A DNA stretch of 33,895 nt, from contig JAUSCK010000131.1 in the NCBI GenBank assembly GCA_030651035.1, positions 1-33,895 on the forward strand, in the 5' to 3' direction. Below the pieces are notes generated by a model. It made no database searches. It was not told the origin of the DNA and saw only the letters and a program-made list of their open reading frames with translations. The number at the start of each line of letters is the position of its first letter. Positions within the stretch are counted from its first letter, which is position 1. The DNA is from Elusimicrobiota bacterium. Lineage in GTDB: Bacteria > Elusimicrobiota > Elusimicrobia > Elusimicrobiales > UBA9959. Shown one piece after another: positions 1-33,895 of this stretch. The position numbers and the translations under genes are program-made.

Positions 1-499
1 GGCGCGGCAGGGAGGCCATGTTCTGTTTTACCACGGTGGTGTTGCCGTTGATCTTCCTGAATCCGAGCGCCCTCAGGTTTTTCAGCCCTTTTTTAAGCTG
101 GCTGAAACTGCCGGCGGCGCGGGTGAGCCCGTCGTGAGTGCGCGCGTCCGGGCCGTGCACCGAGAAGATCAGCGAATCTATGCCGGAGGCGACTATCCTT
201 TTCGCCGCCGCCATATCGGCGAAGACGCGCCCGTTCGTGGCGCAGGCCACCTCGGCTATGCCGAGCTTTTTCGCCGCCGCTGCCACGCGGGTAAAATCGG
301 GGCGGATGGTGGCTTCGCCGCCGATTATCTCGAGGATGTCGGCGCCCTTGTTTTTGGCGAGCAGGACTTCGCCCAGCAGTTCCGCCGTGCTTTTCTGGGG
401 CAGGCCGCGCTTATCGGCGTCTATACAGAAGGCGCAGTTGTTATTGCAGGCGTAGCCGGTGAAAATGACTATTTTAAGTTTTTTGCGGGATTCTTTCAT
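1..499 (-). CDS. Radical SAM protein, HxsC-like group (C-terminus outside window)
   Basis: This is the N-terminal 166 codons of a radical SAM enzyme whose 3' part lies beyond base 1. The start is the ATG at 499, and the frame is open to the window edge. The cluster motif C18-x3-C22-x2-C25 (ACNNNCAFC) binds the 4Fe-4S cluster that cleaves S-adenosylmethionine. An IIGGEATIRPDF segment is the GGE motif contacting the SAM amino group. A later SVHGPDARTHDGLTRAAGSF stretch is shared with the other HxsC-like paralogs in the window, so this is a fifth member of that local family. Its substrate is unknown. It lies 116 bases downstream of the membrane protein gene, with a hairpin repeat between them. 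The absence of the C-terminus prevents any statement on auxiliary clusters. Confidence 0.9.
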   Translation of the reverse strand, partial: MKESRKKLKIVIFTGYACNNNCAFCIDADKRGLPQKSTAELLGEVLLAKNKGADILEIIGGEATIRPDFTRVAAAAKKLGIAEVACATNGRVFADMAAAKRIVASGIDSLIFSVHGPDARTHDGLTRAAGSFSQLKKGLKNLRALGFRKINGNTTVVKQNMASLPR

Positions 500-515
500 T
501 ACTTTTAATTATTCA

Positions 516-582
516 CATCGATGAACAGGATAGACAGGATAAAAAAGGAAAGCACAGATCCTGTCCATCCTGTATATCCATG
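516..582. repeat. Dispersed palindromic repeat, family A copy 1
   Basis: This imperfect inverted repeat has two 25-base arms (516-540 and 558-582) around an A-rich loop. Each arm is itself built from 9-base units containing ACAGGAT. Closely similar copies lie at 2708-2773 and 20409-20471. It fills the gap between the partial radical SAM gene and the prepilin-peptidase-like gene. A perfect 10-base palindrome, GAACCGGTTC (601-610), sits beside it. The hairpin could act as a transcript end or stabiliser, but no terminal T-run is present. Confidence 0.8.
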
Positions 583-615
583 TTCGATCTTTCATGCGGC
601 GAACCGGTTCATAAA

Positions 616-1767
616 TTATTTCAAAAGGCCTACCAGGTTGCGGTCCAGCACCAGCGAGATCACGGCTCCCGCAAAGATCCACAGCGCGAAGGGCCTGCCG
701 CGCACCACCTCCACCTTTGAGTCGGGCATGTTCAGCTTGGCCAGCCAGATCTTCAGCTCCCCTACCTGCTCAGCGGTAAGGCCGTCCTTGAAACAATCGT
801 CGAAGGCGCCCTCGAAAGCCGGGTTGTCTTTCAGCGTGCGCGCGGCCTTCACTGACAGCATCACCCCCGGCTCAAGCTCGCGGGCCGTGAGGTAATACAT
901 GTCTTTTTTCTCCATCAGGAACTCCAGCATGAAGCGGCCGAAGAAAAGCAGCAGGGTGAACCTGAAAACGTTCCGGAGGGCTCCGCCGGCCAGCAGCCAC
1001 AGATGCTCCGGGAAGTAGAAGTAACCGCCTATGAAATAAAGCGCGTAGCAGGCGGCGCTTATGTAGGCCCAGCGCCGGCTGCTGAACACCCGCCCTATCT
1101 TGTCCCACAGCATGAACAGGAAGAAGAACAGTATGTCGACCCGGCTGAAGAACCGGCCGAGGAAGCCGTGGACCTCCATCGCGAAGACCTGCTGCAGCAG
1201 GAAGAGAAAGCCCATGTTGACCAGGCAGGCGGCCGCGGTAAATTTATTTTTTCCGGAGTTCAGGACGGCCATGCGCTTTTTTATGTCGCCCCAGACCTCC
1301 GCGAAGAAATCCGCGGGAGAGGCGGAATAGAACCCGGTGGCTATGAAGCTGCCGAGTATCCACAGCGCGGCCGCCACGAAGATGTTTATCAGCAGGCTCA
1401 GAAAAAGGTAGTGCGGGAAGTTGCGCAGGAAAGGGTTGGCCAGCGGCAGGGCGGCGGAAACCAGGATGAAGAACTTTGCGTCGCCCGCGGGCCACACCTC
1501 CGCGTACCAGAGTATCACCCCGGCCAGCGCCGACCAGAAAACATGGATGGCGAGCATGAGGTAAAAATTGTAGTTCATGAAGCTCTGCGCGCGCCCGGCG
1601 TAGCCGAGCCAGGTGTAGAGCAGGAAAACCGCCAGCCCGGCGGCGAACAGCCTGAGCCCGGTCTTTATGGAGGCGTGGGTGATCTTCCTGGTAGCCATGT
1701 CGTGGCTTACCACGGAAGCGGCCCAGGCGGTGAAGATCGCGAGGAAGATCAGCGATACGCTCTTCAT
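616..1767 (-). CDS. Prepilin-peptidase-like (GxGD, A24-type) membrane protein
   Basis: This is a polytopic membrane protein of 383 residues. The N-terminal part (about 1-145) resembles type IV prepilin peptidases: D23 in HDMATRKI matches the first catalytic aspartate (family pattern D-x-x-x-R-x-I), and D96 in PAGDAKFF matches the GxGD motif, with the first glycine replaced by proline. Prepilin peptidases cut leader peptides at the cytoplasmic face of the membrane. The zinc-binding N-terminal domain of full PilD enzymes is absent. About 240 residues follow with further membrane segments and a soluble stretch (about 285-360) before a final hydrophobic helix, which is unusual for the family. The ATG overlaps the stop of the upstream HxsC-like radical SAM gene by 4 bases (ATGA), implying coupled translation. 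A role in processing a modified precursor is inference. Confidence 0.65.
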   Translation of the reverse strand: MKSVSLIFLAIFTAWAASVVSHDMATRKITHASIKTGLRLFAAGLAVFLLYTWLGYAGRAQSFMNYNFYLMLAIHVFWSALAGVILWYAEVWPAGDAKFFILVSAALPLANPFLRNFPHYLFLSLLINIFVAAALWILGSFIATGFYSASPADFFAEVWGDIKKRMAVLNSGKNKFTAAACLVNMGFLFLLQQVFAMEVHGFLGRFFSRVDILFFFLFMLWDKIGRVFSSRRWAYISAACYALYFIGGYFYFPEHLWLLAGGALRNVFRFTLLLFFGRFMLEFLMEKKDMYYLTARELEPGVMLSVKAARTLKDNPAFEGAFDDCFKDGLTAEQVGELKIWLAKLNMPDSKVEVVRGRPFALWIFAGAVISLVLDRNLVGLLK

Positions 1768-2651
1768 AGTTTCCTAAGTTCGGAGTCGCCGAACATCTTG
1801 TGATACTCCAGCATCAGGCCGAGGCATTTCCGCCTGAGCCGGCAGCCGCGGCAGGCCGCCGGGTAGATCCTGTCTTCCGGGGGCAGCGTCACCCGGCACA
1901 GCGGCCTGAGCTCCGGCCTGACCTGGCAGAGCGGGAAATGGTAAAGCCTGAGATCGCCGAAGCGCTTGATAAGCGGCAGGGCGGCGTCTACGACCTTCGA
2001 GGAAGCCGAGAACTTAAGCCCCACGGAGGGGTGGTTTTCAAGCGACATCCCCTCTATCTCGTAATGGATGACCGTCACGCTGTAGGCCCCGGTATCCGGG
2101 AAAGTCCTGAGCAGGAACTCCAGCGTCTTCCGGAAACAGGGCAGGCTTTTTTTGTGCAGCACCAGGCGTATCTCCACCCTGAGGCCTTTCCCCAGCTCGA
2201 AAAGATTTTTAAGCCCGGCCACGGTCTGGCTGAAAGCGCCACTCACCCCGGCTACGGCGTCGTGGGCGCGCGCCGAGGGGCCGTGCAGGGCTATGGCCAC
2301 TGAAAAAGGCGGCCTGGCCTCGCGGCAGAACTTTTCTGCGAACTTCCTGTCGGAGAACCGCCGGCCGTGCGAAAGCAGCGTGATGGGCACGCCCGGCAGG
2401 CGGCGGCGGAAATAGGCCAGCAGCTGGAAAAAGTCGGGATGGATGGTGGGTTCTCCCCCCGTGAGATTGACGAAGCCGGCGAGGTCGGAGTTCTTCAGGT
2501 ATATCCGCCCCTCGCCCTTGAGGTAGCGCTCCAGCTTCTCTATCTGGGCTTTAAGGCGGTACTGCGAGGAGTCCTGCAGGGCGAAGGACCCCATGTTGGT
2601 GCACATGACGCACTTGTTGTTGCACTTGTTCCAAATGGCTATATCGGGCAT
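1764..2651 (-). CDS. HxsC-like radical SAM protein
   Basis: This radical SAM enzyme of 295 residues has cluster motif C10-x3-C14-x2-C17 (CNNKCVMC), TGGEPTIHPDF, and a C-terminal CRGCRLRRKC group likely to bind part of a second cluster. CNNxCxMC, the segment VEIRLVLHKKSLP and the LCQVRPELRP region closely recall HxsC, one of the two maturases of His-Xaa-Ser systems; that match is from memory of the family, not a search. There is no adjacent HxsA or HxsD, but an HxsB-like gene lies immediately upstream (2783-4222) beyond a hairpin repeat. No Shine-Dalgarno sequence is seen before the ATG at 2651; the upstream bases are AT-rich. The gene overlaps the prepilin-peptidase-like gene by 4 bases. Confidence 0.8.
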   Translation of the reverse strand: MPDIAIWNKCNNKCVMCTNMGSFALQDSSQYRLKAQIEKLERYLKGEGRIYLKNSDLAGFVNLTGGEPTIHPDFFQLLAYFRRRLPGVPITLLSHGRRFSDRKFAEKFCREARPPFSVAIALHGPSARAHDAVAGVSGAFSQTVAGLKNLFELGKGLRVEIRLVLHKKSLPCFRKTLEFLLRTFPDTGAYSVTVIHYEIEGMSLENHPSVGLKFSASSKVVDAALPLIKRFGDLRLYHFPLCQVRPELRPLCRVTLPPEDRIYPAACRGCRLRRKCLGLMLEYHKMFGDSELRKL

Positions 2652-2665
2652 ATATTAATAAAGCA

Positions 2666-2691
2666 TTAAATTAACGCCCTTCGGGCGGACT
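2666..2691 (-). promoter_or_regulatory. Leader motif shared with the region upstream of the 9342-10424 gene
   Basis: TTAAATTAACGCCC (2666-2679) followed by GGCGGACT (2684-2691) recurs at 10438-10461, in both cases just upstream of a minus-strand radical SAM gene. Read on the minus strand it forms a short hairpin, CGCCC-GAA-GGGCG. In the second copy the loop differs but CGCC/GGCG pairing remains. This could be a leader or operator, or the edge of a repeat element, because a palindromic repeat begins within about 20 bases in both cases. Confidence 0.45.
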
Positions 2692-2707
2692 CTTCATTAG
2701 AGATTCA

Positions 2708-2773
2708 CATGGATGAACAGGATGGACAGGATAAAAAAGGAAAATAAAATCCTGTATATCCTGTCTATCCATG
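2708..2773. repeat. Dispersed palindromic repeat, family A copy 2
   Basis: The arms 2708-2732 and 2749-2773 are near-complementary 25-mers made of 9-base ACAGGAT-containing units, separated by an A-rich 16-base loop. The element occupies the gap between the HxsB-like gene (stop at 2783) and the HxsC-like gene (start at 2651), so it interrupts an otherwise continuous minus-strand gene series. Confidence 0.8.
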
Positions 2774-2782
2774 TTCGCTCTT

Positions 2783-4222
2783 TCAGGAGGCGTTTCCTTT
2801 TTGCAGCCAGGCTTCTATTATTTTCCTGGTCTTTTTCTTCTCCAGCAGGGCGAAAACGGTCTTGAACATCCCTTTCTGCAGCGCGCACCAGGAGCCGACC
2901 CTGATGTTCCCCCACGGCGAGCCCTGAGTGGCGTAGTTATGCACCGGGCAGACCCCGCAGAAAGGCTTGAAGGCGCAACGCGCGCAGTACGGCTGGTTTT
3001 CCAGGCAGGAGGCCATGGCGCAGACCCTGGCGGCCGGCGCCGTCATCAGTTCCTCGAACCGGTCGGTGCGCACATTGCCCAGCCGGAAGAAGTCGTCGCC
3101 GCAGGCGGCCACCATGCGGCCCTCGTCGCAGGTGTACACGTCGCCGTTGAAATTGTAGGCCAGCTGGCCGATGGCCGCGCCGCACGGCGAGCGCAGGTCC
3201 AGGAAGCTGGGGTCTTCAGCGCGCAGGATCTTGCGGGCCAGCAGCGCGGCGTTCCGCTCCACGAAATTCTCGCCGGCGGCGTTCACTTCCATGATGTAGG
3301 CGAGGGAGGCGCGGTAGAAGCCCAGGAACTCCTCCGGGCCGTAGCCTATGTCCGGCCATACGCCGGCGGCGTAGCCTATGGGCGAAAGCGGCCTCAGGAA
3401 GATCCCGCCCAGGCCCAGCCCCCGGTATTCGTCGACTATGCCGCGCGGGTTCTTCAGTGAGAGCCGGGTGGTGGTCATCAGCGCGGAAGGCAGCGCGTCG
3501 GCGCGCCCATCTTTGCCGGCGGCAGCCGCGAATTTTTTAAGCCAGTGCACGGCTTTCGAATGCGAAGACCCGCCGGACCAGCGCCGGTTGGCGTCGTGCA
3601 GCCCGGCAGGGCCATCCAGGGAGGTGCAGACGGACACGCCTTCAGCTACAAGGAACCTGAATTTCTCCTCGTCCATCAGGCTCAGGTTCGTAACTACGGA
3701 GAGCGCGAGGTCTTTGCCTTTTTCAAGGTTCAGTTTTTTCGCGTAGAGGACGGTCTCGGCCAGCACCGGCCAGTTCAGCAGGGCTTCGCCGCCCTGGAAC
3801 TCCAGCGAGATCTTCTTATTGGGCGAGGAAAAGGCGGTGTCCACCGACTTAAGCGCGGTGGCGCGGCTCATGTCCGTGTTCTTCCCCGCCGCGCCGGCGG
3901 TAGCCCGGCAGTAGACGCAGGCGTGGTTGCACTTCAGAGTAAGCACCAGTATGTGCAGGCCCGGCCCCTCGTAAACCCCGGCCGAGAGCCCCCTGGCCCG
4001 CGCGGCCGCGCTCTCGAAATCAAGCCGCCCGCGCAGAAGGCCGGCCGTCCCGAGCCTGCGAAAAAGAGGTGAGTTTTCCTTGACCTTCCCCGCCCTGAAA
4101 AGCATGAATTCCGGCCGGGTCAGCCGCAGCGCCGCCCCGAAAGGGCTGCTCACGATATAACCGGCGCCGTCCTGTTCGAAATTAAAATCAAAAGGCTCGG
4201 AGGGATTTTGTGCGGTTTTCAT
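2783..4222 (-). CDS. HxsB-like radical SAM/SPASM protein
   Basis: This protein of 479 residues has a radical SAM core with C98-x3-C102-x2-C105 (CNHACVYC) and EFQGGEALLNW, then SLDGPAGLHD, and an intact C-terminal SPASM domain: C347-x12-G-x4-C365, C413-x2-C416-x5-C422-x2-C425 and C446, enough for two auxiliary 4Fe-4S clusters. SPASM enzymes usually modify ribosomally made peptides. The N-terminal 80 residues and the GPGLHILVLTLKCNH entry to the core match the HxsB at 23448-24908 along the full length. It is the last gene of the seven-gene coupled operon; its ATG overlaps the stop of the PP-loop gene by 4 bases. It is the only SPASM paralog in region I that keeps all auxiliary cysteines. Confidence 0.88.
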   Translation of the reverse strand: MKTAQNPSEPFDFNFEQDGAGYIVSSPFGAALRLTRPEFMLFRAGKVKENSPLFRRLGTAGLLRGRLDFESAAARARGLSAGVYEGPGLHILVLTLKCNHACVYCRATAGAAGKNTDMSRATALKSVDTAFSSPNKKISLEFQGGEALLNWPVLAETVLYAKKLNLEKGKDLALSVVTNLSLMDEEKFRFLVAEGVSVCTSLDGPAGLHDANRRWSGGSSHSKAVHWLKKFAAAAGKDGRADALPSALMTTTRLSLKNPRGIVDEYRGLGLGGIFLRPLSPIGYAAGVWPDIGYGPEEFLGFYRASLAYIMEVNAAGENFVERNAALLARKILRAEDPSFLDLRSPCGAAIGQLAYNFNGDVYTCDEGRMVAACGDDFFRLGNVRTDRFEELMTAPAARVCAMASCLENQPYCARCAFKPFCGVCPVHNYATQGSPWGNIRVGSWCALQKGMFKTVFALLEKKKTRKIIEAWLQKGNAS

Positions 4223-4941
4223 TTTTTACTCACCAGGCCGCGGCGCCTGCGGCCGCGGGCTACCCTGAATTTTTCTACCTTCAGCTGTTCCTGCCCGCCT
4301 ATCCGCCCCGTGGCCAGCTTCAGCGGGATCACCCGTCCGGCGAAGGCCGGGCTCTCCAGCACCAGCGTCTGCAGATCGCTGCCGTCTACGGTGCGGCCGG
4401 CTTTCTTTTCAGCGGTGATATAAGCGAGGAATTCTCCGTCCATCTCCCGGCCGAGCCAGCGCCTGTCCACTTTTTTAAAATCAACGCCCGTAATGAGGGC
4501 GCGCACACCCAGCTTCAGGCAGAGCCGCACGGCGTAGACCAGGTCGAAGCCTATCACCGGGGCGGCCAGGCCGAACCCTGCCCTGGCTGCCGCCTTCCGC
4601 CAGGAGTCTATCTTCCCCCCGCAGCGGCAGCGCGCCACGCCCGAAACCAGCGTATCCGCCCCGCAGGCTTCGCGGGCCGCGCGCGCCATCAGGGCCACGT
4701 TCCGGGACAGGGCTTTTACCCTGAAGCCCGGCCCCGTCTTTATGACTACCGCCGGGACCCCGAGCAGCCGGGCGTGGGCCTCTACTATCCCCGGCTTCCG
4801 GGAGTCGTTGAAATATTCCTCGTGCCTGGCGCCGCCGTCGAAACTTACAAGGCAGGCGATCTCCGCTCCGGAGGAGGCAGCTTCCAGCAGGGCCAGGTGG
4901 GAATCCTTGCCGCCGCTGTAAATTACCGCGCACTTCTTCAT
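4219..4941 (-). CDS. PP-loop ATPase, Dph6/DUF71-like (ATP_bind_4)
   Basis: This protein of 240 residues starts CAVIYSGGKDSHLALLEA; SGGKDS (9-14) is the PP-loop that binds ATP and releases pyrophosphate. The later GVDFKKVDRRWLGREMDGEF segment is typical of the diphthine-ammonia ligase (Dph6) superfamily, which adenylates a carboxyl group and converts it to an amide. In classical members an EGGEFETLV-type motif follows; here the aligned stretch is VDGSDLQTLVLESP (185-198), with the acidic/GG part lost, so substrate or chemistry may differ. The ATG at 4941 was chosen over an upstream one at 5055 because it begins the conserved fold and overlaps the preceding stop by 4 bases. Placement inside a radical SAM operon suggests amide formation on a shared substrate; that is inference. 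Confidence 0.8.
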   Translation of the reverse strand: MKKCAVIYSGGKDSHLALLEAASSGAEIACLVSFDGGARHEEYFNDSRKPGIVEAHARLLGVPAVVIKTGPGFRVKALSRNVALMARAAREACGADTLVSGVARCRCGGKIDSWRKAAARAGFGLAAPVIGFDLVYAVRLCLKLGVRALITGVDFKKVDRRWLGREMDGEFLAYITAEKKAGRTVDGSDLQTLVLESPAFAGRVIPLKLATGRIGGQEQLKVEKFRVARGRRRRGLVSKK

Positions 4942-5855
4942 TTGCCTCCCGCTTTCTTTTTCGCGATACAGGGTTTGAATTCGTCCCAGCCGTAGAGCTC
5001 CGGGTACTCGCGCCAGGGGCCTTCGCAGACCTTGAACCATTTGCAGGGGCGGCATTCGGGGCGCTTGACCTTACCCTCGTCGCGGCGGTAATCCCCGTAG
5101 CTTTCGAGGTAGAGGTTCGCGTCGGAGACCGGGCCTTCCGGGATCACGCGCTCGGCCACGCAGGCCTCGTAGCCCTTCATCAGGCAGAACGGGATGGCCT
5201 CGGTGTAGCAGGGAACGCCTTTCTTCAGGCCCACGTCCAGCGCCTTCTTCAGGTACGGCATCACATCGGTCTTCTTAGGCGTAAGCCATTTGCGGTTTTC
5301 CCAGGCCGCGCCCACCAGGTGGACGAAAGCGAACTGGAACTGGTCCGCCTTCAGATAAACCAGCAGCTTCGCCAGCGCCGGCAGGTCCTTGTAATTGACG
5401 GAGGTGATGACGGAATTGGTCAGCACGAACATGCCCAGCTTCTTGCAATTCATTATCCCCTGCACCACTTCCTTGAAGCTCCCCTTGGCGTGGGTGAGCC
5501 CCTCGTGCATCCCGGGCGTGGAGCCGTGCAGGGAAGGCCCCATCTCGGTGACCCCGGCTTTTTTCAGCTCGGCGCAGTAATCGTAGTAGGCGAAGCGGCG
5601 GCCGTTGGTCTGCACCTGCACGCTTTCATAGCCCAGCGCCCGGGCGGCGCGCACGGCGGCCGGCAGATCGGGATGGATGGTGGGCTCGCCGCCGGTAAAG
5701 ACCACGGCGCTGACACCGGTTTTCCTGGCCCGCACCAGGTCCGCCTTTATTTCGGCCAGGCTTTTGCGCTTGGCGATGGAGCGCTTCGCTCCCTGGGCGC
5801 AGAAATCGCACATATTATTGCAGTTGAACCCGATCTTGATGTCTATCCGTTTCAT
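4938..5855 (-). CDS. Radical SAM protein with C-terminal Cys motif (HxsC-like group)
   Basis: This protein of 305 residues has C12-x3-C16-x2-C19 (CNNMCDFC), FTGGEPTIHPDL, a SLHGSTPGMHEGLTHAKGSF stretch and, near the end, IPFCLMKGYE followed by CRPCKWFKVCEGPW and a GWDEFKPC tail. The CX2CX5C group with the earlier PFC cysteine could hold an auxiliary cluster. The order of motifs is the same in the genes at 8335-9345 and 9342-10424. This version is closest to radical SAM proteins that are widespread in bacteria and archaea and mostly have no assigned substrate. It follows the SPASM-like gene 5862-7256 after a 6 base gap and overlaps the PP-loop gene by 4 bases. Confidence 0.87.
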   Translation of the reverse strand: MKRIDIKIGFNCNNMCDFCAQGAKRSIAKRKSLAEIKADLVRARKTGVSAVVFTGGEPTIHPDLPAAVRAARALGYESVQVQTNGRRFAYYDYCAELKKAGVTEMGPSLHGSTPGMHEGLTHAKGSFKEVVQGIMNCKKLGMFVLTNSVITSVNYKDLPALAKLLVYLKADQFQFAFVHLVGAAWENRKWLTPKKTDVMPYLKKALDVGLKKGVPCYTEAIPFCLMKGYEACVAERVIPEGPVSDANLYLESYGDYRRDEGKVKRPECRPCKWFKVCEGPWREYPELYGWDEFKPCIAKKKAGGK

Positions 5856-5861
5856 AAAGCG

Positions 5862-7256
5862 TCAGTCATACTTTTCCGCCCATTTTTCCAGCAGCTTCCT
5901 GTCGCCGGGCCGGCTCAGCTTATTGAAAATAATATCAAATACACCCATGAAAATGCGGCACCGCTGGCTGGTCATCATGTCGCCCCAGAAGCTGCCCTGC
6001 GCCGCGTAGTTGTAGACCGGGGAGACCCGGCAGTAGGCGCTATACGGGCAGCGCGCGCACCTGGGCTGGGACAGGCGCGGAAAACACGACAGCAGCAGCG
6101 CCCTGCCCAGAGGTGAGGAGACCATCCCGCCGAAAGAGCCGGTCACGGAGCCCAGCCTGAAGAATTCGTTCCCCCCGGCGGCCAGCAGCCTGGCCTCGTC
6201 CGAACCGTAAACGGAACCGTCCGGCCCGTAGGCCAGCCGGTAGAGCAGGTCCAGGTTCTGGTAGCGGGGGCGCTCGCCGCTCACGATGTGCTTGATGAAC
6301 ATCAGCGCGCCCTTCTCGTAAACTTCCACGCCGGAGCGGTTCAGCTTAAGCATGTAATCCAGCGCTTTTGAATAGAAAACCAGGAATTCCTCCGGGCTGA
6401 CGGCCAGGCCGTCCTTTCCGGCCGCCCGGCCTATCGGTTCCAGCGGCCCGAGCTGCACCCGCTTTATACCGCGCTTCAAAAATTCGTCCACGATCTTTTC
6501 CGGGTACGGCAGTGAGAACCTGGTGACCGTGCAGATGGCGTTCAGCGGCTCTATTCTACCTTTCGCCGCGAGTTTAGTCGCCAGGGCTATGCCCCGCACG
6601 GCGGCGGCATGGCTGGAACCGCCGGAGAACTTCCGGGCGCGGTCATGGAGGGACGCGGGGCCGTCCAGCGAGGTGCAGAGCGTCACGCCGCGGGAGGCCA
6701 GGTATTCAAGCTTCTCAGGGGTCAGGGCGGCCAGGTTGGAAACCATCGAGAAATGGACCTTGCGGCCCTCTTTGGCGGCGCGGCGGCCGGCTTCCTCCAC
6801 CAGGCATTTGACCACGCCGAAATTACGCAGCGGCTCCCCGCCCTGGAATTCTATGACCAGTTCCTTCGCGCCGGCCTTGAAAATAAAATCCAGCGTTCTT
6901 TTAGCCGTAGCCAGGGACATGTGGCGGCCGCCGGCCGAGGCCGAAGCCCCGCAATAGAGGCAGGCGTGGTCGCAGTCGCCCGTCACTGCCACTATATGCA
7001 CGTGCGGCCCGGTCCAATCCTTCAGCAGGGCGGCGGAATGCCCCGGCATAAGCGTCTCGAAATCCAGGCGGTCCCGAAAGAAACCGCGCGACAAGAGCGT
7101 CTCCGCGGTTGCGGCGGGCAGGGCGACCCCGGCGGCGAAGTCCGGCAGCTCCGCGGCCTTTATTTCGGCGCTCATGGAAAAATCGTTGGAGACCAGGCAC
7201 CGGCCGCCCCGGCGGGCGAAATTAAAATCCGAAGGCTTGTTCTTCCCGGGCGGCAT
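5862..7256 (-). CDS. HxsB-like radical SAM protein with degenerate SPASM domain
   Basis: This protein of 464 residues has radical SAM motif C95-x3-C99-x2-C102 (CDHACLYC), VIEFQGGEPLRN and SLDGPASLHD. It aligns end to end with the HxsB at 23448-24908, including the closing GDRKLLEKW. The SPASM cysteines are partly gone: the first pair, seen elsewhere as PCGAAIG and YTCDEGR, is here LLYRLAY and YGSDEAR (351-356). CX2CX5C (C400, C403, C409) remains, the next cysteine is S412 (CRVSPVYNY), and the last (C433) is kept. The core motif is intact, so it may still cleave SAM, but two normal auxiliary clusters are unlikely. It overlaps the upstream stop by one base (TGATG). Confidence 0.87.
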   Translation of the reverse strand: MPPGKNKPSDFNFARRGGRCLVSNDFSMSAEIKAAELPDFAAGVALPAATAETLLSRGFFRDRLDFETLMPGHSAALLKDWTGPHVHIVAVTGDCDHACLYCGASASAGGRHMSLATAKRTLDFIFKAGAKELVIEFQGGEPLRNFGVVKCLVEEAGRRAAKEGRKVHFSMVSNLAALTPEKLEYLASRGVTLCTSLDGPASLHDRARKFSGGSSHAAAVRGIALATKLAAKGRIEPLNAICTVTRFSLPYPEKIVDEFLKRGIKRVQLGPLEPIGRAAGKDGLAVSPEEFLVFYSKALDYMLKLNRSGVEVYEKGALMFIKHIVSGERPRYQNLDLLYRLAYGPDGSVYGSDEARLLAAGGNEFFRLGSVTGSFGGMVSSPLGRALLLSCFPRLSQPRCARCPYSAYCRVSPVYNYAAQGSFWGDMMTSQRCRIFMGVFDIIFNKLSRPGDRKLLEKWAEKYD

Positions 7257-8338
7257 CAGATATACCCCTTTTTAAAAAGCCCGATAAGGCGCTTCAGGTA
7301 AGCTTTCATGGCCGGCTCTGAGGCGGAGCGGGCGATCAATTCCCTCGCGGCTTCCAGGCAGACGGCCGTGCGCAGGGCGTGGGCCCGGCTGCCGTCCGCC
7401 ATACCCGGCAGGCGGTAATAGGCGCCGACGCAGGCGGCGCAGCTCCGGGAGCCGGCTACGGGCCTGCAATCCCGGAAGCGTTCTATTAAGCCATCCCGCG
7501 CGGTGCCGATGGCCGCGGCTTTCCGCTGGGCGCCGGTCCTCAGGAACGGGTAAGGATAGAAGGAAAGCGTCCCGTCGGGAAAAAGTTCCAGGTCCCTCAG
7601 GAACGGGCAGAAAGCATCTGAGTATTCCTTGTCGCGGAAGAACTCGAGCAGCGGCTCCAGCACCACCGGCTTGCCGGCCGCGGCGCGGGCCAGCGTGAAC
7701 CCGGCCATCTTCCTCATCCCCGCCTCGAAGGCGGCGTAATCCGCCAGCTTCCAGGGAAAGCCGTGCACACATTCTATCCCGATATTGGTGAAGCCCAGCT
7801 TTACCAGCCGCAAGAAATCCGTATAGGCCGCCCCGGCGCGGCGGGGATGCACGCACAGTATCACGTGCAGGTTCTCGCCCATGGTCGAGATGAAAAGCGG
7901 GATCCTGCCCGCCACCGCGGCGTGCGAGCCTTTGCCGGAAATAAATTTGCGCGACAGGTCGTGGCTGCGGCCGCTGCCGGAGAAGCTGACGGCGAACCTT
8001 ACGCCGCGCTCCGCCAGCCAGCCCAGCTGTTCGGGCCCGGCCAGCACGCCGTTGCTGGCCACGGAGACGGCCAGGCGCTTGCCCAGTTTTTTAACCCGGG
8101 CCCGGGCTGCGGTTATTATCTCTTTCACCAGCCCGAATTCCATCAGCGGCTCGCCGCCGTAGAGCTCCAGCGTCTTCATCATGCCCGGGGAAGCCAGGAA
8201 GGCGTAAACGGCGCGGAGTGCGTCCTTGAGCGGGATGGTTTCGGTCCTGCTCTTGTCTATAAAGCAATGCGTGCACCTCAGGCAGCAGCCCGACGTCACG
8301 GCTATCTTGAATTTCAGGACTTCCTTGTTGAACTTCAT
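7256..8338 (-). CDS. Radical SAM protein, shortened HxsB-like
   Basis: This protein of 360 residues has its cluster motif almost at the N-terminus: C18-x3-C22-x2-C25 (CCLRCTHC), then LELYGGEPLMEFG. The segment SHDLSRKFISGKGSHAAV parallels the HDRARKFSGGSSHAAAV segment of the neighbouring HxsB-like protein, so it belongs to the same group but lacks the roughly 80-residue N-terminal domain. The SPASM-like region is reduced: C244 is present, its usual partner after G-x4 is Y261, and C300-x2-C303 is followed by arginine where the next cysteine is expected. The gene overlaps both neighbours (4 bases upstream, 1 base downstream). The substrate is unknown. Confidence 0.85.
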   Translation of the reverse strand: MKFNKEVLKFKIAVTSGCCLRCTHCFIDKSRTETIPLKDALRAVYAFLASPGMMKTLELYGGEPLMEFGLVKEIITAARARVKKLGKRLAVSVASNGVLAGPEQLGWLAERGVRFAVSFSGSGRSHDLSRKFISGKGSHAAVAGRIPLFISTMGENLHVILCVHPRRAGAAYTDFLRLVKLGFTNIGIECVHGFPWKLADYAAFEAGMRKMAGFTLARAAAGKPVVLEPLLEFFRDKEYSDAFCPFLRDLELFPDGTLSFYPYPFLRTGAQRKAAAIGTARDGLIERFRDCRPVAGSRSCAACVGAYYRLPGMADGSRAHALRTAVCLEAARELIARSASEPAMKAYLKRLIGLFKKGYI

Positions 8339-9345
8339 TTCATCTTCTTTAAAATGATCTCCGCCCGCTTCAGCCTGTTATGCGACGGGAACAGCGGGAA
8401 GGGAACGGCCTCTTTCCTCACCGGCCTGAATTCATCCGGCCCGAAAATATCGGAATACCATTTCTCGAAGCCCATGCAGCGGGAGTCGTAAACGCAGTCC
8501 CGGCAGCTTTTGTTCTTCAGGCAGAGGCGCTCTTTAAGGCCGTGGATCCGCTCTTCTTTCCCGTCTATGTGGAAAAGCGGCTCGTCGTCCTGCGCGGCGG
8601 AGGGGCGCTCCCACTCGGCCATCAGGTGCGCCGCTTCGGGCAGGTTGCACGGGCAGAAATTCACCAGCACCGAATCCTCGATGACCGCGCCTGAGCTCCG
8701 GAGGTACTCCAGCGCCTCCCGCACGTAAGGGACGGCCTGGGTGACGCTGACCTTCAGCTCGGAGGCACGCTTGGCCATCATGCCGTTGTAATGCGGGAAG
8801 ATAACGTTGAAATCCTCGATGCCGAAACGCCCGCTGATAATTTTCAGGAGGCCGGCAAGGGTTTTGTAATTCGGTTTGGTCAGCGCGTGGTTGACGGAGA
8901 TCTCCGCGCCGAGGCGGGTGAGGTTCTCGAAGGCCTTCATGACTTTTTTGAAGGCCCCGGGCACGCCCACCAGCGCGTCATGCGTTTTAGCGTCGGGGCC
9001 GTGCACGGAGACGCGGAAAATATTGGCGCCGGCCTCCACCAGGGTTTTCGCGTAGGCGGGGTCCGCCAGCTTCAGGCCGTTGGTCATCACCTGCACGTAG
9101 GGGTAGCCCATGGACCGCGCGAGCCGGACTATCTTCGGCAGGTCGTCGCGCATGGTTATTTCGCCGCCTATCAGGTAGGCCACCCAGCATTTCTCGCGGC
9201 GGCCTTTATACAGGGCTTCGGCGGCTTTCCCGAAGGGCATCCGCTCGGCCACTTTGTTCAGCACGGACTCGGGGTGGTAGCAGAACTTGCATTTCGCGTT
9301 GCAGTCGTAGTTGAGTATGATTTCGCAGTTGCGCGGTTTTATCAT
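8335..9345 (-). CDS. Radical SAM protein with C-terminal CX2CX5C motif (HxsC-like group)
   Basis: This protein of 336 residues has C15-x3-C19-x2-C22 (CNAKCKFC), IGGEITMRDDL, SVHGPDAKTHDALVGVPGAF, then VNFCPCNLPE and CRDCVYDSRCMGFEKWY with a GPDEFRPV tail. It is a clear tandem paralog of the next gene upstream (9342-10424): both carry the VLVNF-x-PC-x-LP block, the CX2CX5C block and an EFRP ending at the same relative positions. The cysteines probably hold an auxiliary cluster; that is inferred from the pattern. Overlaps of 4 bases on both sides indicate coupled translation. Confidence 0.87.
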   Translation of the reverse strand: MIKPRNCEIILNYDCNAKCKFCYHPESVLNKVAERMPFGKAAEALYKGRREKCWVAYLIGGEITMRDDLPKIVRLARSMGYPYVQVMTNGLKLADPAYAKTLVEAGANIFRVSVHGPDAKTHDALVGVPGAFKKVMKAFENLTRLGAEISVNHALTKPNYKTLAGLLKIISGRFGIEDFNVIFPHYNGMMAKRASELKVSVTQAVPYVREALEYLRSSGAVIEDSVLVNFCPCNLPEAAHLMAEWERPSAAQDDEPLFHIDGKEERIHGLKERLCLKNKSCRDCVYDSRCMGFEKWYSDIFGPDEFRPVRKEAVPFPLFPSHNRLKRAEIILKKMK

Positions 9346-10424
9346 TTGTTCGCCTCGAAAAGGGTCTTTACGGCGAAGGAGCGCGGGACCTTGGCCAGCG
9401 GCCTGAACTCGGAGCCGCCGGCTATGGCGAGGTATTCGGCGTCGATGCCGCGGCAGCGGGAATCCAGCGCGCAGCCGGCGCAGCGCTTCGTCTTGGCGCT
9501 CTGCTCGTTTTTCATCTCGGCCATGTTGACTATGACGCCGTCGGCCGGCATCAGCGGGTCGCCGCCGGCCGTGTCGGACTCCCAGTCGGCCAGCAGGTTC
9601 ATATACCGGGGCAGCAGGCAGGGTGTAAAATTGACCAGCACGCGGTTCAGCGCGGGGATTCCGGAAGCCTCAAGGACCTTGAGGCCTTTTTTAATGAAGG
9701 GAAGGGTCCCGGATATTTTCACCTTCAGGAGCTTCTCGTTGCGGGCCATCACGCCGCGGAAATGGCCGTAGATGATGTTGTAATAGTTGATGCCGAGGCC
9801 GTTATAGGCGAAGTCGAGGAAAGCGGGGAACTGGCGGTAATTGAGGGCGTTGATGACCTGGTTGGTCCCTACCTCGCGGCCCAGGGCGCGGATGTTGCCT
9901 ATTCCGCGCACGGCCTTGTCGAAGGCGCCGGGCACTCCGACCAGCCGGTCGTGCAGGGCGGCGGTGTGGCCGTGCAGGGAGATGTCGAACATGTTGAAGC
10001 CGGCGGCGGCCATTTCAGCGGCGTAGGCGGGGTCGGCGAGGCGCGCGCCGTTGGTGCAGAGTTTGACGCAGAGGTAGCCCGCCTTGCGGGCGAAGGAGGC
10101 TATTTTATCGATGTCGCCGCGGAGGGTCGGCTCGCCGCCTATTATGGCGGCTATCCAGCAGCCCTGTTTGCGGCCGAGGTAGAGGGCTTTGAGTATTTCT
10201 TCCAGCCTGGGTTCCGGGCCTTTGGCGAAGGAGCCGGGCTCGGCGTAGCAGAAGAGGCACTTATTGTTGCAAGCGGAATTGGCGGTGACTTCGCAGACCT
10301 TGGCCTTCAGGCTGACGGGCCAGCTGATATTGGCGAGGCGCGCGGAGAACGCGGCCCTGTCCAGGCCGGGCATTCTGCCCAGCGCGTACTTAAGATTTTT
10401 TTCCAAAAAAGGATTCATCAGCAT
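9342..10424 (-). CDS. Radical SAM protein, first gene of the seven-gene operon
   Basis: This protein of 360 residues has a 40-residue N-terminal extension before the core, then C52-x3-C56-x2-C59 (CNNKCLFC), IIGGEPTLRGDI, SLHGHTAALHDRLVGVPGAF, VNFTPCLLPRY and a C-terminal CAGCALDSRCRG with GGSEFRPL. It is a tandem paralog of 8335-9345. The ATG at 10424 is preceded only by a weak GCGGA; an in-frame ATG at 10418 is a second possible start. An inverted repeat (AGTCCGC at 10425-10431 with GCGGACT at 10455-10461) abuts the start codon and could influence initiation. As the promoter-proximal gene it probably sets expression of all seven. Confidence 0.86.
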   Translation of the reverse strand: MLMNPFLEKNLKYALGRMPGLDRAAFSARLANISWPVSLKAKVCEVTANSACNNKCLFCYAEPGSFAKGPEPRLEEILKALYLGRKQGCWIAAIIGGEPTLRGDIDKIASFARKAGYLCVKLCTNGARLADPAYAAEMAAAGFNMFDISLHGHTAALHDRLVGVPGAFDKAVRGIGNIRALGREVGTNQVINALNYRQFPAFLDFAYNGLGINYYNIIYGHFRGVMARNEKLLKVKISGTLPFIKKGLKVLEASGIPALNRVLVNFTPCLLPRYMNLLADWESDTAGGDPLMPADGVIVNMAEMKNEQSAKTKRCAGCALDSRCRGIDAEYLAIAGGSEFRPLAKVPRSFAVKTLFEANK

Positions 10425-10461
10425 AGTCCGCAGAACCTTAAATTAACGCCCCCGGCGGACT
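10425..10461 (-). promoter_or_regulatory. Leader inverted repeat before the radical SAM operon
   Basis: AGTCCGC (10425-10431) pairs with GCGGACT (10455-10461), bracketing TTAAATTAACGCCC (10438-10451), which recurs at 2666-2679. On the minus strand the structure ends directly at the operon's first ATG. It may be a translational or transcriptional control element; no known riboswitch was recognised. Confidence 0.4.
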
Positions 10462-10469
10462 TGCAAAGA

Positions 10470-10577
10470 TTCACCGCTGAGGCGCAGAGGTCGCAGAGAA
10501 CAGAGTGAGTAGAACATGGGAATAGAAATTCATATTTTCTCATCTAAACTCTGCGACCTCCGCGCCTCAGCGGTGAA
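10470..10577. repeat. Dispersed palindromic repeat, family B copy 1
   Basis: The left arm 10470-10498 and right arm 10549-10577 are complementary at 28 of 29 positions, with a 50-base loop. The arm sequence (TTCACCGC...GCAGAG) is shared with the element at 31349-31465. Repeats of this type, with CTCTGCG and GGTGAA, are familiar from many environmental bacterial genomes. The rest of the 341-base gap 10425-10765 holds the leader motif on the left and an AT-rich stretch on the right. I see no convincing gene in it. Confidence 0.85.
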
Positions 10578-10734
10578 CTTTATCCCCGGTCTTACTCTTA
10601 CCTCTTCCCCCCTCATCCCTCTCTGTGTCCTGTTAGGTACGGTTGAATTGTGTCGCTTCGCTCCACCCTGTGGTGAAATTCTTTACGTTGCGCCTATGAT
10701 TTACCCAATGATACCCGAAGAAATCCCTATAGTA

Positions 10735-10751
10735 TATAAGTATTATATAAT
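10735..10751 (+). promoter_or_regulatory. AT-rich possible promoter of the HemW-like gene
   Basis: TATAAG (10735-10740) and TATAAT (10746-10751) lie within 31 bases of the ATG at 10766, in an abruptly AT-rich stretch (about 10715-10762). No convincing -35 box sits at the right distance and there is no Shine-Dalgarno sequence, so a very short leader would be implied. Low confidence. Confidence 0.3.
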
Positions 10752-10765
10752 TTAAGTCTTATACC

Positions 10766-12118
10766 ATGCCGGAACTTAAAGAGACCGCTTTTGACGCTTT
10801 CCTGGCCGCCCTCAAGCGGCTGGATTATACCGGCTACGCCGAGCAGTACCCGCCTTTCGGCAGCTGGGAGGATCTCGGCGGGAAGGGGCGGGAGCTGCTG
10901 GCGGCGTGGCGGCGGAGTTTCAGGCTGACGCGGGAGGCGGGGCTGTTCGTCAACGTGCCTTTCTGCCGGTCGCGCTGCAGGTTCTGTTTCCTGCCGGTGA
11001 CGGCCATCGGCTCTTCCGGCCCGGTGCGGAAGCGCTCTTTCGCGCGCTACCTGTCCGCGCTGGACCGGGAAGCGGGCCTTTACTCCGGAATTTTCAGGAA
11101 CATCCGGATGTCCACGCTATACATCGGCGGCGGCACGCCTTCGCTGATGACCCCGGGCGAGACGCTGGAATTCTTCGCCCTGCTGCGGCGGCGCTTCAAG
11201 ATCCCGCGCGGCTGCCAGGTGGTCCTGGAGCTGCACCCCGACGACGTGACGGACGAGAAGCTTTCGGCTTATAAAACCTGCGGCGTGAGCCGGGTCTGCA
11301 TAGGCGTGCAGTCGATGGACGAGAAGGTGCTGGACGCCAACTCCCGCCGCCAGGGGCTGGGCCGGGTGGCCGCCGCGCACGCCGCGCTCAAGGCGCACGG
11401 GATAAACGGCGTGAACATAGACCTCATCTGCGGCCTGCCCGGGCAGGCGAAAGCCAGTTTCCTGCGGGACCTGGCCAGCGTGATAGCCCTGCGCCCCGAC
11501 CAGGTGCACCTGAACACTTTCATCAACACGCCTTATACGCTGCACGCCATCGCCGGAGGCCGCTCAGGGGACGAGCGCGCGGTCGAGGCCGTCAGGAGCG
11601 AAGGTTTCAGGCTGCTGGCCGAAGCGGGCTACCGGAAGGTGGATTCCGACTCCATGGGCCTGACGCCGGAGTCGCGCAACCGGCAGACCATGGACCTGAG
11701 CGGCAAAAGGTCGGTGCTGGGCCTGGGGCCCGGCGCCGTTTCGCGCGCTTTCGGAGCCGCGCGCTACATAAACCGCGCAGGCTGGCCCAGCTGGCTGGCG
11801 CGCGCGTCCCGCGGCGTCTGCCCGGCTGAAAAAGGCGTCTTCTGCGGCCCGGCTGAAGAAATGATCTACTCCGCCCTGACAAAATTCACCGACGAACAGG
11901 CGGTAGACCTGGCCGGATTCCGCCGCCAGCACGGTAAAAGTTTCACGGAAGCTTTCCCGGAGCAGACCCGGCTGCTGAAGGAGGCCGGGGCGCGCCTCTC
12001 CGGCGGCATCTTCAGGCTGCCGGCCAACCAGTGGGGCCTAATCAGGCGCCTTTTCTACCAGCCTGAAGTAATAAAGCGCGGGCTTTCCAATATAGTGAAG
12101 ACTTCAGCGAAGCGCTGA
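10766..12118 (+). CDS. HemW/HemN-like radical SAM protein
   Basis: This protein of 450 residues has the HemN-family layout: FVNVPFCRSRCRFC (cluster motif C67-x3-C71-x2-C74), IGGGTPSLM, LELHPDDVTDEKL, GVQSMDEKVLDANSRR and IDLICGLPGQ. HemN is the coproporphyrinogen III dehydrogenase, whereas HemW-type relatives act in heme handling. The usual tyrosine before the last cluster cysteine (CxYC) is F here, and a 60-residue N-terminal extension precedes the core. No heme genes are near, so a different role, including a SAM-dependent step for a neighbouring pathway, is possible. The last 15 bases overlap the end of the convergent gene on the other strand. Confidence 0.8.
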   Translation: MPELKETAFDAFLAALKRLDYTGYAEQYPPFGSWEDLGGKGRELLAAWRRSFRLTREAGLFVNVPFCRSRCRFCFLPVTAIGSSGPVRKRSFARYLSALDREAGLYSGIFRNIRMSTLYIGGGTPSLMTPGETLEFFALLRRRFKIPRGCQVVLELHPDDVTDEKLSAYKTCGVSRVCIGVQSMDEKVLDANSRRQGLGRVAAAHAALKAHGINGVNIDLICGLPGQAKASFLRDLASVIALRPDQVHLNTFINTPYTLHAIAGGRSGDERAVEAVRSEGFRLLAEAGYRKVDSDSMGLTPESRNRQTMDLSGKRSVLGLGPGAVSRAFGAARYINRAGWPSWLARASRGVCPAEKGVFCGPAEEMIYSALTKFTDEQAVDLAGFRRQHGKSFTEAFPEQTRLLKEAGARLSGGIFRLPANQWGLIRRLFYQPEVIKRGLSNIVKTSAKR

Positions 12119-13744
12119 AATTATTTTATCGTTGGGGATCCTGAACAGCCCGCCGGCCCCGGCTATATAGAGATATTTCTTCGTCGCGCCCATAGCCTCC
12201 ACCCTTGGAGTTACATAGAAGGCCCCGAGCTTTTTAGACGAGGCGACGTCGTAAACCACCACATTCCCGTCGAGGTAGGACCCGGCATACAGGTATTTGC
12301 CGTCGGCGGAGAATTGCAGCTTCCTCACATGGAAGGGCGCGCGCATAACGCCGGTGATCTTCAGGTTCTCCGCGTCCAGTTTATAGATGTCATGCGTGAA
12401 AATGGACGACGCGTAGATGCGCCGCCCGTCGGGCGACAAGGCCAGGTCCAGAAAAACCTTGGACGGGTCCGAAGCGTTCACCAGCTCCAGCGTCTTCTCG
12501 TCCAGCTCGAACACGCGCCGCCCGGGCAGCACGCCCAGAAAGTGGGTAAAACAGAGGAGCCGCCTGAAGTCCGTCCTGACCGACGGGTCCCTGCCGTAAA
12601 GCGAGATCAGCAGGGTCTTTTTGCGCGGGTTCCGCTTGAGCTGGAAGACCACCCCGCCCACGTCCACCAGCCCGGCCTTTACCAGCGACACCGTGCGCAG
12701 CACCCGGCCGGACGCGTCCAGCTCGAAAAGGGCCGGGTTAAGATTATTGACCGCGTAGACCCTATCGCCGGCGTTATATACGGAGAACAGTTCCTCCACC
12801 GGCCAGCCGGCCACGGAAGCGGGCAGCTCTATCCGTTTTACCGCGTCCGCGCCTGGGACGTATTCCACCAGCTCATGCACATGCCAGGGGGCAAAATAAA
12901 GTTTAGCCGGGGTTTCCGAGGAAAAGCGTCGCACCTGGGTGTTCTCATAGAAGGGCTTGAACTCGGGGCGGAGCAGGTTCACCCAGGCGAAAGTCGGCGG
13001 AAGGTCGTTCGACCTCCCGATGGTGGCGCCGAAAGAGACCGCCGCCCAGGCGTCCTGGGGATCGACATACAGGTCATGCGTGAACATAACGCGTTCGCGC
13101 CAGGGCTCGTTCTTAGGGTTTAAATAGCCGGCCGCCGGGAAAACTTTCTCCAGCTCCGCCGGGGGCCGGTGAAATTCGCGCAGCGGGCCGGACGGAAAAA
13201 AATACAGCAGCAGGAACAGCGCGACGGTGGCCGCGCCGGGCAGGATCATGGTGACGGTCAGCCGGAAAGCCGCGCGCCTGAAAGTCAGCAGCCAGTAGGC
13301 GGCGGCTATCCCCAGCCCGAGTATGGCCGCCGGGAAAGGGCTGGCCATCCAGGTCAGCAGCAGCACAAAAAGCCACAGCCCTATCAGCGGCGCAAAAATA
13401 GACGCGTGCCCGAAAGCCAGGATCGGGTACAGGAAGAACAGCGCGGAAAGGGCCAGCAGGAAGGCCAGGCGCGCGGCCATCGGCCGCCAGACCCCCGGCC
13501 CCGGCCCGAGCCGGCGGGCTTCGATGAGGCGGGTAGCGCCGTATTCAAAGGCGAGCAGCGGCAAAGCCGCCGCGGCGGCGGCCCAGGCGGGCAGCGGCAT
13601 GAAATACAGGAAATAACTGTGAACTGTGCGTATATAGTATAATTCTAAAATCGTCGCAACGGCTGGCGCGCTGAAATAAAAGGCGGCCGCGCCGAAACCA
13701 GCCGGAAGCGGGGCTGTCCTGAAAATTGAAGATATTCCTATCAT
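12104..13744 (-). CDS. Membrane protein with C-terminal beta-propeller-like repeats
   Basis: This protein of 546 residues starts at the ATG at 13744, preferred over a TTG at 13756 because GAGG lies 7 bases upstream. About 180 residues at the N-terminus form several hydrophobic helices, followed by a soluble C-terminal domain probably outside the cytoplasmic membrane. The latter has repeats such as LALSPDGRRIYASS, LQFSADGKYLYAGS and MGATKKYLYIAG, each followed by a hydrophobic strand, as in YVTN/WD-like beta-propellers. I do not recognise the family, and function is unknown. The start lies 3 bases from the divergent glycosyltransferase ATG, so the two may share a promoter region. Its 3' end overlaps the HemW-like gene by 15 bases, tail to tail. 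Confidence 0.75.
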   Translation of the reverse strand: MIGISSIFRTAPLPAGFGAAAFYFSAPAVATILELYYIRTVHSYFLYFMPLPAWAAAAAALPLLAFEYGATRLIEARRLGPGPGVWRPMAARLAFLLALSALFFLYPILAFGHASIFAPLIGLWLFVLLLTWMASPFPAAILGLGIAAAYWLLTFRRAAFRLTVTMILPGAATVALFLLLYFFPSGPLREFHRPPAELEKVFPAAGYLNPKNEPWRERVMFTHDLYVDPQDAWAAVSFGATIGRSNDLPPTFAWVNLLRPEFKPFYENTQVRRFSSETPAKLYFAPWHVHELVEYVPGADAVKRIELPASVAGWPVEELFSVYNAGDRVYAVNNLNPALFELDASGRVLRTVSLVKAGLVDVGGVVFQLKRNPRKKTLLISLYGRDPSVRTDFRRLLCFTHFLGVLPGRRVFELDEKTLELVNASDPSKVFLDLALSPDGRRIYASSIFTHDIYKLDAENLKITGVMRAPFHVRKLQFSADGKYLYAGSYLDGNVVVYDVASSKKLGAFYVTPRVEAMGATKKYLYIAGAGGLFRIPNDKIISALR

Positions 13745-13747
13745 AAA

Positions 13748-14494
13748 ATGCCTCAACTAGCGGTAATAATCCCCGCCTTCAACTCTGAAGCCGTGCTGCC
13801 CGTCACCCTGGCGCGCTTGGCGGCCGTGCGCTCCTCCCTGCCGGAGACCGCGGTGCTATTGGTGGACGACGGCAGCGCCGACGGGACTTCCGCGGCGGCT
13901 GGCCGCGCAGCCGAAAAACTGGGCCTGGACCTGAGGGTGCTCAGGCATGAAAAGAACCGCGGCTACGGGGCGGCCCAGAAGACCGGCCTGAAAGCGGCGC
14001 TGGAACTGGGCTGCCGTGCGGCCGTGCTGCTGCACTCCGACGGGCAGTACGCCCCCGAGGAGCTGCCGGCCATGGTCCGCCCGCTGCTCGACGGCTCCGC
14101 GGAAATGTGCGCCGGCTCAAGGTTGCTCTCGGGCCGGGCCCGCGCCGAAGGCATGCCGCTCGCCAGGTACCTGGCCAACAGCTGGCTGACCGCTTTAGAG
14201 AACGCCGTCTTCGGCCTGGATTTCGCGGAGTACCACTCCGGCTACATGGCCTATTCGCCCGCCGCGCTGCGCGCGATAAAATTCGAGACCCTCACTGACA
14301 AATTCCACTTCGACGGGGAAATGCTGCTCTGCGCGGGGAAACTCGGCCTGCGCGTGACCCAGGTCCCCGTCTCCGCTAATTACGGCCCCGGCACCTCCAG
14401 CCTTTCGCCGCTGCCCTACCTGGCCGAGGTCGCGGGCGTGCTGCTCAGATACCTGCGCCGCGGCTACTTCTTCCAGCGCCAGGAACCGCGTTAA
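13748..14494 (+). CDS. Family 2 glycosyltransferase
   Basis: This protein of 248 residues has a GT-A fold: LAVIIPAFNSEAVL at the N-terminus, VDDGSADGT for nucleotide-sugar binding, NRGYGAAQKTGL, and LLHSDGQY in the place of the metal-binding DxD-type motif (DADGQ in dolichol-phosphate mannosyltransferase relatives; here the first acidic residue is replaced). It would transfer a sugar from a nucleotide donor, possibly to a lipid carrier at the inner membrane. No membrane helices follow, unlike the longer DPMS proteins. No clear Shine-Dalgarno sequence precedes the ATG. The stop codon directly abuts that of the convergent cobalamin-type radical SAM gene. Confidence 0.88.
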   Translation: MPQLAVIIPAFNSEAVLPVTLARLAAVRSSLPETAVLLVDDGSADGTSAAAGRAAEKLGLDLRVLRHEKNRGYGAAQKTGLKAALELGCRAAVLLHSDGQYAPEELPAMVRPLLDGSAEMCAGSRLLSGRARAEGMPLARYLANSWLTALENAVFGLDFAEYHSGYMAYSPAALRAIKFETLTDKFHFDGEMLLCAGKLGLRVTQVPVSANYGPGTSSLSPLPYLAEVAGVLLRYLRRGYFFQRQEPR

Positions 14495-15961
14495 CTAACT
14501 CTTCTGCCTGAAAATCTTCTTCAGCAGTCCGTAGCCCCAGCGCTCGGGCAGCGGGTTTAGAAAACCCGAGCGCAACCTGAGCCAGGCCACCGGCCGGTAG
14601 GCGTTATACAGCGCTTTTAACAACCGGGCGCCGGAGCCGTAATCGTCCATCTTGCGGTCCAGGAATTTGCTGACAAAGCATGCGCGCTCCAGAAAATCCT
14701 TCAGATCCGGGCTGCTTTCGTGCAGGTGCGAATAATCCCACTCGTACCTTCCCCATTCTTCCAGCCTGGCCGGGAAGGCCGTGCCGCCGCGCTCAAGCCC
14801 GGAGAAGATTTCCGTGCCGGGGTAAGGTGAAAAGATATAGAACTGCGGTATGCGGAAATTTTCGCCGAGCCGCAGTATCTCGAGCCCTAAAGCCATGGTA
14901 GCGCGTATCTCTTCCGGGGTTTCGGTGGGCAGCCCGACGATAAAGGAGCAGAGCACGGTTATTTTCCTGTTCCTGAACCGGGCTACCTGCTCGCGGGCCA
15001 GGCGCAGGTCGCCGGATTTGTTCAGGATCTCGGTCCGCACCCTGTCCACGCCTGACTCCACGCCTATGGCCATGCGCACCACCCCGGCCGCCTCTATGAA
15101 ATCCAGGTCGGCGTCCGACAGCCTGGCAAGCGTCTCTATGTCCACGCCCTGCAGCACGCAGCCCAACCCAAGCTCCTTAAGGCCGGAAAGTATGGCCATG
15201 GCCCGGCGCTGGTCTATAAAAAAATTATCGTCGAGCAGGTAGACCAGTGAAAAATCGTAGCGGGAGCGCAGGTCTTTCAGCTCCGCCAGCACGCGCGCCG
15301 CGCTTTTGGCGCGCAGGCGGCCCAGGCTGAAGGCGCGGTTATAGCAGTAAGCGCATTTGCACGGGCAGCCGCGGCTGGACTGGTAAAAGAACATTTTTTT
15401 CCCGCGGTAGGTCTGCGTGTATTTCGCCATGTCCACCAGGTGGTAGGGCACGGGCGGCAGGGCGTCGAGGTCGAGCAGGGGGCCGCGCGGCGCGCCGACG
15501 GCTTTCCCGTCCTCTTTGCGCCAGACGCCGGGGATGCCGCCGGTGTCCGTCCCGGCCGCCAGCCGCCGCGCCAGCTCGGCCAGGGCCAGCTCGCCTTCCC
15601 CCTCCACTACGTAATCCGCCAGGCCGTGGGCGGCCGTCTGCTCCGGCAGCAGGGAAGCGTGTATCCCGCCCCAGATAAGCGGCGCCCCGCAAAGCCCGCG
15701 CGCCAGGCGCGCGGCCTCGAGCGCGTTAAGGATCATCCCCCCGGTCATCGCGGTAAGCCCGACTGCGACCGTGTCCCCGTCGATAGCGGAAGCCAGGGCC
15801 GCGCGCCAGCCGGCGTCGGCGCGCTGGTCGACTATGCGGACCTCCAGCTCGGAGCAGATAACGGAGGCGGCGCAGAGCAGGCCCAGCGGCGGGGTGGGGT
15901 TGTCGCGGAACATGTCCATGTCCCCGATGCCCGGCTGCACAAGGACGAGGTTCTTTTTCAA
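14495..15961 (-). CDS. Cobalamin-binding-domain radical SAM protein
   Basis: This protein of 488 residues has an N-terminal Rossmann domain of the B12-binding type (about 1-135, with VVEGEGELALAEL typical of this group), then C199-x3-C203-x2-C206 (CPCKCAYC) and VYLLDDNFFID, GVESGVDRVRTEILNKSG and FIVGLPTETPEEI. This is the layout of class B radical SAM methylases and related enzymes such as those acting on lipids, hopanoids and sugars. The cobalamin motif DxHxxG is not present (DQRADAGW in its place), as in several members that bind cobalamin without a histidine ligand. The 4-base ATGA overlap with the upstream nucleotidyltransferase gene argues for one transcript and a cell-surface product. 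The substrate is not predictable. Confidence 0.87.
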   Translation of the reverse strand: MKKNLVLVQPGIGDMDMFRDNPTPPLGLLCAASVICSELEVRIVDQRADAGWRAALASAIDGDTVAVGLTAMTGGMILNALEAARLARGLCGAPLIWGGIHASLLPEQTAAHGLADYVVEGEGELALAELARRLAAGTDTGGIPGVWRKEDGKAVGAPRGPLLDLDALPPVPYHLVDMAKYTQTYRGKKMFFYQSSRGCPCKCAYCYNRAFSLGRLRAKSAARVLAELKDLRSRYDFSLVYLLDDNFFIDQRRAMAILSGLKELGLGCVLQGVDIETLARLSDADLDFIEAAGVVRMAIGVESGVDRVRTEILNKSGDLRLAREQVARFRNRKITVLCSFIVGLPTETPEEIRATMALGLEILRLGENFRIPQFYIFSPYPGTEIFSGLERGGTAFPARLEEWGRYEWDYSHLHESSPDLKDFLERACFVSKFLDRKMDDYGSGARLLKALYNAYRPVAWLRLRSGFLNPLPERWGYGLLKKIFRQKS

Positions 15962-16902
15962 GAGCCCCCCGCGGCGGGGACCGTAAGGCCGGGCAGCACG
16001 AAAGAATCGGATACGGAAGCCCCGGCGGGCACGCGCCCGCCCGGGAAGACCACCGCGCGCTCAAGGCGCGCGCCGGCCCCGGCGGAGCCGCCGCGGGCCA
16101 CCACGGAATTTATCAGCTTCACTCCCGCCCCGACCTCGGCCTCCGGGTGCGCGAAACCGGGCAGCCCTTTTTCCTCCAGCCAGGCCAGGTTGGCGGTTAA
16201 AATGTCTTCAGGGTAGGTTATGTTCACGTCCAGCTTGAGCGTTTCCATGGCCTTCACTGCGCCGCCGCCCGAGATAAGCCCCTGTATGGCGTCGGTAAGC
16301 TCTATCTCGCCGCGCAGTTCCGAAGGGCGGGTCTGCCTGAGCGCCGCCAGGAACCTGGGGCCGAAAAAATACACGCCGCAGGGTTTTACCAGGCTGAGGG
16401 CGCGCGACGGCTTTTCCACTATCCTGCGCACCATGCCCGCGGCGTCCAGCTCTATCGTGCATTCTTTGAGTATCGCGGCCTCGTCCGTGACTTTTCTGAC
16501 CGAGAGCACGGCGTCGGGCCCGCCGCCGCTTATCTCGCGGACCGCCCCGGCCAGGTCCGGCCGGGAATAATAAGTGTCGCCCAGCACCAGCGCGAAAGGC
16601 CCGTCTTTCACCCAGGGTTCGGCCAGCAGGGTGGCGTGCCCGATGCCCCTGCGCTCGGCCTGGTGCACTACGGCCAGTTCGGCCCCGGAGCCTTCGAGGG
16701 CCTTCCTGGCGGCGCTCTCGACCTCTCCGGAGGAGGGGTCGGTCACTATGATGAAAAGTTTCGTCCCGAGGGCCGAAAAGACCCGCAGGTGCTGTTCAAG
16801 CAGGGTGCCGTCCCCGACGGGAAGCAGCGCCTTGGGGAAAATTCTGCCTATTTCGCCGAGGCGGGTGCCGCTGCCGGCGGTCAGAATAACGACGGGGATC
16901 AT
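15958..16902 (-). CDS. Sugar-phosphate nucleotidyltransferase
   Basis: This protein of 314 residues opens with VVILTAGSGTRLGE and FPKALLPVG, the nucleotide-binding signature of GlmU/RmlA-type pyrophosphorylases, which couple an NTP to a sugar 1-phosphate. LVLGDTYYSRPDL fits the metal-binding aspartate region and ELTDAIQGLI the later conserved block. The last 50 residues (GAGVKLINSVVARGGSAGAG) look like left-handed beta-helix turns, although no acetyltransferase can be claimed. The ATG at 16902 starts the conserved fold and overlaps the upstream FAD gene's stop by 4 bases; a longer open frame to 17388 is only the shadow of that gene. It likely supplies an activated sugar to the neighbouring glycosyltransferase. 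Confidence 0.9.
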   Translation of the reverse strand: MIPVVILTAGSGTRLGEIGRIFPKALLPVGDGTLLEQHLRVFSALGTKLFIIVTDPSSGEVESAARKALEGSGAELAVVHQAERRGIGHATLLAEPWVKDGPFALVLGDTYYSRPDLAGAVREISGGGPDAVLSVRKVTDEAAILKECTIELDAAGMVRRIVEKPSRALSLVKPCGVYFFGPRFLAALRQTRPSELRGEIELTDAIQGLISGGGAVKAMETLKLDVNITYPEDILTANLAWLEEKGLPGFAHPEAEVGAGVKLINSVVARGGSAGAGARLERAVVFPGGRVPAGASVSDSFVLPGLTVPAAGGS

Positions 16903-18242
16903 GAGAGTATTTTTTCGGCCGCGGAAATGCCGGCCTCTATGCTGTGGTCCATATTGTAGATGGACCATTCGCCGAAGCGCCCGGCTGAGACTATGCCGGC
17001 GGCTTCCAGGCGGCGCAAACAGAACGGGACGTCCTCGGCGTGCCCGGCGTGCGGCACCGGGTACGACGGGAAATGGTCGTAAACCCACAGCTTCTTTATA
17101 TCCTTCTTTTTTATGACGCCGAGCTTCACCAGGCTGGCCGTGACGCGGGAGGGGAGGCCCGCGGCGGCGCGGTTCCCTGCGCCGGGGGGCAGCGCGCATT
17201 CCACCAGCAGCGCCTTGCCGCCGGGCGCGGAGCCGGGGTTTATCAGGTCCACGCGGGTGAGGCGGTAAAAAGGCACGGCCGGGTCCGGGACATAGATCCA
17301 GTGGTACGGCGGCAGGTTCACCCGGGACAGCACGTACTGCAGGCAGATCACCCTGGTGGCGCGCAGGCGGGAGCCGGGCTTGCAGCATTCCTTAAGGCCG
17401 GCCAGGCGTATGACCCGGTCCAGCGGCAGCGTGGAAACCAGGCGGCCATAGCGCACCTCGCCGCGCGTGGTGGCCACGATCTTGCGCCGCGCGTCTATTT
17501 TCAGGACTTCGGCGCCGCAGACCGGCGCCAGGGGCTTCAGGCTCTTGAGCAGCCCCTCCGCCAGCGATTCGATGCCGCCGCGCTTCGGGTAAATAAATTC
17601 GGCGTGCGGCGCCGCCTCTCCGCGGCCGGCGGTCAGGCCGCCGAGGATGCTGTCGGCCAGGCCGGCGGCCCCGGGCAGGCGTATTTTCGCGGACAGCCAT
17701 TTATAGCCCATGCCGGAGAGGGGAGTCTGCCAGAGCTTTTCGTTATAAGGTCTGAAAAAGAGGTCTACGATGCCGCGGCCCAGCTCCCGGACGGAGAACT
17801 CCTCGAGGTTGCGCGGCTCGGCCGGGGCGCGCTCGAAGCGCGGTTCCAGCAGGCCGCGCAGCGCGGTTTTCCTGTCTTCAAGGTCAAGCTGGTTGATATT
17901 GTCCTGGAAGGGGTAATCCACATAGCCGCCCTTCCACATTACGCCGAGGCGGTGCCGGTAACGGTAAACCGGGCCGACCATCTCCCTGAAAATTGCGGAA
18001 GCGCGCTTGTCCTTGGTGAAAAAAACGTGCGGCAGCTCGTCTATCGTCACGCCGGCCGAGCGGTTGGTCTTAAGCAGGCCGCCGGGACGGGGATCGCGCT
18101 CCAGCAGCAGTATATCCTTCACGCCGGAGCGCGCCAGTTCCCTGGCCGCCACGAGCCCCGTCAGCCCCGCGCCCAGTATCACGACTTCAGCGCTGGCTGG
18201 CAGGCCGTCAGGACCGTTATTTTTCCGCTTTTTCCCTGTCAT
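16899..18242 (-). CDS. FAD-dependent oxidoreductase, UDP-galactopyranose-mutase-like
   Basis: This protein of 447 residues has VVILGAGLTGLVAARELA near residue 20 (FAD dinucleotide motif) and LLERDPRPGGLL ending the first strand set. GGYVDYPFQDN and FFRPYNEKLWQTPLSGM recall UDP-galactopyranose mutase and related amine-oxidase-fold enzymes that act on nucleotide sugars, where YPFQ/N and PYNEKLW segments recur. It could form a furanose sugar or carry out another sugar or lipid redox step; a protoporphyrinogen- or carotenoid-type role is less likely in this context. It overlaps the nucleotidyltransferase gene by 4 bases. No Shine-Dalgarno sequence is seen; an AT-rich 23-base gap separates it from the upstream radical SAM gene. 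Confidence 0.82.
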   Translation of the reverse strand: MTGKKRKNNGPDGLPASAEVVILGAGLTGLVAARELARSGVKDILLLERDPRPGGLLKTNRSAGVTIDELPHVFFTKDKRASAIFREMVGPVYRYRHRLGVMWKGGYVDYPFQDNINQLDLEDRKTALRGLLEPRFERAPAEPRNLEEFSVRELGRGIVDLFFRPYNEKLWQTPLSGMGYKWLSAKIRLPGAAGLADSILGGLTAGRGEAAPHAEFIYPKRGGIESLAEGLLKSLKPLAPVCGAEVLKIDARRKIVATTRGEVRYGRLVSTLPLDRVIRLAGLKECCKPGSRLRATRVICLQYVLSRVNLPPYHWIYVPDPAVPFYRLTRVDLINPGSAPGGKALLVECALPPGAGNRAAAGLPSRVTASLVKLGVIKKKDIKKLWVYDHFPSYPVPHAGHAEDVPFCLRRLEAAGIVSAGRFGEWSIYNMDHSIEAGISAAEKILS

Positions 18243-18265
18243 TTATATTAATATTAGCAAATCTC

Positions 18266-20398
18266 TTAAGGAGCCCTTTCAGTTTCGGAGCAGATCACGT
18301 TCCATCTTCCCAGCTTTATAGCCTTTGTCATTTTCCAGCCGGAAGCCTTCAGGTCCCCGGCGAGCGCCGCGGCCGGGTAATCGTGCCAGCCGCCAGTCAG
18401 CTCCCAGTCCGGCCCGAACGCGGGATAGCCCAGCAGCCCGTCTATTATAAAGAGCCTGGCTCCTTCGCGCGCGGCGGCCCGCAGGGTTTTCAGCGCGCCG
18501 GCGCGCCCGCCCGGCTCCAGGGCGCTCAAAACCTGTGAAACGACTATTTCGCCGTAGACGCCTCTTTTTTTCAGGGCGGCGGCGATACCGGCGCCCAGGC
18601 CCGGCCTGTCCGCGTAGAGTCGCGCGGCGACGCCTGGCCGCGAGGGAACGAACCCGAATTTTTCCTCCACGAGCAGTTCCAGCCCGAAGCCCCGGGACGC
18701 CAGCTTGGCGGGATCGGCCGAATTGGCGCTGCAGAGCAGCAGCGAAGGGCCGGCGGCCGCGCCGCTGGCCATCAGGTCTATTATCCGCACTACACCGCCG
18801 CCGTCGACCCTGTCCCAGAGTATCCTGGCTTCGCAAAACCCGGCGAACCGGGCCGCGAAAGCCTTTCGCCCGCCCGTGCCGCGTTCGAGAGCGGCAAGCC
18901 CCCGGAGCATGCCGGCCCGGCCCTTTTCGAACATCTGCGGCTCCAGCATCGACCAGTCGCCGTCGTCGGCGTTGGCGTCCACCGCCTTCGCGGCCGCGGC
19001 CAGCAGCCTCTCGCCGCGCGCGAGGGCGTTCACCTTCCTGCACAAGTCTATCCGGGGGAAAACCCGGGCGCCGGCCGGCCCGCTCGCGATATGCCGGAAC
19101 AGGAAACCGAAATACTTGTCCGCGGAAACCAGGTTGGCGGCCAGCGACAGCTCCCTGGCGAGCCCGGCCGCGCACAGCATCCCGGCCCTATCGAGCGACG
19201 CCGTTTTCAGGACATAATACGGCTCGCGCGCCTGGTATTCAACGCCGGCCTTAGCCGCGGCCTTACCCAATGGGCTGCCCGGGTAGACCCGGAGCCGGTG
19301 AAAAAAAAGGCTCAGGTTCATGGACAGGCCCCAGTCCAGGTTGGCCATGCACTTCTCAAGCGTGTCGCCGGGAAGGCCTATTATAAAGCTTAAAACCAGC
19401 TTGGCCCTCGGGGCCCCGACGGATACGGCCGCGGCTTTTTCAGCCAGCTCCTTAAAATCCATCCGCCTGCCCGCGAGCCTGCACGTGTCCGGGAAGATGG
19501 TCTGCACGCCCGCGCCCAGGCTGAAAGCCCTGTTGTTGAGCAGGGGGATAGCGGCGGGGTCGAGGTTCAGCAAATTTATCTGGAACTCTATATTGATCTC
19601 CCTGCCCGCCGCCGCGCCGGCCAGCAGCTTCAGCAGGGGCCCCATGTTCCTGCTCTGGCACAGGTCGGAATCGGTCAGGAATAAAGTTTTAATTTCCGGG
19701 AAATCTCCGAAGATCCTTTTAACCTCGGCCGCGACCCTTTTAAAGGGGAAAACTTTGTATTTTTTCGGCAGCGTGCAGTAAAGGCAGGCGCTGCGGCAGC
19801 CGCGCGACATCTCGAACGGCGCTTTGGTATAGCCCCGCCAGCCGAACGTCCCGCCGAGGTAAGGCGAGGGCAGGGCGGAGAGTTTCCCCGAGGGGGGGCG
19901 CGGCGGGTTTACTGCCACCTTATCCCCGGAAAGATAAGCCAGCCCCTTTATAGCGGAGAAGCCGCCGGAGCGCAGGCAGGCTTTGAGGATCCCGGAAAAA
20001 GCGGCCTCGCCCTCGCCCGAAACCGCGAAATCGACGGAACCGCCGCTGAATATCTCCTCCGCTGAAATCGCGCCTACCAGCGGCCCGCCCAGGACCACGC
20101 GGGCGCCGCAGGCTCGTTTTATTTCCGCGGCCGCGCGCCTGACCGCCTCAAGCCCGCCGTAGACGGTGAACCCGGCCAGGTCCGGCCGCAGCTCCGACAC
20201 CTGCCGGGCCGCGTCGGCGGCGCTGCCGCCGGGCTCCAGGATGATTATCTCGGCGTTCCGCCGGAGGAACGGGTCCCGCAGCGCGCAGGCCTTGAGCAGG
20301 CCCGGCGCCAGCGGTATCATTTCGCCGGAGGGCAGGGCAGGGACCAGCACGACCCTGAATTTCCCGCGCGGTCCGGAGGGGAAAACTTTTTTGATCAT
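18266..20398 (-). CDS. Large cobalamin-type radical SAM protein with C-terminal domain
   Basis: This protein of 710 residues has a Rossmann domain at about 15-140 of B12-binding type (VVLGGPLVGAIS, FAVSGEGEAAF), then C201-x3-C205-x2-C208 (CRSACLYC), LFLTDSDLCQ and FIIGLPGDTLEKC. The C-terminal third (about 500-710) is extra. Its second half, EIVVSQVLSALEPGGRAGAL followed by RLFIIDGLLGYP, resembles the second half of a Rossmann SAM-methyltransferase, but the glycine-rich SAM loop is not evident, so this is a weak assignment. The DxHxxG cobalamin motif is not seen. It is the first gene of the minus-strand series 20398-14495 and would act with the sugar enzymes below it. The upstream gap carries family A repeat copy 3. 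Confidence 0.83.
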   Translation of the reverse strand: MIKKVFPSGPRGKFRVVLVPALPSGEMIPLAPGLLKACALRDPFLRRNAEIIILEPGGSAADAARQVSELRPDLAGFTVYGGLEAVRRAAAEIKRACGARVVLGGPLVGAISAEEIFSGGSVDFAVSGEGEAAFSGILKACLRSGGFSAIKGLAYLSGDKVAVNPPRPPSGKLSALPSPYLGGTFGWRGYTKAPFEMSRGCRSACLYCTLPKKYKVFPFKRVAAEVKRIFGDFPEIKTLFLTDSDLCQSRNMGPLLKLLAGAAAGREINIEFQINLLNLDPAAIPLLNNRAFSLGAGVQTIFPDTCRLAGRRMDFKELAEKAAAVSVGAPRAKLVLSFIIGLPGDTLEKCMANLDWGLSMNLSLFFHRLRVYPGSPLGKAAAKAGVEYQAREPYYVLKTASLDRAGMLCAAGLARELSLAANLVSADKYFGFLFRHIASGPAGARVFPRIDLCRKVNALARGERLLAAAAKAVDANADDGDWSMLEPQMFEKGRAGMLRGLAALERGTGGRKAFAARFAGFCEARILWDRVDGGGVVRIIDLMASGAAAGPSLLLCSANSADPAKLASRGFGLELLVEEKFGFVPSRPGVAARLYADRPGLGAGIAAALKKRGVYGEIVVSQVLSALEPGGRAGALKTLRAAAREGARLFIIDGLLGYPAFGPDWELTGGWHDYPAAALAGDLKASGWKMTKAIKLGRWNVICSETERAP

Positions 20399-20408
20399 AA
20401 ATTATTCA

Positions 20409-20471
20409 CATGGATATACAGGATAGACAGGATAAAGAAAAGTAAAATCCTGTATATCCTGTCCATCCATG
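20409..20471. repeat. Dispersed palindromic repeat, family A copy 3
   Basis: The arms 20409-20433 and 20447-20471 are 25-mers with an A-rich 13-base loop, and the same 9-base ACAGGAT substructure as the copies at 516 and 2708. It lies between the His-Xaa-Ser operon end (20513) and the start of the large cobalamin-type radical SAM gene (20398). Confidence 0.8.
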
Positions 20472-20512
20472 TTAAAACTCTTAGCTCCTGGTTATAAATT
20501 AAGCGGCGCAGG

Positions 20513-21652
20513 CTATCCGCTTTTTCCGACCGGCGGCAGGTCAGGATTATCAGAGCCCATTCCCGCCGAGCGCAGCGCGCTGACTATATCGGCGCTGCTC
20601 TTCAGCAGCGCCTTAAGGTCGCCGGGCTCGAGCAGGTTCTTGTAATAGATACAAAGCAGGCAGGCTAGAAAATCGCGCTGCCCGGAAGCCATTACCGCGC
20701 TGAAAGCCCGCTCCCTGGAGGCGCGCACTTTTTCCAGGTCAAGGCCGGAGCGCCAGTCGCCCACGGCGTAGGCGGCCCGCAGGGCGGGGTCCTGGGCCGC
20801 GCGGGAAGCTGAAATTATCGAGCAGGGGTAAAACACCCCGTCGGGGCCGATGGAGACCTCGCCCTGCGCGCAAAAATGTTCAAGCCAGGCCCGGCCTTTT
20901 CCCAGGCGCTTATAGCCGAACTTAGGGGTTTCCGCGAAGGCGCCGCGGCCGGCGCCCTTGAAATAGAGCGCGGCCTTGCGCAGTTCCCGCCTCAGCGCCG
21001 CGAGGTCGCGCGCGCTCCACGCCTCCTGCACCGCGAAGGAAAGGCCCAGGTCGCCGGCGCCGAGCGAAGCGAGGAACCTGACGTTCTCGGCCAGGCGCGG
21101 GGCCGTAGCCTTCGTGACCGTGGTGGAAATGCCGAGCGCTTTCCTGGCCGCCGCCGGCAGGGCCCGGATGTTCCTTATTACCCGCCGGAAACTGGGCCGG
21201 CCGGCGCTCGTGACCCTGTTCAGGTTGTGGCTGAAGGAAGCGCCGTCCAGGCTGATCTTAAGGTGTATGGCGCTGCGCCTGAAAAGCCCGGCGGTGGGCG
21301 CGTCCAGCAGCAGCCCGTTGCTGAAGCACTCTATCTCCACCCCGGGGCCGACGGCCTTCCTGAGCCAGGGCAGCAGGCCGGCCAGCAGTTTTTTATCCAG
21401 CAGCGGCTCGCCGCCGGAAATGCTTATCTTCTCCACCTTGCCGCCGCGCGCCGCGCGCAGGTAATGCAGCACGGCCAGCTTCATCCGGCGCAGGTCCAGT
21501 TTTTGCGCATGGGCGCGGTCGAGGTCGCCGGAATAGCAATAGCGGCAATGCATGTTGCACTGGTTGGAAACGCAGATATCAAGCTCCGCCGGCAGGCGGC
21601 CTGGGGCCGCCGGCGCGGAGCCGGCTGCGGATTTGCGGGCTGGGGATGACAT
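20513..21652 (-). CDS. Radical SAM protein at the end of the His-Xaa-Ser operon
   Basis: This protein of 379 residues has motif C32-x3-C36-x2-C39 (CNMHCRYC), ISGGEPLLDKKL and ISLDGASFSHNLNR. The C-terminal region has CAQGEVSIGPDGVFYPC, which fits the first half of a SPASM domain (C-x10-G-x4-C), and a later CLLC pair, so one auxiliary cluster is plausible. It takes the place that HxsC holds in typical Hxs operons but lacks the CNNxCxMC motif, so I regard it as a different maturase. A Pro/Ala-rich 20-residue N-terminus precedes the core. It follows the repeat peptide gene after 102 bases that contain a GC-rich hairpin, and probably acts on that peptide or on the HxsB product. Confidence 0.82.
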   Translation of the reverse strand: MSSPARKSAAGSAPAAPGRLPAELDICVSNQCNMHCRYCYSGDLDRAHAQKLDLRRMKLAVLHYLRAARGGKVEKISISGGEPLLDKKLLAGLLPWLRKAVGPGVEIECFSNGLLLDAPTAGLFRRSAIHLKISLDGASFSHNLNRVTSAGRPSFRRVIRNIRALPAAARKALGISTTVTKATAPRLAENVRFLASLGAGDLGLSFAVQEAWSARDLAALRRELRKAALYFKGAGRGAFAETPKFGYKRLGKGRAWLEHFCAQGEVSIGPDGVFYPCSIISASRAAQDPALRAAYAVGDWRSGLDLEKVRASRERAFSAVMASGQRDFLACLLCIYYKNLLEPGDLKALLKSSADIVSALRSAGMGSDNPDLPPVGKSG

Positions 21653-21696
21653 CTTTAGGCGCTGCCGTGCGGGGAAGCGTGGCTTGTTTCCTCGGG

Positions 21697-21721
21697 CGCG
21701 CCCCCCGGGAACGGGGGCGCG
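21697..21721 (-). promoter_or_regulatory. GC-rich hairpin between repeat peptide and radical SAM gene
   Basis: CGCGCCCCC (21697-21705) pairs perfectly with GGGGGCGCG (21713-21721) around a 7-base loop, a 9-bp all-GC stem. No T-run follows on the minus strand, so it is not a classical intrinsic terminator. It could stop exonuclease decay or attenuate transcription so that more peptide than enzyme is made. Confidence 0.55.
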
Positions 21722-21754
21722 GCGATCAAGCTTGAACGGACTTCCTGCTCAGCG

Positions 21755-22066
21755 CTAGCACCACCCGCCCCTTGCGTGCGAGCCGTGCGAGGAGTGGCTG
21801 GAATGCGAGCCGTGGCTGCCGTGGGAAGAATGCGAGCCGTGCGACCCGTGAGAGCCGTGAGAGCCGTGGCTCTGGTGGCTTGTGTGAGCCGTTTGAGAGA
21901 AGAAGTTCTGGTGTATCGTCTGCGCGCTGGCCTGGTCCACCATGACAGCGCCCAGAAGACCAAGGGCCAGCCCCGTCTTCACTATGTCCGCGTCCAGCAT
22001 CTTTCCCTCTTCGCTGTTGAGGAAGAGCTTGATATTTTTACCGACGTTTTGTTTTTTCTTTTTCAT
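21755..22066 (-). CDS. His-Xaa-Ser repeat precursor peptide (HxsA-type)
   Basis: This peptide of 103 residues has a basic N-terminus (MKKKKQNVGKN), a hydrophobic stretch about 31-45 ending in ASA (46-48), a possible signal peptidase site, then from residue 61 twelve uninterrupted H-x-S triplets (x is T, Q, G or S) to residue 96, and the tail HARGGWC. HxsA-type peptides are the presumed substrates of the radical SAM maturases HxsB and HxsC, although the chemistry of modification is not known to me. AGGAG lies 6 bases before the ATG at 22066, a strong ribosome site that fits a product needed in quantity. The terminal Cys is not something I recall for the family. The gene lies 12 bases after the Cys-rich protein gene. 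Confidence 0.88.
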   Translation of the reverse strand: MKKKKQNVGKNIKLFLNSEEGKMLDADIVKTGLALGLLGAVMVDQASAQTIHQNFFSQTAHTSHQSHGSHGSHGSHGSHSSHGSHGSHSSHSSHGSHARGGWC

Positions 22067-22078
22067 AACCTGCTCCTC

Positions 22079-23137
22079 TCACTCTTTGCCAAGGAGTTTC
22101 TTGGCTTGTTTGTTGATTTCCGCTATTCTCTTCTGCTCTTCTTTTTTAGCCTCTTCCGCGAGCTTCTTCTGGCTGTCGCCGGACTGCTCATGGGCGGAGA
22201 GAGACTGGCAATAGATCCCGCCCAGCTTTTCGAGGATAACAGAACAGGAGGTCGGGGACTTTGTAAAGAACGCGGCGCACTCGCTCATGTATTTTTCCGG
22301 GCAGCCGGACAGGTTGTTATCCTTGAGGGCGCTGTAAAGGCTGACATTATCAAGGCAGTCGGCGTTGCTGCAGTCGTCCCTGTTGCTGGGGAAGGCCTGG
22401 CGGCATTTGGCCTTGTTGTTGCCGGCCTTGGGGTGATTGCAGACGAAGGCGAAGCCCTGGGCGGCCCCGGTGCAGAACTCGGGCGGCACTTTGGCGCCGG
22501 TCACGTTATCCCCCTCGAAATATCTATGGCAGGGCAGCTCGCTCTTGAACTTGCCGGCGGCGTAGGCATAGAACAGCACCTTGACCGAGGGGTCCACGCA
22601 CTGGTAGTTGGGGGTAGTGAAATATTTATCCAGCTTATGCTGCACGCCGGGCACGTAATTGCACATGTCGAGGTCCCCGTAAACCACGGCCTGGCAGGAA
22701 AAGAACTTCGCCAGCAGGCCGTAAACGGCGTCGTTCTCCGGCTTGGTAAAAGCTTCCGGGCTGTACGCGGAATAGCCCCAGACTTTACCGTGGGAGGCCA
22801 GGATATCGTTGAGGGATTTGCCGGCGCAGAGCGTCTGCTTCGCGAACTCGGCCGGGATAGCGGCGATGGCTCCCCTTGCGGCCTTGGCGGCGGGCGGCGT
22901 AAAAATTGTCTTCGCCGAAGGTACGGCGAATTTAGCGGGCTCCGCCACTCCTTCGGGCGACGCGGCGTAAGCGGTGGACTCGGCGGGCAGGGACACCCCG
23001 CCGGGGATGTTCTCGGCGCTTTGGCCGGGCGTCAGGCCAATATCTATCGGCGCCGCGCTTTTCCGCTGCATATACTGCAGGAATAGTATCACCGCGAGGA
23101 TCCCCACGATAATTATGATAACTGGCTTTTTCATCAT
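22079..23137 (-). CDS. Cys-rich membrane-anchored protein of the Hxs operon
   Basis: This protein of 352 residues begins MMKKPVIIIIVGILAVILFL, a single membrane anchor or uncleaved signal. An Ala/Pro-rich linker follows, then about 230 residues with 14 cysteines (for example FSCQAVV, DMCNYV, FVCNHP, DDCSNADC), suggesting disulfides outside the membrane, and a charged Lys/Glu-rich C-terminal helix (about 322-352). I do not recognise the family. The ATG at 23137 overlaps the HxsD stop by 4 bases; the neighbouring ATG at 23134 is better spaced from AAGGGG and may be the true start. It lies between HxsD and the repeat peptide, so a role in export, display or oxidation of the modified peptide is possible, but that is inference. 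Confidence 0.75.
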   Translation of the reverse strand: MMKKPVIIIIVGILAVILFLQYMQRKSAAPIDIGLTPGQSAENIPGGVSLPAESTAYAASPEGVAEPAKFAVPSAKTIFTPPAAKAARGAIAAIPAEFAKQTLCAGKSLNDILASHGKVWGYSAYSPEAFTKPENDAVYGLLAKFFSCQAVVYGDLDMCNYVPGVQHKLDKYFTTPNYQCVDPSVKVLFYAYAAGKFKSELPCHRYFEGDNVTGAKVPPEFCTGAAQGFAFVCNHPKAGNNKAKCRQAFPSNRDDCSNADCLDNVSLYSALKDNNLSGCPEKYMSECAAFFTKSPTSCSVILEKLGGIYCQSLSAHEQSGDSQKKLAEEAKKEEQKRIAEINKQAKKLLGKE

Positions 23138-23451
23138 TTCCCCTTGTTCTTCGCTTGTATTTTCTCGCCGCAGGCCGACAGCAGCGCCTTGGTCACGATA
23201 ATGCCGGCTATCCTGGAATTCTTTTTTGCCAGGTCTATCCTGCACTGCTGGTTCAAAGCTTCGTTGGCCAGTTCCCCGGCCAGGTTTTCCAGGTCAGCGG
23301 CCCCGTCCAGCTGGACGCGCGTGGCCTCCTTCCCGGGCAGCACCTTCGCGCCGCATCTCCCGGAGAAAACGTACGCCGCCAGCTCCACGGCCTCTCTTGA
23401 ATAGACCGCGGTCTCAAAAACCAGCTCTTTGCCGCTTTTAACGTCCTTCAT
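23134..23451 (-). CDS. hxsD: HxsD, His-Xaa-Ser system accessory protein
   Basis: This protein of 105 residues has ETAVYSREAVELAAYVFSGR, a middle strand set and GELANEALNQQCRIDLAKK followed by IIVTKALLSA. This matches the HxsD pattern I know: a small alpha/beta protein with VYS-x-EA-x-x-AAY and an L-x-NE block. HxsD has no known catalytic residues and may act as a carrier or recognition partner of the radical SAM maturases. The ATG at 23451 was chosen because it overlaps the HxsB stop by 4 bases; the ATG at 23466 is an alternative. A second, divergent HxsD-like gene lies upstream of HxsB. Confidence 0.82.
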   Translation of the reverse strand: MKDVKSGKELVFETAVYSREAVELAAYVFSGRCGAKVLPGKEATRVQLDGAADLENLAGELANEALNQQCRIDLAKKNSRIAGIIVTKALLSACGEKIQAKNKGK

Positions 23452-24908
23452 TGCTTCACCGTCCATTTCTCCAGGATTTTCCTATCCCCGGCGTTCCTGA
23501 GCTTCGAGAAGAGCACGCCGAAAACGCCCTTAAAAAGCCTGCACCTGTCGTTCGACCGCATGTTTCCCCAGAGCGACCCCTGGGCCTCGTAGTTGAATAC
23601 CGGGCAGACCCCGCAGTACGGCTTATACGCGCAGCGGGAGCAGTCGGGCTGCGCCTCGAGGTTGGAGGAGACCACGCAGGCCCTGGCGGCCGGGCTTGAA
23701 AGCGCCTGCTTGAGGGTGCTTTCGAAAACGCTGCCGATGCGGAAAATATCGTCGCCTTCCCACCCGACCATACGGCCCTCGTCGCAGGTGTAAAGGTCGC
23801 CGTTGTAGTTGTAGGCTATCTGGCCGATGGCCGCGCCGCAGGGGCAGCGCGCGTCCAGGTAGCCGGGCTCGCGGAAGTTAAGGATCTTTTCCAGCATCAT
23901 GGCCGCCATCTTCTCGCGTATGACGACCCCGCGGCGGTTCAGTTCGAGTATATAGTCAAGGCACTTCCCGTAAAAAGCGGTGAACTCAACCGAGGTGTAG
24001 CCTATTTTTTCCCAGAGGCCCCTGGCGTAGCCTATGGGCGCGAGCGGCCTGACAAAGATGTCCTCGAGGCCGAGGCCCGTGTATTCGTCTATGATCTCCT
24101 TGTGCCTGGAAAGGGAATAGCGCGAAACGGTCAGCAGGGCGCTCGATTTGAAAATTCGGTATTCGGGGACCTGGTCCCCGTGTTTCTTCTGGAAATATTT
24201 CAGCCACTTCACCGCGCCCGCGTGGGAATTGCCGGCGGCGTAGATGCGGTTCCTGTTGTGCAGGTCCGCGGGCCCGTCGAGGGAAGTGCAGATGGAGACT
24301 TCGTTCTCAAGGAGGAACCGCGCCTTCTCCTCCGTCATCAGCGTGAAATTGGAAACCAGGGCCAGCTTCAGTTCTTTTTTTGAAGCCGCCGCTTTTTTGC
24401 GCGCGTGCTTCACCGCGGCCGTGAGCACCCCCCAGTTAAGCAGGGGCTCTCCGCCCTGGAACTCTATGGTAATGACCGGGCTGGGAGAGCTGAAAGCGAA
24501 ATCCACGCTCTTCAGCGCGGTCTTAAGGCTCATATCGGTCTTTTTGGCGCCTTCGCCCGCGGCGCTGGACTGGCAGTAAAGGCATTTATGGTTGCACCGG
24601 AGGGTGAGGACCAGGATGTGAAGCCCCGGGCCGTAGCTAAGGTGCGCGTTGCGGGTCCGCCACTTCGCGGCGAGCCCCTCCAGGTCCATGCGCCCGCGCA
24701 CGAACCCCCCGGCGGAAAGCTCCGCGAAAAGCGGGTCGCCCTCCGCGACCTTGCCGCTGATCACGCGCCCGAAGTTTTTTTCGCTGACCCAGGCGTGGCA
24801 GCCGGCCTCGTTGGTCAGCAGCCTGCCGCCGTCCATCTTTTCCCAGAGCGCCTGCGGCGCCGGAGAGGAAAGCTTCTTTTTATTTCCTGCGGGTTTTTTT
24901 ACCAGCAT
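23448..24908 (-). CDS. hxsB: HxsB, His-Xaa-Ser system radical SAM/SPASM maturase
   Basis: This protein of 486 residues has an N-terminal domain (about 1-95), the radical SAM core with C105-x3-C109-x2-C112 (CNHKCLYC) and EFQGGEPLLNW, SLDGPADLHN, then a complete SPASM domain: C357-x12-G-x4-C375, C423-x2-C426-x5-C432-x2-C435 and C456. HxsB with HxsC is predicted to modify the H-x-S repeats of HxsA. The match to HxsB rests on this architecture and on the adjoining HxsD and repeat peptide genes. It overlaps the upstream HxsD-like gene by 29 bases and HxsD by 4, showing tight coupling. Two closely related paralogs occur in region I (2783-4222 and 5862-7256). Confidence 0.9.
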   Translation of the reverse strand: MLVKKPAGNKKKLSSPAPQALWEKMDGGRLLTNEAGCHAWVSEKNFGRVISGKVAEGDPLFAELSAGGFVRGRMDLEGLAAKWRTRNAHLSYGPGLHILVLTLRCNHKCLYCQSSAAGEGAKKTDMSLKTALKSVDFAFSSPSPVITIEFQGGEPLLNWGVLTAAVKHARKKAAASKKELKLALVSNFTLMTEEKARFLLENEVSICTSLDGPADLHNRNRIYAAGNSHAGAVKWLKYFQKKHGDQVPEYRIFKSSALLTVSRYSLSRHKEIIDEYTGLGLEDIFVRPLAPIGYARGLWEKIGYTSVEFTAFYGKCLDYILELNRRGVVIREKMAAMMLEKILNFREPGYLDARCPCGAAIGQIAYNYNGDLYTCDEGRMVGWEGDDIFRIGSVFESTLKQALSSPAARACVVSSNLEAQPDCSRCAYKPYCGVCPVFNYEAQGSLWGNMRSNDRCRLFKGVFGVLFSKLRNAGDRKILEKWTVKQ

Positions 24909-25356
24909 ACTTGTCTTCCCAGGTTTTCGTTATGCCTAAAGGGTCTCTCTGCCGGCCGCTCCGCGCGTCCTTCTTTATCTCGCTCTCCACCTGCGCTATA
25001 AGGTCTTCGAGCTCTTTTTCCTGTTCTGCGGTAAGGCAGGAGTCCGAGGCGGGCTCCGGCTTCTTCCCGGGGGCGAGCGCCTTCATCACCAGGAATTCGC
25101 GCAGTTCTCTGTTATTGTCGGTGACGGCCTCCCGCAGCTTCTCGTCGGCCAGCTCGGCCCGGAAAGCGGCGGCGATGGCTTTGCCGGTCGCGGCCCCGGC
25201 GGGGGTAAAATCCGCCACGGCCGCGCCGGGCCCGTCCAGCCTTATGAAAACATGGGCCGCGCCGCTCGAGGCGTACGCGGCGTAGCGTATAGTGTCAAGG
25301 TTATAGTCCTTGAGGCTGACTGACACTGAAACCGTTTTGTTTTTTTGGCTTTTCAA
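24880..25356 (-). CDS. Divergent HxsD-like protein with helical C-terminal extension
   Basis: This protein of 158 residues has VSVSLKDYNLDTIRYAAYAS, which mirrors the YS-x-EA-x-x-AAY block of HxsD, and LREAVTDNNRELREFLVMKA, which mirrors its C-terminal half, so the first 100 residues look like a second HxsD. The remaining 58 residues (LTAEQEKELEDLIAQVESEI and a basic tail) are predicted helical and absent from the other copy. The start is TTG at 25356, supported by GGAGG (25362-25366) five bases upstream. Two HxsD-type proteins flanking HxsB might form a heteromer or serve different maturases; that is inference. Confidence 0.72.
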   Translation of the reverse strand: MKSQKNKTVSVSVSLKDYNLDTIRYAAYASSGAAHVFIRLDGPGAAVADFTPAGAATGKAIAAAFRAELADEKLREAVTDNNRELREFLVMKALAPGKKPEPASDSCLTAEQEKELEDLIAQVESEIKKDARSGRQRDPLGITKTWEDKYAGKKTRRK

Positions 25357-25395
25357 AATCGCCTCCGATACCCGGACAGGCTTCCGTTGGACAGC

Positions 25396-26199
25396 CTAGT
25401 TAGCATTGGGGACGATCCTGCAACAAAGCATGGTCCCGGTGCAATTCTGCGCCATGTGGGGGACCCAACTGCTTGCCAGCATCATGTTTACGCTGCCCTG
25501 CTTAAGAACCATACCGCCGGTCTGGCACTCGTTGCCGTATACGGCAGTGACCACCGTTCCGCCGGTGCACGTTGAGGTCCCGCTGCCGAACCCCTGCGTG
25601 TGGCAAAGGCCGTAAAGGCTGCCGGTGGCGGCGGTATTTTGGGACCCGATCCTTATATCGCCGGTGACATGCAGCCGACGGGTGGGAGTCCTTTCATTTA
25701 TGCCGACATTTCCGGTAGGTCCGTCGAAAGTCATAGCCGCTATATCGCCGCCAGGATTATTTCTCCATATCTCAAGATCGCCATCCTTGCCTGCCTCCTG
25801 ACCATCTTTATGCAAAACCACCCATCTGCTATTTTGCACGTTCATGTTCGAGCCATAAAGATAGAGGCTTGAATAGGCTCTATTAACGTCCCCTCCGGAG
25901 CCGCTCACGACAAGACCTCCCATTCCAGCGTTATTGCGGATAGCAACCCCAGGATAGCCGCCGGCAAAAGGACCCGGTGTCCCTACTAACACCTGCCCGC
26001 TATTCCTGGCCAGCAAGGTCTGGCCGGTGGTCAGGAGGTTGACATAGCCCCCGTAAGGCGCCGGGTAGTAGGTAGTAAGGGTCAGTGTTTCCGAGCCTAT
26101 GAAGCCCGGATGCCAGGCGATAAAGAAAACCGCCAGCGCGTAGAGCGCCTGCCTGCGGCTGAAGTTGAATCTGATCACTATTTCCCTGGTAGTTTCCAT
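25396..26199 (-). CDS. Exported tail-fibre-like surface protein, first gene of the Hxs operon
   Basis: This protein of 267 residues has a basic N-terminus followed by a hydrophobic segment (about 17-34, RQALYALAVFFIAW) acting as signal or anchor, then ETLTLTTYYPAPYGGY, a segment I recall from Elusimicrobiota-type surface proteins. GNVGINERTPTRRLHVTGDI is a motif common in tail-fibre and trimeric surface proteins (usual form VGIGTTTPTxxLHV). The C-terminal 75 residues hold six cysteines including a CC pair. The ATG at 26199 has GGAGG four bases upstream; a longer frame to 26280 lacks such support. It ends 40 bases before the HxsD-like gene. Whether it is a partner, carrier or second substrate of the Hxs enzymes is unknown. 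Confidence 0.75.
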   Translation of the reverse strand: METTREIVIRFNFSRRQALYALAVFFIAWHPGFIGSETLTLTTYYPAPYGGYVNLLTTGQTLLARNSGQVLVGTPGPFAGGYPGVAIRNNAGMGGLVVSGSGGDVNRAYSSLYLYGSNMNVQNSRWVVLHKDGQEAGKDGDLEIWRNNPGGDIAAMTFDGPTGNVGINERTPTRRLHVTGDIRIGSQNTAATGSLYGLCHTQGFGSGTSTCTGGTVVTAVYGNECQTGGMVLKQGSVNMMLASSWVPHMAQNCTGTMLCCRIVPNAN

Positions 26200-26270
26200 A
26201 AAGCCTCCATCCCTGGACTGCTTACCGGCGGCACAAAAACCCGATACGAACCCTGCAGGCGTATACGGAT

Positions 26271-26299
26271 AGTCTAACACAAAATAGTGATATTTTCAA
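26271..26299 (-). promoter_or_regulatory. Sigma70-like promoter of the Hxs operon
   Basis: On the minus strand TTGAAA (26299-26294) and TAGACT (26276-26271) are separated by exactly 17 bases, in an AT-rich gap (26281-26344). Transcription would start near 26265, leaving a leader of about 65 bases before the ATG at 26199. Confidence 0.5.
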
Positions 26300-26344
26300 T
26301 GGCTATTTTTAATACGGGAAAATGATGTATATATAAGACAGATA

Positions 26345-26734
26345 CTATAGAAGGGCCACCGTGAACGGCGCCTTGAACTTCTCCAGCAGGAAAACCCGCG
26401 CTTCGCCGGCCACATCGGCGAAATCCTCCAGGTCTTTAGGGGAGGAGGAGAGAAAAGACCCTGAGTTGCGCACGGCCAGGACATAGCCTTTAGCCGGGAT
26501 CTCGCCCGGCAGCGAGCGGAGGCAGTCAAGCAGGGCGTCCCAGTTCTTCCCGAAATAGGAAGGGAACCTGAAGGCGGCGGCCAGGGCGGGCATCAGCGCG
26601 GCCTTATCGGGGATACCGGCCCCGTCCACGTATGCCACAAAATAAGACGGCGGAGGGAATAGTTTCTCTATCCCCTCCGCCGCCGCGCCTCCGGCCTTAA
26701 GGTCCAGGAAAAGTCCTTCCTCGCCAAGGCCCAT
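26345..26734 (-). CDS. Barstar-family RNase inhibitor
   Basis: This protein of 129 residues has the diagnostic FPSYFGKNWDALLDCLRSLP stretch. In barstar the corresponding helix and loop, with two acidic residues, plug the active site of barnase. It is cytoplasmic and protects the cell from its own RNase. The gene starts 5 bases after the stop of the barnase-type RNase gene (26740-27315), the classic toxin-antidote arrangement, and is slightly longer than the 89-residue barstar of Bacillus because of an N-terminal extension. It ends 64 bases before the Hxs promoter region. Confidence 0.9.
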   Translation of the reverse strand: MGLGEEGLFLDLKAGGAAAEGIEKLFPPPSYFVAYVDGAGIPDKAALMPALAAAFRFPSYFGKNWDALLDCLRSLPGEIPAKGYVLAVRNSGSFLSSSPKDLEDFADVAGEARVFLLEKFKAPFTVALL

Positions 26735-26739
26735 CAGGT

Positions 26740-27315
26740 TTAGTAAACCACCGTAAGCTGAATGAAATGCGCGTAATGGTCGGGCGTATAATAGATCTTC
26801 TCCCCGCCGCCTATTATTATCCGCTCCGAGCCGCGGGCGCTCAGGTCCGGCGCCACCTGGTAGGTGGTCCCGCCTATGACGACCGTGTGCGGGGCGCTGC
26901 CGGTGAGCAGGGTATATTCCTTGTAAAACCCGGCCGGCTGCACGGGCAGCTTGCCTTCCTTGTTCTTGAAGATGGAGCCGTCCTGCGGGTAGGGCAGCGG
27001 CTTGCCGCTGTAGATGTCGGCGACCAGCTTCATTATCGACTTGATGCGGGAAGCGTCTTCGATCTTTGGCGTAAAGTCGCGGCCGGGCGCAGGGGCGACG
27101 GCGCGCGTTTCGGGGAGAACGGCTTCAAAGCTGGCCTCGGGAACGGCTATTTCCGCCGGGGCCGGGAGCTCCACAAGATTTTTAAATTGAGCGCCGGAGA
27201 CCAGTTCGCCGAGGGCGGCGGACCTGGCTTGGGTGACCGCGTACAAGGGGAACGCGGAAAAAGAGAGGGCTAATACGGCTACCGCTTTCAGCCAAAGGTT
27301 TTTATTTTTATGCAT
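26740..27315 (-). CDS. Exported barnase/RNase Sa-type guanyl-preferring RNase
   Basis: This protein of 191 residues has an N-terminal signal peptide (hydrophobic residues about 9-26, ending LYA), a roughly 60-residue linker, and a catalytic domain at about 95-191. DGSIFKNKEGKLP, YKEYTLL (E133, general base), RGSERIIIGG (R161, R165) and YYTPDHYAHF (H180, general acid) match RNase Sa and barnase residue by residue. A loop of about ten residues is inserted between E133 and R161. It cleaves RNA outside the cytoplasm and may serve competition or nutrient scavenging. AAGGA lies 8 bases before the ATG, and the start is 14 bases from the stop of the PIN-PhoH gene, so the two are probably cotranscribed. 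Confidence 0.9.
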   Translation of the reverse strand: MHKNKNLWLKAVAVLALSFSAFPLYAVTQARSAALGELVSGAQFKNLVELPAPAEIAVPEASFEAVLPETRAVAPAPGRDFTPKIEDASRIKSIMKLVADIYSGKPLPYPQDGSIFKNKEGKLPVQPAGFYKEYTLLTGSAPHTVVIGGTTYQVAPDLSARGSERIIIGGGEKIYYTPDHYAHFIQLTVVY

Positions 27316-27329
27316 GCTGAATTTCCTTA

Positions 27330-28631
27330 TTACAAAAGCTCCGCTATAAGCGCCGCCAGCTGGCTGCGCTCGGTCTTGGTGAAGGTCAGGTGCCCGTACA
27401 GCTTCTGGCCGCGCATGCGGTCCACTATGTAGGTAAGGCCGTTCGAGGCCACGTCCAGGTAGGGGTTGTCTATCTGGTACGGGTCGCCGGTCACCACCAC
27501 CTTGGTGCCTTCGCCGGCGCGCGACAGGATGGTCTTTATCTCGTGGGGCGTAAGGTTCTGCGCGTCGTCCACTATCATGTACTGCTTGGGCAGCGAGCGG
27601 CCGCGGATGTGCGTGACCGAGGCGATCTCTATCTTCTCGTTCTGCAGCAGGTATTCGAATTTCTCTATCGCGCTTTCCTGGTGGCGCTTATCCATGATGA
27701 ACTCTAAGTTGTCGTAGATGGCCCCCATCCAGGTGGAGAGCTTCTCCTCCTTGGTGCCGGGGATGAAGCCGATGTCCTTGCCGACGGGCACTATCGGGCG
27801 GCAGATGATGAGCTTGCGGTAAACGTTCTCCTCCACCGCCTTCTGCAGGCCGCAGACCAGCGACATCAGGGTCTTGCCCGTGCCGGCCGCGCCTATCATC
27901 GTGACCAGCTTCACGGAATCGTCCAGCAGCAGCTCCATGGCGCAGCGCTGCTCCTTGTTGATCGGGCGTATGCCCCAGGGGGACGATTCGGGGCTGAGCG
28001 CCCGCAGCTTCGACGTGTCGGACGGGTCCACGCGGCCGATGGCCGATTTCTTGGGATCGCCCTTGGCGTGCAGCACCACGAATTCGTTGGGCGAAAGGTC
28101 CTTGTCGGGGCTGGCTATAACGCGGTCCTTGTACAGCTTGTCCACCTCGGCCGCAGTGGTCTCGATCGTGACCAGGCCGGGATACAGCTCGTCCACGTTC
28201 ACCTTGCCCGCCTCGTAATCCTCGGCGGTAAGGCCCACGGCCTCGGCCTTCAGGCGCAGGTTGATGTCCTTGGTGACCAGGATGGCGCTGTGCTTTTTCT
28301 GCTCGTACCAGTAGGCGGTGTTGAGGATGCGGTTGTCCATCTCTAGCAGCTTGAATTCCTTGGGCAGCACCTGCACGTGGTCCAGGTCCACTATCAGCGT
28401 GCCGCCGGAATCCATCTTGACGCCGGCGTTCAGCTTGCCCTTGGTGCGGTACTCGTCCAGCTTGCGGGAGACTATGCGCGCGCTTTTGCCGCGCTCGTCA
28501 GCCGCGTTCTTGAAGGTGTCGAGCTCCTCTATCACGGATATCGGCACTACTACGGTATTTTCTTCGAATTTTGTGAAGGAAAGCGGGTCGTGGAGCAGAA
28601 CGTTGGTGTCGAGGATATAAACTTTTTTCAT
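27330..28631 (-). CDS. PIN-PhoH ATPase (PhoH2-type)
   Basis: This protein of 433 residues has an N-terminal PIN domain: VYILDTNVLLHDP starts it, with later acidic residues in SVIEELD and LVTKDINLRL. The PhoH domain carries Walker A MIGAAGTGKTLMSL and Walker B MIVDDAQNL. PIN-PhoH proteins are RNA helicase-nucleases that unwind and cut RNA. The start was set at the ATG at 28631, with GGAG five bases upstream; a longer frame to 28682 lacks a ribosome site. The gene is divergent from bamA. Placing an RNase and barstar behind an RNA-processing ATPase may be chance. Confidence 0.92.
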   Translation of the reverse strand: MKKVYILDTNVLLHDPLSFTKFEENTVVVPISVIEELDTFKNAADERGKSARIVSRKLDEYRTKGKLNAGVKMDSGGTLIVDLDHVQVLPKEFKLLEMDNRILNTAYWYEQKKHSAILVTKDINLRLKAEAVGLTAEDYEAGKVNVDELYPGLVTIETTAAEVDKLYKDRVIASPDKDLSPNEFVVLHAKGDPKKSAIGRVDPSDTSKLRALSPESSPWGIRPINKEQRCAMELLLDDSVKLVTMIGAAGTGKTLMSLVCGLQKAVEENVYRKLIICRPIVPVGKDIGFIPGTKEEKLSTWMGAIYDNLEFIMDKRHQESAIEKFEYLLQNEKIEIASVTHIRGRSLPKQYMIVDDAQNLTPHEIKTILSRAGEGTKVVVTGDPYQIDNPYLDVASNGLTYIVDRMRGQKLYGHLTFTKTERSQLAALIAELL

Positions 28632-28731
28632 ATTTTCTCCGTTAGGGGCGCAACCGTTTACGGCCCTGGCCCGTAATACCATCAGTGATGAGACCGAACT
28701 TGCGCGCAGGATCGCGCTTCGTACTTCGCTA

Positions 28732-28740
28732 ATTTTAGCA
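28732..28740 (-). promoter_or_regulatory. Extended -10 promoter of the PIN-PhoH gene
   Basis: On the minus strand TGCTAAAAT fits an extended -10 (TGnTATAAT with one mismatch). The -35 box at 17 bases, TTCGCC, is poor. A leader of about 95 bases to the ATG at 28631 would result. Confidence 0.4.
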
Positions 28741-28760
28741 TAAAAGCCGGAAACGGCGAA

Positions 28761-28789
28761 TTTATATGGGCCGCCAAAAATAGTAAGAT
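28761..28789 (+). promoter_or_regulatory. Possible promoter of bamA
   Basis: TTTATA (28761-28766) and TAAGAT (28784-28789) are 17 bases apart; each matches the sigma70 consensus at four of six positions. It faces the phoH promoter in a 221-base intergenic region. Confidence 0.35.
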
Positions 28790-28815
28790 ATCTATATTGT
28801 CGGCCCCGCGATCAG

Positions 28816-28834
28816 ACGCCAGCGGGGCTGGCGT
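28816..28834 (+). promoter_or_regulatory. Hairpin in the bamA leader
   Basis: ACGCCAGC (28816-28823) pairs perfectly with GCTGGCGT (28827-28834) around GGG, directly upstream of the bamA ribosome site (AAGG, 28847-28850). It may affect initiation or mRNA stability. No T-run follows. Confidence 0.4.
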
Positions 28835-28852
28835 AGCCCAATTTCCAAGGAT

Positions 28853-31342
28853 ATGATGATAAAAACTTTGCTGCCTCTCCTCCTTACCGCGGTCATAGCC
28901 CTCCCTGTTTCGGCGCAGACGCCCCCCCCGGTCCAGCCGGCCGCCCTGCCAGGCGCAACGGTAGGGGAAGCCCCCTCTCCCGACCAGCTTAATGAGTGGA
29001 TGATGAGCCACGGGGTCACCCAGGCCCTGCCCGGCATGGCGGCAGGGGAAACCCCCGCGGCCTCGGCCCCGTCCGCTTCAGGCGGGCAGGGCGGCCCCTG
29101 GGAAGTGGCGGAAACGGCGTCAAAAGGCCAGGTTAACCTCAAGGCCAAGGCGATCCTGAAGACCGGGAAGGCCAAAAAGGGCCGCCTCTACCACAAAGAT
29201 TTTGTCAGCCAGGACATAGAGGCCATCCTGGCGCTGGGCAGCGTGGACAGGATCTCCGTGGATATAGAGGAGCTCCCGGGCCGCCCCGTGTCTCCGAAGC
29301 TGGCCGAAGCCGCGGGCTCCTCGGTCCCGGTGCGGATCACCTACATAATTTCCGAAAAGCCGATGGTCAAGACAATAACCATCGCCGGCGCCAAGGGCAT
29401 GTCCAAGTCGGCCGTCAAGGACGAGATGACGCTGAAGGAGAGGGACTTCTTCGACGAGCTGAAGATACGAGAGGACCTGATAAAGATCGCCGACAAGTAC
29501 CGCGAGAAGGGCTATATAGACGCCAGGGCCGACTACGAGGTGCGCCTCGACACCGCGGCCTCGCTGGCCTTCCTGACGGTTTCCATAGTCGAGGGGAAAA
29601 AAGCGCGCGTGGCGGCCGTGGAGATCGAAGGCTTGTCCGGCTTCCGGCTTAAAAAGCTGGTCAAGGCGATGAAGAACCGGCCGAAGAAGATCTATTCCCC
29701 GCAGGACCTCGACGCTGACTTCAAGGCCCTGGCGGACCTGTACAAGAACAGCGGCTACGCCGACTTCAAGCTGATCTCTTCCTCCGTCTCCTTCAACGAG
29801 GAGCGCTCCAGCGTGACCATAAAGCTTTTGGTCTCGGAAGGGAACAAACAAAAATTCGGAGCCACCTTCTTTGCCGGCAACACGGTTTACATGCCCAGCG
29901 AGCTTTTGCCGGCAGTGGACTACCGCCGCGGCAAGCTCTTCCACCAGGAGCGCTTTGACGATACCATCCGCGCCATACAGGATAAGTACGCCGACAAGGG
30001 CTACCTGAAGGCCGCGCTGGCCCCCGACAGGGTCTACAACGAAAAGACCGGCGAGACCGACGTCACGTTCTTCATCACGGAAAACAACCAGATCTTCGTC
30101 GACCACGTGGACGTGGAAGGCAACAAGGCCACCAAGACCTACGTGCTGAAGCGCGAGATCACCCAGAAAGAGGGCGCCGTGTTCAGTTCCTCCAAGATAC
30201 GCCGCAGCCAGGAAAAGATCTTCAACCTGGGCTTCATCGACGACGTCAGCCCGGTCATAAACCCCACCGCGGACCCGGACAAGGTGGACCTGGTGTTCGA
30301 CGTGGTGGAAGGCAAGCCCGGCATGCTGACGGCCGGCGCCGGCATCTCCTCAAACGACGGCCTCGTCGGCACGCTCTCGCTCTCGCACCTGAACCTTTTC
30401 GGGCGGGCCTACAAGACCTCGCTGTCCTGGAACTTCGGCAAGCGGGTGCAGGACTACTACATCAGCTGGTCCACCCCCTGGATAGGCGACCACCCCACCT
30501 CGCTGGGCGTGGATATCTTCAACACGCGCCACTACAAGCCCTACCAGAGCACCATTTCGGCCTACACCGAGCGCCGCACCGGCGGCAAGGTGACGCTTGG
30601 CCCGCGCTTCGAGGAAGACAAGTACCACCTGACCACCGCGTACACTTACGAGAAGGTGCGCATCACCGAGGTCGACGAGCTCTATAAGAACGAGCTGGCG
30701 GCCGGCACCAGCGTCACCTCGTCGATATACCTGGAATTCGCGCGGGACACGCGCGACAACGTGTGGGACCCCACGCGCGGGACCAAGGTTTCCCTGGGGG
30801 TGGAGTACGCCGGCGGCCCGCTGCAGGGCGACGTAAATTACTATAAGCCGACCTTCTCCTCCAGCTACAACCTTAAACTGTTCTCCATAGACGACTACCC
30901 GTTCGTGCTGGCCTTCGGGAACAGGTTCGGTTTCGTGGGCCGCTTCGGGGACACCAAGAAAGTGCCCGTCTACGAGCGCTACTTCATCGGCGGCGCCGAA
31001 ACGGTGCGCGGCTACTCGAACAACGGCCAGATAGGCCCCCCCAACGGCGGCAGGGTCTACGACGTGGCCAACATCGAATTCAAATTCCCGCTGGCCCGCG
31101 AGCGCCGCCGCACCATCGTGCAGTTCGCCTTCTTCTTCGATATAGGCAACTCCTGGGACGGCTTCGACAAGATCAGCGGCCGCTTCGGCACCGGGACTAC
31201 CGACATGAAAGCCGGCGCCGGCTTCGGCATCCGCTTCACCACCCCGGCCTTCCCGATACGGCTGGACTGGGGCTACGGCTTCAACCACAAGCCCGGCGAG
31301 CAGCGCGCGGACATATATTTTACGCTCGGGAACTTGTTCTAG
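28853..31342 (+). CDS. bamA: BamA outer-membrane assembly factor
   Basis: This protein of 829 residues has a signal peptide at 1-22 (ending VSAQ), a Pro/Ala-rich linker, serial POTRA domains (several repeats with KYREKGYIDA, LYKNSGYADF and KYADKGYLKA loops), then a 16-strand-type barrel whose GGAETVRGYSN contains the conserved loop-6 V/I-R-G-F/Y motif, ending in a strand with terminal F. BamA inserts beta-barrel proteins into the outer membrane, so this marks a diderm cell. ATGs occur at 28853 and 28856; the second is better spaced from AAGG. It is followed by a palindromic repeat and then the OmpH/Skp-like and lpxD genes, the usual order in diderm bacteria. Confidence 0.95.
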   Translation: MMIKTLLPLLLTAVIALPVSAQTPPPVQPAALPGATVGEAPSPDQLNEWMMSHGVTQALPGMAAGETPAASAPSASGGQGGPWEVAETASKGQVNLKAKAILKTGKAKKGRLYHKDFVSQDIEAILALGSVDRISVDIEELPGRPVSPKLAEAAGSSVPVRITYIISEKPMVKTITIAGAKGMSKSAVKDEMTLKERDFFDELKIREDLIKIADKYREKGYIDARADYEVRLDTAASLAFLTVSIVEGKKARVAAVEIEGLSGFRLKKLVKAMKNRPKKIYSPQDLDADFKALADLYKNSGYADFKLISSSVSFNEERSSVTIKLLVSEGNKQKFGATFFAGNTVYMPSELLPAVDYRRGKLFHQERFDDTIRAIQDKYADKGYLKAALAPDRVYNEKTGETDVTFFITENNQIFVDHVDVEGNKATKTYVLKREITQKEGAVFSSSKIRRSQEKIFNLGFIDDVSPVINPTADPDKVDLVFDVVEGKPGMLTAGAGISSNDGLVGTLSLSHLNLFGRAYKTSLSWNFGKRVQDYYISWSTPWIGDHPTSLGVDIFNTRHYKPYQSTISAYTERRTGGKVTLGPRFEEDKYHLTTAYTYEKVRITEVDELYKNELAAGTSVTSSIYLEFARDTRDNVWDPTRGTKVSLGVEYAGGPLQGDVNYYKPTFSSSYNLKLFSIDDYPFVLAFGNRFGFVGRFGDTKKVPVYERYFIGGAETVRGYSNNGQIGPPNGGRVYDVANIEFKFPLARERRRTIVQFAFFFDIGNSWDGFDKISGRFGTGTTDMKAGAGFGIRFTTPAFPIRLDWGYGFNHKPGEQRADIYFTLGNLF

Positions 31343-31348
31343 CAGAAT

Positions 31349-31465
31349 TTCACCACTGAGACGCAGAGGTCGCAGAGGGAAGATTAAGGAGATTGAAGAT
31401 TGCGTGTATTATTTTTTAACGCTCTCTCATTCTTAACTCTGCGACCTCTGCGCCTCTGCGGTGAA
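31349..31465. repeat. Dispersed palindromic repeat, family B copy 2
   Basis: The arms 31349-31377 and 31437-31465 are complementary at 26 of 29 positions, with a 59-base loop. It lies 7 bases after the bamA stop and could end or split the transcript before the OmpH/Skp-like gene. The arms closely match the copy at 10470-10577. Confidence 0.85.
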
Positions 31466-31498
31466 TCTTAAGGAAGCCTGAATGCAGGATGTTAATTT

Positions 31499-32455
31499 AT
31501 GAAGAAAATTATTTTTCTATTAACCTTGACGCTGATACCGCTTAACGCGGTGGCGCTGGAGCTGCTGCTGGAGGAGAACCGCGGGGAATCCGGCACCATA
31601 GGATACGTGGACATAGACCGCGTCTTCAAAGAATACTCCGGCACCACCGGCGCCCGCGAGGAATTCATAGCCGAGATCAAGAAGAAAGAAGACGTCCTCA
31701 ACGCCAGAAAAACCCCGGTCTTCACGCTGAAGGCCGAATTAGCCAAGCTCCGCCAGGAGAGGGAATTCGCCCTGACGCTGCCCTCGCTGCTGGAAACCCA
31801 GCGCAGCGTGGCCGAAGCCGCGGCAGCTACAGCCGCTGCGGCGGCCGCCGCAAAGGCAGCCGCGCTGGCCGCAGCACAGGACGCCGCAAAGGCCGCGCAG
31901 GACGCTGAAGCCGCCGCGCTGGCCGCCGCGCTGGCAGTGCAGGCCTCGACGGACGCGGTACAAGTTTCCACGGAAGTCGTACAGGTTCACCCGGTGCTGC
32001 AGGTTTCAACGGCCGCGCCGCAGGTTTCAACGGCCGCGCCGCAGGCCCTGCCCCCCGCCGCGGCCTCGCTGCCCGGCATGGGCGGTCTACTCAAGGAGCC
32101 CGCCTCTTCGGGCATAAATATGCCCGGCGTAGCCATGGTGCCTGTGACTCACTTTAAATTCTCGATTTCCACCTCGGTGCCCGAGATAGACGCCGCGCTG
32201 TCCAAAAAAGAGGCGGAGCTGGCCGCCAAGGAAGAGGACCTGCGCCTCTTCCAGCGCCAGACCGAGCGCGAACTGCTGGAATATGAAAGCCGCAAAAGCG
32301 AGATACTCCTGGGCCGCATCTACGTGGCGCTGAAAGAGCTGGCCATAAAAGAAGAGGTCAGCGTGATAATCGACAAGCGCAGCATCCTGTTCGGCCAGAA
32401 AGCGGTGGACCTCACCGGCAAGCTGCTGAAGAGGCTGGAGGAGGGCGGGATATGA
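31499..32455 (+). CDS. OmpH/Skp-like periplasmic chaperone with Ala-rich insert
   Basis: This protein of 318 residues has a signal peptide at about 1-20, [18 protein letters not shown] (typical OmpH/Skp opening strand) and a long charged helix ending in Skp-like [18 protein letters not shown] at the C-terminus. Skp holds unfolded outer-membrane proteins on their way to BamA. Here an insert of about 120 residues (about 100-220), nearly all Ala with Val/Ser/Thr/Gln and Pro, splits the helical arms, and two 21-base direct repeats encode QVSTAAP twice (31999-32040). At 318 residues it is about twice the size of E. coli Skp. Its 3' end overlaps the lpxD ATG by 4 bases. Confidence 0.82.
31999..32040 (+). 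repeat. 21-base perfect tandem duplication inside the OmpH/Skp-like gene
   Basis: Two identical adjacent 21-base units (31999-32019, 32020-32040) encode a repeated QVSTAAP segment in frame within the Ala-rich insert. The length keeps the frame, so copy number could vary without breaking the protein. Confidence 0.9.
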
Positions 32456-33480
32456 AGCTTACGGCCGCCGATCTAGCCAAGCTCGCCGAGGGCGACCTCC
32501 GCGGCGACGGGGCGCGCGGCATTTCCGGCGCCGCGCAGCTCGACAAAGCGGGCCCGTCGGACGTGTCCTTCCTGACCGACCCCGCCATGGCGGCCGCGGC
32601 CTCCGCGTCAAAAGCCGGCTGCCTGCTGGCCCCGCTCGGCACAGAAAGCCTTTTCAAGGATTTCCCCGGCGCGCTGGTTTTCACGAAGAACCCCAAATAC
32701 GCCTTCATGCTGGCGCTGCGCCTGGTTGAAAAAGAGGTGCGCCCGCTGCCCGCGCCCGGCGTACATACTTCTTCTTTTGTCTCCCCCTCGGCCAGTTTAG
32801 GGAAGAACATACACATAGGCCCCTTCGCCGTCGTAGAAGCCGGGGCGGAGATCTCTGACGGGGCGATAATAGGCGCGCAGTGCTACGTGGGCCGCAACGC
32901 CAGGGTCGGGCGCGATACCAGGCTTTACCCCGGCGTGAAAATAATGGACGCCTGCGAAATAGGCGCGGAGGCGATAATCCACGCCGGCGCCGTCATAGGC
33001 GCGGACGGCTACGGCTACATCTCGCCGCGCGGGACGCATGAGAAGATCCCGCAGCTGGGCAAGGTGATAGTCGAAGGCCGGGTGGAAATCGGCGCCAACG
33101 TGACCATAGACCGCGCCGCCCTCGACGTCACGGTAATAGGCGGCGGCACCAAGATAGACAACCTGGTGCATATCGCCCACAACGTCAAAATAGGCAAGCA
33201 CTGCCTGATAATGGGCCAGGCCGGGATAGCCGGCTCCGTCGTTATCGGCGACAACGCCATCATCGGCGGCCAGGCCGCCATCTCCGACCATGTCACCATA
33301 GGCGACAATACCGTCGTAATGGGCAAGACCGGCGTTATGTCGAATTTAGGCCCGAACCAGATAGTATTCGGCGCCGCGGCGAGACCCCGCATGCTGGCCA
33401 TGAAAATAGAGGTCCTGCTAGGCAAGCTCCCCGAGATGCACAAGACCCTGAATAAAATAAAAAAACAACTGGGGATTTAA
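32452..33480 (+). CDS. lpxD: LpxD, UDP-3-O-acyl-glucosamine N-acyltransferase
   Basis: This protein of 342 residues has an N-terminal uridine-binding domain (about 1-95), then hexapeptide repeats forming a left-handed beta-helix (for example [23 protein letters not shown]). The catalytic histidine is H243 in [10 protein letters not shown], and a C-terminal helix closes the trimer. LpxD adds the second acyl chain in lipid A synthesis, so the cell makes lipopolysaccharide. It overlaps the OmpH/Skp-like gene by 4 bases, completing the bamA-skp-lpxD block. Confidence 0.95.
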
Positions 33481-33895
33481 AACCGTTCTTTTAATATTAG
33501 TTAACACGCGTTCGGGCGGCATACCGTGGGGGCAGGAACGCAAAACGCGCCTCGCGAGGGGTGGCGAGGGTATGGGCCCGGCGGGCGCGCTATCGGCCAC
33601 ACCGTGGCCGGTCACGCATAAACCGCATAGCGGTTTTGCGCGACCCCGCCTCGGCGTTTTCGCTGCGTAAGAAAACGCCTCCGGCCTTGCGACCCGGACG
33701 CGAAGCATAATTATGCTTCGCTCTAAAGCCGGGTCTCACTCACCCCTCGGCCTTCGCTCTTACGTAAGCTCCGGCCTGCGGGAAGGCCCGCCGAACCCAT
33801 ACCCTCGCCACCCTGAAAGCTCGTTGCTAACGGAGGGGGAGACCGCAGGGGCCAGGTTAGCAAAAGCCGCCGGAAGGCGAGGCTTGCGTAAGCGC
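33481..33895. repeat. Non-coding region with nested inverted repeats
   Basis: I find no gene in these 415 bases. An 18-base perfect inverted repeat, GGGTGGCGAGGGTATGGG (33559-33576) with its complement (33796-33813), encloses smaller hairpins: a 20-base perfect palindrome (33701-33720) flanked by GACCCGG (33691-33697) and CCGGGTC (33729-33735), a CTTACGTAAG palindrome (33759-33768), and GGCGTTTTC/GAAAACGCC (33653-33679). TTGCTAAC (33824-33831) pairs with GTTAGCAA (33856-33863). It could be a structured RNA or a repeat element. Confidence 0.7.

What the first reader, a model, noticed from the sequence alone, without database searches (positions are those of the whole stretch)
5862..8338. Two adjacent HxsB-like proteins have lost auxiliary-cluster cysteines while a third keeps them
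The gene at 2783 has all seven SPASM cysteines. The gene at 5862 lacks the first pair and has serine for one more (S412). The gene at 7256 has lost the N-terminal domain and two SPASM cysteines (Y261, R309). All three keep the radical SAM motif. This pattern suggests specialised or pseudo-enzyme partners.
Basis: seen in the sequence. Interest (0 to 1): 0.65.

Follow-up and report, generated by a model that had tools for sequence, protein, structure and literature searches.

The report
Peptide-modifying enzyme missing one iron-sulfur cluster
In a large gene cluster of a poorly known bacterium, one copy of a radical enzyme that probably modifies a histidine-serine-rich peptide has lost all binding sites for one of its three iron-sulfur clusters; the loss is ancient and maintained, arose several times, and goes with a partner enzyme and a new tail on the peptide, which suggests a specialised enzyme pair rather than a decaying gene.

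Summary
The gene at 5862 is an HxsB paralog lacking exactly the three SPASM cysteines that ligate auxiliary cluster I, while all four Aux II ligands, the radical SAM motif and the Asp-Glu beside the lost ligand remain. The pattern holds in 27 of 27 orthologous genomes seen, under purifying selection. HxsB Aux I loss needs at least three changes on the tree. The gene at 7256 is not specifically HxsB-like; it is a separate CteB/PapB-like enzyme without N-terminal domain and with its own invariant cysteine set. In 294 Elusimicrobiota genomes, Aux I-less HxsB (types A/B/C), the 7256-type enzyme and an HxsA ending in (C)RGGWC coincide: each pair 33 together, 1 and 1 apart, 259 neither. Best reading: a specialised two-enzyme module for GGWC-tailed HxsA, resembling TrnC/TrnD of thuricin CD. 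Not decay; product chemistry unknown.

The parts
5862..7256 (-). HxsB paralog without Aux I: radical SAM C95/C99/C102, Aux II-type C400/C403/C409/C433 kept; S352 and S412 and a 5-aa deletion in place of the Aux I cysteines; D353/E354 kept
   Evidence: model pLDDT 83.3 matching anSME and CteB
7256..8338 (-). 7256-type radical SAM enzyme, no N-terminal domain, invariant C18/C22/C25 plus C162, C190, C244, C291, C300, C303; overlaps the next gene by one base (TGATG)
2783..4222 (-). intact HxsB (all seven SPASM Cys)
   Evidence: 447.2 bits to TIGR03978, cut-off 370
23448..24908 (-). second intact HxsB, next to HxsD- and HxsA-like genes
   Evidence: 477.8 bits to TIGR03978
21755..22066 (-). HxsA4 repeat peptide (SHGSHGSH...), C-terminus ARGGWC with its only Cys as last residue
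   Evidence: 68.2 bits to NF038313, cut-off 55
23134..23466 (-). HxsD-like small protein
   Evidence: TIGR03976 38.4 bits, below cut-off 50
24880..25356 (-). second HxsD-like protein
   Evidence: TIGR03976 34.5 bits, below cut-off 50
1764..2651 (-). HxsC-like radical SAM protein
   Evidence: TIGR03977 153.2 bits, below cut-off 267.9
4938..5855 (-). HxsC4-like radical SAM protein, directly downstream of 5862
   Evidence: NF038332 143.6 bits, below cut-off
8335..10424 (-). two more HxsC4-like radical SAM genes (8335-9345, 9342-10424) in the same overlapping run
20513..21652 (-). PapB-like radical SAM gene with twitch-type Cys C261/C277/C331/C334

Best explanation
Gene 5862 is a functional radical SAM enzyme of the HXS system that has permanently given up auxiliary cluster I while keeping the SAM cluster and Aux II. 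It works as one half of a module with the 7256-type enzyme on an HxsA whose tail ends in GGWC. Likely division of labour (inferred): 5862 brings the N-terminal peptide-binding region that 7256 lacks and presents HxsA; with no Aux I it cannot bind a substrate thiol there or take the product electron there, so its own reaction, if any, is redox-neutral or hands the electron elsewhere; 7256, with its single rearranged auxiliary site (C244/C291/C300/C303), does the chemistry on or near the tail Trp-Cys. Shown: Cys pattern, conservation, selection, co-occurrence of the three genes/features. Inferred: cluster occupancy, physical pairing, the target residue, division of labour.
For: Loss is confined to Aux I: 41 of 41 intact HxsB keep all seven SPASM Cys (one is cut at a contig end before the last) against 14 of 14 5862-type lacking the same three; in the wider set of 169 rows 41 have 0 of 3 and 4 have 1 of 3 Aux I Cys, and all 169 keep four Aux II Cys (rows as in 64). 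Ligand assignment: PapB AC1 = C352/C370/C421, AC2 = C408/C411/C417/C440 (PMC10470005); anSME Aux I = C255/C261/C276/C330 (PMC6231123); the HMM alignment sets 5862 S352-D353 against an anSME Cys-Asp and C400/C403/C409 against its CX2CX5C. D366/E367 invariant in 55 of 55. dN/dS 0.09-0.26 in six pairs. Fold: anSME Z 33.1, CteB Z 33.1 over residues 10-454; 7256 matches CteB from its residue 90 on, i.e. without the N-terminal domain. Co-occurrence 33/1/1/259 in 294 genomes for each pair of: Aux I-less A/B/C, 7256-type, GGWC-tailed HxsA; inside genus g1, 10 of 22 have all three and 12 have none. Prediction confirmed: the two strong 7256 carriers not yet known to hold Aux I-less HxsB (G080, G082) both did. 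One-base overlap TGATG of the two genes. TrnC/TrnD precedent.
Against: The genes mostly lie in one cluster, so cassette inheritance alone could give much of the co-occurrence. G261 (=G087) and the second HXS locus of G259 have a GGWC tail and 7256-like genes but, in the HxsB sequences read there, only intact HxsB, so Aux I-less HxsB is not needed for that tail. Aux I-less types F (G077, G081, G090, G318), G189 and D (L165, L174) occur without 7256, and F and G189 without GGWC. Only 10 of 25 A-type pairs lie within 112 bases; 2 are on different contigs and two are about 30-35 kb apart. Two Aux I-less carriers show no intact HxsB: G061, a complete chromosome by its title, and G066. No biochemistry exists here; even HxsB function was only called putative in the one relevant paper found.
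Confidence: 0.5

Rival explanations
1. 5862 acts as a dedicated partner of an intact HxsB (2783 or 23448 type), as TrnD does for TrnC: a paralog that binds leader peptide and holds the complex, whose own SAM chemistry is dispensable.
For: Same kind of Cys asymmetry as TrnC/TrnD, which form a 1:1 complex and where TrnD SAM chemistry is dispensable (PMC12093266 passages); every 5862-type genome read also has an intact HxsB.
Against: Catalytic motifs are fully conserved in 5862; G061 and G066 have Aux I-less HxsB (other types) but no intact one found; intact HxsB also occurs in many genomes without 5862, so its presence is uninformative.
Confidence: 0.25
2. 5862 is an active enzyme catalysing a redox-neutral step by itself (for instance epimerisation), for which Aux I is not needed.
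For: Proteusin epimerases have only the SAM cluster (PMC8326336 passages); the barrel Cys C242 is invariant in 14 of 14 5862-type and Leu/Met in 38 of 41 intact HxsB, a possible H-atom donor; Aux I loss without 7256 in types D and F.
Against: No activity data; a Cys at the place of C242 also stands in anSME, which is no epimerase (alignment); co-occurrence with 7256 is then unexplained.
Confidence: 0.15
3. Relaxed constraint or pseudogenisation of a redundant paralog.
For: HxsB is multi-copy; pseudo-radical-SAM HxsB paralogs exist (L104, L105, L110, L245).
Against: dN/dS 0.09-0.26, 27 of 27 orthologs with the same pattern, invariant catalytic residues.
Confidence: 0.04
4. The three features travel together only because they sit in one mobile or frequently lost cassette; they have no joint function.
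For: Most lie within one locus.
Against: Two lineages with different HxsA tails (RGGWC; CRGGWC-N/C-PRC) and different HxsB types (A; B and C) show the same link; other cluster members such as the B12 radical SAM genes vary between relatives.
Confidence: 0.06

Closest known systems
HxsB, His-Xaa-Ser system radical SAM maturase (TIGR03978)
   Same: 5862 falls within the HxsB tree and matches over residues 11-460 (318.8 bits)
   Different: below the curated cut-off of 370; lacks all Aux I ligands
TrnC/TrnD of thuricin CD (PMC12093266, passages read)
   Same: two radical SAM enzymes, one with seven SPASM Cys and one with only a CX2CX5C plus one later Cys, i.e. the Aux II-type set (my reading of the printed residue numbers; the authors call it a twitch domain)
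   Different: sactipeptide system, TrnD has an RRE; here the closest genetic partner is 7256, and the substrate is an HxS-repeat protein
CteB / anSME / PapB (SPASM enzymes)
   Same: overall fold and Aux II ligand pattern
   Different: these have both auxiliary clusters
Twitch enzymes (BtrN, SkfB, MoaA)
   Same: one auxiliary cluster expected
   Different: they keep the Aux I site; 5862 keeps the Aux II ligands and loses Aux I, the reverse (PMC6231123 passages). 7256 is closer to twitch in its CX2C but with an atypical third ligand candidate C291

Membership tests
HxsB (TIGR03978) | 5862: score above the curated cut-off 370 bits | tested here: not met
   318.8 bits
HxsB (TIGR03978) | 5862: full-length alignment and place inside the HxsB tree | tested here: met
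   residues 11-460; 22-row clade among HxsB rows, support 100
HxsB (TIGR03978) | 7256: HxsB as best family and above cut-off | tested here: not met
   62.7 bits, seventh of 49 families
SPASM domain | seven-Cys motif for two auxiliary clusters in 5862 | tested here: not met
   4 of 7 Cys; 3 Aux I positions lost; no Pfam SPASM hit
SPASM domain | SPASM-enzyme fold in 5862 | tested here: met
   model residues 82-464 on anSME, Z 33.1, 359 aligned
Twitch domain | Aux I ligands present, Aux II part absent (5862) | tested here: not met
   opposite pattern
Radical SAM superfamily | CxxxCxxC and GGEP | tested here: met
   invariant in both gene families; Pfam PF04055 43.4 and 39.4 bits
HXS system | HxsA-type repeat peptide plus HxsB, HxsC, HxsD together | tested here: met
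   HxsA4 and HxsB above cut-off; HxsC- and HxsD-like present but below cut-off
TrnC/TrnD-like two-enzyme maturase | stable complex of intact and Aux I-less paralog | not testable with these tools
   single-chain prediction only
TrnC/TrnD-like two-enzyme maturase | Cys asymmetry between paralogs | tested here: met

The most novel reading that the evidence does not exclude
Aux I is an optional, repeatedly discarded module in HxsB, and its loss marks a switch of substrate: a two-enzyme system (Aux I-less HxsB plus a radical SAM enzyme without N-terminal peptide-binding domain) evolved to modify a Trp-Cys tail on HxsA, with the substrate gaining cysteine(s) as the enzyme lost them. Whether the substrate thiol takes part in binding metal at the vacated site, or Aux I was lost so that the tail Cys would not be captured by it, is open.
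Probability: 0.3. Interest if true: 0.8.

Novelty: new variant of a known kind. Interest (0 to 1): 0.6.

Why it matters
The separate roles of Aux I and Aux II are open; a 2021 review says the role of AuxII remains unclear (PMC9012708 passages). A natural, evolutionarily stable series of HxsB paralogs with both clusters, with Aux II only, and with Aux II but no SAM cluster (as judged from ligands) would let these roles be separated without destabilising mutants (the engineered PapB cluster knock-outs were unstable, PMC10470005). The linked change in the HxsA tail gives a concrete place to look for the modification in a system whose product is unknown as far as the searches here show.

Tried and rejected
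Sequencing error or decay of 5862: rejected (27 of 27 orthologs share the pattern; dN/dS well below 1). Pseudo-enzyme status for 5862 or 7256: not supported (motifs invariant). 7256 as a decayed HxsB: rejected by family scores. Obligate pairing of Aux I-less with intact HxsB: weakened by G061 and G066. Replacement Aux I ligands in 5862: none of its invariant Cys (A1: C95, C99, C102, C194, C242, C400, C403, C409, C433) sits near the hairpin, going by sequence only. HxsA for type D loci: a search for His-rich small ORFs found no clear one. Papers: searches listed nothing on Aux I-less HxsB or on this Elusimicrobiota cluster; this covers only the open library. The phylogenetic tests used quick trees (SH-aLRT, no bootstrap); no careful tree was run. 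In one search I dropped L092 and L095 (contig-end pieces), L240 (no SAM motif region, probably a fragment), L241 (very distant) and, for the tree, the four pseudo rows; one search had dropped seven rows (contig-end or frameshift pieces). Earlier trees with fragments counted as losses gave 5 and 8 changes; I use the cleaned count of 3. rows were not de-duplicated; there two rows with intact Aux I have Asp for one Aux II Cys (G161, G326) and G189, itself Aux I-less, has His for another, so Aux II conservation is not absolute.

Full report
What is in the window. The contig (33,895 bases; G000:C186) carries, mostly on the minus strand, a run of radical SAM genes around an HXS system. Near relatives of its genes lie in MAGs titled Elusimicrobia. 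Above curated cut-offs are HxsB at 2783 (447.2 bits) and 23448 (477.8 bits) and the HxsA4 repeat peptide at 21755 (68.2 bits); HxsC-like and HxsD-like proteins are present below cut-off. The finding concerns 5862-7256 and 7256-8338, which overlap by one base, TGATG.

The observation. In an alignment of 55 HxsB-family proteins from the window and relatives, the 41 intact HxsB keep C347, C365, C413, C416, C422, C425 and C446 (2783 numbering), except one cut at a contig end before C446; the 14 of the 5862 type all lack C347 (inside a 5-residue gap), have Ser at C365 and Ser, Asn, Met or Pro at C425, and all keep the other four and the three radical SAM cysteines. Eight further 5862-type genes in named MAGs and five in further genomes agree in losing the three and keeping the rest, 27 of 27 in all. 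Published ligand sets for PapB and anSME (passages) place the three lost positions on Aux I and the four kept ones on Aux II. The Asp-Glu next to the lost second Cys is invariant in 55 of 55. Pairwise dN/dS among four close orthologs is 0.09-0.26, like the intact copies (0.09-0.20) and 7256 (0.10-0.24).

The gene at 7256. Its best families are PapB-like maturases; HxsB ranks seventh. It and its 13 orthologs in the relatives' sample (34-85% identical) keep C244, C291, C300 and C303 besides the SAM motif, C162 and C190. This would suit one auxiliary cluster in a twitch-like domain with an unusual ligand, an inference. AlphaFold models (14-sequence alignments) have mean pLDDT 83.3 for 5862 and 86.8 for 7256. 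5862 matches CteB from residue 10 to 454, N-terminal domain included; 7256 matches CteB only from CteB residue 90 on.

Recurrence. A GTDB scan with the 14 sequences gave 80 loci (the scan reported more than it kept). Together with later fetches, 169 full-length rows remained after removal of fragments: 124 with all Aux I Cys, 41 with none, 4 with one; all 169 keep four Aux II Cys. Besides the 5862 type (A), the losses fall into types B and C (neighbouring genes in Elusimicrobiota loci such as L105, L106, L107, L110), D (Myxococcales L165, Proteobacteria L174) and F (G077, G081, G090, later G318); the letters are mine. On a quick tree of 165 rows with the trait columns removed, the label needs three changes and starred branches force three; A and C lie together, so they may share one event. 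Four rows have lost the SAM motif and Aux I but keep Aux II (L104, L105, L110, L245). Exceptions to Aux II conservation came only: Asp in G161 and G326, His in G189.

Links. In 61 genomes (window's own and 60 relatives), 7256 orthologs occur in 14, the same 14 that hold a 5862-type gene. Among 33 genomes reached through other loci, 7256 matched in 13 of 13 Elusimicrobiota carriers of Aux I-less HxsB known by then, 0 of 2 type D carriers and 5 of 18 others. Of those five, the two strong ones (G080, G082) proved to hold types B and C; the weaker three (G079, G085, G087) did not. HxsA tails then showed a split: loci with A-type genes end in Ala/Ser/Gln-RGGWC, B/C loci in CRGGWC-Asn/Cys-PRC, loci with only intact HxsB mostly in GSY, GQW, GAW or GSW, and two F loci in HFSF. 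I tested this on one sample of 294 Elusimicrobiota genomes: 75 have HxsB (E up to 1e-60), 34 the tail pattern (the backward-read control pattern hit 7 genomes, of which only G153 also holds the tail), 34 a 7256-type gene (E up to 1e-40), 34 an Aux I-less A/B/C gene (read from sequence). Each pair gives 33 together, one and one apart, 259 neither. The odd ones: G334 (7256 broken), G315 (78% complete, no tail found), G261 (pattern read as HGSGGWC, and 7256-like; HxsB read as intact). With types F and G189 included, the figures are 33 together, 6 and 1 apart, 254 neither. Fisher p is 2e-41, but genomes are related, so the figure is not a probability of chance; the split inside one genus (10 of 22 with all, 12 with none) and the two lineages are better support. 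Not all HxsB hits of all 75 genomes were read, so an Aux I-less copy could have been missed in some.

Mechanism. Aux I accepts the product electron or binds a substrate thiol in studied enzymes (passages). An enzyme without it should do neither there. The most economical reading is a specialised module with 7256 acting on GGWC-tailed HxsA; 7256-like genes accompany the tail even where HxsB is intact (G261; second locus of G259), so 7256 is the likelier tail enzyme and 5862 its usual helper or presenter. Thuricin CD offers a tested analogue of two unequal radical SAM enzymes acting as one complex. All of this step is inference.

Novelty. The pattern is a new variant within a known kind (HXS/SPASM maturases). 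TrnD shows that an enzyme of similar Cys content exists, so Aux I-less, Aux II-bearing enzymes are not without precedent. Literature was searched only in the open library.

Noticed in passing
L104:5990-7369, L105:5402-7354, L110:6010-7275, L245:1423-2931: HxsB-like proteins that have lost the radical SAM motif and Aux I cysteines but keep all four Aux II cysteines: candidate pseudo-enzymes.
   Followed up: partly
window 21755-22066 and relatives: HxsA C-terminus classes: RGGWC, CRGGWC-x-PRC, GSY/GQW/GAW/GSW, HFSF; the class tracks the enzyme set of the locus.
   Followed up: yes
window 14495-15961 and 18266-20398; G002:C305, G011:C13: B12-type radical SAM genes inside the cluster; some relatives carry about five further B12 radical SAM genes in the same place.
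   Followed up: no
window 616-1767: Membrane protein without Pfam or NCBIfam hit, conserved beside HxsC in most relatives; its AGDAK stretch reminded me of prepilin peptidases (recalled, not tested).
   Followed up: no
window 4219-5055: Dph6/ATP-pyrophosphatase-like protein (63.8 bits, below cut-off) between HxsB and an HxsC4-like gene.
   Followed up: no
window 22079-23245: Conserved protein of unknown family between HxsA and HxsD in many relatives.
   Followed up: no
window 25396-26280: Protein with a YYPAPYGGY stretch next to the HXS genes, with counterparts at the same place in many relatives.
   Followed up: no
L104 (G061/G334): In this chromosome both the type B HxsB and the 7256-like gene appear broken (frameshifted pieces; a stop inside).
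   Followed up: partly

Follow-up and report, generated by a model that had tools for sequence, protein, structure and literature searches.

The seven genes at positions 20513-26199 of the window (the whole stretch of DNA analysed, 33,895 nucleotides from an Elusimicrobiota bacterium) are read here as the precursor-bearing half, of the HxsA4 type, of one large Hxs peptide maturation locus, with a second gene group, island I, as its other half. We give this reading, together with the mechanism proposed below, a probability of about 0.6. Synteny and co-occurrence showed that one precursor, two HxsDs, three HxsBs, one HxsC-like enzyme, several HxsC4-like enzymes and one A24 protease belong together. 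We infer the chemistry, cut site and biological role of the locus.

Gene content of the two islands

The block from 26199 to 20513, here called island II, lies on the minus strand, and each gene that the first-pass annotation had listed for it was present where that annotation had placed it. The seven genes and one neighbor are as follows:
25396-26199, minus strand: TTYYPAPYG envelope protein (267 aa), first operon gene, conserved ahead of hxsD1
24880-25356, minus strand: HxsD1 (158 aa, TTG start); TIGR03976, 34.5 bits (cut-off 50)
23448-24908, minus strand: HxsB-II, radical SAM/SPASM maturase; TIGR03978, 477.8 bits (cut-off 370)
23134-23466, minus strand: HxsD2 (110 aa) with the NEALNQQCRIDL motif; TIGR03976, 38.4 bits; NF038315, 23.4 bits
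22079-23137, minus strand: CysTM (352 aa), Cys-rich membrane-anchored protein with an N-terminal TM helix, no family
21755-22066, minus strand: HxsA4 precursor (103 aa); NF038313, 68.2 bits (cut-off 55)
20513-21652, minus strand: rSAM-E, PapB-like radical SAM enzyme, after hxsA4; NF047865, 99.3 bits (cut-off 340)
18266-20398, minus strand: B12-binding radical SAM protein; KedN5-type methyltransferase model, 65 bits (cut-off 700)

The junctions of island II show overlaps of 29, 19 and 4 nt and a 12-nt gap ahead of hxsA4, and, therefore, the block reads as one operon. This arrangement is not due to chance, since the same gene order was found again in dozens of genomes. No HxsC was present among the seven genes, and the end gene, as annotated earlier, encodes a non-HxsC radical SAM enzyme. 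PapB is the best match of this enzyme, rSAM-E, with a score below the threshold for membership in the PapB ranthipeptide maturases. Its CxxxCxxC motif is invariant in 20 homologues, and no SPASM match was found in Pfam. The B12-binding protein comes after rSAM-E in close relatives and has a homologue (136 bits) within the Hxs locus of G107; it is possibly a further tailoring enzyme.

The first operon gene encodes a protein with an N-terminal TM or signal segment, an invariant TTYYP-PYG motif and a C-terminal Cys-Cys. T70, Y71-P73, C226, C238, C286 and C287, counted from the start of the long ORF (26280), are invariant in 22 of 22 homologues, and no Pfam match was found. The protein had been described as tail-fibre-like, a description that no family match backs; PHROGs gave E = 0.06 at best, and the phage tail fibre was rejected. 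A C-terminal Cys-Cys protein also lies ahead of hxsD-hxsB in a Schekmanbacteria locus (L049). For CysTM, the AF2 model (pLDDT 82) predicts an N-terminal TM helix, an all-helical ectodomain and a long C-terminal helix, and a fold search found no PDB match for it. C148, C159, C180 and C298 are invariant in 30 of 30 homologues, with several further Cys conserved at 90% or more.

The HxsC-like gene that had been placed about 18 kb from the operon was located on the same contig, in island I, which contains the following:
9342-10424, minus strand: C4c, HxsC4-like radical SAM protein; NF038332, 108 bits (cut-off 500)
8335-9345, minus strand: C4b, HxsC4-like radical SAM protein; NF038332, 95.6 bits (cut-off 500)
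7256-8338, minus strand: PapI, PapB-like radical SAM protein; 84.5 bits
5862-7256, minus strand: HxsB-I2, third HxsB paralogue, without AuxI cysteines; TIGR03978, 318.8 bits (cut-off 370)
4938-5855, minus strand: C4a, HxsC4-like radical SAM protein; NF038332, 143.6 bits (cut-off 500)
4219-5055, minus strand: Dph6-like ATP pyrophosphatase; PF01902, 51.4 bits (cut-off 23.2)
2783-4222, minus strand: HxsB-I, second full HxsB paralogue; TIGR03978, 447.2 bits (cut-off 370)
1764-2651, minus strand: HxsC-like radical SAM enzyme; TIGR03977, 153.2 bits (cut-off 267.9)
616-1767, minus strand: A24-type (prepilin-peptidase-like) membrane aspartyl protease; A24 active-site pattern, co-occurrence with HxsA
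2-511, minus strand: partial radical SAM gene, C4a-like, cut by the contig end

Even the best of the C4 scores, that of C4a, is below the threshold for HxsC4 membership. In the HxsC-like enzyme, C10/C14/C17 and C242/C267/C270/C276 are invariant in 26 of 26 sequences. A PapI homologue adjoins hxsA4 in several relatives (L045, L046, L058 and L064), and the Dph6-like pyrophosphatase recurs in Hxs loci, with homologues in these four and in L052. Three to four further radical SAM genes come after the protease gene in relatives, and island I extends past the contig end, beyond the window.

One locus or two

Both islands form one contiguous same-strand locus in six genomes of sister genera (G107, G111, G114, G119, G120 and G121), and single clusters were found in L045, L046, L058 and L064. 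In the window's own lineage, the islands are split by a block of 7-10 kb. The four closest relatives (G128, G134, G152 and G154) show the same split, with their two HxsBs about 23-29 kb apart. The two islands are, thus, one locus interrupted by an insertion, which the first-pass annotation had not noticed.

That annotation had raised the possibility that the islands serve one pathway and had proposed a check of co-occurrence across relatives. When this was run, HxsA4 and the HxsC-like gene were found together in 50 of 59 family genomes, with four HxsA-only and one HxsC-only. HxsA4 without this HxsC occurred in G102 (81% complete), G122, G144 and G156, the latter three carrying divergent HxsA copies. 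Genomes with the operon and without the region I genes, which had been named as counter-evidence, do exist but are rare. The other counter-evidence named, an HxsC elsewhere in this genome, was not found: the best TIGR03977 scores (151.7-153.2 bits) were in island I, below the cut-off and, thus, HxsC-like only, and no further gene scored above 95 bits. Matches on contigs C99 and C193 (74-92 bits) were rejected as extra copies, as their sequences look like other radical SAM proteins. The contiguous locus in six genomes, the co-occurrence and the lack of another HxsC strongly support a single pathway.

Across 341 Elusimicrobiota genomes, HxsB was found in 92, an HxsA4-type precursor in 88 and the A24 protease in 87. 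HxsA and the protease were both present in 81, HxsA only in seven, the protease only in six and neither in 247, counts that are not phylogenetically independent. The two genes share a contig in 51 genomes and lie no more than 30 kb apart in 46 of these. Such proximity makes it unlikely that the islands are separate neighboring pathways, with island I acting on another substrate (perhaps encoded past the contig end) and HxsA4 matured by island II alone. It is true that each island has an HxsB and that no HxS-repeat precursor is present in island I within the window. A second group of relatives (G130, G139, G143, G149, G157 and G159) is also arranged differently and carries other HxsB copies; in four of them (G139, G143, G149 and G157), one HxsB accompanies hxsC and the protease, and HxsA4 lies with a second HxsB 13-25 kb away. 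However, at least six genomes have the locus in one uninterrupted piece on one strand, and the joint presence or absence of the island genes and the single HxsA of this genome also argue for one locus.

Precursor, protease and maturases

The precursor scored above the NF038313 cut-off and is, therefore, an HxsA4 family member; it is the sole copy in the genome. It consists of a leader (FLNSEEGK-MLDADIVK), a hydrophobic stretch, an AxA site, 12 consecutive HxS units and a C-terminal RGGWC. Among 16 diverse homologues, F15, L16 and E19 of the leader are invariant, and E20 and G21 are conserved at 90% or more. Nearly all precursors end the EEG motif in G, and that of G111 has A there; G and A are the two residues accepted by prepilin peptidases. 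The leader is off the canonical prepilin pattern, with the hydrophobic residues beginning at about +7 after the glycine and the conserved Glu at +5 absent. Identity as a Flp/Tad pilin is retained only as speculation: the leaders look alike (FLxSEEG followed by a hydrophobic run), but E/Y is absent at +5/+6 and Pfam gave no match.

The protease carries the A24 active-site pattern as D23-K28-I29-x-N31 and W92-P-A-G95-D96-x-K98. D23 and G95-D96, the two-aspartate signature, are invariant in 18 of 18 sequences, and the K-I-x-N and AGD-x-K context is retained as far as DPANN, with SSDAK in one (L063) of the four. With PF01478, the window protein scored 19.3 bits, below the cut-off of 26.5. Within the protease alignment, Pfam A24 matched five of 11 members (best E = 2.9e-6) and Arc_PepC two, and the archaeal L059 protease passed Arc_PepC (24.8 bits, cut-off 23.4). 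A PDB profile search with the alignment gave nothing at E up to 1. The window protein shares with PilD, TadV and FlaK a membrane location and the two-aspartate pattern; it differs from them in its length of 383 aa, in a C-terminal region of its own and in its link to Hxs loci instead of pilus loci. The genome also encodes a separate, ordinary prepilin peptidase (contig C165, 66.5 bits), and the protease at 616-1767 is, therefore, dedicated to Hxs. In DPANN loci L059-L061 and L063, the Hxs protease lies directly upstream of hxsD-hxsB. This protease is an Hxs partner previously unrecognised as such, and it was missed by the first-pass annotation.

The three HxsBs fall into three old clades, HxsB-II in its own and HxsB-I in its own with support of 100/99; HxsB-II and HxsB-I pass the TIGR03978 cut-off and HxsB-I2 falls below it. 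This three-way split was not noticed in the first-pass annotation. HxsB-II has C357/C375/C435 and C423/C426/C432/C456, the full set for two auxiliary clusters, and HxsB-I also has the full SPASM Cys set. All 17 HxsB-I2 homologues lack Cys equivalents of 357, 375 and 435 and keep 423, 426, 432 and 456. HxsB-I2 has, thus, lost precisely the AuxI ligands, a loss largely shared by canonical HxsB (ligand assignment from PMC5715301). In SuiB, AuxI has been shown to accept the electron during oxidative cross-linking (PMC9012708).

Both HxsDs are clear but sub-threshold relatives of TIGR03976, and HxsD2 is also below the cut-off of the HxsD-like model NF038315. HxsD1 has a conserved C-terminal tail, DPxGIxxxWEEKYG, recognisable in Elusimicrobiota, Schekmanbacteria and DPANN, and N68, E69, Q73, Q74, C75, R76 and D78 of HxsD2 are invariant in 28 of 28 sequences. 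The nearest folds to the HxsD1 AF2 model (pLDDT 83) were Rpb11/AC19-type dimerisation subunits, a weak likeness (E = 0.014, TM about 0.5). A PqqD-type recognition element was rejected, as the folds among the matches listed were of Rpb11/KH type and included no winged helix.

Proposed maturation, role and comparison with known systems

The proposed mechanism starts in the cytoplasm, where the HxsD1/HxsD2 pair would present the FLxSEEGK leader of HxsA4 to HxsB. HxsB-I and HxsB-II, with full SPASM domains, would make oxidative cross-links within the His-x-Ser units, most plausibly of the triceptide kind, linking the His ring at residue i to the Ser C-beta at i+2. The modification may be completed or varied by HxsB-I2, HxsC and the C4/PapB-like enzymes. 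Through its hydrophobic segment, HxsA4 would reach the membrane, and there the A24 protease would remove the basic leader, probably after EEG; the His-rich repeat would end in the envelope beside CysTM and the TTYY protein. No characterised Hxs product was found in the literature searched and, therefore, the cross-link type rests on analogy. The same searches found no product, leader peptidase or function reported for any Hxs system and nothing specific on Hxs chemistry, Elusimicrobiota RiPPs or radical SAM enzymes with prepilin peptidases. Radical SAM cross-links between i and i+2 are documented, including C2(His)-C-beta(Ala) and C4(Phe)-C-beta(Ser) (PMC11002830).

The peptide could possibly be mainly a binder of Cu, Ni or Zn in the envelope, with the radical SAM enzymes tuning His ligands and CysTM and TTYY as the metal or redox partner. 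In line with this, each peptide has more than 12 His, its anchored partner is Cys-rich, and in noursin copper binding arises from a cross-linked His (PMC10206099), although a conserved metal transporter or regulator was not recognised in the locus; this role is compatible with the single-locus reading. More speculatively, HxsA4 might be a pilin-like membrane peptide whose leader is trimmed prepilin-style by the dedicated protease, with the modified tails displayed in the envelope, perhaps as a metal-binding or redox-active fibre with CysTM and TTYY. If so, Elusimicrobiota and DPANN archaea would share a class of ribosomal peptides in whose maturation a type IV pilin-style protease is coupled to radical SAM chemistry. 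A secreted antimicrobial RiPP (bacteriocin) is improbable. The layout is RiPP-like and a barnase/barstar pair adjoins the locus in many relatives, but no dedicated transporter (ABC/C39) or immunity gene was recognised in the conserved block, co-inheritance is long conserved and the precursor is highly conserved and varies slowly across the whole phylum, unlike bacteriocin cores. We consider a viperin-like defence system highly improbable and rejected it: PADLOC viperin models match rSAM-E (55.8 bits) and HxsB (34 bits), but these matches are weak and to the shared radical SAM core, peptide-maturase models score higher, the nucleotide-kinase partner is absent and inheritance is vertical.

For the single Hxs locus, the A24 protease is a concrete candidate leader protease, and DPANN defines a minimal gene set of protease, two HxsDs, HxsB and HxsA. 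HxsBs with and without AuxI in one system offer a natural comparison, and the question of HxsB function becomes testable with few genes.

Canonical Hxs loci (HxsA/A2, HxsB, HxsC and HxsD; TIGR03976-TIGR03978), such as those of Aeromonas salmonicida plasmid 4 (L143) and Paraburkholderia pSYMBR3459 (L144), share with this locus a His-x-Ser repeat precursor, an HxsB above the curated cut-off and HxsC- and HxsD-type partners. They have one HxsB, one HxsC and at most one annotated HxsD, compared to three HxsBs and two HxsDs here. The operon had been called unusual, which was half right, as two HxsD-type genes are normal in this lineage and also occur in DPANN. Annotated A24 protease, CysTM and TTYY genes are absent within 6 kb of the canonical loci, and canonical precursors, which open with an ordinary signal peptide, have no FLxSEEGK, the motif that precedes the hydrophobic stretch here. 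Three canonical HxsBs lack two or three of the three AuxI cysteines, which HxsB-I and HxsB-II keep. The triceptide (three-residue cyclophane) enzymes MscB, HaaB, YhhB and ScaB, with the FxsB family TIGR04269, are likewise SPASM radical SAM maturases, acting from i to i+2 on aromatic-x-residue motifs including Phe-x-Ser and His-Ala-Ala (PMC11002830); HxsB differs as a separate family by score. NCBIfam already has HxsA4, HxsC4 and HxsD-like models. By them, the precursor is HxsA4 and several radical SAM genes are HxsC4-like (at most 143.6 bits, cut-off 500), while the HxsA4/HxsC4 models (NF038313, NF038332) do not name the protease, three HxsBs, CysTM or TTYY. HxsB was also found in 368 plasmid records and many uncultured phyla.

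Gene content of the two islands

The window is contig C186 in full, from an Elusimicrobiota genome that comprises 4.47 Mb in 320 contigs and is 96.4% complete. The window carries two groups of Hxs genes, as follows.

Features of the window
26199-20513, minus strand: Hxs operon (TTYY, hxsD1, hxsB-II, hxsD2, CysTM, hxsA4, rSAM-E)
10766-18242: inserted block between the islands (HemN-like radical SAM, beta-propeller membrane protein, glycosyltransferase, B12 radical SAM, sugar nucleotidyltransferase, FAD oxidoreductase)
10424-616, minus strand, as the operon: island I, by family-model search
4219-5055, in island I: Dph6-like ATP pyrophosphatase (PF01902)

The genes from 26199 to 20513 form a tight operon with a single promoter-like site immediately upstream (26299-26271), and its first residues, METTREI..., are kept in relatives. 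The gene for TTYY, an envelope protein bearing invariant cysteines, ends 39 nt before hxsD1; overlaps of 29 nt (hxsD1/hxsB), 19 nt (hxsB/hxsD2) and 4 nt (hxsD2/CysTM) follow, with gaps of 12 nt from CysTM to hxsA4 and 102 nt from hxsA4 to the radical SAM gene rSAM-E. HxsB and HxsA4 each passed the curated cut-off of their own model, and neither HxsD-type protein nor rSAM-E passed any family cut-off in the family-model search. The sole precursor with HxS repeats is hxsA4, a second one not being found in the genome. Directly upstream of the operon (26345-27315, minus strand) lie a secreted barnase-type ribonuclease (PF00545) and barstar (PF01337), a pair that holds the same position in many relatives from several genera.

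Island I encodes three HxsC4-like proteins, one PapB-like protein, two HxsB-type proteins (447 and 319 bits versus a cut-off of 370), an HxsC-like protein (153 bits versus 267.9) and the A24-type protease, a 383-aa membrane protein that matched no Pfam family. Beyond the protease gene, another radical SAM gene is cut short by the contig end. The diphthamide-synthase-like (Dph6) enzyme recurs within the Hxs loci of relatives and is an odd companion to radical SAM peptide chemistry.

One locus in two parts

The first-pass annotation had raised the possibility that the two islands serve one pathway, and we put the probability of this at about 85%. Gene order was mapped in 24 stretches from 22 relatives (pieces of at most 20 kb, joined) and in 46 loci of the named genome collection. 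In six relatives (G107, G111, G114, G119, G120 and G121) both islands share a strand and form one run that few foreign genes interrupt, in the order TTYY, hxsD1, hxsB-II, hxsD2, CysTM, hxsA4, (PapB/C4 genes), hxsB-I2, C4a, hxsB-I, hxsC, protease and further radical SAM genes, with individual genes missing from some genomes. The closest relatives (G134, G152, G154 and G128) have the halves parted by the same inserted block as the window, single genes of which are absent in some genomes. Since the islands are contiguous in the six and parted by a shared block in the closest relatives, they are a split locus.

Co-occurrence of HxsA, HxsC and the protease also favored one pathway. Within the family (59 genomes), HxsC was found in 51, HxsA4 in 54 and the protease in 50; across 341 Elusimicrobiota genomes, HxsB was found in 92, HxsA4-type precursors in 88 and the protease in 87, with HxsA and protease together in 81, HxsA only in 7, protease only in 6 and neither in 247. 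In at least one of the seven HxsA-only genomes (G109) the locus is truncated by a contig end, at hxsC. These counts come from related genomes and are not independent; the case is made more strongly by physical linkage, which is seen in three families and in other phyla. Where HxsA and the protease share a contig, 46 of 51 pairs lay no more than 30 kb apart. The first-pass annotation had named two findings that would refute its reading. One, the operon without the region I genes, is seen in rare cases: HxsA4 occurs without HxsC in G102, G122, G144 and G156. The other was an HxsC gene elsewhere in this genome, where a search with the HxsC model found none better than the island I copy.

A palindromic repeat of about 70 bp (ATTCACATGGAT...CAGGATA / TATCCTG...ATCCATGTT) has three copies in the window (511-584, 2703-2775 and 20404-20473), which occupy gaps in the Hxs islands, one of them directly after the last gene of the operon. 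Another interspersed repeat (CACCGCTGAGGCGCAGAGGTCGCAGAG and its inverse) flanks island I at 10460-10582 and appears again at 31339-31470, after the BamA gene.

HxsB paralogues and the A24-type protease

In a maximum-likelihood phylogeny of 76 sequences, the three HxsBs fell into three separate clades, each across many genera (support: HxsB-I, 100/99; HxsB-I2, 100/100; HxsB-II, 93/94). By the anSME assignment (AuxI, Cys255, 276, 330 and a fourth ligand; AuxII, Cys317, 320, 326 and 348; PMC5715301), every SPASM cysteine is kept in HxsB-II and HxsB-I. All 17 HxsB-I2 sequences lack the three AuxI-equivalent cysteines and retain the four of AuxII. The fourth AuxI ligand of anSME we take to be Cys261. 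Unlike HxsB-I and HxsB-II, canonical HxsBs (n = 3) lack two or three AuxI cysteines; because the phylogeny does not place them as sisters of HxsB-I2, AuxI was probably lost more than once. Since AuxI was observed as an electron acceptor in SuiB (PMC9012708), the paralogues may perform different steps. HxsB relatives also occur in 368 records of a plasmid collection, 315 of them from Klebsiella and most predicted to be conjugative.

The active site of the protease has the pattern D23...K28-I29-x-N31 plus W92-P-A-G95-D96-x-K98, in which D23 and G95-D96 do not vary among 18 Elusimicrobiota sequences. In the protease alignment, 5 of 11 members have a Pfam A24 match, one archaeal homologue passes Arc_PepC, and an ordinary prepilin peptidase is present elsewhere in the same genome. 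In four DPANN archaea (L059, L060, L061 and L063) a homologue lies directly upstream of hxsD-hxsB, and three of the four retain D23 and G95-D96 (L063 has SSDAK, with the first Asp shifted). In Schekmanbacteria L049 it is apparently on the same contig as the Hxs locus, and in Falkowbacteria and one archaeon it is elsewhere in the genome. HxsA4 precursor leaders share F-L-x-x-E-E-G-K; canonical Hxs precursors lack this motif, and no protease of the A24 kind is annotated in their loci. It is reasonably likely that the protease processes HxsA4, by a putative cut in this leader. The Hxs operons of the DPANN loci are minimal: they consist of the A24 protease, HxsB and two HxsD-type genes (in L063, one was seen), and an HxS-repeat peptide was found in L059 and L060.

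Placement and proposed pathway

The system works like an Hxs system, yet its HxsC and HxsD fall below the cut-offs, and because of this it is placed outside the canonical HxsABCD group as an HxsA4-type variant. Parts of the variant had been recognized earlier, as the NCBIfam models HxsA4, HxsC4 and HxsD-like attest; in the literature searched, we found nothing that describes the link to the protease, three HxsBs that differ in their auxiliary clusters or the explanation of the islands as a split locus.

From the gene set, which is observed, we infer a step order, chemistry, cleavage site and biological role. The HxsBs with full SPASM domains would cross-link His-x-Ser oxidatively with HxsD proteins as recognition partners, HxsC-type enzymes would add further modification, and the A24 protease would then process the peptide at the membrane, for final display in the envelope. 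Known radical SAM cross-links span i/i+2, including Phe-x-Ser and His-x-Ala (PMC11002830), a geometry that HxS units match. The assignment of the chemistry as His-Ser cross-linking is tentative.

HxsD1 (tail DPxGIxxxWEEKYG) and HxsD2 (NEALNQQCRIDL) are distinct conserved paralogues, and two HxsD-type genes also occur in the DPANN loci. The weak likeness of the HxsD1 model to Rpb11/AC19 dimerization subunits suggests an HxsD heterodimer. CysTM has one transmembrane segment and a helical ectodomain, which matches no known fold and is capable of disulfides or metal binding. HxsA4 ends in RGGWC in most family precursors and in GSY, FSF or GQW in others; the Cys at the end may be where the peptide is tethered or cross-linked.
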